Assembly (NCBI GenBank): GCA_947561585.1
Contig: CANNZV010003200.1
Location: 1 to 64,000, forward strand
Source: Caprella mutica
Taxonomy: Eukaryota; Arthropoda; Malacostraca; Amphipoda; Caprellidae
Length of the DNA: 64,000 nt
Reading direction: 5' to 3'
Below the pieces are notes generated by a model, which saw only the letters and a list, made by a program, of their open reading frames with translations, was not told where the DNA came from and ran no database searches. The position numbers and the translations under genes were made by a program. Positions 1 to 64,000 of this stretch are shown here, piece by piece; positions within the stretch are counted from its first letter, which is position 1, and each line of letters opens with the position of its first letter.

Positions 1-127
1 CTAAAAACAAACAATACGTTATCTGGATACATGTATTTAACGTAACCTCTTCATGTTTCTCAGGATGAATAAACTTTAGTCATTTTTTCATATATCTCTA
101 GCTCGAATATATTCAGCTTAAGATAAT

Positions 128-178
128 TTTTTGTCAATTCATATAATGAATTGTGACAAGTCACCCAAAAATTACATT
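128..178 (+). promoter_or_regulatory. conserved upstream element of the 5S genes
   Basis: About 50 bp before each gene are almost invariant between A and B units although the rest of the spacers differ. The block holds an inverted repeat AATTCAT-ATA-ATGAATT and a second one, GTGAC-AA-GTCAC (153-164, -37 to -26 from the gene start). Arthropod 5S genes need upstream TATA-like sequence near -30 besides the internal promoter, so this is the likely external promoter. It recurs before all nine copies. Confidence 0.6.
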
Positions 179-189
179 CAGTATACTCT

Positions 190-309
190 GCCAACGGCCA
201 TACCACGTTGAATGCACCGCTTCTCGTCCGATCAGCGAAGTTAAGCAACGTTGGGTCTGGTTAGTACTTGGATGGGTGACCGCCTGGGAACACCAGATGC
301 TGTTGGCTT
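190..309 (+). rRNA. 5S ribosomal RNA, copy 1 (type A)
   Basis: This is a 120-nt 5S rRNA, the small RNA of the large ribosomal subunit, transcribed by RNA polymerase III. GCCAAC at the 5' end pairs with GTTGGC at the 3' end to close helix I. The conserved core is present: TCTCGTCCGATC, then GAAGTTAAGCAACGTTGGG with the internal promoter, then TACTTGGATGGGTGACC. Two T-runs (TTTT at the gene end and TTTTT a few bases on) act as the terminator. It is followed by the long spacer. Confidence 0.96.
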
Positions 310-1269
310 TTACACTTTTTGATCTAATTATTAACTAAAGTTTACAAATTCGTCAAATTAATTTAAATTGTGATTACCAATTTAATTTATAAAAATTGAT
401 TCCAGAAACCAATTATTCAGAAAATGAAGGAAATTAGTATCTAAATGTAATGTACCACAAAAATAGCTTGGAGACCTGTCACTATAGATACCTTAGAATA
501 AATTTCAAAATAATTCATTCATGAAAATGAATGGGAGCTATATTTGAGATAGTAAAAAGTAAAAAAATCTCTTCATTTTAAATTTAGGTATTATTTCAGT
601 AAATTTATTCTAGATTGAAAATGTTAACCTGCGTAAAGTCCTGTCGTTCAGAGTGCCAGTCATTTACTTTAGAGGCACATATGTAGGTGGGAAATTCTCT
701 CAATCCTCACCTCAAAATACCATAGTATGGACACCAATCTTGATGTAAGTTATTTTTAGAAACTAAATAATCAAGATAGATCGACTGTTATTCAATTGTC
801 TTTATTCCATTGTTTCACTACTATTTAAATGTGTAGTAGCTAAATACCTAACTCATAGTTGTTCTTGCACAGTACCTAGCTATAGCACAAAATAATTATT
901 TTATAGTTTTTATCACATCATTATTTGTGCCAATAATCACTTTTTTAATATTTATTAATAATATTTCTGTCTTCTCTTTGAATTTAGCTATATCTTCTAA
1001 GTTTTTGCTCTCTTATATTTGCATTAGTGTCCCCTCAAAAGAGAATTTATAGTAAACTGGTACTTATATGTTTACTCGTAGAAAATTATACCTAATCGAA
1101 TCGTCGGCAGACTGATTTATTTCTGATACTCTTAGATATTAAACAGAATATAGGGAATTTGATGTTGAATTTCATTGAATATATTTTATTAGTAATAAAT
1201 ATTGGGTTAACGTTAAAAACATACAAACAGTAGGTAAATATTATCGCTTATTATTTGGTAGAAATTTCT

Positions 1270-1450
1270 TTTTCTAAATGATAATGATAATCTTTATTGA
1301 AAGAAAAAAAGGACAGTACGAGTACATAAACATTAAATGGAGTACAAACTACAGAGTATTCAAGTCCATTCAAAGTTTCACTTGAAAACTTCCGGGCGAA
1401 ACAATATCATTAAATAAATAATGCTATTACAGTTATATATACCCTACACC
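1270..1450 (-). mobile_element. possible fossil retroposon 3' end inside the long 5S spacer
   Basis: On the minus strand the sequence ends CAATAAAGATTATCATTATC, which is a polyadenylation signal followed by a short ATC/ATT repeat, as at many LINE 3' ends. It occurs in every long spacer and never in a short one. It may be part of why the two spacers differ. No coding sequence remains. Confidence 0.35.
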
Positions 1451-1759
1451 AGACAGACGTCTACAAATATTTGAACATCTACCCGGACCTGTTTTATTTC
1501 AAAAACGTCTTTGGCAGAAACGAGGAGTTCTGCAACAATTATACTTTCATTAGTCTTTTCATTACCTGGTAATAAAACAGATAATACTTAATCTGGTTGC
1601 ATGTATATAACGTAATCTATTCTTATTTCTCAAGATGAATAAAATTTAGTCATTTTTCATGTATCTCTAGCTCGATGATATTCAGCATTAAATATATTTT
1701 TTGTCAATTCATATAATGAATTGTGACAAGTCACCCAAAAATTACATTAAGTCTTCTCT

Positions 1760-1879
1760 GCCAACGGCCATACCACGTTGAATGCACCGCTTCTCGTCCG
1801 ATCAGCGAAGTTAAGCAACGTTGGGTCTGGTTAGTACTTGGATGGGTGACCGCCTGGGAACACCAGATGCTGTTGGCTT
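1760..1879 (+). rRNA. 5S ribosomal RNA, copy 2 (type B)
   Basis: The gene sequence is identical to copy 1. The flanks differ: upstream reads CATTAAGTCTTCTCT, downstream is GATCTAATTAACTAAAG, and a short spacer follows. The terminator T-runs are kept. Confidence 0.96.
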
Positions 1880-2464
1880 TTACACTTTTTGATCTAATTA
1901 ACTAAAGTTTACAAATCCGTCAAATTGATTTAAAGTGTAATAACCAATTTAAGTTTTAAAAATTGATTTCAGAAACCAATTATTTAGAAAATGAGAAAAT
2001 AAGTTTTTGAATGTATTGTCCAATCTATACCACAAAAACAGCTTGGAGACCTGTCACTATTGATACATTAGAATAGATTTCAAAATAATTCATTCATGAA
2101 AATGCATAGGAGCTATATTTGAGATATTATGCTTAAATTAATGTAGCTGCCGTATATTTGGCAATTTTAAAATAATCGGAAATAGGTTCTTGCACGTACT
2201 TGGTATATCCTAGCACCTAGGTTAATATATAAGTTTTAAAATTTATATTTCCATTAGTTTCTTCATCATCTATAACTAAAAACAAACAATACGTTATCTG
2301 GATACATGTATTTAACGTAACCTCTTCATGTTTCTCAGGATGAATAAACTTTAGTCATTTTTTCATATATCTCTAGCTCGAATATATTCAGCTTAAGATA
2401 ATTTTTTGTCAATTCATATAATGAATTGTGACAAGTCACCCAAAAATTACATTCGGTATCCTCT

Positions 2465-2584
2465 GCCAACGGCCATACCACGTTGAATGCACCGCTTCTC
2501 GTCCGATCAGCGAAGTTAAGCAACGTTGGGTCTGGTTAGTACTTGGATGGGTGACCGCCTGGGAACACCAGATGCTGTTGGCTT
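2465..2584 (+). rRNA. 5S ribosomal RNA, copy 3 (type A)
   Basis: The 120-nt gene matches copy 1. The upstream flank has a single A-to-G change (ATTCGGTATCC). A long spacer follows. Confidence 0.96.
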
Positions 2585-4034
2585 TTACACTTTTTGATCT
2601 AATTATTAACTAAAGTTTACAAATTCGTCAAATTAATTTAAATTGTGATTACCAATTTAATTTATAAAAATTGATTCCAGAAACCAATTATTCAGAAAAT
2701 GAAGGAAATTAGTATCTAAATGTAATGTACCACAAAAATAGCTTGGAGACCTGTCACTATAGATACCTTAGAATAAATTTCAAAATAATTCATTCATGAA
2801 AATGAATGGGAGCTATATTTGAGATAGTAAAAAGTAAAAAAATCTCTTCATTTTAAATTTAGGTATTATTTCAGTAAATTTATTCTAGATTGAAAATGTT
2901 AACCTGCGTAAAGTCCTGTCGTTCAGAGTGCCAGTCATTTACTTTAGAGGCACATATGTAGGTGGGAAATTCTCTCAATCCTCACCTCAAAATACCATAG
3001 TATGGACACCAATCTTGATGTAAGTTATTTTTAGAAACTAAATAATCAAGATAGATCGACTGTTATTCAATTGTCTTTATTCCATTGTTTCACTACTATT
3101 TAAATGTGTAGTAGCTAAATACCTAACTCATAGTTGTTCTTGCACAGTACCTAGCTATAGCACAAAATAATTATTTTATAGTTTTTATCACATCATTATT
3201 TGTGCCAATAATCACTTTTTTAATATTTATTAATAATATTTCTGTCTTCTCTTTGAATTTAGCTATATCTTCTAAGTTTTTGCTCTCTTATATTTGCATT
3301 AGTGTCCCCTCAAAAGAGAATTTATAGTAAACTGGTACTTATATGTTTACTCGTAGAAAATTATACCTAATCGAATCGTCGGCAGACTGATTTATTTCTG
3401 ATACTCTTAGATATTAAACAGAATATAGGGAATTTGATGTTGAATTTCATTGAATATATTTTATTAGTAATAAATATTGGGTTAACGTTAAAAACATACA
3501 AACAGTAGGTAAATATTATCGCTTATTATTTGGTAGAAATTTCTTTTTCTAAATGATAATGATAATCTTTATTGAAAGAAAAAAAGGACAGTACGAGTAC
3601 ATAAACATTAAATGGAGTACAAACTACAGAGTATTCAAGTCCATTCAAAGTTTCACTTGAAAACTTCCGGGCGAAACAATATCATTAAATAAATAATGCT
3701 ATTACAGTTATATATACCCTACACCAGACAGACGTCTACAAATATTTGAACATCTACCCGGACCTGTTTTATTTCAAAAACGTCTTTGGCAGAAACGAGG
3801 AGTCCTGCAACAATTATACTTTCATTAGTCTTTTCATTACCTGGTAATAAAACAGATAATACTTAATCTGGTTGCATGTATATAACGTAATCTATTCTTA
3901 TTTCTCAAGATGAATAAAATTTAGTCATTTTTCATGTATCTCTAGCTCGATGATATTCAGCATTAAATATATTTTTTGTCAATTCATATAATGAATTGTG
4001 ACAAGTCACCCAAAAATTACATTAAGTCTTCTCT

Positions 4035-4154
4035 GCCAACGGCCATACCACGTTGAATGCACCGCTTCTCGTCCGATCAGCGAAGTTAAGCAACGTTGGG
4101 TCTGGTTAGTACTTGGATGGGTGACCGCCTGGGAACACCAGATGCTGTTGGCTT
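4035..4154 (+). rRNA. 5S ribosomal RNA, copy 4 (type B)
   Basis: The gene is identical to copy 2 with B-type flanks and a short spacer after it. It closes the second 2275-bp dimer. Confidence 0.96.
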
Positions 4155-4739
4155 TTACACTTTTTGATCTAATTAACTAAAGTTTACAAATCCGTCAAAT
4201 TGATTTAAAGTGTAATAACCAATTTAAGTTTTAAAAATTGATTTCAGAAACCAATTATTTAGAAAATGAGAAAATAAGTTTTTGAATGTATTGTCCAATC
4301 TATACCACAAAAACAGCTTGGAGACCTGTCACTATTGATACATTAGAATAGATTTCAAAATAATTCATTCATGAAAATGCATAGGAGCTATATTTGAGAT
4401 ATTATGCTTAAATTAATGTAGCTGCCGTATATTTGGCAATTTTAAAATAATCGGAAATAGGTTCTTGCACGTACTTGGTATATCCTAGCACCTAGGTTAA
4501 TATATAAGTTTTAAAATTTATATTTCCATTAGTTTCTTCATCATCTATAACTAAAAACAAACAATACGTTATCTGGATACATGTATTTAACGTAACCTCT
4601 TCATGTTTCTCAGGATGAATAAACTTTAGTCATTTTTTCATATATCTCTAGCTCGAATATATTCAGCTTAAGATAACTTTTTGTCAATTCATATAATGAA
4701 TTGTGACAAGTCACCCAAAAATTACATTCAGTATCCTCT

Positions 4740-4859
4740 GCCAACGGCCATACCACGTTGAATGCACCGCTTCTCGTCCGATCAGCGAAGTTAAGCAACG
4801 TTGGGTCTGGTTAGTACTTGGATGGGTGACCGCCTGGGAACACCAGATGCTGTTGGCTT
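4740..4859 (+). rRNA. 5S ribosomal RNA, copy 5 (type A)
   Basis: The gene is identical to copy 1 with A-type flanks and a long spacer. The upstream T-run is interrupted (AAGATAACTTTTTG), a private change of this unit. Confidence 0.96.
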
Positions 4860-6309
4860 TTACACTTTTTGATCTAATTATTAACTAAAGTTTACAAATT
4901 CGTCAAATTAATTTAAATTGTGATTACCAATTTAATTTATAAAAATTGATTCCAGAAACCAATTATTCAGAAAATGAAGGAAATTAGTATCTAAATGTAA
5001 TGTACCACAAAAATAGCTTGGAGACCTGTCACTATAGATACCTTAGAATAAATTTCAAAATAATTCATTCATGAAAATGAATGGGAGCTATATTTGAGAT
5101 AGTAAAAAGTAAAAAAATCTCTTCATTTTAAATTTAGGTATTATTTCAGTAAATTTATTCTAGATTGAAAATGTTAACCTGCGTAAAGTCCTGTCGTTCA
5201 GAGTGCCAGTCATTTACTTTAGAGGCACATATGAAGGTGGGAAATTCTCTCAATCCTCACCTCAAAATACCATAGTATGGACACCAATCTTGATGTAAGT
5301 TATTTTTAGAAACTAAATAATCAAGATAGATCGACTGTTATTCAATTGTCTTTATTCCATTGTTTCACTACTATTTAAATGTGTAGTAGCTAAATACCTA
5401 ACTCATAGTTGTTCTTGCACAGTACCTAGCTATAGCACAAAATAATTATTTTATAGTTTTTATCACATCATTATTTGTGCCAATAATCACTTTTTTAATA
5501 TTTATTAATAATATTTCTGTCTTCTCTTTGAATTTAGCTATATCTTCTAAGTTTTTGCTCTCTTATATTTGCATTAGTGTCCCCTCAAAAGAGAATTTAT
5601 AGTAAACTGGTACTTATATGTTTACTCGTAGAAAATTATACCTAATCGAATCGTCGGCAGACTGATTTATTTCTGATACTCTTAGATATTAAACAGAATA
5701 TAGGGAATTTGATGTTGAATTTCATTGAATATATTTTATTAGTAATAAATATTGGGTTAACGTTAAAAACATACAAACAGTAGGTAAATATTATCGCTTA
5801 TTATTTGGTAGAAATTTCTTTTTCTAAATGATAATGATAATCTTTATTGAAAGAAAAAAAGGACAGTACGAGTACATAAACATTAAATGGAGTACAAACT
5901 ACAGAGTATTCAAGTCCATTCAAAGTTTCACTTGAAAACTTCCGGGCGAAACAATATCATTAAATAAATAATGCTATTACAGTTATATATACCCTACACC
6001 AGACAGACGTCTACAAATATTTGAACATCTACCCGGACCTGTTTTATTTCAAAAACGTCTTTGGCAGAAACGAGGAGTCCTGCAACAATTATACTTTCAT
6101 TAGTCTTTTCATTACCTGGTAATAAAACAGATAATACTTAATCTGGTTGCATGTATATAACGTAATCTATTCTTAGTTCTCAAGATGAATAAAATTTAGT
6201 CATTTTTCATGTATCTCTAGCTCGATGATATTCAGCATTAAATATATTTTTTGTCAATTCATATAATGAATTGTGACAAGTCACCCAAAAATTACATTAA
6301 GTCTTCTCT

Positions 6310-6429
6310 GCCAACGGCCATACCACGTTGAATGCACCGCTTCTCGTCCGATCAGCGAAGTTAAGCAACGTTGGGTCTGGTTAGTACTTGGATGGGTGAC
6401 CGCCTGGGAACACCAGATGCTGTTGGCTT
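6310..6429 (+). rRNA. 5S ribosomal RNA, copy 6 (type B)
   Basis: The gene is identical to copy 2 with B-type flanks. The downstream flank has a private T-to-C change (AAAGCTTACAAATCC). A short spacer follows. Confidence 0.96.
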
Positions 6430-7014
6430 TTACACTTTTTGATCTAATTAACTAAAGCTTACAAATCCGTCAAATTAATTTAAAGTGTAATAACCAATTT
6501 AAGTTTTAAAAATTGATTTCAGAAACCAATTATTTAGAAAATGAGAAAATAAGTTTTTGAATGTATTGTCCAATCTATACCACAAAAACAGCTTGGAGAC
6601 CTGTCACTATTGATACATTAGAATAGATTTCAAAATAATTCATTCATGAAATTGCATAGGAGCTATATTTGAGATATTATGCTTAAATTAATGTAGCTGC
6701 CGTATATTTGGCAATTTTAAAATAATCGGAAATAGGTTCTTGCACGTACTTGGTATATCCTAGCACCTAGGTTAATATATAAGTTTTAAAATTTATATTT
6801 CCATTAGTTTCTTCATCATCTATAACTAAAAACAAACAATACGTTATCTGGATACATGTATTTAACGTAACCTCTTCATGTTTCTCAGGATGAATAAACT
6901 TTAGTCATTTTTTCATATATCTCTAGCTCGAATATATTCAGCTTAAGATAATTTTTTGTCAATTCATATAATGAATTGTGACAAGTCACCCAAAAATTAC
7001 ATTCAGTATCCTCT

Positions 7015-7134
7015 GCCAACGGCCATACCACGTTGAATGCACCGCTTCTCGTCCGATCAGCGAAGTTAAGCAACGTTGGGTCTGGTTAGTACTTGGATGG
7101 GTGACCGCCTGGGAACACCAGATGCTGTTGGCTT
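7015..7134 (+). rRNA. 5S ribosomal RNA, copy 7 (type A)
   Basis: The gene is identical to copy 1 with A-type flanks and a long spacer. It is the last unit that keeps the regular alternation. Confidence 0.96.
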
Positions 7135-8583
7135 TTACACTTTTTGATCTAATTATTAACTAAAGTTTACAAATTCGTCAAATTAATTTAAATTGTGATT
7201 ACCAATTTAATTTATAAAAATTGATTCCAGAAACCAATTATTCAGAAAATGAAGGAAATTAGTATCTAAATGTAATGTACCACAAAAATAGCTTGGAGAC
7301 CTGTCACTATAGATACCTTAGAATAAATTTCAAAATAATTCATTCATGAAAATGAATGGGAGCTATATTTGAGATAGTAAAAAGTAAAAAAATCTCTTCA
7401 TTTTAAATTTAGGTATTATTTCAGTAAATTTATTCTAGATTGAAAATGTTAACCTGCGTAAAGTCCTGTCGTTCAGAGTGCCAGTCATTTACTTTAGAGG
7501 CACATATGTAGGTGGGAAATTCTCTCAATCCTCACCTCAAAATACCATAGTATGGACACCAATCTTGATGTAAGTTATTTTTAGAAACTAAATAATCAAG
7601 ATAGATCGACTGTTATTCAATTGTCTTTATTCCATTGTTTCACTACTATTTAAATGTGTAGTAGCTAAATACCTAACTCATAGTTGTTCTTGCACAGTAC
7701 CTAGCTATAGCACAAAATAATTATTTTATAGTTTTTATCACATCATTATTTGTGCCAATAATCACTTTTTTAATATTTATTAATAATATTTCTGTCTTCT
7801 CTTTGAATTTAGCTATATCTTCTAAGTTTTTGCTCTCTTATATTTGCATTAGTGTCCCCTCAAAAGAGAATTTATAGTAAACTGGTACTTATATGTTTAC
7901 TCGTAGAAAATTATACCTAATCGAATCGTCGGCAGACTGATTTATTTCTGATACTCTTAGATATTAAACAGAATATAGGGAATTTGATGTTGAATTTCAT
8001 TGAATATATTTTATTAGTAATAAATATTGGGTTAACGTTAAAAACATACAAACAGTAGGTAAATATTATCGCTTATTATTTGGTAGAAATTTCTTTTTCT
8101 AAATGATAATGATAATCTTTATTGAAAGAAAAAAAGGACAGTACGAGTACATAAACATTAAATGGAGTACAAACTACAGAGTATTCAAGTCCATTCAAAG
8201 TTTCACTTGAAAACTTCCGGGCGAAACAATATCATTAAATAAATAATGCTATTACAGTTATATATACCCTACACCAGACAGACGTCTACAAATATTTGAA
8301 CATCTACCCGGACCTGTTTTATTTCAAAAACGTCTTTGGCAGAAACGAGGAGTCCTGCAACAATTATACTTTCATTAGTCTTTTCATTACCTGGTAATAA
8401 AACAGATAATACTTAATCTGGTTGCATGTATATAACGTAATCTATTCTTATTTCTCAAGATGAATAAAATTTAGTCATTTTTCATGTATCTCTAGCTCGA
8501 TGATATTCAGCTTAAGATAATTTTTTGTCAATTCATATAATGAATTGTGACAAGTCACCCAAAAATTACATTCAGTATCCTCT

Positions 8584-8703
8584 GCCAACGGCCATACCAC
8601 GTTGAATGCACCGCTTCTCGTCCGATCAGCGAAGTTAAGCAACGTTGGGTCTGGTTAGTACTTGGATGGGTGACCGCCTGGGAACACCAGATGCTGTTGG
8701 CTT
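8584..8703 (+). rRNA. 5S ribosomal RNA, copy 8 (hybrid flank)
   Basis: The gene is intact. Its upstream flank is chimeric: B-type as far as GATGATATTCAGC (about 8499-8511) and then A-type (TTAAGATAATTTTTT). It is followed by a long A-type spacer where a B gene should have a short one. One 705-bp unit has been lost by unequal exchange at the shared ATTCAGC. Confidence 0.95.
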
Positions 8704-10153
8704 TTACACTTTTTGATCTAATTATTAACTAAAGTTTACAAATTCGTCAAATTAATTTAAATTGTGATTACCAATTTAATTTATAAAAATTGATTCCAGA
8801 AACCAATTATTCAGAAAATGAAGGAAATTAGTATCTAAATGTAATGTACCACAAAAATAGCTTGGAGACCTGTCACTATAGATACCTTAGAATAAATTTC
8901 AAAATAATTCATTCATGAAAATGAATGGGAGCTATATTTGAGATAGTAAAAAGTAAAAAAATCTCTTCATTTTAAATTTAGGTATTATTTCAGTAAATTT
9001 ATTCTAGATTGAAAATGTTAACCTGCGTAAAGTCCTGTCGTTCAGAGTGCCAGTCATTTACTTTAGAGGCACATATGTAGGTGGGAAATTCTCTCAATCC
9101 TCACCTCAAAATACCATAGTATGGACACCAATCTTGATGTAAGTTATTTTTAGAAACTAAATAATCAAGATAGATCGACTGTTATTCAATTGTCTTTATT
9201 CCATTGTTTCACTACTATTTAAATGTGTAGTAGCTAAATACCTAACTCATAGTTGTTCTTGCACAGTACCTAGCTATAGCACAAAATAATTATTTTATAG
9301 TTTTTATCACATCATTATTTGTGCCAATAATCACTTTTTTAATATTTATTAATAATATTTCTGTCTTCTCTTTGAATTTAGCTATATCTTCTAAGTTTTT
9401 GCTCTCTTATATTTGCATTAGTGTCCCCTCAAAAGAGAATTTATAGTAAACTGGTACTTATATGTTTACTCGTAGAAAATTATACCTAATCGAATCGTCG
9501 GCAGACTGATTTATTTCTGATACTCTTAGATATTAAACAGAATATAGGGAATTTGATGTTGAATTTCATTGAATATATTTTATTAGTAATAAATATTGGG
9601 TTAACGTTAAAAACATACAAACAGTAGGTAAATATTATCGCTTATTATTTGGTAGAAATTTCTTTTTCTAAATGATAATGATAATCTTTATTGAAAGAAA
9701 AAAAGGACAGTACGAGTACATAAACATTAAATGGAGTACAAACTACAGAGTATTCAAGTCCATTCAAAGTTTCACTTGAAAACTTCCGGGCGAAACAATA
9801 TCATTAAATAAATAATGCTATTACAGTTATATATACCCTACACCAGACAGACGTCTACAAATATTTGAACATCTACCCGGACCTGTTTTATTTCAAAAAC
9901 GTCTTTGGCAGAAACGAGGAGTCCTGCAACAATTATACTTTCATTAGTCTTTTCATTACCTGGTAATAAAACAGATAATACTTAATCTGGTTGCATGTAT
10001 ATAACGTAATCTATTCTTATTTCTCAAGATGAATAAAATTTAGTCATTTTTCATGTATCTCTAGCTCGATGATATTCAGCATTAAATATATTTTTTGTCA
10101 ATTCATATAATGAATTGTGACAAGTCACCCAAAAATTACATTAAGTTTTCTCT

Positions 10154-10273
10154 GCCAATGGCCATACCACGTTGAATGCACCGCTTCTCGTCCGATCAGC
10201 GAAGTTAAGCAACGTTGGGTCTGGTTAGTACTTGGATGGGTGACCGCCTGGGAACACCAGATGCTGTTGGCTT
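10154..10273 (+). rRNA. 5S ribosomal RNA, copy 9 (array edge, variant)
   Basis: The upstream flank is B-type but the downstream flank is A-type, so the exchange point lies in or beside the gene. Position 6 is T instead of C (GCCAATGG), which changes a C-G pair of helix I to a U-G wobble. The following spacer has lost roughly 55 bp near 10850 and the array ends at 11040. Edge units often escape homogenisation. Whether this copy is expressed cannot be told from sequence. Confidence 0.93.
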
Positions 10274-11040
10274 TTACACTTTTTGATCTAATTATTAACT
10301 AAAGTTTACAAATTCGTCAAATTAATTTAAATTGTGATTACCAATTTAATTTATAAAAATTGATTCCAGAAACCAATTATTCAGAAAATGAAGGAAATTA
10401 GTATCTAAATGTAATGTACCACAAAAATAGCTTGGAGACCTGTCACTATAGATACCTTAGAATAAATTTCAAAATAATTCATTCATGAAAATGAATGGGA
10501 GCTATATTTGAGATAGTAAAAAGTAAAAAAATCTCTTCATTTTAAATTTAGGTATTATTTCAGTAAATTTATTCTAGATTGAAAATGTTAACCTGCGTAA
10601 AGTCCTGTCGTTCAGAGTGCCAGTCATTTACTTTAGAGGCACATATGTAGGTGGGAAATTCTCTCAATCCTCACCTCAAAATACCATAGTATGGACACCA
10701 ATCTTGATGTAAGTTATTTTTAGAAACTAAATAATCAAGATAGATCGACTGTTATTCAATTGTCTTTATTCCATTGTTTCACTACTATTTAAATGTGTAG
10801 TAGCTAAATACCTAACTTATAGTTGTTCTTGCACAGTACCTAGCTATAGTTTCTTAATATTTATTAATAAAATTTCTGTCTTCTCTTTGAATTTAGCTAT
10901 ATCTTCTAAGTTTTTGCTCTCTTATATTTGCATTAGTGTCCCCTCAAAAGAGAATTTATAGTAAACTGGTACTTATATGTTTACTCGTAGAAAATTATAC
11001 CTAATCGAATCGTTGGCAGACTGATTTATTTCTGATACTC

Positions 11041-11753
11041 AAGCATATCAAATAGGTTACCTAGATCTTTTTTCATGTATGTAGGTTGATCTCTTTATTT
11101 TTCAAAATAATTGGACCTAGGTCCTAGACTCATGTCATTTTTTTATATATCTGATAATAATAATAATATGATTTATATCTCTAGCTCGCAGATATCTAGG
11201 TACCTATTCAGCCCAATCTGCCAATCACTGATAAAAAAAACTATTTTCATTATTTTGGCTGATCAACCAATATTTTTGGGTATCATTTTCCCATTATAGG
11301 TAGGCTAACTAGCCACCAAAAATTTATATAGCTAAAAATCCACGCACATTACTAACTAGAATATAATTTTCAAAGGAGAAAAAATTTCATTGACTAGACT
11401 AGGTAGCCAAGGAAAATAGTATGGCTAAAAACTCTCCATTTGTCTCTGAGTCTCAGGAGCTTTCTCCATAATAAGATAAAAATTCTCTCACAATGATCAA
11501 ATTATCATTGGTTGAATTTGGTTCAATCTAAGTAAGTAAAATGAAATAACATTGTAGCATAGGAAAAAATTAGATGAGAATCCATCTGCAATTGAAGGGC
11601 TTAAAAAGTTTAAATAAGTGTCATTGACTCTCCGAAAATGACATGCTTTATACACAAGGCTAATATAGAAATAATAGAATAAACCTTGCTTTATACAGTC
11701 TATTAAGGCCCTAACTAGTCTGATAGATGAGGTTAATGAAATAGCAGGTATGG
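11041..11753. other. non-coding stretch after the 5S array
   Basis: I see no coding exon, RNA gene or recognisable repeat here. The open frames present are short and lack family resemblance. Confidence 0.5.
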
Positions 11754-11996
11754 CAGTCTGTATTTGGTGCACAAAATCCCACTGACTTTTTTAAAAAAGC
11801 TGAAAAAATCCACCATAAATTTCCAGTAATTTGGCTGTTCCATCAACATTTTACCCATTTTTCCACCGAAAATTAATGGTAACATAGGAATAAATAGCTA
11901 AAAATCTACCGACTTTGCCAGAATATTATTTTTAATGGAAAAAAATTCCACCAACAAGTCGGTGAATGGTGGAATTTACCATAAAATGCAGTCTGG
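11754..11996 (+). mobile_element. MITE-like repeat, family 1, copy 1
   Basis: It begins CAGTCTGTATTTGGTGCAC and matches a second copy at 43021-43232 over its length, with scattered changes. In copy 2 the right end reads AAATACAGACTG, the exact reverse complement of the left end here, so the family has terminal inverted repeats of about 12 bp. There is no coding capacity. CAG termini suggest a hAT-type element, but I could not define a target duplication. Confidence 0.65.
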
Positions 11997-12030
11997 GTTG
12001 CTTGGCAACGCTGCTACAGTATTTAAAAAA

Positions 12031-12478
12031 TGAGCGGCGCACCACTGTACATTCTTCAATCAATGATTTCAACATAATTGTCTGTTATGTAGGTTGTTGT
12101 ACTGCACACTTCATGATCGTTTAATGACCTGGCAGGGGGTTCGGGTGGCGGCACGCCACCTGATACATGTACTATAACTGATAGTTTTATTTACACCTCA
12201 CTGACTCAGACAGAAAGTTTACAATAGTTACCCCATAAAAATAATAATTATTAGTTTTCTATGATAAATTTTATTCTCTATTCCAAATCAAACATCTCAA
12301 TCTATGAATTAAACTGTATACTGTATAGTATAAACAATGGATTCAAGTACCGTCAGTTATAAATTTGATAGCCTTCAATAAATATCAAATCCATTCCATA
12401 TATCATTAATCTTCCTTCAAATTACCTAGGTATCTAATAGGATGTATAGTGGTGCGCCGTACTGTGGTGCGCCGCTCA
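12031..12478. mobile_element. 448-bp element with 20-bp terminal inverted repeats
   Basis: The left end TGAGCGGCGCACCACTGTAC is mirrored at the right end with one mismatch (12459-12478). The right end carries a second partial copy of GTGGTGCGCCG just inside (12449-12459). No transposase frame is visible. I found no clear target duplication, so the superfamily is open. Confidence 0.65.
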
Positions 12479-12589
12479 GCTTTTAGATACGTATCTTGTA
12501 TGGTGTGTTGAAGTTGTGAGGGGAGGAAATGATCCGGGATATGAACATTATTCAGGGGCAAAAAAATGCAGCACTGAGGAGAATGCTGG

Positions 12590-12827
12590 CCAGTCTGCAA
12601 AGTATGCACAATTAGTCTGCGGAAATTTAATTTTTGGAGCAATTTGTCTCCAAAGATTTTCTAATTTATCTCCAAAATGACCAAAAATATCAAATTTATC
12701 TCCACTAATTACATGTAAACATAGGAATTAATTAGGAAATTGTCGCCAAATAATTCAGGAGACTAATATCAAAGCCTCAATAGTCGCCGGATAAACTTCA
12801 CAACTTCATGCATCTTTTGCAGACTGG
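12590..12827. mobile_element. hAT-like MITE with 8-bp target duplication
   Basis: The element is 238 bp. Its ends are CCAGTCTGCAAA and TTTGCAGACTGG, perfect inverted repeats, flanked on both sides by AATGCTGG (12582-12589 and 12828-12835). An 8-bp duplication with CAG-like ends is the mark of hAT transposons. The interior repeats TTTGGAGA/TCTCCAAA motifs. A reverse-complement relative lies at 31995-32137 and a looser one near 35160-35300. Confidence 0.85.
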
Positions 12828-12845
12828 AATGCTGGTGGCATTTAT

Positions 12846-12867
12846 AGGTGGGGGAGGGGGGGGGGGT
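12846..12867 (+). other. G-run
   Basis: A near-continuous guanine tract (five G, A, eleven G) sits in non-coding DNA before the minisatellite. It could form a G-quadruplex but no gene is near enough to give it a role. The rest of 12828-13188 shows nothing recognisable. Confidence 0.5.
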
Positions 12868-13189
12868 TCAGGAACAGTAGGTTCATTTTCTATTGGCTAA
12901 ATCCTCACTCATAATAATAATTAAATTAAGCTCATTCACTTTGCAGGAGTTCACTATATTGACTTGTTGAGTTGATCTTCGGAGGATGTTATAAACCTCA
13001 ATTTGCTGACAATCATATATATCTAGCAATATATGGGATATTGTCTACTTCATATTGACAATACGAGAGGCAAACACTGGTATATTATATGATACTAGAT
13101 GATTTGCTTCTCCAGTCAACTTGTTTAAAAAAATTCAATCTTCTAGCTTCAATTTTCAGCTCTGATGTCCTACTCTTGATTACTGATGT

Positions 13190-14790
13190 CCTGTTTTTAC
13201 CTACTGATGTTCTGCTCTTGCCTGCTGATCCACTCTTGCCTGCTGATCCACTCTTGCCTGCTGATCCACTCTTGCCTGCTGATCCACTCTTTCCTGCTGA
13301 TATACTCTTTCCTGCTGATCTACTCTTTCCTGCTGATCTACTCTTGCCTGCTGATCCGCTCTTGCCTGCTGATCTACTCTTGCCTGCTGATTTGCTCCTA
13401 CCTACTGAACTACTCTTGCCTGTTTATTTACTCCTACTAACTGATCTGCTCTTGCCTGTTGATTTGCTCCTACCTGGTCATCTACTCTTGCCTGCTGATT
13501 TACTCCTACCTACTGATCTACTCTTGCCTGCTGATTTGCTCCTACCTACTGAACTACTTTTGCCTGTTGATTTGCTCCTACCTGGTGATCTACTCTTGCC
13601 TGCTGATTTACTCCTACCTACTGAACTACTCTTGCCAGTTGATTTGCTCCTACCAACTGATCTACTCTTGCCTGTTGATTTGCTCCTACCAACTGATCTA
13701 CTCTTGCCTGTTGATTTGCTCCTACCTGGTGATCTACTCTTGCCTGCTGATTTACTCCTATCTACTGAACTACTATTGCCAGTTGATTTGCTCCTGCCAA
13801 CTGATCTACTCTTGCCTGTTGATTTACTCCTGCCAACTGATCTACTCTTGCCTGTTGATTTGCTCCTACCTGGTGATCTACTCTTGCCTGCTGATTTACT
13901 CCTACCTACTGAACTACTCTTGCCAGTTGATTTGCTCCTACCAACTGATCTACTCTTGCCTGTTGATTTACTCATACCTACTGAACTACTCTTGCCTGCT
14001 GATTTGCTCCTACCTGGTGATCTACTCTTGCCTGCTGATTTGCTCCTACCTGGTGATCTACTCTTGCCTGCTGATTTACTTCTACCTACTGATCTACTCT
14101 TGCCTGTTGATTTACTCCTACCTACTGATCTACTCTTGCCTGTTGATTTACTCCTACCTAATGATCTACTCTTGCCTTCTGGTTTATTCCTGCCTTATGA
14201 TCTACTCTTGCCTTCTGGTTTATTCCTGCCTTATGATCTACTCTTGCTTGCTGGATTATTCCTACTTACTGATCTACTCTTGCCTGTTGATTTACTCCTA
14301 CCTAGTGATCTACTCTTGCCTGCAGCTGATTTACTCCTACCTTCCGATCTGCTCTGGCCTGCTGGTTTGCTCCTACCTACCGATCTGCTCTGGCCTGCTG
14401 GTTTGCTCCTACCTGCTGGTCTTCTCTTGCCTGTTGATTTACTCCTACCTACTGATCTACTCTTGACTGCTGATTTGCTCCTACCTGCTGATCTACTCTT
14501 GCCTGCTGATTTACTCCTACCTACTGATCTACTCTTGCCTAATGATGACCTACTAGTCTTGTCTTGCCTACTGATGACCTACTAATCTTGTCTTGCCTAC
14601 TGATGACCTACTTCTACCTAATGATCTAGTCTTGCCTACTGATGACCTACTCCTACCTACTGATCTAGTCTTGCCTACTGATGACCTACTCGTACCTACT
14701 GATCTAGACTTGCTTACTGATTACCTGCATCTACCTACTGATCTAGTCTTGCCTACTGATTACCTACTTCTACCGATTACCTACTTCTAC
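13190..14790 (+). repeat. 18/36-bp minisatellite upstream of LINE 1
   Basis: About 1.6 kb consists of 18-bp units, mostly GATCTACTCTTGCCTGCT alternating with GATTTACTCCTACCTACT, so the working period is often 36 bp. Because 18 is a multiple of three and the unit has few stops, long frames stay open in more than one plus-strand frame (a 498-codon frame at 13089-14585 gives L-L-L-P-x-D heptad-like repeats) and on the minus strand (S/R/K/G-rich). This looks like repeat arithmetic rather than a protein gene. It lies directly before the LINE 1 leader and may belong to its 5' region. Confidence 0.85.
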
Positions 14791-15189
14791 AGTGATTTTA
14801 TGGGCTCAGTTTTTAAGTATTTTCCTAGTCTATATTTTGTATCTCGTTATAATCTTTGTTTTCTGAATCACTCACTCCTTTATTGTGTGTGTGTGTCATT
14901 GAACACAAACGCTTGGAATATTCTATTATCTATCAAAGTTTTAGTGACGGCTATTGTGTAGGTGGATTTTATTGTGTGTGTATGCCTACTACTTACATGT
15001 ACGTGTATTCAAGTTTGGAATGTGTACATGGAATATTGTCATGTCTGTACGTTTATCCTGTTTTTTGGTATGCTTTCTTAACGTTGTGTTTACTGAGTTA
15101 TCGTTTGGTTATTATTTCGCTCTTTAAACTAATATCTTGTGTTTCCTTAATTGATTCGTTACTCGCAATATTTATCATTTTTCCGATTC
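14791..15189 (+). other. putative 5' leader of LINE 1
   Basis: This T-rich stretch joins the minisatellite to the first LINE 1 codon. It holds a GTGTGTGTGT run near 14886. Short frames here have no family resemblance. The true start of LINE 1 cannot be set because no target duplication was found. Confidence 0.4.
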
Positions 15190-17870
15190 ATGGTTGACCC
15201 CTTAGATAGTCTCGACTGTGATATTAATCATTTTAATAACTTATTTCCAGGACTTGATTCTTGGCCAGATTCTAGGTATTTGAGTATTGAAGAATTTAAT
15301 AATGTGATATCTGCGCAGGGCTCTGATTTGTCCATCATTCATCTGAATATCCGCTCTCTTTATCCTAAATTAGATACTTTCTGTGCTCTATTATCGTCAC
15401 TAAGTAATAAAATAAACATAATTTGTCTGACTGAAACGTGGATAAATGAAAGCTCTGTGGGTATGGTTGAGTTGTCTAATTACAGAGCTTTTCACGGTTT
15501 ACGTACGGATGGTAGACGTGGTGGTGGTGTAAGTGTCATGATATATCAAGGTTATGAGTCTAAGCTGGTGGATGTGATAAGTTTTTCGGAGGTCTATATT
15601 GAATCTATATTTGTTGAGATTTCAATCAACCGTAAAAACTTAATAGTAGGTTCTGTCTACAGGCCCCCGGCATGTGATCCTATGTCGTTTTTGAACAAAC
15701 TTGAAGAAATTATTGTACACATTAGACGTGTCAAATATGATAGTAGGATCATTTGTGGTGATTATAATTTCGATATTTTTAATGTGGATATTGATCGTAA
15801 TGCCTCTGAATTTATTCATCTCTTAGCATCATATTCTTACTTGCCCACTATAACCAAGCCAACTCATGTTGCGGATGAGTCATACACTTTAATTGATAAT
15901 ATTTTCACGCAGGATTTGGAAAATATGTTCTCTTGTATTATACCTTGTGATGTTTCTGACCACTTTATCATTTGTCTTGTGAAGCGTAATTTCTTCGGTG
16001 TTCTTACAGCTAATAGAAACAAAAATATTCGCTATCGAACACTGAGTGACGATTGTGTCGCAAACCTCTACAGTGCTGTGGAAAACTGTAACTTCTCTGA
16101 CGTGTTAAGCTGCAATGATGTTGATGAGGCTCTGGTACTACTTAATAATAGATTAATGAACTTGTATGATTCTTTCTGTCCAATAAGACATAAAACAATA
16201 TCTTATAAAGATGATATGAAACCTTGGATAGTTAATGATTTAAGAGATAAAATTAAAAGACGTTAACATTATCTGGTACTATTCAGACTAGGTAAGATTA
16301 GTAGGGGTGCCTACTGTAGATACCGCAATATGGTAACTGCTATATTGCGCAACTATTACGATGCGAGATTTGCTTCTTCGAGGGATAATCTTGGGGCAAC
16401 ATGGAAACTGATCAACGAAATAATAAAACCTAATGTGACCAAAAATAATCTGAGCATGAAGCTATGTCATGAAAACTCCAAAATCTCAGCACCAGGTGAA
16501 CTTGCTTCCTTATTTAATAACTTCTTTTCTTCTGTAGGCACTCGAATAGTGGAGTCTGTTGGCAATTGCAATGTGAATTTTGAGACCTATCTTAAAGGTA
16601 ACTTTACTGACTCATTCTTTTTTAATCCTGTTTCTTCTTATGAAGTGAATAAGACGATAATGAGCATGAAGAATAAATCCTGTCGTACTGATGAAATACC
16701 GATATATATACTGAAATATTTGAGTGACCTAATTTCACCTATTTTTTCTACTCTTATTAATAATTCTTTCGTCTCTGGCCGATTTCCTCATATATTAAAA
16801 ACTTCTCGTATTGTGCCTGTCTATAATGGTGGAGATAGTAGTAATATCAATAATTATAAGCCAATTTCACTATTAAGTAACTACTCAAAAATATACGAAA
16901 AAGTAGTTCACTCTCAACTAATGCGATACTTAGAATATCGAAAAATCCTTTTCATACAGCAATATGGTTTTCGTTCAAATAGGGGAACAACTCAGGCTGT
17001 TTTACGTCTGCTTCAGAATATTTACGCATCTCTTGATGAAGGCAGTCTCTACTTTACCTTGTTTGTCGATCTGAAAAAAGCATTCGATTGTGTATCGCAT
17101 GACATACTGTTACGGAAGCTGTACTTTTATGGAGTTAGAGGTGTACCTCATGATTGGTTTTGTTCTTATCTGTCCGACCGAAACCAATATGTATCTGTTG
17201 GAGGAATTAGTTCAGATTATGCAAACATAACCTGCGGCGTACCCCAAGAAAGCATCTTGGGTCCTCTGTTGTTTTTAATTTTAATTAATGATTTACCTAA
17301 TTGTGATACTTTCTTTAACTATATACTATTTGCTGATAATACTTCTATATCATGTAAATTTTCCAAAGACGAATTATTAACTACTCATCATAATATAAAC
17401 TCTCATCTTTCTTCAGTCTCGAATTGGATGACTGCTAATCGTTTAAAGCTGAGCATAGAGAAAACCAAATATATGATTTTCTCGTATAAAAATTCCTATT
17501 CTCTCCCTAACATCGAAATATGCGGGGGTTCTGTCGGGTATGTGTGATCCATTCGCTATCTTGGTTTAATTTTTGATAATAATCTTCAATTCAGCTCGCA
17601 CATAGAGATGCTTGCACGTAAGTTATCTAAAAATATTGGAATACTATACAAAATTAGTGACTTTCTACCAAAGAGCGTTTTAAAAACTGTATATTACTCA
17701 ATTATCCATCCCTACTTCAATTACTGTGTTGAAGCTTGGTACAACTCTGCTGCTTATCTGAATAATCGGTTGTTTGTTCTTCAAAAGAGATGTATTCGGA
17801 CTTTGACGGGGGCTCATTTTTTGGATCACACAGATGGCTTTTTCAAACAGCTGAAGATTTTGAAACTTTC
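15190..17870 (+). pseudogene. LINE 1 ORF2-like: endonuclease and reverse transcriptase, 5' part
   Basis: One frame runs from the ATG at 15190 through an apurinic-type endonuclease (HLNIRSL, ICLTETW, GSVYRPP, CGDYNFD, DVSDHF) into a reverse transcriptase (YGFRSNRGTT, FVDLKKAFDCVSHDIL, GVPQESILGPLLFLI). It is broken by in-frame stops at 16264-16266 (TAA) and 17545-17547 (TGA). The catalytic motif reads FADN (near 17330-17341) instead of F/YADD, one G-to-A change. The domain order and motifs fit the CR1/L2/Jockey group of LINEs. The frame is cut at 17870 by LINE 2 and resumes at 31402. The element could not retrotranspose itself. Confidence 0.88.
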
Positions 17871-18299
17871 GTGACGCCATACCAGATAATGTTCAAAGGA
17901 CACTCTATGTAGACGACTTCACCATCTTTGCGTCCGGTGCTGTGACTGGCATGGTGGAGAGAAGACTGCAAGTGGCTATCTCTAGTTTGGAAAGGTGGTG
18001 TGATACCACTGGATTTGCCTTCTCCGCCCCTAAAACTGTCAGTATTCATATATGCAGAAAGAGAAACTGTCCTAAATTCAATCCTAACCTCTGCATCTAC
18101 AACAACCCTATAAATACAGTAGATGAAGTCAGATATCTTGGAGTGATATTTGACAAAAGCAATACATGGAAGCCGCACATAACCAATTTACGAACAAAAG
18201 CATTCAAAACAATAGACCTACTAAAACATCTCACTCACAAGAAATGGGGAGCAGATTGCATATCTCTCCTGAGACTATACATAATGCTTCTTTTAAAAC
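17871..18299 (+). pseudogene. LINE 2 reverse transcriptase fragment, before the retrovirus
   Basis: The frame opens at the insertion point and quickly reaches YVDD (about 17906-17917), the intact RT catalytic box. It then runs through RT thumb sequence with YLGVIFDKSNTWKPHI and AFKTIDLLKHLTH. It stops being LINE sequence at about 18291-18299, where the LTR begins. The upstream palm, fingers and endonuclease were never copied. Confidence 0.85.
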
Positions 18300-19197
18300 T
18301 AGTTTGCAGGTCAGTAAGTTTCTTTCTTTACTGACGTAGTTTTAATTCACTGAGTTAACTTTATTTCCCTATAGAATCGGGGAAATGAAACAACTCTATA
18401 TATATCTCTTAGAATTACTATTCTCAAATATTAAGTACAGGATTACAAGATACAGATTTTGTTTACGCACAGTTTAAAAACATACTATGTTCTATGCACA
18501 ATATATACCGATTACGGATAAGAGTATTCGAACGGACGGAGGGAATAGTGCTAGATGCACAGCGAAGAGACTCAGTTACGATAAGAACGTGGTTCTTTGG
18601 AATCCACAGTCTTTTATACTGGGATCTAAGGGAATAGAAGGGAACGAAAATCCACTATGCAACAAGTTTTTGCTAGATTTTAAAGTCCTTGGTTACAGTA
18701 TCTAATGTAATACAAAGTAATACTCTAATGAGTTTTTATAAGTCTTCGTGATCTTTAACACAATGAATTTGGGGAATTTATATCCTCTCCTCCGACAGAA
18801 CAGATAGATAATTGTGCATAGCCAACTTTTATGATAGGTAATGATAGTTCAAATCCTTATTTATTCACCTTCTTATGACATTTGCAATCAAGATACTATT
18901 CAGATATTGTAAGTTAATCCTTATAAAGAATTTAGGTAAAAGTTAATCGACTCGTACACATAGTCTCAGATTGCACGTAATATAATATAAGTATAATATT
19001 CAATAGTATAATATAATACAGTATAATATAATATTCAATATAACAATATATTCAATATAATATAATATAATATAATATAATATAATGTTCAATATATAAT
19101 AATAATATATTCAAATAGGATATATAGTTAGAGTTGAACACACAGTCTAATATTATATAAATATATAATATTCGTTATATCGTTCAATTTCTAACAC
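18300..19197 (-). repeat. 3' LTR of the endogenous retrovirus
   Basis: It corresponds to the 5' LTR with a constant offset of 10813 bp from end to end, so there is no net insertion or deletion, and I saw no base difference on reading both. It abuts LINE 2 coding sequence on its outer side. Confidence 0.92.
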
Positions 19198-19214
19198 TCC
19201 TCCACCTCCAAAAT
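19198..19214 (-). other. polypurine tract
   Basis: The minus strand reads TTTTGGAGGTGGAGGA directly before the 3' LTR. Such a purine tract primes plus-strand DNA synthesis in LTR elements. Confidence 0.75.
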
Positions 19215-19669
19215 AGTGAAATTCTCAGATTTTACTTTCTAACAAACGTCTAACAATGGTATAATACCATACAACTATGAGTCGAGTTATTATACATACA
19301 AGGTCATACGTTAGCTAATTCATTCTATGTTTTAGGCATACTATCAAATTCTATGTATAAGATTTTATTAATGGTGTAGATACATTGTAATAATATACAG
19401 AATATATCCTAGAGATACAAATTGTTTTTTCTTATGTCCTAATTACTTAATTTATCACCATGAAAACCCAAGAACATAATACAATTATGATTATATATAG
19501 TTTACTTGCTAAATCAATATGAGTAATTAAGGCTATGATTATACAATCAAAAGATAGAATATACTTAAGGAAGAAGACAAGAATATAAGAGTATGCTACC
19601 TACTAATCATAGTAATCAATATAATCGATTTTAATCAATAATCTAGAATATAATTTTACAATTTTGACA

Positions 19670-21898
19670 TTAAAAAGAAGGAATTGGTATGTTTCTGTGC
19701 CCTTGCTCATTATTTGAGGATACTGAATTTAAGGACAAGGTCGGATACACTTTCCTATGATATGGAGTATTAGTGGCTACATTTACTACAGTTGGGGGTT
19801 CCAGTTTAGTCTCTGGAGATAACCAGTTACTCCCTTTTTGTCTCCATTTACGGCTACTGGCACGTGTGCTATCAGCCGCAGATCTTAGTGAGCTAGCAAT
19901 AGAGTCTTTACTTCTACTAGACCACCTACTGGACATCTCTCTAGCCTTACCAAACCCCTTTCTAAATGAAAGTTTTAATGAGTCACGTGGTGATTTAGGG
20001 AGTCGTTTCTTAATACCCTTCCGTATTCCCAATTCAATTGATTCATCTCGACTTCCCTTGTTTCTCTTTCTGTTTATAAACCAATTTCGAATTTTTGGTA
20101 AGAATATGATGGCTAATAGTATTGAATGAAGGATGACTATTATTGTTACTCCCCCATAAGCTACTATTGAATATGAAGTAACCTGTTCCAAAGAGATATC
20201 ATAAGTATCGAAATCAAAGGTAAATTTATCATCTTCTGAAGGAAGTTTATCAATTTGATTTTTTATAGACTCATGTAAGGGTTGTGTTTCATTTAAAATG
20301 AAGGGAGGCAAGGAAGTGATGTCGAAAGTCCTTCCCTTTCCTGAGTTTCCTACTAGTTCTTCTAAGTCAATATCTTGTGTTAACATAGCAGGCCATCTTA
20401 CTTCATTTGAGGTTAAATCGCATTCTTTAGGGATAAAGGTTAAGCCTTCTATAGTATCTTTAATGCGAGTCTCAGGACAATCTAGTTTAATGGGCGTTGG
20501 CTCAGAAACATACAACAATCTATTTTGTGGAGTATTTGTTAAATAGATACCTGTGGGATTACCTAATTTCTTAAAATTACATAACATTAATACATCATCT
20601 ACATTTCCAATATATCCTGCATATGAACATGAATTATGGTTAAGATTCCAGATGGGAAATATATCATCAATAACATGGAGTTCATCACTAATAGAATTTA
20701 CAGACTTAGAACTTAAGACTATGTATTCATACTTATTTACTAAAATTACATGGTCTAATTCAGCTATCATTATTGAACCGGAGGAAAGTTTGATTGGATG
20801 TGGTACTAACGTATAAACCCTATACTCTGTCAACTCGACCAATGGAATTGTAATAATAAATTTGTTTTGTTGCAGATGCCTTAATTTGAGTAGGGAAATA
20901 ATTTCGGGAATGTTTTCCCTTGTTATTTTAACTGGGAATTGTAATCCAACATAGTATTTTAAGCCTTCCTCAATGACTTTCCTGAATGCATCTAAATTTA
21001 GTAGATCGGTATTTAAATGACCAGATCGTAGTAGTGTTATACTATTATCGGCAATTCTGAATAAAATAAGCAAGTTAGTTGCCGCTTGTTTTAACTGATT
21101 TAAATTCCATTGGACTGTGTATGCAGATTGGGTTTTCTTATTCAATTCAGTCATGCTTTCTAAGATCAATTTTATATTTTGCACACTTAATGTTAGATTT
21201 CTAGAAATTATGTCTATACGTTCATTTGTGATTCTTATTTTTGAATTTAAAGTTTGGATGTTCTGATTTAGAGAGTTTATTTTTTCTTCGGTGTTATCTT
21301 TACCACCAAACAAAGTTCCTATCAAGCTTCCTCCGATCAATCCGATAGTGCCTACGGCTACAGTACCTAAGAAAACCTGTTGGTCTGGTGATGGTCGAAT
21401 AACAGAGGGTCGTTTGCCTAAATAAGCTTGAGTCAGAATCTGAGCCGGTTTCCCAGCATCTAAGGTCGTAAGGTTCATCCAAATGGGATCAAGGATGGTT
21501 TTAAAACCATTATATTTTTCAGACAAATTTATCAAGGTTTGATTTGTACAAATTAAACTATTCTCTAGGTAATTTATTATTTCTACATATGTTGCTTCTA
21601 TTTTATGTAATAAGAAACTTGTTCTCCTGATGAACCCTAGGTCCTTTTCTGCCTTACCTAGTAATTCAGATGAAATTAATGCTGATATAAAATCGGTAGT
21701 TACTTGTAAATTTGAGATGAGTTGATCACATATATTGTCAATAAAATCTAATCTTATAGGAGAAATGAGATAAGCTCCCGTCACTCTTGCTTGTCCTGAC
21801 CATGCTATTTTAACTATTGGAGAACTACTTTCCCTTTCTAATAGCGCCGTTACTTTAAGTAGCGCTGCGGCTATCAGAAAAATGCGGACAGTGTTCAT
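19670..21898 (-). CDS. env: envelope glycoprotein of the endogenous retrovirus
   Basis: It is a 742-residue uninterrupted frame. A hydrophobic signal-like N terminus covers residues 1-19. A glycine-rich hydrophobic stretch at about 174-199 resembles a fusion peptide, and a heptad-like region at 205-260 looks coiled-coil. Several N-x-S/T sites are present, and a transmembrane segment lies at about 576-601. A very basic cytoplasmic tail of about 140 residues follows, longer than usual. The order fits the baculovirus F-like Env of errantiviruses. It would presumably be made from a spliced RNA. Whether it is expressed cannot be told. Confidence 0.88.
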   Translation of the reverse strand: MNTVRIFLIAAALLKVTALLERESSSPIVKIAWSGQARVTGAYLISPIRLDFIDNICDQLISNLQVTTDFISALISSELLGKAEKDLGFIRRTSFLLHKIEATYVEIINYLENSLICTNQTLINLSEKYNGFKTILDPIWMNLTTLDAGKPAQILTQAYLGKRPSVIRPSPDQQVFLGTVAVGTIGLIGGSLIGTLFGGKDNTEEKINSLNQNIQTLNSKIRITNERIDIISRNLTLSVQNIKLILESMTELNKKTQSAYTVQWNLNQLKQAATNLLILFRIADNSITLLRSGHLNTDLLNLDAFRKVIEEGLKYYVGLQFPVKITRENIPEIISLLKLRHLQQNKFIITIPLVELTEYRVYTLVPHPIKLSSGSIMIAELDHVILVNKYEYIVLSSKSVNSISDELHVIDDIFPIWNLNHNSCSYAGYIGNVDDVLMLCNFKKLGNPTGIYLTNTPQNRLLYVSEPTPIKLDCPETRIKDTIEGLTFIPKECDLTSNEVRWPAMLTQDIDLEELVGNSGKGRTFDITSLPPFILNETQPLHESIKNQIDKLPSEDDKFTFDFDTYDISLEQVTSYSIVAYGGVTIIVILHSILLAIIFLPKIRNWFINRKRNKGSRDESIELGIRKGIKKRLPKSPRDSLKLSFRKGFGKAREMSSRWSSRSKDSIASSLRSAADSTRASSRKWRQKGSNWLSPETKLEPPTVVNVATNTPYHRKVYPTLSLNSVSSNNEQGHRNIPIPSF

Positions 21899-22111
21899 GT
21901 TCTCCTGAGAAATAAAATAGTTCCTCTTAATTAATTACCATAATTTTAGATTCTATTCTAACATCTATTTACGTCATTCCTAACAATCCCATGTTATTTT
22001 TATTAATTCTAACATTGTTAGTTTCAATAGTAATAATAACTTGTTAGTATACTTAATTTAATTAATTCCACATGCATCTCCCTTTTCTTTTTCTTTTCTC
22101 TTTGTTAATTG

Positions 22112-25006
22112 TTAATTCCTTGGCCTAAGATTATATCTCCTTTGACCAGTTGTTATTTCACGTGATTTAGCGTTAGTCACGATATTAGTGTTATTAGAAT
22201 TAGGGTTATTATCCAGCTTCACACCTGTGATGTCTTTCCCTGTTAATGGTTCATCCGAGGTAACACCCGCTTGACCTTGGAGATTAATTCCGTTGGCTGA
22301 GGGATCCTGACCTGTGGAAATATTACCTGTGGGAATATTACCTGTGGGAATATTACCTGTGGGAACTTGTAACCCTAAGATTAGTTTATCTGGATGGACC
22401 ACATAAGTTTCCTTGGTGACTTTGTCCTTGATATTGTATGCACGTCCTTCCGCCTTTGTGACTACAAATGGGCCCGAGATGGGGAACTCTAGTTTTCCCT
22501 GCTGTTTATATTTTTTGAGGTTAGCGAAAACTCGATCGCCAACCTCTATGGTCTTATCCCTTCTATTTCGATTTGTCCGACTCGTATATTCATCCTGTGA
22601 TTTCAATAGATATTGGCGGCAATATTGTCGGACTTGGGATACTTTATTCAAGTGCATAGACAGATAATCTTCCCCATAATTGAATTTAGGAGACTTGAAA
22701 GCTACAGTGAAACTATCGTATCCATACAGCGCAAAAAATGGGGTTTCTCCCAACACATTATTATAAGTGTTATTCACCGTTAACTGTAACGTTGGTAAAA
22801 AGAGATCCCAATCATTCCTAGCAGCATCTTCAACGTAAATTCTAATCAACTTATTTAATTCACGATTTATACGCTCCGATAGTCCTTGCGAGCTGGGTTG
22901 ATATACAACTATCTCCTTTTTCCTTATACCATAGAATCTCAAAAATTTCCTTAACTCGTCACTTCGAAATTCTTGGGCATTATCTGTCAGTAATGTCTCG
23001 AAGGTTCCGTAATGAGATATGAAATTTCTAAGGGCTGCTATTACAGCACTACTGTCCTTAGAGGCTAAGGAGTAAAATACAGAGTATCTTGTAGTAAAAT
23101 CCCTAAGAACTAAAACATACCTTTTCCCAAATTCCGTGATGGGAAGTGGACCCAGGATATCTGAACTGAGCGCAGTGAAAGGTCTCGGAGGAATAGGGTA
23201 TTTAGCTATGGGTATTGGTTGGGCTATTCCCTTTGCCCTAATGCACTTAGTACAATTTTTTGCCTTATTCTCAATGAACTCCCTTTCCTTGTAATTATAG
23301 AAGTTCCTCTTGAACAACCTTAATGTTCTGGGAGCACTCTTGTGACCGGCTGTTATTTTATCGTGGACAAGTTCAAACGCCTTTTCCATGAGGGAGTCTG
23401 GTATATATGGAACCAGAACTTCTTCCTCTGAATTTCCACGTTTCAATTTTCTATAAACGTAGATAATTTTATTCATTATCTTGAAATTTGATAATTTCTG
23501 GGTTGACTCTTCGAGGCCATTTTTCATAGTTTCCCGCAAGTCACTGCACCTTTCATCCCTTTTCTGATGTTCTCTCAATTCCTTCTCATCCCAAGGTACT
23601 GCTATTGGAATTAATGAGTTAATTCCGTCTGTTGTCTCTTCTTCTTCTTCTTTTAATTCGATGATCTTCTCGTGGAAATCATCATCCAATTCCTGTGCGA
23701 CATCTACACATCCCTTATTCACGTCTACTAATCTAGATAATAGATCCGCGAATATATTGCTTTTACCAGGTAAATATTTGATTTTTACATCATATTCCTG
23801 GATAGCGGCAGTCCACCTAGTGATGGCTGCATCCTTGGTTACCTTGTTACATATTCCAATTAATGGTTTGTGGTCCGTAAATGCGGTGAGATCATAGAGT
23901 TTGATGATATAATGAAACTTTCTTAAGGCGTATAACAGGGCCATACACTCACGTTTTGTCGTTGAGTAGTTTCTCTGGGCCTCAGTTAAACATCTTGATA
24001 CAAAGGATACTGGGTGTAGCCATCCGTTATGTTCTTGCAGTAAACACGCAGAAATTCCTATTAACGAAGCATCGGTGTGGAGGTAGAAGGGACGCTGGTA
24101 GTCGGGTATCTTCAAGATGGGAGCCGAGCAGAGTTTCTCCTTTAGTGCGTCCACCGCGAGAGAATGCCGCTCTTCCCACAAGAACCGGACGTTCTTTTTT
24201 AGTAGTTCATACAAGGGAGCGGCTATAATGGCATAATTAGCCACAAGAACCCTAAAGTAGTTTAGGGTTCCCAATAACCCTTGTAATTGTCGCTTACCTT
24301 TAGGATATGGTAAATCCCTGATGTCCTTAATCCGCTCTTCGTCTAGATTCAACCCTTCTGACGTTAAATTGTACCCTAGGAACTTCACGCTGGGTGTAAA
24401 AAACCTACACTTTTTTATTTTGAGTTTCAAGTTAGCTTCAGTCAACCTTTTTAATACTTTCTCTATCTTTTCCAAATGACTTACCTTGTCGGCTGTTGTG
24501 ATGATTATATCATCTAGGTAGACTAAAACACCATGACCGATGAGATCGAACAAGACCTCATTTATTACTCTACTAAAAAAACCTGGGGCTGAGGTTAACC
24601 CAAAGGGTATCCTCGTATATTGGTACTTACTATTACAGGCCGTAAAGGCTGTCTTCTCCTGATCTTCTGCCTTAATGGGTACCTGGTGGAAAGCGGATGC
24701 AAGGTCTAAAGAGGTAATACAGTTAGTATTTCCTAATGAGTTAAATAATTCACTAATTCTGGGAATTGGATAAGTTATTCTTTCGGTTATTTTATTTAAT
24801 TGACGATAATCGATACAGACTCTAATTTCACCCCCTGGCTTGGGAACTATGATGAGGGGTGAGTTATACGAAGACTTTGATCGTATAATTACTCCTTGCT
24901 TGATCATATCCCTTATAACCGCATCCAACTGTCCTTGTCTTGCATGGGGTATCCTGTAGGGGGTTAAATTGATTTTAGTATTAGGGTCGGTGAGCGTTAT
25001 GGGCAT
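22112..25006 (-). CDS. pol: Pol: reverse transcriptase, RNase H, integrase
   Basis: It is a 964-residue frame. RT spans about residues 10-215, with FGLTSAPGFF and the catalytic YLDD at 163-166. RNase H covers about 300-425 (LHTDAS). Integrase follows: an HHCC zinc site (H548, H555, C585, C588) and the DDE triad (D616, D675, E711), then a GPF-type C-terminal module near 850. Near the C terminus P-T-G-N-I is repeated three times in tandem. All catalytic residues are intact. The frame is +1 relative to the protease, overlapping it by 26 bp with an ATG at 25006. Either a recoding signal or an indel separates them. Confidence 0.94.
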   Translation of the reverse strand: MPITLTDPNTKINLTPYRIPHARQGQLDAVIRDMIKQGVIIRSKSSYNSPLIIVPKPGGEIRVCIDYRQLNKITERITYPIPRISELFNSLGNTNCITSLDLASAFHQVPIKAEDQEKTAFTACNSKYQYTRIPFGLTSAPGFFSRVINEVLFDLIGHGVLVYLDDIIITTADKVSHLEKIEKVLKRLTEANLKLKIKKCRFFTPSVKFLGYNLTSEGLNLDEERIKDIRDLPYPKGKRQLQGLLGTLNYFRVLVANYAIIAAPLYELLKKNVRFLWEERHSLAVDALKEKLCSAPILKIPDYQRPFYLHTDASLIGISACLLQEHNGWLHPVSFVSRCLTEAQRNYSTTKRECMALLYALRKFHYIIKLYDLTAFTDHKPLIGICNKVTKDAAITRWTAAIQEYDVKIKYLPGKSNIFADLLSRLVDVNKGCVDVAQELDDDFHEKIIELKEEEEETTDGINSLIPIAVPWDEKELREHQKRDERCSDLRETMKNGLEESTQKLSNFKIMNKIIYVYRKLKRGNSEEEVLVPYIPDSLMEKAFELVHDKITAGHKSAPRTLRLFKRNFYNYKEREFIENKAKNCTKCIRAKGIAQPIPIAKYPIPPRPFTALSSDILGPLPITEFGKRYVLVLRDFTTRYSVFYSLASKDSSAVIAALRNFISHYGTFETLLTDNAQEFRSDELRKFLRFYGIRKKEIVVYQPSSQGLSERINRELNKLIRIYVEDAARNDWDLFLPTLQLTVNNTYNNVLGETPFFALYGYDSFTVAFKSPKFNYGEDYLSMHLNKVSQVRQYCRQYLLKSQDEYTSRTNRNRRDKTIEVGDRVFANLKKYKQQGKLEFPISGPFVVTKAEGRAYNIKDKVTKETYVVHPDKLILGLQVPTGNIPTGNIPTGNISTGQDPSANGINLQGQAGVTSDEPLTGKDITGVKLDNNPNSNNTNIVTNAKSREITTGQRRYNLRPRN

Positions 25007-25958
25007 AGGGGTCGCCCTTGTAATGTCCTAATGGTTCTCCTTCCTTCCAGATCGCCTTCCTAAATGTATTTAGGAGAGTTAGTAACGGAGGCTTCATGGT
25101 AGTATCTCCGCAGTTTATTTCCTCTTCTGTGAGTTCCTTGAATTCTTTTTCTATGTCCATGTAATTTCTCTCTCCTTTCTCCTGGACTGAGTTCAGATAT
25201 TCTTCTTCATTAAACAGCTGGCCCGTACATAACTGGGTACCCTGTTCTAACCTCACCTTCTCGTCATCCAAATTTATGAGATTGACGGTAATTTGTCCTT
25301 TTGTGACCCGAGTCACTGCATTTGCTGATACTACCATTTTCTTGTGGTGCACTGTTTTATGTAACACAATGCTTTGATTTTCTACGCACCATCTAGGTGC
25401 CCTTATATTCATTATTGTTACCGCATTTGGGTCTAATTCTACGTCTTCTACCAAGTGAATATTATTATTTCCAACTGGAACGTTTCCTAATTTCTTCTGT
25501 ACTCCTATTATTTGTTCGTTTAATATTTTCATCCTCATTGTTTCAGGATCCTTTATATCTTTAGGTAACCCCTTATTCTTATTAAATATCAGAGTATTAT
25601 TCGAGAAATCCAAATGGGCATTATTTAATATATTCATCCCTAAAACAATAATTTGTTTTACGGGGCTCACCTTGCTTAAGACCAACATTTCCACCGGAAA
25701 GTGTCCTTGAGGAGTAATTAATCCCACCTTTATGCTTCCTGCTATAGGAATCGTATTACCACTAGCGTCCTTCACACTACGGTTTGTTTTCCTTAAATAA
25801 TTTTGAGGTACTAACTCTTCATTTATTAATGAAATGGAAGCTCCTGTATCAATGAGAGCATCATGTTTTCTATTATTTATTTCTACCCTTAATTTAGGAG
25901 TGGATATCAAGTTATTTAAGGTCCTCACGTGATCCTCCTCCTGTACCTCTTCCTTGTG
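24981..25958 (-). CDS. pro: aspartic protease region
   Basis: The frame is the same as gag and continues immediately after the gag TGA. There is no ATG near its beginning; the first codon sometimes taken as a start (25926-25928) is GTG. The retropepsin active site is DTGAS, in the context ALIDTGASISLINEEL. About 200 residues of linker follow. It ends at TAA 24981-24983, 26 bp inside the next ORF. In Gypsy elements protease and RT normally share one frame, so the break here is unusual. Expression would need stop-codon readthrough, or the TGA is an inactivating mutation. Confidence 0.85.
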   Translation of the reverse strand, partial: HKEEVQEEDHVRTLNNLISTPKLRVEINNRKHDALIDTGASISLINEELVPQNYLRKTNRSVKDASGNTIPIAGSIKVGLITPQGHFPVEMLVLSKVSPVKQIIVLGMNILNNAHLDFSNNTLIFNKNKGLPKDIKDPETMRMKILNEQIIGVQKKLGNVPVGNNNIHLVEDVELDPNAVTIMNIRAPRWCVENQSIVLHKTVHHKKMVVSANAVTRVTKGQITVNLINLDDEKVRLEQGTQLCTGQLFNEEEYLNSVQEKGERNYMDIEKEFKELTEEEINCGDTTMKPPLLTLLNTFRKAIWKEGEPLGHYKGDPYAHNAHRP

Positions 25959-27452
25959 TCAATATTGACCTTCATTTCCTCTATCATCATCTATTTGGAT
26001 TGCCTGTCCTTCTTCTTCACATATGATGTTTATCTCATCACTGTATTCGCTATCTTCCTCATCATTTGGTTTATCCCATTCTTCCATATTCCTCATTTCC
26101 TCCCTTGTGGGTTTATATTTGCCTGTATATCTTTGGCCCTTACCGTTGTTTGTTTCCTGGTTCCTTCTAGTCCTACACTCATTTGAGGTATGCCCTTTAC
26201 GGCTACAAATAGTGCACATTTTATCTGATTTACAATCCTTGTACTCATGACCTATTCGGTCACATTTCCCGCATAGGGGTATCCCCTTTTGCATGCGTTT
26301 TATGCACCTTTTTGCATTATGGCCCCTCTGTTTGCAGTATTTGCAATGGGCGTTTACCTGGGTTTGGGAGCCTTGGAGGGCTCTACAATCCTTCTTTTGA
26401 TGTCCTAATTTTCCGCAATGGAAACACGTACCTCTTGATTCGTTATTTCGAACAGCATTATTGTCTGGTCGTATTTCATAGAGAACGTCAGAACGACTTT
26501 TTCGGTTATCTCTCTTCTTTTTGTCAGAAGAATGTTTTTCCATAGCTTGGGCGGCCTTGGCCTTCAACATCGTGGAACGGAGACCTATAGGTGCATTCGC
26601 TATTTTCTTGTATGCCTCGGGTTCTAGTTTGTCCGCCAGGTGAAGATGCATAATGAAACTATGCAGGAGCTCTTGGGCAGTTATAAATTCCCTTGGGGTT
26701 TGTGTTATTCCCCGATTATACACTACATTCCTGTTCACTCCTCGTCTGACTCCTTCTGCTTCTGGAGTCTCAGTCCCAGTTCCGGCAGTTCTCCGTTCGT
26801 CCATGGGGGGGAATGATCGCGAACTCGTGGTTCCTAATGAGGTCGTTGGAATCCTGGTTGAGGTGCCCTGTTCTTGTCCATCCTCTTCGGTCTCACTGTC
26901 AGTGGATTCTTCACCAACTGACGCGTTCGGTGGTGGGTCCACGGAATCAGTTTCACTAACCCTTATGTTCTCACTTATGATGTTCTGGGCGTATATTCCT
27001 TCTTTCTCCCGATGGGTACCGGACATAAAAGCTTCTACGGCGGCTCGCGCCTCTGCTTCCAGTTGGGATATAGAACGGAGTGGTTCCTGGGGTTGTATAT
27101 TGAATTTCATTATAGAGTGAGCGGCGCATGTAAAATCAGTCCTTTCATGTTGGGGATAACTAATGAGCAGTTCTTCTTTCAAACTAGCATACGTTATGTT
27201 AACACCGGCGAACCCGTTTACTACTTGTATGGCATCACCAACATGTTTAACTACTTGGTTAAATAATAATTGGACCTTTTGGTGATCATCATTAATATTC
27301 CTACACTTGAACTGTATTTCAAGACTCCTCAAGAACGTGCGGACATCAATGTCCGACGTACCTTGAGGATTCTCGCCTTTTCTTAGATTCCCTCGGAAAC
27401 GGGGGAGGGGATCTAAGATAAGTAAATTTTGTTCCGTGCCAGTTAGTGCCAT
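25959..27452 (-). CDS. gag: Gag polyprotein of the endogenous retrovirus
   Basis: It is a 497-residue structural protein that would form the particle shell and bind genomic RNA. The N-terminal half is capsid-like. The C-terminal third has four CCHC zinc knuckles in a row (CFHCGKLGHQKKDC, CKYCKQRGHNAKRC, CGKCDRIGHEYKDC, CTICSRKGHTSNEC), more than the one or two usual in retroviruses. An acidic tail follows. The ORF ends in a single TGA (25959-25961), after which the same frame stays open into the protease. It starts with ATG at 27452, the first long frame after the leader. Confidence 0.93.
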   Translation of the reverse strand: MALTGTEQNLLILDPLPRFRGNLRKGENPQGTSDIDVRTFLRSLEIQFKCRNINDDHQKVQLLFNQVVKHVGDAIQVVNGFAGVNITYASLKEELLISYPQHERTDFTCAAHSIMKFNIQPQEPLRSISQLEAEARAAVEAFMSGTHREKEGIYAQNIISENIRVSETDSVDPPPNASVGEESTDSETEEDGQEQGTSTRIPTTSLGTTSSRSFPPMDERRTAGTGTETPEAEGVRRGVNRNVVYNRGITQTPREFITAQELLHSFIMHLHLADKLEPEAYKKIANAPIGLRSTMLKAKAAQAMEKHSSDKKKRDNRKSRSDVLYEIRPDNNAVRNNESRGTCFHCGKLGHQKKDCRALQGSQTQVNAHCKYCKQRGHNAKRCIKRMQKGIPLCGKCDRIGHEYKDCKSDKMCTICSRKGHTSNECRTRRNQETNNGKGQRYTGKYKPTREEMRNMEEWDKPNDEEDSEYSDEINIICEEEGQAIQIDDDRGNEGQY

Positions 27453-27984
27453 TTTCCCTTGTTATAATGGCACTAACTAAAACGCTTTAGTAATATATAC
27501 GTATTAACTTATGTAATTAATCAATTAATACACACGATACGCAATATTCAATACTCAGCATGCAATACAAGTTATTTAAGAGTATTAGTAACACAACATA
27601 ACCATGCAATAATTTATGTATTTTATGTTGTTAGTGGTAATACCCCTAAATTATGATTTATGAATTACAACAATTTGATAAAATGTTCTATAACTTATTA
27701 AATTAGTTCGACTTGAATTTTTATTATTCTATAATTTTAACTTCAATTATTTTTTTTTTTTTTACTACTCAATACTTCAATAGAACAGATGACGTTCTGC
27801 TAGTATTTCTTTAGTTACTTAGCCCCTTATACTAGTGATTAAGCTTACGTAGAAATTCTCGTAGATCTCAGACGGGTTATGTAACTTCCTAAGTGATGAC
27901 GTGTTATGCGTTGTGACGCAAAGTGTTTTTTATGTGAAGTGCTGGCTGCTCGTAAGGTCGCTGACCTTAGACACCGGTAGGGAA

Positions 27985-28155
27985 TACCAGTTCTTCAACT
28001 GCACTAGGAAGTAGGTCTCAACTAGCCTGGGGCACTGCTACCGCTGCTGCAACGGTCAAGTTGAAGAATACCAGTTCTTCGGCTGCTCTGGGAAGTAGGT
28101 CTCCACTAGCCGGAGGCACTGCTGGCTCGCACCCTGGCAACGGGTCAAGTTGAAG
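27985..28155 (-). repeat. duplicated leader block
   Basis: An approximately 84-bp block starting TACCAGTTCTTC occurs twice (27985 and 28069), with the same order of AGGAAGTAGGTCTC, CTAGCC and GGCACTGCT motifs. The rest of the leader from 27453 to gag-distal sequence holds no long open frame. Confidence 0.7.
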
Positions 28156-28311
28156 GTACGGAGTGTGTGTGGTATTACACAAAGCGGAAGGGCAGTTTAG
28201 AGGTTATGTGGTACGTGCAATGTTTTGCCACGTAAGTCTCACGTCTCTCGTTATACTATGTTGAGAGTGTTCTGATGATTGCTCATTGAAGGAATGCTGG
28301 TATGGAACCTT

Positions 28312-28914
28312 GACGTGATGGCGCTGCTGCCTTTCACAGTCCTTCACACTGTAGCGCAATGTGGATTACGCGGTGTGGCTTTGTGGTGTAGTGGTACTTA
28401 CACCCTGGCGTGATGGCGTTGCTGCCTTTCACAGTCCTTCACACTGTAGCGCAATGTGGATTACGCGGTGTGGCTTTGTGGTGTAATGGTACTTACACCC
28501 TGACGTGATGGCGTTGCTGCCTTTCACAGTCCTTCACACTGTAGCGCAATATAGATTACGCGGTGTGGCTTTGTGGTGTAGTGGTACTTACACCCTGACG
28601 TGATGGCGTTGCTGCCTTTCACAGTCCTTCACACTGTAGCGCAATGTGGATTACGCGGTGTGGCTTTGTGGTGTAGTGGTACTTACACCCTGACGTGATG
28701 GCGTTGCTGCCTTTCACAGTCCTTCACACTGTAGCGCAATATGGATTACGCGGTGTGGCTTTGTGGTGTAGTGGTACTTACACCCTGACGTGATGGCGTT
28801 GCTGCCTTTCACAGTCCTTCACACTGTAGCGCAATGTGGATTACGCGGTGTGGCTTTGTGGTGTAGTGGTACTTACACCCTGACGTGATGGCGTTGCTGC
28901 CTTTCACAGTCCTT
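28312..28914 (-). repeat. 95-bp tandem repeat in the retroviral leader
   Basis: Six full units and a partial seventh repeat at an exact 95-bp spacing (unit starts 28312, 28407, 28502, 28597, 28692, 28787 and 28882) with few substitutions. The array lies between primer site and gag. In Drosophila gypsy the leader holds the tandem su(Hw) insulator sites, so a similar regulatory or insulator role is possible here, but only by analogy of position. Confidence 0.9.
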
Positions 28915-29080
28915 ACTCCCTTTCTTTTACTCAGATTGATCCTGAGGGTTCGACTCTTCTTCCGTCCTTAATGAGGAGTTTTCTCCACTCATTCACTGTG
29001 GTCACTTACTTAGAGTTATTAGTCACCACCACTGTATCACCTGTACTTATATAGTTTTGATTTGATTAGTAATTCAGAGA

Positions 29081-29101
29081 AGTCCCTGTTTTCGGGCGCC
29101 A
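29081..29101 (-). other. primer binding site (tRNA-Lys type)
   Basis: On the minus strand the sequence just inside the 5' LTR is TGGCGCCCGAAAACAGGGAC. It matches the complement of the 3' end of tRNA-Lys(UUU), TGGCGCCCGAACAGGGAC, except for two extra A. Reverse transcription of the element would start here. Confidence 0.8.
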
Positions 29102-29112
29102 CATTTTAAAAC

Positions 29113-30010
29113 TAGTTTGCAGGTCAGTAAGTTTCTTTCTTTACTGACGTAGTTTTAATTCACTGAGTTAACTTTATTTCCCTATAGAATCGGGGAAATG
29201 AAACAACTCTATATATATCTCTTAGAATTACTATTCTCAAATATTAAGTACAGGATTACAAGATACAGATTTTGTTTACGCACAGTTTAAAAACATACTA
29301 TGTTCTATGCACAATATATACCGATTACGGATAAGAGTATTCGAACGGACGGAGGGAATAGTGCTAGATGCACAGCGAAGAGACTCAGTTACGATAAGAA
29401 CGTGGTTCTTTGGAATCCACAGTCTTTTATACTGGGATCTAAGGGAATAGAAGGGAACGAAAATCCACTATGCAACAAGTTTTTGCTAGATTTTAAAGTC
29501 CTTGGTTACAGTATCTAATGTAATACAAAGTAATACTCTAATGAGTTTTTATAAGTCTTCGTGATCTTTAACACAATGAATTTGGGGAATTTATATCCTC
29601 TCCTCCGACAGAACAGATAGATAATTGTGCATAGCCAACTTTTATGATAGGTAATGATAGTTCAAATCCTTATTTATTCACCTTCTTATGACATTTGCAA
29701 TCAAGATACTATTCAGATATTGTAAGTTAATCCTTATAAAGAATTTAGGTAAAAGTTAATCGACTCGTACACATAGTCTCAGATTGCACGTAATATAATA
29801 TAAGTATAATATTCAATAGTATAATATAATACAGTATAATATAATATTCAATATAACAATATATTCAATATAATATAATATAATATAATATAATATAATG
29901 TTCAATATATAATAATAATATATTCAAATAGGATATATAGTTAGAGTTGAACACACAGTCTAATATTATATAAATATATAATATTCGTTATATCGTTCAA
30001 TTTCTAACAC
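29113..30010 (-). repeat. 5' LTR of the endogenous retrovirus
   Basis: It is an 898-bp repeat, starting GTGTTAGAAATTG on the minus strand. It contains a strongly AT-biased block of ATATT/TATAAT repeats (about 29790-29905) that could hold the promoter TATA sequence. A 72-codon plus-strand frame within it has no coding support. Confidence 0.92.
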
Positions 30011-31285
30011 AAACCCCTAATTGAATATGGAATAGAAGCATTCTCTTCCATTGCACAAACGTATATGAAAAAAGTAGAGACTCTACAAAATTGTGCCATT
30101 AGAATTGCCACGGGTGCATTTAAGAGCTCTCCCATTTCAAGTATTCACGCCTACTCTGGTATTAAACCTCTTAAATTTTATGTCGAAACAAAAATGTTAA
30201 ATTATTTTCTTAGAATAAAGGTGAATACTGGCCATCCTCTACACCAACTTATTAATGAAGACCTCCCTCCCAAGAGCTGCCTAGAGAGGTGTAAGAGACT
30301 TATAGAGGAATACAATGTGAATGTTGAGAACTTGATAATGGAAGAAACAACCAGCATCCCTCCTTGGACAAGAGAACAAATATCAACCTGCTCGGATATG
30401 TATCAATACAAAAAGCAAAGAAACACTGCCCTTGAAATGAAGAACCACTTTGATGAACATTTAATAGAACATGCTGAACATAACAATATTTACACTGATG
30501 GATCCAAGATAGAAAACGGAGTTGGATACTCCTACTCAGTAGAAAATGATATAACAGCTAAGAGAATTTCATCAAATGCATCCAACTACACTGCAGAACT
30601 ATATGCAATACTTGATGCAATAACTAATGATAACAGCCCTCATACAGTAACTACTAATATTATTACCGATTCCAAATCAGCAATACAAGCAATAGAAAAA
30701 TACTACAACAAAGACCCACTCATTCTAAAAATACATACAGCAATTCACAACTGCAACGGAAACATCAACTTATGCTGGGTACCCAGCCACTGTGGTATCC
30801 CTGGTAACGAAGCTGTAGACGACGCTGCAAGAACTGCCGCTAGTGAACAGTTTGTAGAAGATATCCTAATACCAAGATCCGACATAAAAGCACTGATTAA
30901 AGCAGAATCTCTCCGGAGATGGAGAACGCAATGGCAGGCTATCCCTGAAGACAACAATAAACTCAGAAAAATCCAAACCGACATATCACCCCTTCGAAAC
31001 AGTCACTTTGAAGACAGACTATGGGAGAGGGTTGTGTGCCGCATTAGAATAGGTCACACAGCCCTAAACCATGGCTTCTTGATGTCAAATGACCCTCCCA
31101 CAGAGTGTCAAACCTGTCACGTTCAACTTACTGTCTACCACATCCTAATGGACTGTCCATACTATTCCATAGCCTGACAAGCCCTCCAAAATTGTCCATT
31201 CAAAGAATTACTATGCCTCTATACATCAAAATTTGACACATTATACCAATTCATTATGCAATCTGAATTAATGTACCATATTTGA
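30011..31285 (+). pseudogene. LINE 2 RNase H and C terminus, after the retrovirus
   Basis: The frame resumes (KPLIEYGIEAFSS), followed by an RNase H domain with its acidic residues visible: YTDGSK, TAELYAI, ITDSKSAI and NEAVDDAA, plus the WVPSHCGIPGN motif. A C-terminal CQTCHVQLTVYHILMDC knuckle follows, as in I/Jockey-group LINEs. A TGA at 31175-31177 stops the frame; the same frame then stays open to TGA 31283-31285, so the first stop is probably a mutation (CGA to TGA). The 3' UTR is short and ends in the TAA repeat. Confidence 0.86.
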
Positions 31286-31401
31286 CATTCATGTATTAAA
31301 CTATTATTTAATTTGCTGGTGATTAACGACTGAATCGCCTCTGTAGCGGCCGTTGTTGTAAAACACCAATAGATAATAATAATAATAATTTTGAAACTTT
31401 C

Positions 31402-31985
31402 TGACTTGTTCACTTATAATGTTGGATGCTATTTGTTTAAGACTGTTAATATTGTAAATTATGATGATGAATTGTTGCGTTATATTGTGGGAAATAGTGG
31501 TTAGCATTCACATGATACTCGTCATGCATTAATGATAACATTGCCATTTTGCTTCAGGAGTAAATCTAAGTCAGCACTTTTCTATTTTGGTTGTAGAGTC
31601 TGGAATGATATTTGCCCACAAATCAAAAATTCTTTGTCTCTTGCTTCATTCAAATTCAAATTCAAAACCTTCCTTATTCATAATAATACATGTTCTATGC
31701 CCTATATGTAATATTAGTTGATCCAATGTTTCTCTGTTACCTTAATTCATCTCTGATGTCTGTAATAATATGTTTTCAAATTTTGTTCTAATAATTATTA
31801 TATATTCTCCTTTTTAATCTTTTTTTTATATAGGTTGCCCCAGAAGCCATAGGCTTAGTCGGGCCATATAGCCCCAACTGTATTTCCTTATCTTTTCTTG
31901 TATAATAAACTGATCGGACCAGGGAGGCCCGGCCCTGTTTCCTTTGTAAGGGTGCTATATGCTTAATAAACAATAAACTATATAG
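31402..31985 (+). pseudogene. LINE 1, 3' end of the ORF and 3' UTR
   Basis: After the LINE 2 target duplication the LINE 1 frame continues in phase, passes one stop (TAG 31502-31504), shows the HDTRHAL and GCRVWNDI motifs typical of LINE C termini, and ends at TAA 31709-31711. The 3' UTR runs to the AATAAACAATAAAC sequence near 31965-31980, which carries a polyadenylation signal. With the 5' part this gives one LINE of about 3.3 kb of body plus leader, interrupted by 13.5 kb. Confidence 0.82.
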
Positions 31986-32139
31986 AGGTAGCTACTGCAA
32001 CAATTATCTGGTGACAATTTCATAATTAATCCCTATGTTTGCATGTAATTAGTGGAGTGAATTTTGATATTTTTGGCCATTTTGGAGAGAATTATGATAT
32101 TTCTAGCCATTTTGGAGAGAATTAGGAAAATCTTTTAAT
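31986..32139. mobile_element. partial copy of the 12590 hAT-like MITE
   Basis: The sequence is the reverse complement of the interior of the 12590-12827 element: both share the block CCTATGTTTRCATGTAATTA and repeated CATTTTGGAGA motifs. Termini are not intact. It sits exactly between the end of LINE 1 and the start of LINE 3 remnants. Confidence 0.65.
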
Positions 32140-34830
32140 AGAAATCTCGGATACCAGGAAGAAAATGAAAATGGAAAGAATATAAATAGAATGATAGAAG
32201 AGAGTGGTTTGATTTTGTTAAATGTAAATGAGAAATGTGAGGGAGTATTTACTTGGATCAGAGGAGAAAGCAGGAGTGCAATTGATATGGTGTTGGCTAA
32301 TGAAAGAGTGCACTCTATGATGAAAAAGGTGAAAATAGATGAAAAACAAGAAAAAAATAGATTTATCAGACCACTGCATGATTGAAATAGAGATAGAAAC
32401 AGGTAGGAGGGAGAGAACAATATGGAATGCATGGAAAAGGGCTGGTTCTATAGCAGTAGAAGAGAGAAGATGGAAGAGTATGCAGATACAGTGGAGAGGG
32501 AAATTCTACTAACAGAAAATGTAACTGTGAGCAAGATAAATGAGGTCATAAAGAAAGCAGCAGATGGGTGTCTGAAAGTAGATTATAGAAAGTAGCTAAG
32601 TGTGCCAGGCGGAAGAAACCACCTTGGATGAATGAGAAATAAGAAGAGAAATTGCAAAGAGAAGGAAAATAAACAAGAGATACAGAAATGGAGGTAACAG
32701 AAACAAAGAGCTGATATGGAGGGAGTACCGAAAACAAAAAGAAAAAGTGAAGGTAATGATCAGTGAAGAGATGAGAAAATATGAAGAGGGAGTAGCAGAA
32801 GAAATAAGAACTACGGGTAAAGGTAAGCACTTGTGGAAAATGATAAGGAAGCTGAAAGGAGAGAAAATGCGGAAAGGTGAGAAAGTGAAGCTGTACACAG
32901 AGGAGGGAGAGGAGTTGGATGAGGAGAGATACGAGGAGCAAGTGAGAGGATTTTGGCAGGGAATCTACCAGATGTATGGGAATGAAATAGAAAGGGAGTG
33001 AGGTGAAGAAGAAGGAGAGGAATACAGGTAGCTGCTGACAAGAACAAGGAGGAGAGAAGAGGATCCAGCAGAAATGTGGCTGCTTAAACTAGGAGACCCA
33101 TACCGGAATGTCCAAACAATGAAGTTTGAAGTAAATGAGGATGGCATAAGGATGGAGTTGAAGAGTGGGAAGGCATGAGGATTAGACGGTTTGAAGCCAG
33201 AATTGTACAAGGCATTGGAGAGCAGTGATGTAGTAGTCGGAGCACTGAAGAAGGGAATAGAGAAAATAATAGCGGAGGGGGGAGAACCTGATGGATGGAG
33301 ATAATCTAGAACTGTGATGATAGAGAGCGGAATGACGAAGTGGGAGCAAGCCGGGTTTACAAGAGGAGGGGAAATATTGGACAATTTGTTGATTCTGCAG
33401 GAGTGTGTGAGGAGGACCTACAGAGGAAAGGAACAATTGGTGGTGTCGGTAGACTTCAGAAAGGCGTATGACTCAATAAGGAGGGAGAAGGTGGTGGAGG
33501 TTTTAAAGGAGTTGAAGGTGCCGTAGGATATTATAGATTTGATAAAGAGAGGTTATGTCGGAGACGGGACGAGGGTGGAAGTGGGGGACAGAGATGTTAT
33601 GATGAGGGAATCACCGCTGATATTCAAACTCATCACATACAAGATCATCGAGGAGTTGAACAGGACAGCTGGAGGAGTGAGACTGGTAGGAGTAAAGATT
33701 AGTTCTTTGTTTTTTGCAGATGATGGAATGTTGTTTGCAAAAAGTGTTGAAGAAACGAGACGGACTGTGAGGATTCTGAAGGAAGAGGCGAGAAAGTATG
33801 GACTGGAGATGAATATGGAGAAGAGTAAATGTATAATGTTCAACATGGAAGGAGAGGAGGTGCAAGAGATAGAGGGTATGGAAGTAGTAAAGGAGATCAA
33901 GTATTTAGGGATCAAGATAGAAGGAAAGTGTAATGTGTATGAAGGACAAAGGAGGAAGATGTTAGAAAAAGGGAAGAGAATGAGCAATATGACATATTCA
34001 GTGATAGAAAGGAGCTGTCATAAGAGTGGTGGTGGGAAAGGTGTACTGGAAGTTGGTTGTGTTGGCAAGTGTTTTATATGGAGCAGAGGTTGTGGATTTG
34101 AGAGAGGAAGATGTTGAGAAGTTGCAAAGGTAGGAGAACATAGCAATGAGGAGGATTTTGGCAGCACCAAGATATGCATCTGTGGTGGCAATGAGAGGAG
34201 AGATAGGCATAGGAACAATGAAGAGTAGGATGGTGAGATTAAGATTACAGTATGTGAGGAGGAAGTTGCAGGGAGACAATGCATTGGTGAAGGGAGTTCT
34301 GAACGGCATGAGGAGAGATGGTGGAAGAGATCGCAGAAATACATGGAGTGGGCTGGATTGGAGGTGGAGGAGCTAGAGAGGATGAGTGGGAATGTAATGA
34401 AAAGAAGAATAGCAAAGAGAGTGGTTGGAGGAGATCAATGAGAAGAGGAGGATTACGAGGGAGGTGAAAAGGACAGGATATGGTTCAGAGCTAGAATAAA
34501 CTGCTTGTGGCTGGGATACAGGAGAAGAGAGAAGAATGAGGAAAGATGCTTGATATGTGGAGAAGAAGGATTGGAAGACCTGATGCATTTCGTGTTAAAT
34601 TGTGGAGAGCTGGAGGAGGAGAGGAGGGAGGCGTTGGAATTGCAGAGACTGAGAATTGAGGAGAGGCATACTGTGGTGGGAGAGTTCTTGTTTGGACGAG
34701 GGGGAAGGAGAAGGAAGAGTGAAACTTTGATGAAGATGTGGAGAAAGAGGAGAGTGATGGAAAGAAGAGGAGACGAATGAAGCGGATGAGGATTTGGATG
34801 AAGCCGATGGGAAGGCAATTCAAAATTAAC
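32140..34830 (+). pseudogene. LINE 3, purine-rich degenerate non-LTR retrotransposon
   Basis: Fragments in several frames line up as one element: the end of an endonuclease (FTWIRGESRSAIDMVLAN, 32191-32385), then RT with QAGFTRGG and VSVDFRKAYDSIRREK (33314-33526), FFADDGMLFA (catalytic FADD intact, about 33709-33738) and KYLGIKIEG, then a C terminus with YASVVAMRGEIGIG (34146-34376) and a zinc-type CLICGEEG...HFVLNC (34505-34780). Frames switch at least four times and stops are common, so it is dead. The sense strand is strikingly rich in A and G. The clade is unclear. A second copy of its C-terminal part lies at 41185-43600. Confidence 0.83.
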
Positions 34831-34850
34831 CTGAATGACTGACTGTGATG

Positions 34851-35069
34851 TTACAGAGTATGTCAGTTAAAGCCAATTAATTGGATTAGATTTCAAAAGG
34901 ACAAAACTCAGATATGTCTAATTGGCTTAAAATTTTGAATTAATTCCTATGTTCACATGTTAATTTTGGCTTGAAATCTTCAAAAAATGAGCCAAATTGG
35001 CTTGGCTCAGAATTTCTGTGAAATTTTGGCTCAAAAATTGGCTTACAATTTTCCAGTCTCTGAAACTGA
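34851..35069. repeat. 220-bp dispersed repeat, copy 1
   Basis: It is about 90% like 36566-36785 in the same orientation. It holds many AATTGGCTT/AAGCCAATT motifs, and its ends (CAGAG... and ...CTCTG) are loosely inverted. It may be a MITE; the similarity continues a few bases outside, so the copies may have spread by segmental duplication. Confidence 0.65.
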
Positions 35070-35139
35070 AACATGGGGCATGACCTATCTCAGAACAGAA
35101 TAAAGCATGTCCAAACTCGCCATTTTCATGATGAGTTTG

Positions 35140-35320
35140 AGACAGTTATTTTGAGCCCTCCAATTGTAAATGGAGAGAAATATCTAATTTTCTCCTATGC
35201 TACAATGTTATTTTGGTGAGAATTTATGATAATTTCATCATTTTGGAGAGAAATGTGGTGAATTTTGGAGAAAGCTGGTGAGACAAATGGAGAGTTTATG
35301 AGACCTACTATTTTACTTGC
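35140..35320. repeat. relative of the 12590 MITE interior
   Basis: CATTTTGGAGAGAAATG, TTTTGGAGAAAG and CTCCTATGCTACAATG motifs resemble the interior of the 12590 family, but no termini can be set. Confidence 0.4.
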
Positions 35321-35389
35321 GGCTCGGTAGAACTATTTGCCGAATGGAGGCTTATTTTAACCGTATGAAGAATACCGATGAACACATTG

Positions 35390-35597
35390 AAAATATTTTT
35401 AATTATTTGAAACGATGAGCTATTCCTAACCTGATCGCGCTTTGTCAAAATAAAATAAATCTTTAATAAGCATTGTTTAGATACTCAAAGTATGTATCAT
35501 TACATACATAATTGAATATACTGGTTCTGTTAAAATACAAATTACCAATTGTTTGATTTTACTTCCTCCTCTGTATACAGTAATCTTACCTGCGCCA
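35390..35597 (+). repeat. left arm of a long inverted repeat
   Basis: It pairs with 37097-37300 in inverse orientation over about 205 bp with scattered mismatches. Both arms hold CAATTGTTTGATTTTAC and AATAAGCATTGTTTAGAT (or complement). The two arms flank 1.5 kb that contains the 35607-36446 element, a 220-bp repeat and a palindrome. Confidence 0.75.
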
Positions 35598-35606
35598 TTT
35601 GGTTAA

Positions 35607-36446
35607 GGGGGGCGTTTCACTGAAAAACGGTAAAATTTTCAAATTTCGTTTTTTGCATTTTTTAATTCTTCAATAGTTTATGTGTAACCCTGTAAAAACA
35701 GAACAACGAAATTCGTACTAGAAATGGTACAAACGTACCAACGCAATCAGCTGTGCAGGACTGCAGCGGGCCACCCAAGGTCAGTCTGTCTGTAGCCATT
35801 GAGCGAGGTGGAGTGTTGTGTGCTTTATTCCCCCTCAAAAAAGCTCAAAAATCCCAATGAAATCAACAATGAAGCTATATAACCTACGATGCCACAGTGG
35901 GGATGCCGGAATGTAAAAAACATTGGAAAATTTGAAGTCGTTTTTCTCCACTTTCATGTTTTTCTCAGGCAAATCCCTACTCCTTCGTCAGTTTTCAACC
36001 GATTTTTCTGATTCAACGTTTTATATGAAGGTAAGACTTCAGGCTACAAATCACACGTTGTAAAAGTGAAAAAAAAATTTCAGAAAAAAAAATAAATCAA
36101 TTTTTTTCGGTTTTTTTGATAAAAAATATGATTTTTCACAATTTTGTCTATTTTTGAAAACTGGTTTTGATTTTTGAATATTTGCAACGGGTGTTTTGTT
36201 ACCACATGATTTGGCTATGTCATGAAGCAAAAAAAATGAAAATTGGTCACAAATTGTAAGAGGAGTAGGACTTTGAAAAATTGCTCAAAAACTCGAAAAT
36301 GTGGCAATAACTCAAAAACTATAAAAAAAAATTGAAAAAATGTCATCACCAAAAACGTCTTAGAATTTGATTTTACACCTGCCTACTAAGTTTCAGAAAA
36401 ATCGTACGATAAATAAAGAAGCTCACCCGAAAATGAAACGCCCCCC
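35607..36446. mobile_element. 840-bp non-autonomous element, piggyBac-like
   Basis: Perfect 13-bp inverted termini GGGGGGCGTTTCA / TGAAACGCCCCCC bound the element. The left flank is TTAA (35603-35606) and the right flank TTGA, one change from TTAA, so a piggyBac-type TTAA target is likely. The interior is A/T-rich with poly-A and poly-T runs and no transposase. Confidence 0.7.
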
Positions 36447-36565
36447 TTGAAATATAATCCCCCATTCAGTGGTGAATGGAGGTTTATATTTTCACCAAAT
36501 GAGGAATACCGATGAACACAGTGTAAATATTATGAATTATTTGAAAAGATGAACTAATACCATGT

Positions 36566-36785
36566 TAAAGAGTATGTCAGTTAAAGCCAATTAATTGGCT
36601 TATATTTCAAAAGGTCAAAGCTCATATATGTCTAATTGGCTTAAAATTTTGAATTAAATCCTATGTTCCCATGTTAATTTTGGCTTGAAATCTTCAAAAA
36701 AATGAGCCTAATTGGCTTGACTCAGAATTTTTGTGAAGTTTTGGCTCAAGAATTGGCTTACAATTTCCCAGCCTCTGAAACATGG
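36566..36785. repeat. 220-bp dispersed repeat, copy 2
   Basis: It matches 34851-35069. It is followed directly by the palindrome at 36799. Confidence 0.65.
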
Positions 36786-36798
36786 AACTATTATAAGT

Positions 36799-36840
36799 CT
36801 CCATTCGGTAAATAGTCCTAGGACTATTTACCGAATGGAG
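36799..36840. repeat. 42-bp perfect palindrome
   Basis: CTCCATTCGGTAAATAGTCC is followed, after the central TA, by its exact reverse complement. Variants of the same half-site occur near 35333, 36463, 37031-37075, 41110-41175 and 42121, so this is the end motif of a repeat family. Confidence 0.9.
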
Positions 36841-37060
36841 GTATGAAAAGGTATAATAACATCAAATATACTGATATTCAATAACTGTATTCTCTTGTAT
36901 TATTCAGTGTGTCACTGTAACTTTATGTGTCACTGTAACTCTCAATTTAATTGTAACTCTCTGTGTTACTATAACTCTCAGTTACAAAGTTACTGAATAT
37001 CAGTATATTTGATGTTATTATCCTTTCTCATACCTCCATTCAGTATTTAGCCCAAGGACT
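36819..37060. repeat. foldback element with about 68-bp arms
   Basis: The arm 36819-36886 (GGACTATTTACCGAATGG, then ATCAAATATACTGATATTCA) is mirrored in 36990-37060 around a loop of about 100 bp made of imperfect repeats of GTAACTCT/GTGTCACTGTAACT. The ATATCAGTATATTTGAT arm motif reappears at 42235, inside the 41658-42722 element. Confidence 0.78.
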
Positions 37061-37096
37061 ATTTACTGAATGGAGGCTTATATTGTAACCGAATGG

Positions 37097-37300
37097 AGCG
37101 GGTAAGATTATTGTATACAGAGGAGGAGGTAAAATCAAACAATTGGTAATATGTATTTTAACGGAACCAGTATATTTAATTATGTAATGATACATACTTT
37201 GTTCATCTAAACAATGCTTATTAAAGAATTATTCTATTTTATTTTGAAAAAGTGCCATCAGGTTAGAAATAGCTCATCTTTTCAAATAATTAACAATATT
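37097..37300 (-). repeat. right arm of the long inverted repeat
   Basis: It is the inverted partner of 35390-35597. It ends where the DIRS terminal repeats begin. Confidence 0.75.
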
Positions 37301-37304
37301 TCAA

Positions 37305-37611
37305 AGATTATGCTAGGATACTCACCTCTGAAGCATAATCTGAATTCTTGATATGTCGTTGACAAACCACAGCATGTTCTTCAAGCGCCTTTCTTGGATC
37401 GCCCGTTTTTTCTGATAAGAAAAAAAAGGTAGGTGAACCTCTGTGGTAGAGAACTCAGTTATCTGAGGGACATGTTTGATGTGGAAGGTGAAAGGGAGAT
37501 TAATTATGGTTTGTCAATGGCATATCAAGAATTCAGATTATGCTTCAGAGGTGAGTATCCTAGCATAATCTTTGAATTCTAGATTATTTGTGCTGACAAA
37601 CCACAGCTTGG
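37305..37611. repeat. inverted terminal structure of the DIRS element
   Basis: 37305-37358 and 37519-37573 are inverted copies (GATTATGCTAGGATACTCAC, then CTCTGAAGCATAATCTGAAT, and complement). A further block, 37567-37611, has its inverted partner at 41056-41092, on the far side of the DIRS pol region. Inverted terminal repeats plus an internal complementary region are the hallmark of DIRS elements. Confidence 0.72.
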
Positions 37612-37758
37612 ACTCCAAAGTTGAAATCAAACATGTAAAAAATAAAAAATAATGAAACAAAACAAAAATATGAATTTAAAATAATATAAACAAAACAAAT
37701 TTTCAACTAAGGATAAAAATTAAGATAACTAAATGATAAAAAAAAAATTTAAGAAGTC

Positions 37759-38557
37759 TTATTTATTTAATTGATATAGGATAATTTTGCCCACTTCAGC
37801 GTCATTTTCTGGAGCAAAGTAATGCCTCCTGAACGTTCCAGTATTGGTCCACGAGCCAGCTTTAAAACAATTTGCATTATATTTGCACCTTGACTGAATG
37901 CACTTGATAGCCCAAGTATGAGTGGGATGAAAATTGAGAGTCATCTATGCCTGCTAGTTTTAGAGTATATTTCAGCCATCTAGCCAAAGTTTGCTTCGTG
38001 ACAGGTCTCTTTGTTGCCCAGGTGAGGAAGAGCTTAGTAGGTTTTTCTTTACCCTCTTTAACAGCTTTAGCTCTTAGGTTTAGAGTGCGATTCATATAAG
38101 ACATGAAATAGTTACAGACATTTAGTGACTCAATGTCACTCTTTAAGCAATAGACCACTTTAGGTTTTAGTGCCCTTCTTTTATGCTTTAGGCAATCAAA
38201 AATCACAAACTGAATGCCATCTTCTGATAGGGTAGTTTTCTCAATGTCCATTAAATGAATAGTCTGACCTTTATCAGAAGAGGTAAGGGCAATTAAGGCG
38301 AGAGTCTTGAGGGTCAGCATTTTTTCAGACATTTGAGATGGTGGATGGAGATCAGATAAGAAATTCAATAGATCTTTCACTGGCCAGAAAGTAAAGTACT
38401 TTGGTCTCAAAGGTTTCTCTTTATAAAAATACTTGTATAGTCTTGAAATTGTCTTATCACCATTAATGTTTAAATCATAAGTAAAGAAAAAACTAAGAGA
38501 GCTTCTTGCACTATTCACTGAGCTAGAACTAGCTCCATTATTGAACAAGTAACACAA
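37759..38557 (-). pseudogene. DIRS tyrosine recombinase (YR)
   Basis: DIRS elements use a tyrosine recombinase in place of an integrase. The 226-residue frame at 37877-38557 contains LRPKYFTFWPVKDLLNFL, LTLKTLALIALTS and GQTIHLMDIEK, then TLARWLKYTLKLAGID. The C-terminal catalytic part (FRRHYF context, with the tyrosine) is in another frame at 37759-37944, so there is a frameshift near 37920. The expected HxxR catalytic pair is not intact. It is inactive. Confidence 0.85.
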
Positions 38558-38639
38558 AAACTCACAAATAAAATTTACAGTAATTCTACAGTTATATTCT
38601 TTTTCTTCAACAAATGAACAAAACTTTTTCCAGACTCTC

Positions 38640-39279
38640 CCATAACATGTGGCAGTTGATTGAGAGAGGCTATTGATTAGGTAGTTGGAGGTCTGGACTG
38701 AAATGTTTCTATTAATGCAGGATTGTTTGAAATATTCCAGACCATCAGGTTGAAGTAGTGTTTGGTTGGTAGATTGCCTTCAAGATGATCGCGTGATATG
38801 AAAATGGGAGGATCAATTAACATGGAGGTAATGATTGGTAGTGACATAATTCCAGGCCATGATGGGGTTTTGAGTAGGGCATTTTCTACTTGGTCATTGA
38901 TAATTTTCTGAATGCATTTAGAAATAAGGTTGATAGGAGGGAAGAGATAGCTATTGTTAGGCCATTGGAAGGAGAAGGCATTTGTTTTATAAGCAAGAGT
39001 ATCAAATTGCCATGAAACAAATTTTTTGACTTTAAAGTTGTGTCTAGAGGCAAACAGATCTATAGTAGGAGTAAATTTAAGGAATGAATTATTGAATTGA
39101 ATGAATCTTCTTTTAAGCTATATTCATGAGAACTGAATGAATATCTGGAGAAATGATCAGCAACATTATATTCTGAACCTGGAATATGTGTTGCAGAGCA
39201 GTCTACATTGTTTTCTCTGAAAAATTCTAAAGTTAACTGGCAGCTTTTGAATGAGTTCCACCTTTTTTATTGATGAAAG
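38640..39279 (-). pseudogene. DIRS RNase H and connection region
   Basis: On the minus strand frames give HIPGSEYNVADHFSRY (end of RNase H), then TIDLFASRHNFKVKKFVS and FPPINLISKCIQKI, the typical order in DIRS pol between RT and YR. The frame is broken several times. The upstream end is where the 39280-39826 MITE inserted. Confidence 0.75.
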
Positions 39280-39826
39280 CAGGGTACAGGAACATAAACA
39301 GGTATAGTACCTAGTAGACGACACAAAAATATGACGTCGCCACAACAACACATTCCTTGTTTGTGACCGAGCGGCTCATAATTCCTCGTATTTGCATGTT
39401 AATTTCGAGAAGTTTGAAGTCATTTTATAGGGGTTTCGTGCAAAAGAAAAGCGGAAATGGCGATTGAACCTTAAAGTTGAATATATAGATATAATTCAGA
39501 TGTGTTTTTATTGTTCATTTCTTTAACTTATCTATTAAAAATAGGGTCTTGAAAATATGCTACATAGGAGCCTAAATTAGTGCTAGTTAACTGCTAAATT
39601 GTAGTTCCTATGAATAACAAATCAGAAAAAAAATAATGGAAATACAATTTAACCAATGCCTAGTTAGTAATTGATAAGAAAAAATTCAATTTAAAAGTGA
39701 TTAAGTTTAAGTAGGTTTTTCCATGTTTCAAAGTGTGGTCAGAGTCGCCATTTTGAGTCATCCGGTGGTCACGTCAAACTATAGATTCAATCAGCTGATT
39801 ACCATACCCTATGTTACTGTATCCTG
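39280..39826. mobile_element. hAT-like MITE, family 2, copy 1, inserted in DIRS
   Basis: It is 547 bp with degenerate inverted ends CAGGGTACAGGAACAT / ATGTTACTGTATCCTG. The flanks repeat ATGAAAG (39273-39279 and 39827-39833), seven bases and possibly eight. It interrupts the DIRS pol region. It is non-coding. A second copy is at 41430-42970. Confidence 0.85.
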
Positions 39827-39833
39827 ATGAAAG

Positions 39834-40616
39834 ATTCAGTAGAGGTGAAGGTGTTGAGGAAAATTACAATACTTTCACCACTCTAAATTAGAGATAGAAG
39901 GAGCATCTAATGAAATTACCGAGTCCCAAAGAAGATTCAACTGAATATTTTCTATTTGTAAAAACTGTATACTACGAAAATATAAAGGAGCAAAAGGAAA
40001 GGTTGGGCAGAAGCTGTTCAATAGTCCAATGAAGGAAGAAATAGACCTTAAGGTAGGTTGATTATTCAACAGAGTTAAAGCTGATTCATTTGCTTTTTTA
40101 ACTTTCTCTTTTGGTATAGTCAAGGTCATATCCTCTGAGTTCCAGTTAAATCCTAAATGATGTAAGCATTGAGAAGGTAAGAGATTCGATTTTTTATAAT
40201 TAGGATGAAAGCCTAACTCAACCAGTAACTTTACGACGATTTTTATTTTGGATATCAGTTTAGAAGGTGTTGAATCACAAATAAAAATATCATCTAAATA
40301 TGAGACTATTTTAATGTCTTGGTTTCTCAAGAAAATGATGGCAGGTTTAAAAACTTTTGTGAAGATTCTTGGAGAACTCGTCATGCCAAAGGGTGAAACA
40401 TTGAATTGGTATCTTTGACCTTTGTAATCAAAACATAAATATTTGCGACTGTCTATGTGGATAGGAACCGAAAAGAAAGCGTCTGACAAATCAATTGAAG
40501 CCATATAGTCTGATGAACATATTATACTTTTGACACTATCTGGACTTCCCATCTTAAAATGTACATGGTTTATTTGAGTATTTAGTAAAGATAAATCTAT
40601 GATCATCCTAGCCTTG
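39834..40616 (-). pseudogene. DIRS reverse transcriptase
   Basis: The 243-residue frame at 39875-40606, open a little further upstream, contains RMIIDLSLLN, SIDLSDAFFSVPIH, FGMTSSPRIFTK and the catalytic YLDD. It ends just before the MITE insertion. The upstream gag-like part is missing: a Copia fragment abuts at about 40617. Confidence 0.88.
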
Positions 40617-40761
40617 CCAATTCAAATGAAATTGAACTTAAATATTGTGCTAGTGAGGAAATGTTAGCTGATGTGTTTACCAAGCCACTACCTGCTGATA
40701 GATTTAACAAACTAGTTAAGTTGATTGGAATGATAATATATAACTCGTGTGAGAAGGAGAT
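40617..40761 (+). pseudogene. Copia Pol C-terminal fragment
   Basis: In the plus strand the frame reads EIELKYCASEEMLADVFTKP and continues LPADRFNKLVKLIG, the conserved end of Copia RNase H. It stops at TAG 40776-40778, within the LTR start. Only about 50 codons remain. A purine tract GAGAAGGAGA follows, directly before the LTR. Confidence 0.85.
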
Positions 40762-41055
40762 TGTTGTATTAATATAGTCACACTTTGTTATGTTTATATT
40801 TTGCATTTAGCTAATGTATTTTACCTACTCAGCAGAATTGTTTTATGATAACATTTTCTGGTTCTAGCTATGACTAATGTCGTAGCTATACCTAATTGTT
40901 TCCTGTTTATCATTATATAAAAAGATGTGTAAATCTCTCTCGTTGTCAGTTGTCTGCAGTGAATCGGAGAGCGATCACCTATATTAATCACTTATAATAG
41001 ACTTATACTTTTTAACTTGTATAACCATTGTTCATTTAACCTATGTTTTATCACA
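40762..41055 (+). repeat. Copia 3' LTR
   Basis: It is 294 bp, beginning TGTTGTATTAATATAG and ending TTTTATCACA (TG...CA ends). TATATAAAAAG near 40914 is a good TATA box. It is preceded by the Copia coding end and polypurine tract, and followed by DIRS terminal sequence. Confidence 0.82.
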
Positions 41056-41180
41056 AGCTGTGGCTTGTCAACGCAAATAATCTAGAATTTCACTACATGT
41101 GTACATTGATATTCCTCATTCGGTTAAAATAAGTCTCCATATGGTACACAATTCGGGGCCATTCGGTAAATACTCCTACC
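41056..41180. repeat. DIRS inverted end and palindrome-family remnant
   Basis: 41056-41092 is the inverted partner of the DIRS end near 37567-37611. 41105-41175 resembles the ATTCGGTAAATA half-site family. Confidence 0.6.
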
Positions 41181-41184
41181 TGTT

Positions 41185-41429
41185 CATTGGTAGCTGTGGC
41201 CCTGTGGCTGGATTGAGGGGAGATGTGGGAATTGGAACAGTGAGGAGTAGAGTAGCTAGAAAGTAGAGGAAGACTAGTAAGTGTATGAACTGTGCAGAAG
41301 GAAGCATTGAAGAGGAGAAGGGCTGAGAAAGTGAATCAGGAATGGATAGAGGAGATTGAATAAGAAGAGTTGTTTGAAAATTTATAAAGGTTTAAAACAG
41401 AGATGAAGGAAGAAGATCATGAGGGGGAG
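41185..41429 (+). pseudogene. LINE 3-related C-terminal fragment, first piece
   Basis: It is purine-rich and similar to LINE 3 near 34180-34260 (GAGGGGAGATGTGGGAATTG against GAGGAGAGATAGGCATAGGA). It is cut at 41429 by the family-2 MITE and continues at 42979-43017 and 43233-43600. Confidence 0.65.
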
Positions 41430-41657
41430 TAAGGTACAGGAACCAAAAGGGTATAGTAACTAGTAGACGACACAAAAATCTGACGTCACCACAACAGCAC
41501 ATTCCTCGTATTTGCATGTTAATATCTAGAAGTTTAAAGTCATTTTATAAGGATTTCGTGTAAAAGAAAAGTGAAAATAGCGATTGAACCTCAAAGTTGA
41601 ATATATAGATTAAATTCAGGTGAGTTTTTATTGTTCATTTCTTAAACTTATCTAGGG

Positions 41658-42722
41658 CAGGGTTGGTTAGGGGAAACCTCAAGGAGGTTTTTTTAGTTTC
41701 CCCCAGGGGAATCTGGGGGAAACCTTGGTAGTCTGTTAATGATGATGTAAGTTTACATATTGACCATTAACATGTATTACAGTAGCTATATGTCAAATGA
41801 ATCATTGAGTCTAATGATCAATAAATGCATAATATGATAATATATTGGTATAACTACTTCTAATTAATTTATTCATCAATTAAAAATCATAATTGCCAAA
41901 ATTATAATATTTAAATATCTCTAATGAATGATGATTAATATAGGTAGTAATCATCATTTCATTCCCATCATCCCATGACATGTGCAATGTTAACTTTAAG
42001 GTATTGTAATTTTTATGGAACCAGTTCAGACTCCAGAGAACCAGAGTGCTCTATACTCAGTGACATGTCGTAATTAAGCTTGCTAGTTACCACTGCAAGT
42101 TATATAATTGGCTATATTAAGATGTTAGAACTATTTACCGAAAGGAAGCATGTAGTACCAAATAATGGCAAATATAAAAGTTTAGTTTTGTCATATTTAT
42201 CTACAGTGAACAATAAAAGAAATTACAAATATTGAATATCAGTATATTTGATATTACTATCCCTTAGTTATGATGTTATCAAAGTTTCTCACCAAGAAGT
42301 TATTATAAATCAAAGGAACACACAGACATTGTGAAGGGGCACATAGACTTTGTAAAGGAGCACACAGACATTGTAAAGGAGCACACATACATTGTAAAGG
42401 AGCACACATACATTGTAAAGGAGCACACATACATTGTAAAGGAGCACACATACATTGTAAAGGAGCACACATACATTGTAAAGGAGCACACAGACATAGT
42501 AAAGGAGCACACAGACATAGTAAAGGAGCACACAGACATTGTAAAGGAGCACACAGACATCGTAAACGAGCATACTGACATCGTAAACCCTTGGATAAGT
42601 AATAAGTATAGCTAATTTAGGTTTCCCCCAGTTTCCCCCAATTTTTCAGTTTCCCCCAAATGTTTTTTTCAGTTTCCCCCATGTTTCCCCCATTTTGGGG
42701 GAAACCTACCTTGCCAACCCTG
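41658..42722. mobile_element. 1065-bp hAT-like element nested in the family-2 MITE
   Basis: Its ends are CAGGGTTGG / CCAACCCTG, with an exact 8-bp target duplication ATCTAGGG (41650-41657 and 42723-42730). Subterminal GGGGGAAACC/GGTTTCCCCC motifs repeat near both ends. There is no transposase. It carries a 21-bp minisatellite and pieces of the palindrome family (42121, 42235). Confidence 0.9.
42305..42590. repeat. 21-bp minisatellite inside the hAT-like element
   Basis: About 13 copies of AAGGAGCACACATACATTGT A-type units occur, with a variant carrying CAGACAT. The period is a multiple of three, so short repetitive frames stay open on both strands. These are not genes. Confidence 0.9.
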
Positions 42723-43020
42723 ATCTAGGGTCTTGAACATATGCTACCTAGGAGCCTAAACTAGTGCTAGTTACCTGCTCAATTGTAGTTCCAATGAATA
42801 ACAGTTAAGTAAAAAAAAATGGAAATACATTTAACCAATGCCTAGTTAGTAATTGATGAGAAAAAAATAAAATTTAGAAGTGACTTAAGTTTTAAGTAGG
42901 TCTTCCCATATTTCAAAGTGTGGTCAGAGTCGCCAGCTGATTACCATACCCTGTATGTTACTGTATCCTGAGGGGGAGGGCCCCAAGGGGAGTATGGAAT
43001 CTAGGGCATGGTAGGGAGCC

Positions 43021-43232
43021 ATCTGTATTTGGTGCACAAAATTCCACTGACTTTTTGAAAAAGCTGAAAAAATCCACAATAAATTTCCAGTAATTTGGCT
43101 GCTCCACCAACATTTTACCCATTTTCTGCCAAAAATTAATGGTGATATAGGAATAAATAGCTAAAAATCCACAGACTTTGCTAGAATATTATTTTTAAGG
43201 GGTAAAATTTCCACCATGAAAATACAGACTGG
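43021..43232 (+). mobile_element. MITE-like repeat, family 1, copy 2
   Basis: It aligns with 11754-11996. The right end AAATACAGACTG is intact and complements the left end of copy 1. It interrupts the LINE 3-related fragment. Confidence 0.7.
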
Positions 43233-43600
43233 GTAGGCAGGATGTGGATCAGGTTAGTGCACCGACATTTAGGCCCAGGACAATAGGGCCTGCTGACGTT
43301 GAGACTGGGTTGGAGGATGAGGCACTGGGGGGAGGTGTGGAGGAGACTCTAGAACATTTTATTCTTGAGTGTCAGAGTCTGCAGGCAGTTAGGGAGCATC
43401 ATGGAATACAATCGATGGAGGAGGTGATGTGTTTTTGGTGTGCAGGACACTCAGAGGGTGTGTGCATTTCTGGAGGAGGCGTGGAGTGTTAGGATGGGAG
43501 AGGGGTGAGGTGTGTGAAACGGCTGGCGGGGTGACGGCCCTGCGGAAGGTTATCGGGGGAAGCTGAAGGTGAAACCGGTGGCGCTAAGAAGCCTATACCG
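43233..43600 (+). pseudogene. LINE 3-related C-terminal fragment, last piece
   Basis: One frame reads ETLEHFILECQSLQAVREH, like the HFVLNC knuckle of LINE 3 (34580-34640). The frame stops at 43492. Confidence 0.6.
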
Positions 43601-43943
43601 ACCAAGTTCCAATTTCAAGAATCACTAAAAGTTAAAAGTTTAAAAAAGACAATTGGCATATTATACAGAGGTTGTATGTTTAAACTGGTGTTATGTAATA
43701 TGACCCCCTGTAAATTGATTATTCAAGGACCTGGTAATTTGACTCCCGGATCATCTGATATACCATAAATTATTTCAGTTGGATTGATGACTTTCTTGCC
43801 ACTCTCTGAAACATTGAATAATATTAGAAAGATTTGGCCCAGGCTAGAAATTTGTAAACTATTTGCAGAGAAATCTTCTATTTTGGCATTTATTTTTTTG
43901 TGAAATACATGTAAAGAAAGCAAGAAATTGATGATTGTTCACT

Positions 43944-45190
43944 GTATGTGGAAGATTGCCAGCCGGAAAAGTGCCACTGTGGAAGATTGCCCCATATAAA
44001 ATACATTCAACACCCAAACTAAAAATATATAATAGTCCTTAAAAAAAACTTAGTGAGCTTGGTAGTTAGTTTTAATAAATGGGATGAATTTCTGAGTTTG
44101 CTAACAGAATGTAAATTTAGATCTAATATTAATTAATTTAGGTTTTGAAGCAAAGAATTTCGGGATTAAAATTATATCACTATCTAATACAGTAAAACTC
44201 CTGAGTTATGAAGTTCTGTGTTGTGAAGCACTTGAGTAGTGAAGGACCTGAATTATGAAATGCACAAAGTTATGAAGTATTTTCTATGTATGAGTTATAG
44301 AAAACGAGATATCAAGAATTTCATTCCAGTTATCCCTCACAGATCATACATTTCTCCAAGCTTTTAATCATAGAAAACTATCAGTGCCCCTGAAATATGA
44401 AGTGGCTCTGAGTTATGAAGGAACTAATACTTCATAACTCAAGAGTTTCACTGTATTATATATAGCTAGTGAACAATTGAAGAGAGCAGTTTTCAGCAGA
44501 ACATTGCTGGAATAAATATGATTGATAGTGGATTGAGGAAGTAAACTGAAATGGGTTAATTTAATTAGAAGAGTAAGATCTGCTTAGAATATAACCAACC
44601 AAATACAAATAACACCGGAGTAGAAGGGAGACAAGCCATTCGCTAAGGAAACATAATTTCTGAATGGTAGTTTAGTGATCATGATAATGGAAATTAAGTT
44701 ATCAATATGATTGAGGAAGGAACACAACCTCTACATTTACAGATAGATTAGAGAAACTAAGAAATAGATAGAAGTCTATTATATATATAGGGATTTGAAA
44801 TATGTAAATAATCTAAACGCCACTCTATGGAACATCAAAAAGGGTGTTAAATCCAACCAATCAGGTACCCTTCAGTTATATGATGAAAGCTACCTTAACC
44901 ATTTAACATTTGTAATAACTAATTTGATTAGCAAATTAATGATCATACAAATATGTAATGTGACACTTGGTATACCTACAAGACTAGACATTAAAAGTAT
45001 ACCACAAAATGTTAAGTCAAAATATGATGTACTCATTGTAAATAATTCTGAAAAATTAAATTCAATGTGATTTTATTATTTTCAAAAAATTTATTCAGTG
45101 GCCATTTTCCTCAGTGGCAATCTTCCTCAGTGGCAATCTTCCCATAGTTGCAGTTTTCTTGGGGGAATTTTCCTAGCACCATTGTTCACA
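43944..45190. mobile_element. possible element bounded by GTGGAAGATTGCC repeats
   Basis: Two GTGGAAGATTGCC copies stand near 43950-43993 and inverted copies (GTGGCAATCTTCC) near 45116-45141. Related motifs occur alone at 47515-47585. The inside holds a TA-flanked MITE at 44190 and a 91-codon frame (44795-45070) with no recognisable domain. It could be a transposon with repeated ends. Confidence 0.4.
44190..44453. mobile_element. Tc1/mariner-like MITE, copy 1
   Basis: It is 264 bp. The ends CAGTAAAACTCCTGAGTTAT and its near complement ATAACTCAAGAGTTTCACTG are each flanked by TA, the target of Tc1/mariner elements. The GAGTTATGAAG motif repeats inside. A degraded relative is at 53763-53965. 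Confidence 0.8.
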
Positions 45191-45401
45191 CAGAATATGT
45201 TAAAAATGTGCCATATTCTGCCGACTAGGACATGGCTAATGATTGAATCTTTTCCCATCCAAGCAAACTTTCTACTCTACAATTTATATTTTTATACAAT
45301 AGTAAAAATTCTAATAATATTGTCTCTACTATATATTTAGATTGTCATCCTATGATAGATACCTACTTCTTACATCACAAACTTACTAGTTACTATAAAA
45401 A

Positions 45402-48400
45402 ATGTCAGAAGAGAATATAACATTACAGGTGAGTTATTTTTATTTATTTAACATTGTAACTCAATGTTCCCTTAGAAGTGAGAATTAATATGAGTAAATC
45501 AGGACTTAGCACATGAATATGTAGTAGGGACTCGAGAATTCAATTAACAAAAAGAATATAAATTACACCTTAATAGTTAATTTTAAATGGTGTGATTATG
45601 TGGGTTTATGAATGATGAATTATAAGTACTTATAACTAAAAACATTTGAGAATGAATCCGTTTTTAAAATTATTTCGGATTTACATTGAAATATTGACTC
45701 ATTTAAAGGTCCCCTCCAAGCAAATATTTTTATTGCCTTATTCAACAAGGCTAATGTTTTTCATTATTTTGCTGCAAACCGCATCAAATTTGGTAGCATA
45801 TTTTTAATTTTATATGCTTTTAAAGATTTTTATAATTAAAACTCTACGAAACCTATTTTACTTCCGACTTACTAATTTAAGAAATTTTCAGCCTGAAGAA
45901 AAAGAATGTACACCATTTGTTTTGATTGTCAACTAGGTATTAGGTTTAATAAATCCATTTAATATTCGTGTAAAGGTATAAAATTGAATGAAATTATAAT
46001 AGAAACGTTTACATACTGTAGGAAATAATTAATATCTAAAATAATGCCCGAAAACGCATGGTTTGTTTATAAAATTCAAATTTGTAATCAAAACAAAGAG
46101 TGTACAATCTTCTTATTGAGCATCAGATTAGTGATTCGCTCAATTGTTGCTCACAGAGTACTAAAAAACTTTAAAAACAAATTATTAAATATATACTGAA
46201 CCGAATTGTATGCAGTTTGCAGAATAATGATCGTAGACCTTAGTTCTGTAATATTATGTTATAAACTCATTTTTTTTGCGGAGCCTGGAGAGGACCTTTA
46301 ACCATGGAATGACCAGTGCCAGAGTTGCTTGTTCGGGAGGGAATACAGATTTATACTTTTTATGACTCGTGAAGAAATCTGAAGTCCTGATGAAGTACAT
46401 GGGCTGTTGCATCACATTTTAATTCACATCAAAAAATAGCTAGGGACGATCCATCGAATTAAGAAAAGTATTCAAAAATTAGCTGTAAGCAGAAGAATTG
46501 TTTTTTAGTCCTAAATTTTTTTTTATTTCTGATTATACAAAAAAAAACCTAAACATTAACACTGGATGAGACATTAATGCATTAAATCTAACCAAAATTT
46601 ATATTACATCGTCATCTTAATACCTTATAAAGATATTTACAATACAGGCAGGCCTCGCTTTAAAAGTACAACTCACTTTAATAAAAGTGATACTCGAAAT
46701 GGTGACAGGACAATAACCCCTCGTGCAATATACCCCCTGGACAAGAACCCCACCAGCAAAAAAACCCTGGTGCAAAAAAAAACTGTTCGATTTAAATAGC
46801 CTAATTCAATTTTATTAATTTTCATTAATTTTTTATTAATATAATTACTATACGCTATAAATATAATGAGATAGGGTGCACCTAAGGTTAGGTTAGCCGG
46901 TTGGAAGGGGGGGTTTGGGTGGGGTATACTGAGTATACTGACTCTACGGTTTTAAGTCTGACTATAAATTTAATATAAGAATTATTCAGCTACTGTTGAC
47001 CATTTTTGCCCCTATTTATGACAAGTAGCTACCACAAGATGATAACACACATCAGAAAAGTTATATATTTTAATACCAATGTATTTCAATTAATGTGAAA
47101 TATGCAAATCATTTCATGTTATACTACATTGAAAGAGCATTACTGTGTTAGTTTTATGAGTTAGTACTTCATTAAACTTCCAAAATAATAGATACTTGAT
47201 AACTCATTAAATATTGATGAGTTTTATAAATATAAACTTTATAACGCATTTTTTAAAAAGTATCCGTGACTGCTCTTGTTGAGAAGTATTGGTATTGGTT
47301 GATTTTGTAAAGTATCAGTATTGACAAAAATTTTGGTATAGTGCATTCCCTGAAATTTTATCTATGAGAGTAATTGAACTTGTCTAACAGTGATGAATGC
47401 AGTGTAAATATTTATTTACATAAAATTCAAATTATTTTGTTTTCATTTTGATATTTTGTTTGTATAGACTACTATTTTTTGAGTTTGAATGTTAATGTTT
47501 ATATTATATAGGGGCAATTTTCCTCTGTGGAAATTTTCCCACAGTGGGAGTTTTCCCAGAGGCAATCTTCCCAAGGGTAATTTTCCGCGCACGCTTTAGA
47601 TGTTGGTTTTTATGCGATATCTAAGTTTGCGGAAAGTGCTATGGATCACCTCGGTAGATGCTTGGTGATGCTGCTAGTGTGACCAAATGGTGGCAGTTTA
47701 GCTACCCTCAGGATGATCCTGAGTTGCCTCAAGTAACCACAACAACAACAGTGGCTTTACTTCATCCGAGCTACAGTTGCCCACCTTATCAAAATTGATA
47801 TAAAAGTAATTAGAACAAAAACGTATTAGCTGCATTATTTTCATTGATATTTATTTGATACATAAATATGTCATGGACAATGAAAATCATGGAGTTTCAG
47901 AAACTCCATGACATTAGTCAATTTGTTTTTCAATTCTGTAGCTATCAATAATTCTAACCAGACCTGGTCTCTCAGAGCTGTTGGTCATTCTATGGTTAAA
48001 GGTCCATTCCAGGCAAATTTTATTCAATGAGGCTAATGTTTTTTGTGATTTTTCTGCAAACCTCATAAAATTTAATATCTTTTTTTTTTTTGATAAATTT
48101 GATAGCTAATTGATCAAAATAATTAATCAAAACTCTTCAAAATCTGTTTTACTTTTGTCTTGATAATTTTCAGTCCAAAGGAAAGAATTTATCTACATCC
48201 TTTGTGTTAAATGTCAACTATGTAGTTAGATTTAATCCAGTATTAAATATTCCTGTAACTTACATAAATGTTTACATATTACAGAATTTTTTTTAAATCT
48301 AACAGAAAGGGAAAATGCTTTGTTCGTTTATGTAATTCCAATTAGAAATTGGAACTAAGAGTGTACAATCTCTTTCTTCAGCATCAGATTTGTGTGTTGA

Positions 48401-51400
48401 TTGTTACTCACAGAGTATTAAATACTTTAACAGCAAATGAAAAAATTGCCTAGACCTCTGTTTTATAGTATTATTTAATAAACTCGTTACTTCCCTGAGT
48501 CAGGAGAGGACCTTTAAATATTCTCTGTATATCAGTAGCAACAATTATTTTTATTCATTCCAATTCTCTGTGCACATCTTTACTGTCCCCCCACTTACAG
48601 TAACAGTTTTTGTCACAGCTCTTTAACAGGGGTTGGATTGGTGGCTCTTCGTTCTCAAGTAATGCAAATGATCTCATTTCAGGCTGAGGAAATAGAAGCA
48701 ACATCTGCAATATACGGAGAGGACTTTAGAGTCGAAGATGAATTTCTTCGGCAATATTCCATCAAAGTGTCTTATGAAGATCTTTCAGTCTTGCTGAGAG
48801 TAAGTATGTTAAAGATCAATTATTTCAGTATGTAATATATGTTAATGATACCATAGTTATTATGCAATATCTTAAAGAAGATTTATAACTTTATATAAAA
48901 ATCACAATCATTTGTTAATGAGTAATTTAGTGTCTGAAACATATAACATGTTGGCTATCTTTTTATATTAGAATATCTACAGCTGTTTATTATCTATTTA
49001 GTAGCTATATTTATGCACAAACTATTATTAACTATATCTTTATTTTTCAAACATAGTTTAGTTACGTAGGTCCAAATATCTACCAAATTAGCTTACTTTA
49101 GCTAATCATTTTTCAGATTACCCTCCCTGAAGAATATCCCAAAGTGTACCCTCCAAAATATGAGATTGACGGTCACTGGTTGCGAGGGAGTAGGAGAAAG
49201 CAGTTACAGGGCCACTTGGATGAAATTTACATGTGAGAAGCCGAAACAGCTAAATTTATTCCTTCTGCAATATGAAAGTGTAACTACTTTGCGAGTCCCA
49301 CAATAGAAATGGATATATATTGATAATGTTTGTTGAGTATTAAATAATGAATGTTGCCTGATAGTTAATCTACAAAGGGACACCTTGACCTTTAATATGT
49401 TTACACACTCTTATAACTTTAGCAGTTTGGTTGTATTGGCAATGTGGCACCAATGAACTCCACTCTGAATCATATATATTAGTTTAAAATAACATGTATA
49501 TTAAATAAGTTTGTTTACAATAAAAAAAAGAGTTGACTGATATTTGAAACCTGTAATGTTACAAAGTGCTCACAACGTCTAACTCTTCAATTTTGAATTT
49601 CCATACACTTCTGATATTGTTATCAGAATTTTAATATAAATAGTTTTGTTGTATTATAGATGTTGAACTCATAGATGTTCTTTGCAGAGAGAACATTGGT
49701 GAAAGTATAATATATTTATGGGTGGAAAAGGTGCGGGAGTTTTTGCAGGATTTAACGGAAGTTGAAACTACCACAGAAGAAATTTCGAAGTTAAATCTAG
49801 TAAGTCTTGAGATCATCTTCCTTGATTATATTTTATGCATTTATTTGTCTACTAAATTTACATGATCTACTTTGTCATTCATACTTCTCTATCATCATCA
49901 AAAATGTTCTGGAAAATTTAAAATACATTAGTATTTGCTCACATCATTAAATTGATTTTATTCAATCAAATGTAGTTCCTGAAGAAAATTGTATTTTAAT
50001 TTATTTATTAGATAAATACTAGATAGTAAATAGCTACCTTAAATATTTGCACTTCCATGTGATAAGATCATACTATCAATTTCTAATTTTATTTACCAAT
50101 TCATTCTAAGTATAGCAGTCATTAGAGGAGTCCTTTTTAACATTTATCTCATCAGATTCTAGTTTCAATTGTCACTCAAATACTATATTAAAAGTATTCA
50201 TTTTGCTCGTACCTACTTTCTTCAAGAACTATTTAGCTAATATTTTATTAGAAGCATTCCTATAATTCATGTTTTTATTGAATATTTAATCATTAGCTCC
50301 ACAGCAAGTGGTTATATTAATTAGTTCTTTTTTACCCTCAAGACAAGCAGTTCATCCCAGGAAGAAAATTGTGCCTCTACTACTGTCTCATGTCCAGATA
50401 TAACATCCGGGGAACTGATTGTAGATAGAAAGAGCGTTTTCCAGCCTCATCTAGCTAGGGTGACCTCTACTGAGGAAGTAATGTGAGTTTTTCAGCCTCA
50501 TCTAGCTAGGGTGACCTTTACTGAGGAAGTAATGTGAGTGTTTCAGCCTCATCTAGCTAGGGTGACCTCTACTGAGGAAGTAATGTGAGTTTTTCAGCCT
50601 CATCTAGCTAGGGTGACCTCTACTGAGGAAGTAATGTGAGTGTTTCAGCCTCATCTAGCTAGGGTGACCTCTACTGAGGAAGTAATGTGAGTGTTTCAGC
50701 CTCATCTAGCTAGGGTGACCTCTACTGAGGAAGTAATGTGAGTGTTTTAGCCTCATCTAGCTAGGGTGACCTCTACTGAGGAAGTAATGTGAGTGTTTCA
50801 GCCTCATCTAGCTAGGGTGACCTCTACTGAGGAAGTAATGTGAGTGTTTCAGCCTCATCTAGCTAGGGTGACCTCTACTGAGGAAGTAATGTGAGTTTTT
50901 CAGCCTCATCTAGCTAGGGTGACCTCTACTGAGGAAGTAATGTGAGTTTTTCAGCCTCATCTAGCTAGGGTGACCTCTACTGAGGAAGTAATGTGAGTGT
51001 TTTAGCCTCATCTAGCTAGGGTGACCTCTACTGAGGAAGTAATGTGAGTGTTTCAGCCTCATCTAGCTAGGGTGACCTCTACTGAGGAAGTATTGTGAGT
51101 GTTTCAGCCTCATCTAGCTAGGGTGACCTCTACTGAGGAAGTAATGTGAGTGTTTCAGCCTCATCTAGCTAGGGTGACCTCTACTGAGGAAGTAATGTGA
51201 GTGTTTCAGCCTCATCTAGCTAGGGTGACCTCTACTGAGGAAGTAATGTGAGTGTTTCAGCCTCATCTAGCTAGGGTGACCTCTACTGAGGAAGTAATGT
51301 GAGTTTTTCAGCCTCATCTAGCTAGGGTGACCTCTACTGAGGAAGTAATGTGAGTTTTTCAGCCTCATCTAGCTAGGGTGACCTCTACTGAGGAAGTAAT

Positions 51401-52916
51401 GTGAGTGTTTCAGCCTCATCTAGCTAGGGTGACCTCTACTGAGGAAGTAATGTGAGTTTTTCAGCCTCATCTAGCTAGGGTGACCTCTACTGAGGAAATA
51501 ATGTGAGTGTTTCAGCCTCATCTAGCTAGGGTGACCTCTACTGAGGAAGTAATGTGAGTTTTTCAGCCTCATCTAGCTAGGGTGACCTCTACTGAGGAAG
51601 TAATGTGAGTGTTTTAGCCTCATCTAGCTAGGGTGACCTCTACTGAGGAAGTAATGTGAGTGTTTCAGCCTCATCTAGCTAGGGTGACCTCTACTGAGGA
51701 AGTATTGTGAGTGTTTCAGCCTCATCTAGCTAGGGTGACCTCTACTGAGGAAGTAATGTGAGTGTTTCAGCCTCATCTAGCTAGGGTGACCTCTACTGAG
51801 GAAGTAATGTGAGTGTTTCAGCCTCATCTAGCTAGGGTGACCTCTACTGAGGAAGTAATGTGAGTGTTTCAGCCTCATCTAGCTAGGGTGACCTCTACTG
51901 AGGAAGTAATGTGAGTTTTTCAGCCTCATCTAGCTAGGGTGACCTCTACTGAGGAAGTTATGTGAGTTTTTCAGCCTCATCTAGCTAGGGTGACCTCTAC
52001 TGAGGAAGTAATGTGAGTGTTTCAGCCTCATCTAGCTAGGGTGACCTCTACTGAGGAAGTAATGTGAGTTTTTCAGCCTCATCTAGCTAGGGTGACCTCT
52101 ACTGAGGAAGTAATGTGAAGTAATAATTTATTTCACATGAAACTGTTTAAAATTATCAAGTATATCCTAAAATGGAATATTTTTTGCTTTATAATATTTG
52201 ACACTTCAATAAATCTCCAGAATTGATTTCTACTGATTTAATTTTAGTTACTCTAGCGATAAGTTGACAAGTCATTATTAGCAGAATTGTTCTCACTAAA
52301 TTTTCACTCCTGTTTTATTTCACAGGTTGGTGCTTAACAAACTGAAGGAGAATAGGAAAATAGCCACAGCCTCTCACAACATCTATGCTTACAGACTTTC
52401 TCTGAAGACAGGAACTGTTGCGCAGGACTGTGAAGATGACGGTGAAACTAAAGCAGGATCTAGAATGCTGCATTTGATGTCTGTGAGTTCAAACATACAC
52501 ACTCTTTCTGCATAGCTAAATTAATTGCTATTTGAGTAATGCTTACATGCTGGCAAAATATAATTTACAAGAACAAGTGAGTTTAGTCAATACGTTACCG
52601 TTTAGTTCTGTGATTGGTACACAATTAGTGACGTGATTTCACTTGCTCGTTTTGAAAACAATTGGATCTTAATGACTAGTATTCCACTCAACTATGTTAT
52701 TTTATAAGTTCCTTCTGAAATTATTTAGCGTATCTTCTCATTCAGGTGCTGGATGTAATGAATGTGTTGGTGGTGGTCACTCGATGGTACGGTGGCACTC
52801 ATTTGGGTCCCGACAGATTCAAGCATATCAACACGGCCACCAGAGAAGTTCTCGCTAAATGCGGCTTCTTAGATTCTAACGATAAAAAGGAAAAGCGTCC
52901 TAAGAAAAGCAAATAG
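45402..52916 (+). CDS. IMPACT: IMPACT/YIH1 family protein (RWD + UPF0029), seven coding exons
   Basis: IMPACT proteins bind GCN1 through an RWD domain and so restrain activation of the eIF2-alpha kinase GCN2 in the cytosol. I assembled seven exons by GT-AG sites and phase: 45402-45428, 48683-48799, 49117-49232, 49688-49799, 50343-50482, 52326-52482 and 52746-52916. They join without stops to 279 residues, close to the family's usual 260-320. RWD covers about residues 10-115 (EEIEATSAIYGEDF, LPEEYPKVYPP). The UPF0029 domain is about 141-255 (DRKSVFQPHLARV, ASHNIYAYRL, RWYGGTHLGPDRFKHI). A lysine-rich tail ends it. The start exon has only nine codons (MSEENITLQ). Intron 1 (3.25 kb) hosts two TTAA-type MITEs; intron 5 begins with a 33-copy minisatellite. 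All splice sites are inferred. Confidence 0.92.
45707..46297 (+). mobile_element. TTAA-flanked MITE, piggyBac-like, copy 1 (IMPACT intron 1)
   Basis: It is 591 bp. AGGTCCCCTCC at the left and GGAGAGGACCT at the right form the termini, flanked by TTAA at 45703-45706 and 46298-46301. The interior has GCTAATGTTTTTCATTATTT, shared with the other copies. It is non-coding. Confidence 0.88.
46640..46800. repeat. odd repeat-end-like motif cluster in IMPACT intron 1
   Basis: The cluster has CAGGCAGGCCTCGC, then ACAATAACCCC, ATACCCCC, AGAACCCC, AAAACCC spaced motifs each preceded by a GTGCAA/GACAA-type word. It looks like the terminus of a transposon with repeated subterminal words. No partner end was identified. 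Confidence 0.35.
47507..47590. repeat. repeated GGCAATYTTCC motif cluster in IMPACT intron 1
   Basis: Five variants of GGCAATTTTCC/GGGAGTTTTCC occur in tandem-like order. The same words bound the 43944-45190 region. It is possibly a lone transposon end. Confidence 0.45.
48000..48513 (+). mobile_element. TTAA-flanked MITE, piggyBac-like, copy 2 (IMPACT intron 1)
   Basis: It is 514 bp, flanked by TTAA at 47996-47999 and 48514-48517. It has the same ends and interior as copy 1 with more changes and some deletions. It ends about 170 bp before the second coding exon of IMPACT. Confidence 0.86.
50445..52118 (+). repeat. 51-bp minisatellite made of an exon end plus its 5' splice site
   Basis: Thirty-three units start every 51 bp from 50445 to 52077 without a single indel. 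The first unit is the last 38 bases of IMPACT coding exon 5 (CCTCATCTAGCTAGGGTGAC through GAGGAAGTAAT) followed by its donor GTGAGT and TTTTTCAG. All later units repeat exon end, donor and a pyrimidine-AG word. In frame, the first repeat boundary reads ATG TGA, so using any later donor would truncate the protein. Marker variants (TTTTAG, GAAGTATTG) at units 11-12 recur at units 23-24, showing a 12-unit block duplication. Confidence 0.96.
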
Positions 52917-53762
52917 AAGCTGAATTGTCTCCAGTACCTTCAAAAGACACGTACAGTGGAGGAAGGGTCTAGACACATTTTGAAATTCTTCAGAAGCATC
53001 AAAAGTTAGATTTTTTATGTTTACTGAGATATAACTGTCGATTGAGGTATTTCAACTATTTTCCCATAAAATACTGATGGAACAATGAAAATACTCGGAA
53101 TTTTATTTTCATGAAACATCATTTTCAAGTTTGCGGTTTAGGCCATTCTTCCACCGAACGTGTCATATCAACTGTTTTCATGTTAGCTATTTATTTCTGT
53201 TTAAAATTAATTAATCATACCATCAACTAAAGAATTGAAAGGTAATTGATTTTATTAATTATTTATCTAAATTTTAATGCCTATTGTATCGTTTTGGATC
53301 TAGGGGTATTTATTGAAAACTGAAGACGTAATTACCACTTTCGAAAATTGAAACTTTTTAACCTATATTTTTAGTATGTAATTCATCAATGTTAGGCATT
53401 ATCTTTGATAATATTTTGATTTTACTTGTGGAAATTTATTCTTCTCAACTTGTGGGTCATTTTTTACTTTTGCAAAGGAAATCCTAACATAATATTCCTA
53501 TTTATGCTAATCTTGATTGTTGTGATATAATTTTAAGGGCAGCTGTTTGTGAGTAATGAATTATATTCATATTTTCTTTCGTCTTCTAATTAAATACCCA
53601 TAAAGATTAATGTCCCCTGAAAAAAAAAATATGTAGATAATTAAAAGGAAAGTAACTGTTATTGAGGAAATAGAAGAAAAGCAATTAGCTATATTCTGCT
53701 ACCCTCAGGGGTTCTATCCTGAAGCTGTCTGTGGTGAAAGGAAGAGAATGGGGTATGTGGGT
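52917..53762 (+). other. 3' flank of IMPACT
   Basis: This AT-rich non-coding DNA probably includes the 3' UTR. I could not choose a polyadenylation site. No other gene is seen. Confidence 0.5.
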
Positions 53763-53967
53763 TAACGCTTGAGTTATGAAGTATTGGTATCTTCATATAA
53801 CTCAGAGCCACTTCATAGCTCAGGCACTCTAATAGTTTTCTATGATTAAAATCATGGAAAAAACTGAAATCTTTGAGGGATAACTAAGAGAAATTCATGA
53901 CGTAGGTATATCGTTTTCTATAATTTAAACAGAGAAAATACTTCATAACTCAGGAGTTTTACTGAAC
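53763..53967. mobile_element. Tc1/mariner-like MITE, copy 2, degraded
   Basis: GAGTTATGAAG and CTTCATAACTCAGGAGTTTT match the ends of the 44190 element; the left terminus is eroded. Confidence 0.65.
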
Positions 53968-53992
53968 TTCTTTTCAACTTTCATTATTTTAG

Positions 53993-54335
53993 AGGATAGC
54001 GCTAGGGTTATGCTCTTCAACTACGAGGTCTTAGATTTTGTGTTAGGTAGACTCGTAGCCTTCATTTACTATCACCTCTTCCATCCGTCAGTGCAGCTAC
54101 CGGTGCTTGTGCCCTTTTTCGTCACATTCTTTGATAAGTGACTGCATTCACGTAGTAGCTTCTCTGCATTCATGAGCATCGTCACTGTGGGGACTTTGTT
54201 CTTGAAGCCACTTTCCTTTCCGGCTGCTTCTTAAGTCCCTTGTATTTAATTTCCATTTGACGTCAGTTATATGGCAATGGGTTCCGAAGCAGACGTTAAA
54301 CTCCTAAATTCTATAAGCAGGCATAGATAGAAACT
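53993..54335 (+). mobile_element. possible tRNA-derived SINE
   Basis: The start GGATAGCGCTAGGGTTATGC followed by CTACGAGGTCTTAG resembles a tRNA-type head with a decayed B box. It is followed by unrelated body sequence and an A-poor tail. This rests on resemblance only; no second copy is in the window. Confidence 0.35.
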
Positions 54336-54659
54336 GTACAGAGAATCTAATAATGAAAATAGGTGTTTCTTCATTAAATACTAAAGGTTAAAAGAAACTA
54401 CCATCGTCTCATCTTAATATAATATATTTTTATCTGATATATTCTGCATGCACATTTATAAATAACGCCTTTCTATTAATATTCGAAATATGTGATAGAT
54501 TTCGATCAGTGCAATAAAATGAGTTCAATTAGCTATATGATGACTTTTATCATAAAAGTATATTAACTCTTGATGAATTGCAAAATAAACTAAAACAGAA
54601 ATAACAAACCTCATACAGTATGAATTAGGTTTGTGTCATGAATAAATAGTTTGCCTTAA

Positions 54660-55241
54660 AGGTCCTCTCTAGGCTCCGTGAAAAATATGAGTTTATCACA
54701 TAATATCATAGAACTAAGGTCTACGATCATTATTCCGCAAACCGCATACAATTCGGTTCAGTATATATTTTATTTTTTCGCTTTTAATGTTTTTTAATAC
54801 TCTGTGAGCAACAATCGAGCGAATCTCCAACCTGACGCTGAGAAAGAAGATTGTACACTCTTAGTTTTAATTTCAAATTTTGATTTTTAAACAAACAAAG
54901 CGTGTTTGGCCTTCTTTTAAGATAGTAATTGTTTCTAAAAGTATATAAACGTTTCTATAATAAGTTTATCCAAATTTAAACCTTTAAACGAATAATGAAT
55001 AGATTTATTAAACTAAATACCTAGTTGACAATCAAACCAAATGGTGTACATTCTTTTTCTTCAGACTGAAAATTAGAAAGTCGGAAGTAAAGTAGGTTTT
55101 ATAGAGTTTTGATTAAAGAAATCTTTAAAAGCATATAAAATTAAAAATATGCTATCAAATTTTATGCAGTTTGCAGTAAAATGATGAGAAACATTAGCCT
55201 CGTTGATTTAAGCTATAAAAAAATTTGCGTGGAGGGGACCT
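54660..55241 (-). mobile_element. TTAA-flanked MITE, piggyBac-like, copy 3
   Basis: It is 582 bp, in opposite orientation to the copies in IMPACT, with TTAA at 54656-54659 and 55242-55245 and AGGTCC...GGACCT ends. Confidence 0.88.
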
Positions 55242-55245
55242 TTAA

Positions 55246-56034
55246 AGGCCCATAGCAACTCTTATACTCTATAACTAAAGTGTGGAAAAACATATTTTGG
55301 AGCATTAATAGTAGAACATTATTGAACTATTTAATTTTTAAAAGCTTCATTAAATTATATAATGATACCACAATTAGTGGTGAAAATATCAAGCTTCGTG
55401 CGTTTGTGTTCGTATTATCTCTCACCAAATATGTACCAACGCCATCTAGCGGTACAACTGACTATTTATCCATTTAACACTAATTTTTCAGCGGTTTCTT
55501 GATATTAAGAAACATAATTTCTAGATGTGTCCAAATTATGTACCTTGCCCTAGATTTTTAAATTCTATATAACGCAAAGAAATTATATTTTTCACTTCTA
55601 GAATAATTGATATAGGTTCGTTATAGCATAGTAATACTAAGTTTCGAATTCATTGACTGTGAACTGGAACCATTCTTCAGAAACGATGTAAACAAATGCC
55701 GTTACTCAGAGTACTCCCAAATATTACTAACGTGATAAAAACATAATTTAATGTAAGTTAATTTCCATAGAAATGGACATTCAACTGAATGATAACAAGT
55801 CTATAATTCAAAACAATAAATGTGATCAACTCTGTATGACGTCACTCAAGAGTGTTTTCGATGTTCCAATATTGTACTCAGTATATTCTTCCTCTATTTA
55901 TTTACTATGAGTCATACTACTCGAAATTGTTGAAATAAGTTAATTTCCATTTGGTTCATGACCTATGTTAACTCTGACTTTCTGCGTAATAAGATGTTTC
56001 TCTACGTTCAGAGAATTTAACCTATGTTCTATGT
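55246..56034. other. non-coding stretch between IMPACT flank and lectin gene
   Basis: It likely includes the 3' UTR of the lectin gene (minus strand). AATAAA-like words occur but none is convincing. No gene is seen. Confidence 0.45.
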
Positions 56035-59000
56035 TTAGAACATAGGAATTTTGCACATGAAGTAACTCTTGTTATGGCAGTTGGTGTGTTTCCATTTTCC
56101 TGTGATTTTCATGACGGCGCAGTTCAGGTCCTTCCTCGGCCACACTCCATTCCAATCGAAGTTGGTGTACGAAGCAGTGGCTGAAATTAAGCAGACATTT
56201 AAATGTACTATCAGAGAAAAGAGTCACTGTGATGATGTACTGTCAGAGAAAAGAGTCACTGTGATGATGTACTATCAGAGAAAAGAGTCACTATGATGAT
56301 GTACTATCAGAGAAAAGAGTCACTGTGATGATGTACTATCAGAGAAATAAGTCACTGTGATGATGTACTATCAGAGAAAAGAGTCACTGTGATGATGTAC
56401 TATCAGAGAAAAGAGTCACTGTGATGATGTACTATCAGAGAAAAGAGTCACTGTGATGATGTACTATCAGAGAAAAGAGTCACTGTGATGATGTACTATC
56501 AGAGAAAAGAGTCACTGTGATGATGTACTACCAGAGAAAAGAGTCACTGTGATGATGTACTATCAGAGAAAAGAGTCACTGTGATGATGTACTATCAGAG
56601 AAAAGAGTCACTGTGATGATGTACTACCAGAGAAAAGAGTCACTGTGATGATGTACTACCAGAGAAAAGAGTCACTGTGATGATGTACTACCAGAGAAAA
56701 GAGTCACTGTGATGATGTACTACCAGAGAAAAGAGTCACTGTGATGATGTACTATCAGAGAAAAGAGTCACTGTGATGATGTACTACCAGAGAAAAGAGT
56801 CACTGTGATGATGTACTACCAGAGAAAAGAGTCACTGTGATGATGTACTATCAGAGAAAAGAGTCACTGTGATGATGTACTATCAGATGAAAGAGTCACT
56901 GTGATGATGTACTATCAGATGAAAGAGTCCCTGCACTTTGCTAATTTCACAGATCACTGTTTTCACATTACCTATTATTTTTATATTTTATAGATTTATC
57001 ATCGTGTACCCAGACTAATTTTAAAATATCTAAGAGTATTACAGTTAGTAAATTTTCTTTTTGGAAATATGAAATTAGTAAACAGCGAAAATATTATCAA
57101 AGATACACTCTCAGTGTGCATCTCGAGAGAGAAAATCAAGACATTGTGATTGAATTCCTGATCTACATTTAACAGCAGTTTCATTTATTTAACATTTGTC
57201 AAGTCAATTAGAAATTATAATAATAAAATTAAAAGGAAAATGCAACAATAAACAATTTGAAGATTAATGAAACATATGGACTAATCACAAAAATTTCGTA
57301 GTAAATTATGTAAAATAAAATTTCATCCTTTTCATCACTAAAACTCCATTTTAGTTAGAAATATAATACAAATAAAAGTAAAAAAACTAGATGATATGAA
57401 CTTTATGCCATGTTTCTTCAGTTAATTAAATACATGCATATAATTTTATGGGCGGTCAAATAGGGGAACTAAAGTTTCATGCAAAATTTAAAGCTGAATT
57501 TTGTCGGATAAAAATTGTTTCTTCCGTTAAGAACAGGAGCGACACACACTAACTATTATATGATTTACATTAGTTAGTTTTCTTTTGTACGAAAGAAAAC
57601 GGCACCCTCAACATTGACCGTTATTAAGTAATTGAAAAGTTCATTGCTTGCGGGAATCACTGTCAGGAAACCTAACACTATAGCTAAAAGTCTTTTGTAG
57701 AACTAGTGAAAATAATGTTTGTTGATTCCATCTTCATGATATCAGAAGACGTAAAATTTAGTGGAAAAATTAGTTTCTACTAAATATTATTTTATATCAA
57801 ACGTTAAAACTAAGTTTCTCCTTTACGTGACCTGAATTTTTTTTCCCGAAAAAGAAAGTAGGTTGCGCCAACCTCTGCATTACGACAAACTGTTGTGAAA
57901 TGGCGCTGTGATCATTAGCTAGCTAGGAGATACGTACCACCGTTGAACTCTTTCCAAATTCCTTCGTCAGTTTCATCTGTGATGCCAATGAAAGTGGAGA
58001 ACACTGCCTTCTTTGAAATAATTTGGGCCCTCAATATCTCATTTTGTTCAGCGTTCTGCAATTAGAGTATGAAATCATTTATTGTATAAGAAAGTAGCAG
58101 TGCTCATAAAGTGCACTCAGAAAAATGCTTAGGGACAAAATCGTTACACTTCAGTGCATCATCTATAAGGCCCCTTTCACACGAGTCACTGAGTGACCAT
58201 CACTCCAAACAACCATGCTAGAAAACACTCAATCTGAAGAATTCCTTCATCATTTGAGGAGTTTCATCTATTGGCTTTAATGTTCAAGAAGGAAGAGACG
58301 CTCTCTCGAAAAAAATTGCAAACGCATGAGATGTTAACATTAGAGATGGGACAATAACGAAATTTTCACAAATACCGATACCCAGATTTTGACTGATGTC
58401 GATTACTAAATATTGTTATCGCAAATTTATAGTTACTATTAGAATAGATATTGTTCAAATAAATTATGTTCAAGAAATTTAAAATACTATTGGTATCGAT
58501 ACGTTTTTAATTACCATCACCGATATGAGAAAAATTACCGATACCAATTCCGATACTTCGACTCATTTAACATAAAGAATAGATAAATATAAACATCATA
58601 CACTTTAAAATAATTTATGTAGCTATGTGATGATAATTTTTAATTCTAAAATTTCTTCCAAACCACAAATAAAGAGGAAAATTATTTGAATACTGCAGGC
58701 AGAGGACTTAGCTCACAAAAAGTTGCGTCACTTAGTGACTCAGTATGAAAGCTACTATTAATATTGTACCCCACAGTCGGTGACGGCAACTTTCAGTGAC
58801 GGTCACTAGTTACCTCACGCGTCACTGCAAAATGCAATTGCGCAACCGGACAACCGAAGTGACATCGTTTGAAAGGCTATGTCACTTTTGCGGGTATATG
58901 CATAATAAATAATGGCGGGTAACTGGTGACTCGTATGAAAGGGGCCTAAATTTGAAATAGTGATGTGTTTCAAGAGATTGAAAGTGCTAGAGTGCGGTGA

Positions 59001-61095
59001 ACTTTAGTGCTCTAGAAAAAGTCTACTGAAACTACTCCCATTATTTAAACAAAGGATGATAGAGACACTGAGGTGCATCGCACTGAAACACCTGCAAGTT
59101 TTTGAAACAAACAAGTTTACAAAATTAAAAGTTTCGCGTTCAAAGTGACAAAGCTTAGAAGGTAATCGTAAAACAATGGCGTGTCTCTGATATTTCGTTA
59201 AAATTGGTCTAGCAGAAAGTTTTGAAAGTCTATTAATTCATGACCTATGTTAACTCCCACTTTCCGAGTACTGCGAGTGTCTATTTCCCTATATTACATT
59301 GGCTTTTGCCATTTCCCCCACCTTTATCGGCATGAGTTCTCCACCCTGTCCGTTACAGTAAGTTTCCCCCTCGTAAGCAGTCATCAACTTGTGAACGAAG
59401 AAGACGTAGTCAGAGCCCATCTTAAGGTAACCCTCACTGGTAGCTGAGGGAGGAATGGGAATGTGATGGCAGAGGAATGGGAATGTGATGGCAGAGGAAT
59501 GGGAATGTGATGGCAGAGGAATGGGAATGTGATGGCAGAGAAATAGGAATGTGATGGCAAAGGAAGGAATGGGAATATGATGGCAAAGGAATGGAATGTG
59601 ATGGTAAAGCAAGGAATGGGGAATGTGAGGGCAAAGGATGGAATGGAGAATGTGATGGCAAAGGAAGGAATGGGAATGTGATAAATATATTGTGAAATAC
59701 CTAATATTTCAAAAATAGTTCCACTATATAAGCGATATTCATGTGCCTATTATTGAAATTATCAAAAAATTGTTAAATGAAAACCTATATTAAAAAAATA
59801 AACATTATATTTAGGTAGGAGTTCATCGCAGGAAATGTGATAATATTCTATGGCCCCACCATAACATCAAATTGTTAGAAAATCCGTAAAAAATGGAATT
59901 ATAAATTGCATGAACATTTTGTAATTTGGAAGATAAAATTGACTAAAGTTTCGAAAATTGAAATGATTTAAATTCGTACGTCTAATTTTCAGGTGGTTTT
60001 GGAGTGGACTAATGCTTTATTTTGTAGACTTACAAGTGTTTCTATCATTACAGTATTTGCATTCTACTTAATGAGAGGAACTAACAGATACTCACACTTC
60101 TCCCTGACGTAGAGCTTGAAGTTGTTCTTTGGAATTGACCTGGAGCCTATTATCATCTTGTACAGTTCGCACAGATTCCTGAAGGCGGAGTAGGAGAAGA
60201 CATCGCAAGTAGCGTCCTTAGAGGTTAAAGGGACTGAATTAGTCGGTTAAAGGGACTGAATTAGTCGGTTAAAGGGACTGAATTAGTCGGTTAAAGGGAC
60301 TGAATTAGTCAGTTAAAGGGACTGAATAAGTCGGTTAAAGGGACTGAATTAGTCAGTTAAAGGGACTGAATTAGTCAGTTAAAGGGACTGAATTAGTCGG
60401 TTAAAGGGACTGAATTAGTCGGTTAAAGGGACTGAATTAGTCGGTTAAAGGGACTGAATTAGTCGGTTAAAGAGACTGAATTAGTCGGTTAAAGGGACTT
60501 GACAGAGTGTTAACTTACCAGCTGACAGAGAGTGCTAACTTACCAGCTGACAGAGAGTGTTAACTTACCAGTTGACAGAGAGTGTTAACTTACCAGTTGA
60601 CAGAGAGTGTTAACTTACCAGTTGACAGAGAGTGTTAACTTACCAGTTGACAGAGAGTGCTAACTTACCAGCTGACAGAGAGTGTTAACTTACCAGTTGA
60701 CAGAGAGTGTTAACTTACCAGTTGACAGAGAGTGTTAACTTACCAGTTGACAGAGAGTGTTAACTTACCAGTTGACAGAGAGTGCTAACTTACCAGCTGA
60801 CAGAGAGTGTTAACTTACCAGTTGACAGAGAGTGTTAACTTACCAGTTGACAGAGAGTGTTAACTTACCAGTTGACAGAGAGTGTTAACTTACCAGTTGA
60901 CAGAGAGTGTTAACTTACCAGTTGACAGAGAGTGTTAACTTACCAGTTGACAGAGAGTGTTAACTTACCAGTTGACAGAGAGTGTTAACTTACCAGTTGA
61001 CAGAGAGTGTTAACTTACCAGTTGACAGAGAGTGTTAACTTACCAGTTGACAGAGAGTGTTGCAAGCATCCACGGAGTCTACAGGGCTGACACTC
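56035..61095 (-). CDS. PAN/apple + C-type lectin-like protein, five 3' exons
   Basis: Exons on the minus strand, in order: 61044-61095, 60096-60216, 59298-59443, 57938-58055, 56035-56180 (stop TAA 56035-56037). All junctions are GT-AG and phases agree, giving 193 residues. The N-terminal part is a PAN/apple-like cysteine module (DACNTLC, TCDVFSYSAFRNLCELY). The rest is a C-type lectin domain: ETYCNGQGGELM, FIGITDETDEGIW, YTNFDWN, LNCAVM, GKWKHTNCHNKSYFMC, with four cysteines for two disulfides. The usual EPN/QPD and WND calcium-site motifs are absent, so calcium-dependent sugar binding is doubtful. The start exon with a signal peptide is not in view and probably lies beyond 64000. Insect proteins of this kind are mostly secreted and act in recognition or immunity. 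Confidence 0.85.
56207..56942 (-). repeat. 32-bp minisatellite before the last lectin exon
   Basis: Twenty-three units of 32 bp start every 32 bp from 56207. On the gene's strand each unit reads CTCTTTTCTCTGATAG followed by TACATCATCACAGTGA, so it carries a pyrimidine tract plus AG, much like a 3' splice site. The true acceptor of the last exon lies 25 bp beyond the array at 56181-56182. The last two units have an AGATGAA variant. Confidence 0.93.
57190..57930. other. intron sequence of the lectin gene
   Basis: It is plain AT-rich intron; nothing recognisable was found. Confidence 0.5.
58169..58946. mobile_element. PIF/Harbinger-like MITE in a lectin intron
   Basis: It is 778 bp. Ends GGCCCCTTTCACACGAGTCA and its near complement (TGACTCGTATGAAAGGGGCC) are flanked by TAA on both sides (58166-58168 and 58947-58949), the target of PIF/Harbinger elements. 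Inside are further GTCACT-type inverted words and ACCGATA repeats; no transposase. Confidence 0.85.
59451..59690 (-). repeat. 22-bp pyrimidine-rich minisatellite abutting a splice acceptor
   Basis: About ten units of 22 bp, drifting in length at the far end, are present. On the gene's strand the unit is CTGCCATCACATTCCCATTC CT, so the array gives a long pyrimidine-rich tract ending 7 bp from the acceptor of exon 59298-59443. Confidence 0.88.
60223..60500 (-). repeat. 22-bp minisatellite with branchpoint-like word, next to an acceptor
   Basis: Thirteen units start every 22 bp from 60223 to 60487. On the gene's strand each unit is GACTAATTCAGTCCCTTTAA CC and holds CTAAT (the insect branchpoint consensus) and TTCAG. 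The array ends 5 bp from the acceptor of exon 60096-60216. Confidence 0.93.
60500..61065 (-). repeat. 25-bp minisatellite of tandem 5' splice sites
   Basis: Twenty-two copies of the donor context CAACTG|GTAAGTT (some CAGCTG) occur every 25 bp, counted from 60515 to 61040. The one farthest right (61040) is the real exon end of 61044-61095. The unit is the last 14 or so exon bases plus the donor. The array directly meets the 60223-60500 array, so the intron 60217-61043 is nothing but the two arrays. Confidence 0.95.
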
Positions 61096-61199
61096 CTGGA
61101 GAGGAAAGAAACACATTAACAAAATTCTCTAAGTTTCGAAAGATACTAGTCATGAAAACATTACAAATATGCTAGAAGTAGATTTAAATTTCCGTTTAG

Positions 61200-62400
61200 T
61201 GGGTATAGAAAACGGTGGCCGGTCAATTGATCCCCGACCATTCGATCCCAGGTTAATTGATTCCTTGTTACTTAATTTGACGAATGAAGAGACGCTCGAA
61301 GAAAGTGTTTGAAATATTCTAAAATTCGTTACTTAACATTTGGAAATGAATATTAAAAATTGGAAATATTAAATCACAGATTGAAAGTATTTATATGACA
61401 AGTACTTGAGCCGAAATTTAGAAAAAATATTCTTGCAAAAATGAATTGCAAAATAAAATATTGTATTTCAGTGATTTTCAATAATTAAACGAAAAAAATT
61501 CACTATACATTCTATGACTAAATTAGTTATCATTTAATAACACAATCCCCTTTCACTGCAACTCAATTCACCGCATGGAAAGTTCACAGCATTGTAAATT
61601 TCAATTTAGTAATGAGTGTTGATAATTCCTTAGAATGAAGGTCAAGAGAAAGATTCGACAACTGTGTGTATTCCCACTTACCATGTGGGAATCATCATAG
61701 AGAACATTTTATTTGAAGTCTTAACGTTGTATTCCATAATTACTAATACTGTAATACACTGTAATACACTCATAAGTTCAATTACGATTATCAGTTAGAG
61801 TAAAATGGACAGGAAAAAGAAAATCTATACATTACTTTTAAATGATTATAATTTAACAATTAAAATTACGTTCAATGCCTAGCACACATTCAATGACATC
61901 GCTATGTTCTTCAGAGGCCATTACAAGCCTTCCAGACGAGAAAAAGATTAAAATGAAGACCTTTCTCCATTTAGCTTCCTATTTCTCATGCAATATATTG
62001 TACAATAGTAATTTAACATGGTTTTTGTTCATGCTTGATACATTCCTAACAATTCCATGTATTAGGATGTTCAGACACCATTTACTCATTGAATGTCCTT
62101 TGCCAACCTTCAACATTATTATTAGTCATCTTTGTAACAGCAAGAACTAATAATCAACTGAAAGATGGAGAGGAATTTGCATCTTAGTAAAATGCAGGTC
62201 TTTGTTAATCAGCTTTGCAGTAAATCATTCTTTTTATAATGATTTGATTAAAATTTTACCTATGGTGAACTGAATCGCGATGAACTTATCATGCGGTGAA
62301 TTGAGGGCGGTGAATTGAAGGCGGCTAAATTTTCGGCGGTGAATTGAAGGCGGCTAAATTTTCGGCGGTGAATTGAAGGCGGCGACATACCGCACATCAA
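61200..62400. mobile_element. possible element with repeated CAATTGA/GGTGAATTGA ends
   Basis: CTCAATTCACCGCAT (61562-61576) and its exact complement (62291-62305) form an inverted pair. GGCGGTGAATTGAAGGCGGC repeats in tandem at 62300-62393, and GGTCAATTGATCCCCGACC stands at 61216. No transposase; limits uncertain. The rest of 61096-62430 shows no exon. Confidence 0.4.
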
Positions 62401-62436
62401 TTCGAATATGAATATAACTATGTAACTTTATTTACT

Positions 62437-64000
62437 ATCAGAGAAAAGAGTCACTGTGATGATGTACTATCAGAGAAAAGAGTCACTGTGAAGATGTACT
62501 ATCGGAGAAAAGAGTCACTGTGAAGATGTACTATCAGAGAAAAGAGTCACTGTGAAGATGTACTATCGGAGAAAAGAGTCACTGTGATGATGTACTATCA
62601 GAGAAAAGAGTCACTGTGAAGATGTACTATCGGAGAAAAGAGTCACTGTGAAGATGTACTATCAGAGAAAAGAGTCACTGTGAAGATGTACTATCGGAGA
62701 AAAGAGTCACTGTGATGATGTACTATCAGAGAAAAGAGTCACTGTGAAGATGTACTATCGGAGAAAAGAGTCACTGTGAAGATGTACTATCAGAGAAAAG
62801 AGTCACTGTGAAGATGTACTATCGGAGAAAAGAGTCACTGTGATGATGTACTATCAGAGAAAAGAGTCACTGTGAAGATGTACTATCGGAGAAAAGAGTC
62901 ACTGTGATGATGTACTATCAGAGAAAAGAGTCACTGTGAAGATGTACTATCGGAGAAAAGAGTCACTGTGAAGATGTACTATCAGAGAAAAGAGTCACTG
63001 TGATGATGTACTATCAGAGAACAGAGTCACTGTGATGATGTACTATCAGAGAAAAGAGTCAAGTGATGATGTACTATCAGAGAAAAGAGTCACTGTGATG
63101 ATGTACTATCAGAGAAAAGAGTCACTGTGATGATGTACTATCAGAGAAAAGAGTCACTGTGAAGATGTACTATCAGAGAAAAGAGTCACTGTGAAGATGT
63201 ACTATCAGAGAAAAGAGTCACTGTGATGATGTACTATCAGAGAAAAGAGTCACTGTGAAGATGTACTATCAGAGAAAAGAGTCACTGTGAAGATGTATTA
63301 TCAGAGAAAAGAGTCACTGTGATGATGTACTATCAGAGAAAAGAGTCACTGTGATGATGTACTATCAGAGAAAAGAGACAATGTGATGATGTACTATCAG
63401 AGAAAAGAGCACTGTGATGATGTACCATCAGAGGAAAGAGTCACTGTGTTGATGTTCTATCAGAGAAAAGAGTCACTGTGATGATGTACTATCAGAGAAA
63501 AGAGTCACTGTGATGATGTACTATCAGAGAAAAGAGTCACTGTGATGATGTACTATCAGAGAAAAGAGTCACTGTGAAGATGTACTATCAGAGAAAAGAG
63601 TCACTGTGAAGATGTATTATCAGAGAAAAGAGTCACTGTGATGATGTACTATCAGAGAAAAGAGACAATGTGATGATGTACTGTCAGAGAAAAGAGTCAC
63701 TGTGATCATGTACTATCAGAGAAAAGAGCACTGTGATGATGTACCATCAGAGGAAAGAGTCACTGTGTTGATGTTCTATCAGAGAAAAGAGTCACTGTGA
63801 TGATGTACTATCAGAGAAAAGAGTCACTGTGATGATGTACTATCAGAGAAAAGAGTCACTGTGATGATGTACTATGAGAGAAAAGAGTCACTGTGATGAT
63901 GTACTATCAGAGAAAAGAGTCACTGTGATGATGTACTGTCAGAGAAAAGAGCACTGTGATGATGTACCATCAGAGGAAAGAGTCACTGTGTTGATGTACT
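62437..64000 (-). repeat. 32-bp minisatellite, second array, runs off the window
   Basis: About 48 units occur of the same 32-bp sequence as 56207-56942, here with a GATGATGT/GAAGATGT and TCAG/TCGG alternation that makes 64- and 96-bp higher-order patterns, plus a few indels. On the minus strand each unit again carries a pyrimidine-AG word. It probably lies in an upstream intron of the lectin gene. Confidence 0.92.

Follow-up and report, generated by a model that had tools for sequence, protein, structure and literature searches.

The original report on amphioxus Adh is said to have appeared in Nucl Acids Res in 2002. Tandem repeats which span exon-intron boundaries and resemble minisatellites, termed mirages, are described in amphioxus Adh3 and in the globin genes BflGb6 and BflGb9, with units of 10-72 bp in Adh3 and 150-160 bp in the globins, and both donor and acceptor boundaries are affected (PMC3087553). 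Similar imperfect repeats with units of 60 and 108 bp are described in amphioxus PGBD5 (PMC3902484), and both papers conclude that regular splicing is undisturbed by mirages (PMC3087553, PMC3902484). Intron gain by tandem genomic duplication has been reviewed (PMC3443670) and was suggested for several Drosophila introns (PMC2891723). In C. elegans the CeRep25B minisatellite is over-represented near alternative splicing regions (PMC4039745), and in earthworm metallothionein genes intron 1 is filled by minisatellites, with no link to splice sites reported in the available part of that account (PMC12783039). Among the titles and abstract openings listed from the open-licence literature, none described an arthropod minisatellite that lies on an exon-intron boundary.

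The DNA analyzed here, referred to as the window, is a stretch of 64,000 nucleotides from the amphipod Caprella mutica (contig CANNZV010003200.1, positions 1 to 64,000) and belongs to an assembly of 903 Mb in 7200 contigs. A preliminary description had placed five arrays at splice junctions of two adjacent genes. TRF located all five, with ends that agree with the earlier positions within about ten bases, and gene models identified the two genes as IMPACT on the plus strand and a PAN/C-type lectin gene on the minus strand. The features, with the evidence for each in brackets, are as follows.

45402-52916, plus strand: IMPACT gene with seven coding exons, 45402-45428, 48683-48799, 49117-49232, 49688-49799, 50343-50482, 52326-52482 and 52746-52916 (open frame, domains, orthologs).
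47512-47586, plus strand: counter-example, a small array of 15-bp units located in IMPACT intron 1 at over 1 kb from either splice site (TRF, gene model).
50436-50482, plus strand: exonic, coding first copy of the 51-bp unit (gene model, unit listing, ortholog alignment).
50442-52118, plus strand: 51-bp array of 33 copies spanning the IMPACT exon 5 donor (TRF, unit listing, ortholog alignment, a single assembly match at its own position).
56036-61095, minus strand: gene with PAN_1 and Lectin_C domains, five downstream exons, 61095-61044, 60216-60096, 59443-59322, 58055-57938 and 56180-56036 (gene model, Pfam, signal-peptide-like frame).
56203-56933, minus strand: array of a dispersed 32-bp family, separated from an acceptor by 22 bp (TRF, gene model, assembly matches).
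59450-59682, minus strand: pyrimidine-rich array of 22-bp units, its end 6 bp upstream of an acceptor (TRF, gene model, unit listing).
60217-61043, minus strand: lectin intron which is almost all array, 817 of 827 bp (gene model).
60223-60499, minus strand: 22-bp array with 12.6 copies, stopping 6 bp short of an acceptor (TRF, gene model).
60504-61061, minus strand: 25-bp array of 22 copies spanning the PAN exon donor (TRF, gene model, unit listing).
62433-64000, minus strand: second array of the 32-bp family, away from known splice sites and extending beyond the window end (TRF, assembly matches).

Splice sites, both in the window and in the genes sampled elsewhere, are predictions from homology and the GT-AG consensus. 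The IMPACT model has an open reading frame of 279 aa, uninterrupted across seven exons with GT-AG junctions, and contains RWD and UPF0029 domains (Pfam); orthologs occur across animals, and the best-scoring named relatives of the protein are crustaceans, with insects among other close ones. A homolog search for the lectin gene gave no match. Its first exon or exons lie upstream, probably beyond the window, and a signal-peptide-like frame was present upstream of the gene at 66.1-66.3 kb of the contig. Reading frames were intact across the modelled junctions of both genes.

Two window arrays contain an exon boundary together with part of the exon. The array at 50442-52118 begins 41 nt into IMPACT exon 5, or 47 nt when the phase is taken from the last copy, and continues through the donor. 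Phased by the last copy, the 51-bp unit is composed of 47 nt of exon 5 coding sequence followed by GTGA. The exon copy encodes VFQPHLARVTSTEEV, and this 47-nt coding part aligns with eight orthologs, four of its 15 whole residues being invariant in nine animal sequences. Joined to the GTTTTC of the exon, the GTGA generates GTGAGT in 32 copies, and the last copy, which adjoins unique intron sequence, reads GTGAAG. We infer that this last copy preserves the old IMPACT donor. Variants within the array recur at a spacing of 12 units in the unit listing, which is consistent with block duplication. The array at 60504-61061 begins 18 nt into the lectin PAN exon and continues through its donor; here the 25-bp unit consists of 18 nt of PAN exon plus GTAAGTT, and the array contains 22 GTRAGT sites. 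A third array of this kind was found outside the window in intron 0 of a myosin gene (L042:331-1253). This array also spans the donor, and its 60-bp unit is made up of the exon end KLSRDSNDYHYLRQ followed by GTAGGGTCCTAG. With a slash marking the exon end, the three donors are AAT/GTGAGT in IMPACT, CTG/GTAAGT in the lectin gene and CAG/GTAGGG in the myosin gene. Reading on beyond the first donor gives VM and a stop in IMPACT, LVS and a stop in the lectin gene and QVGS and a stop in the myosin gene, so that in all three donor-spanning cases the frame beyond the first donor meets a stop within three residues, and use of a later donor would yield a truncated product.

In these three arrays the unit includes the modelled boundary and part of the exon, as in mirages. 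The host here is an arthropod, and unlike mirages the acceptor-side arrays do not reach the exon, two arrays take up nearly all of one intron, and the closeness to splice sites was tested against chance. As in intron gain by tandem duplication (PMC3443670, PMC2891723), the duplication includes a splice signal and a copy turns intronic. Unlike that process, the array-free remainders here each have an ordinary acceptor; the AGGT of the precise intron-gain model was absent at both window donors and present at the L042 donor. CeRep25B resembles the present arrays as a minisatellite near splice-related regions, but it is a single 24-bp family clustered on two chromosomes, and the accessible part of that paper reports no derivation from host exons (PMC4039745).

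The arrays at 60223-60499 and 60504-61061 share the single 827-bp lectin intron, of which only 10 bp is non-array, and they are therefore not independent. If splicing proceeds as modelled, the branch point of this intron must lie inside a repeat. On the acceptor side, the arrays beginning at 56203, 59450 and 60223 stop 22, 6 and 6 bp before the exon and so leave the boundary itself outside the repeat. We had also considered an exon origin for these three units, and this was dropped since their similarity to exon sequence was not above that of shuffled units. The branch-point-like motif CTRAY was present on the sense strand in the units of 56203-56933, of 60223-60499 (11 sites in the array) and of an acceptor-side array in stretch L038, and was absent from 59450-59682. 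In the last of these the most uniform copies are those adjoining the acceptor.

Three arrays of the window lie away from splice sites, namely 47512-47586, 62293-62383 and 62433-64000. The two lectin-side arrays among them are separated by 1.2 and 1.3 kb from the closest known exon of the lectin gene, and 62433-64000 would be intronic if the frame at 66.1-66.3 kb were exon 1. The earlier statement that five of six arrays touch or lie within 25 bp of a splice site holds for arrays in modelled introns, but becomes five of eight when the two upstream lectin arrays are counted.

To examine other genes, we mapped protein kinase exons by PF00069 (136 matches) and myosin-head exons by PF00063 (105 matches) across the assembly, and sampled ten kinase stretches (with short matches and open frames), six myosin stretches and two extra stretches for long introns, repeats being no criterion. 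The count covers 32 introns modelled at both ends, and arrays of at least three copies in them were entered by hand. The L044 intron model and the L039 intron at 5948-6143 were considered unreliable and excluded, for L042 intron 1 the acceptor was shifted by eye to the following TTGCAG, and kinase stretches L029-L033, which had no modelled intron, were not counted. Four arrays were found in the 32 introns of myosin and kinase genes, and for three of the four a splice site was no more than 10 bp away (P = 3.7e-4, and P = 5.9e-3 at 25 bp, for random placement in array-free intron sequence). These are the donor-spanning L042 array, an array in L039 intron 2 which starts 10 bp after an AG/GT donor, and the L038 array, which ends 10 bp before its acceptor; the fourth, in L042 intron 1, lies 154 bp from a splice site. 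L040 and L041 contained no array of at least three copies and the five introns of L045 and L046 no array. When all arrays of at least three copies in the 16 stretches L029-L044 were considered, five of 15 had a matched exon within 8 bp and ten were at 117-861 bp, and part of these ten may lie outside the gene. The array-exon distances included 125 and 557 bp in L036 and 2 bp at the fourth L042 exon. Two of the five near arrays are outside the 32-intron count, namely L042:3777-3974 and a 40-bp array at L043:4831-4870 which adjoins an exon match.

The placement of the window arrays was compared with chance in several ways. With seeds placed at random, five of six arrays within 25 bp corresponded to P = 1.5e-4, and at the same per-array chance five of eight, with the two upstream lectin arrays in, to P = 1.1e-3. 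With the dispersed array dropped and the shared intron counted once, three of four arrays were within 6 bp (P = 1.9e-3), and when each array was shuffled only in the intron that holds it, with lectin intron 1 excluded, three of four were within 25 bp (P = 2.1e-3). Window and other genes were then pooled, each array being shuffled within its own array-free intron, with lectin intron 1 omitted as it has no free sequence. Five of eight arrays were within 10 bp (0.52 expected, P = 2.1e-5) and six of eight within 25 bp (1.29 expected, P = 9e-5). Dropping the dispersed array left five of seven (P = 1.2e-5 at 10 bp and 1.1e-3 at 25 bp); counting the two upstream lectin arrays as misses gave five of ten within 10 bp (P = 3.6e-5, and 2.1e-4 at 25 bp), and with both changes the values were 2.4e-5 at 10 bp and 2e-3 at 25 bp. 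All of these values refer to only about ten arrays overall and to distance thresholds chosen after the data had been seen.

Motif tests gave a different result for arrays in general. We assembled 71 arrays from fetched loci L009-L046, gene loci included (period at least 12, at least three copies, at least 60 bp, best-scoring row where rows overlapped), omitting L020-L022 and L027 (GC-rich and probably bacterial), L028 (the contig of the window) and seven arrays of the 32-bp family, which reduced 78 arrays to 71. The donor motif GTRAGT occurred in five of the 71 against 3.1 for permuted motifs and was not enriched. A three-copy CAGGTRAGT pattern had 3071 matches genome-wide against 172 for its reversed control, but a composition-matched permuted pattern had 566 and its reverse 7582, so that 3071 is within the range of the controls, and with this pattern an origin from donors is indistinguishable from a few families having been amplified by chance. 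The supported claim therefore concerns intronic arrays; a splice-site origin for minisatellites at large is not supported by the motif tests. Of the earlier suggestion that this could be a genome-wide process, what stands is that proximity to splice sites recurs outside the window, in a small sample, while the donor-motif tests were not above their controls.

The best explanation, to which we assign a probability of roughly 0.7, is that these are minisatellites of the mirage kind which were seeded at splice sites. A short tandem duplication would have occurred across a donor, including the exon end and GT, or just inside an acceptor, in the zone of branch point and pyrimidine tract. The outermost splice site would stay in use, so that added copies become intronic and the protein is unchanged, and the block would then enlarge by unequal exchange or slippage. 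We infer the order of these events, the use of the first donor and the growth step. An unchanged protein, together with the early stops beyond the first donor, would allow such arrays to be tolerated, which accounts for their toleration and not for why they arise at these positions. A mutational hot spot and the survival of duplications that strengthen a site both fit the data.

An ordinary minisatellite background, in which a genome loaded with minisatellites has short introns that force arrays near splice sites, we regard as unlikely. Among 15 arthropod-like stretches of 10 kb, 11 of them chosen near a known 32-bp array, 12 contained at least two arrays of at least 150 bp, three window introns are reduced to 10, 207 and 419 bp when their arrays are removed, and the ten sampled arrays distant from a matched exon are also what such a background would give. 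The shuffle within each array's own intron controls for short introns, however, and P remained at 1.2e-5 to 1.1e-3, at worst 2e-3 with two more misses; the coding exon ends in three units are likewise left unexplained.

Selection for splice strength had been among the causes proposed in the preliminary description, and would retain arrays because splicing gains strength from their additional donors, branch points and pyrimidine tracts. One hint in its favor was obtained from the 51-bp array, where predicted U1 pairing is -5.2 kcal/mol for the first donor and -1.7 kcal/mol for that of the last copy, and CTRAY occurs in three of four acceptor-side units on the sense strand against none of four on the antisense strand. 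These are one donor case and four units, however, the unit downstream of the L039 donor has no GTRAGT, CTRAY was found in 12 of the 71 arrays from fetched loci, no more than permuted motifs, and the strength of a single site needs no 22-33 copies. As the cause of the arrays, such selection appears quite improbable.

Mobile repeats that land near splice sites, with arrays arriving ready-made in dispersed elements, would explain part of the material. The 32-bp unit common to 56203-56933 and 62433-64000 is spread over many contigs, with at least 111 matches in the assembly (39 of 327 candidates scored), and a myosin array that starts 2 bp past its donor (L042:3777-3974) resembles a dispersed repeat and was probably carried in likewise. 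Array 56203-56933 is for this reason weak evidence for local seeding. The 51-bp array with its two flanking IMPACT exons, however, had no match at any other position of the assembly when searched with very common words skipped. This assembly-wide check covered the 51-bp array, other units being compared within fetched loci, and there the units of the 59450, 60223 and 60504 arrays, L038, L039 and the L042 donor array had no other match outside the contig of the window. With host-exon sequence inside three arrays as well, we consider it very unlikely that mobile repeats account for the arrays as a whole. A single repeat behind all five window arrays was also considered and dropped: among ten unit pairs, each compared in both orientations, only the pair of 56203-56933 and 59450-59682 (by listing order) was below 0.05, at an uncorrected P of 0.005. 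The earlier view that the units differ and do not represent one spreading repeat thus holds for the 51-bp array, but has to be qualified for 56203-56933 with its dispersed unit.

Two further causes had been suggested and were dropped, breakage at AG/GT sites because both window donors have no AG before the GT (the donors of L042 intron 0 and L039 intron 2 outside the window do), and R-loop-linked slippage because the sense-strand G-C skew is negative in four of the five window arrays.

Exon-boundary repeats have thus already been described in amphioxus, and the habit of arrays to reach exon ends in Caprella may represent a second, distant lineage. More tentatively, and at somewhat worse than even odds, splice sites could be mutational hot spots for minisatellite birth in this genome, with introns growing from their own splice signals (exon end plus donor, branch point plus pyrimidine tract), in a general mode that was noticed in amphioxus and would be independently at work in an arthropod. 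A preference of newly arising arrays for splice sites, if true, would mean that intron length and new splice variants derive partly from a mutational habit, beyond transposons alone, and it would be measurable in any annotated genome. Units derived from exons permit dating, with the exon copy held by selection and the intronic copies free to drift, and mirage-like arrays in a second, distant lineage would make a comparative test of their cause possible.

Minisatellite arrays were abundant in the assembly: 12 of 15 fetched arthropod-like 10-kb stretches (L009-L019 and L023-L026), 11 of which had been chosen for closeness to the 32-bp family, carried two or more arrays of at least 150 bp. This 32-bp minisatellite family is dispersed, occurring in the window at 56203-56933 and 62433-64000 and on other contigs of the assembly. 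Some of its arrays were observed at contig ends, and the largest contained more than 100 copies per array. A separate dispersed repeat piece was found in the window at 54132-54187, in the myosin-gene stretch L042 at 3777-3974 and at eight more fetched loci.

Further arrays and element-like frames in the window were as follows.

13059-14582: 36-bp array, most copies traversed by an open reading frame
18478-29922, (-) strand: gag/pol/env-like frames between matching flanks
28307-28914: 95-bp array, inside the preceding region

The 36-bp array lies directly upstream of LINE-like reading frames at 15151-17871. Matching short repeats and a matching reading frame were present at approximately 18.5-19.1 kb and 29.3-29.9 kb, and with both of these flanking the gag/pol/env-like frames the region looks like an LTR retroelement.

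Myosin genes were found in two copies of opposite orientation on the contig pairs C1840/C2332 and C3351/C238, which are probably haplotype copies. On contig C2332 one exon was present in four successive versions.

Four among the longest contigs (C1, C2, C3 and C8) were GC-rich (0.47-0.61) and had no long arrays in the 10 kb read of each; these contigs are probably bacterial. The kinase matches in the assembly included many long frames without introns, which suggests that the assembly contains foreign sequence.
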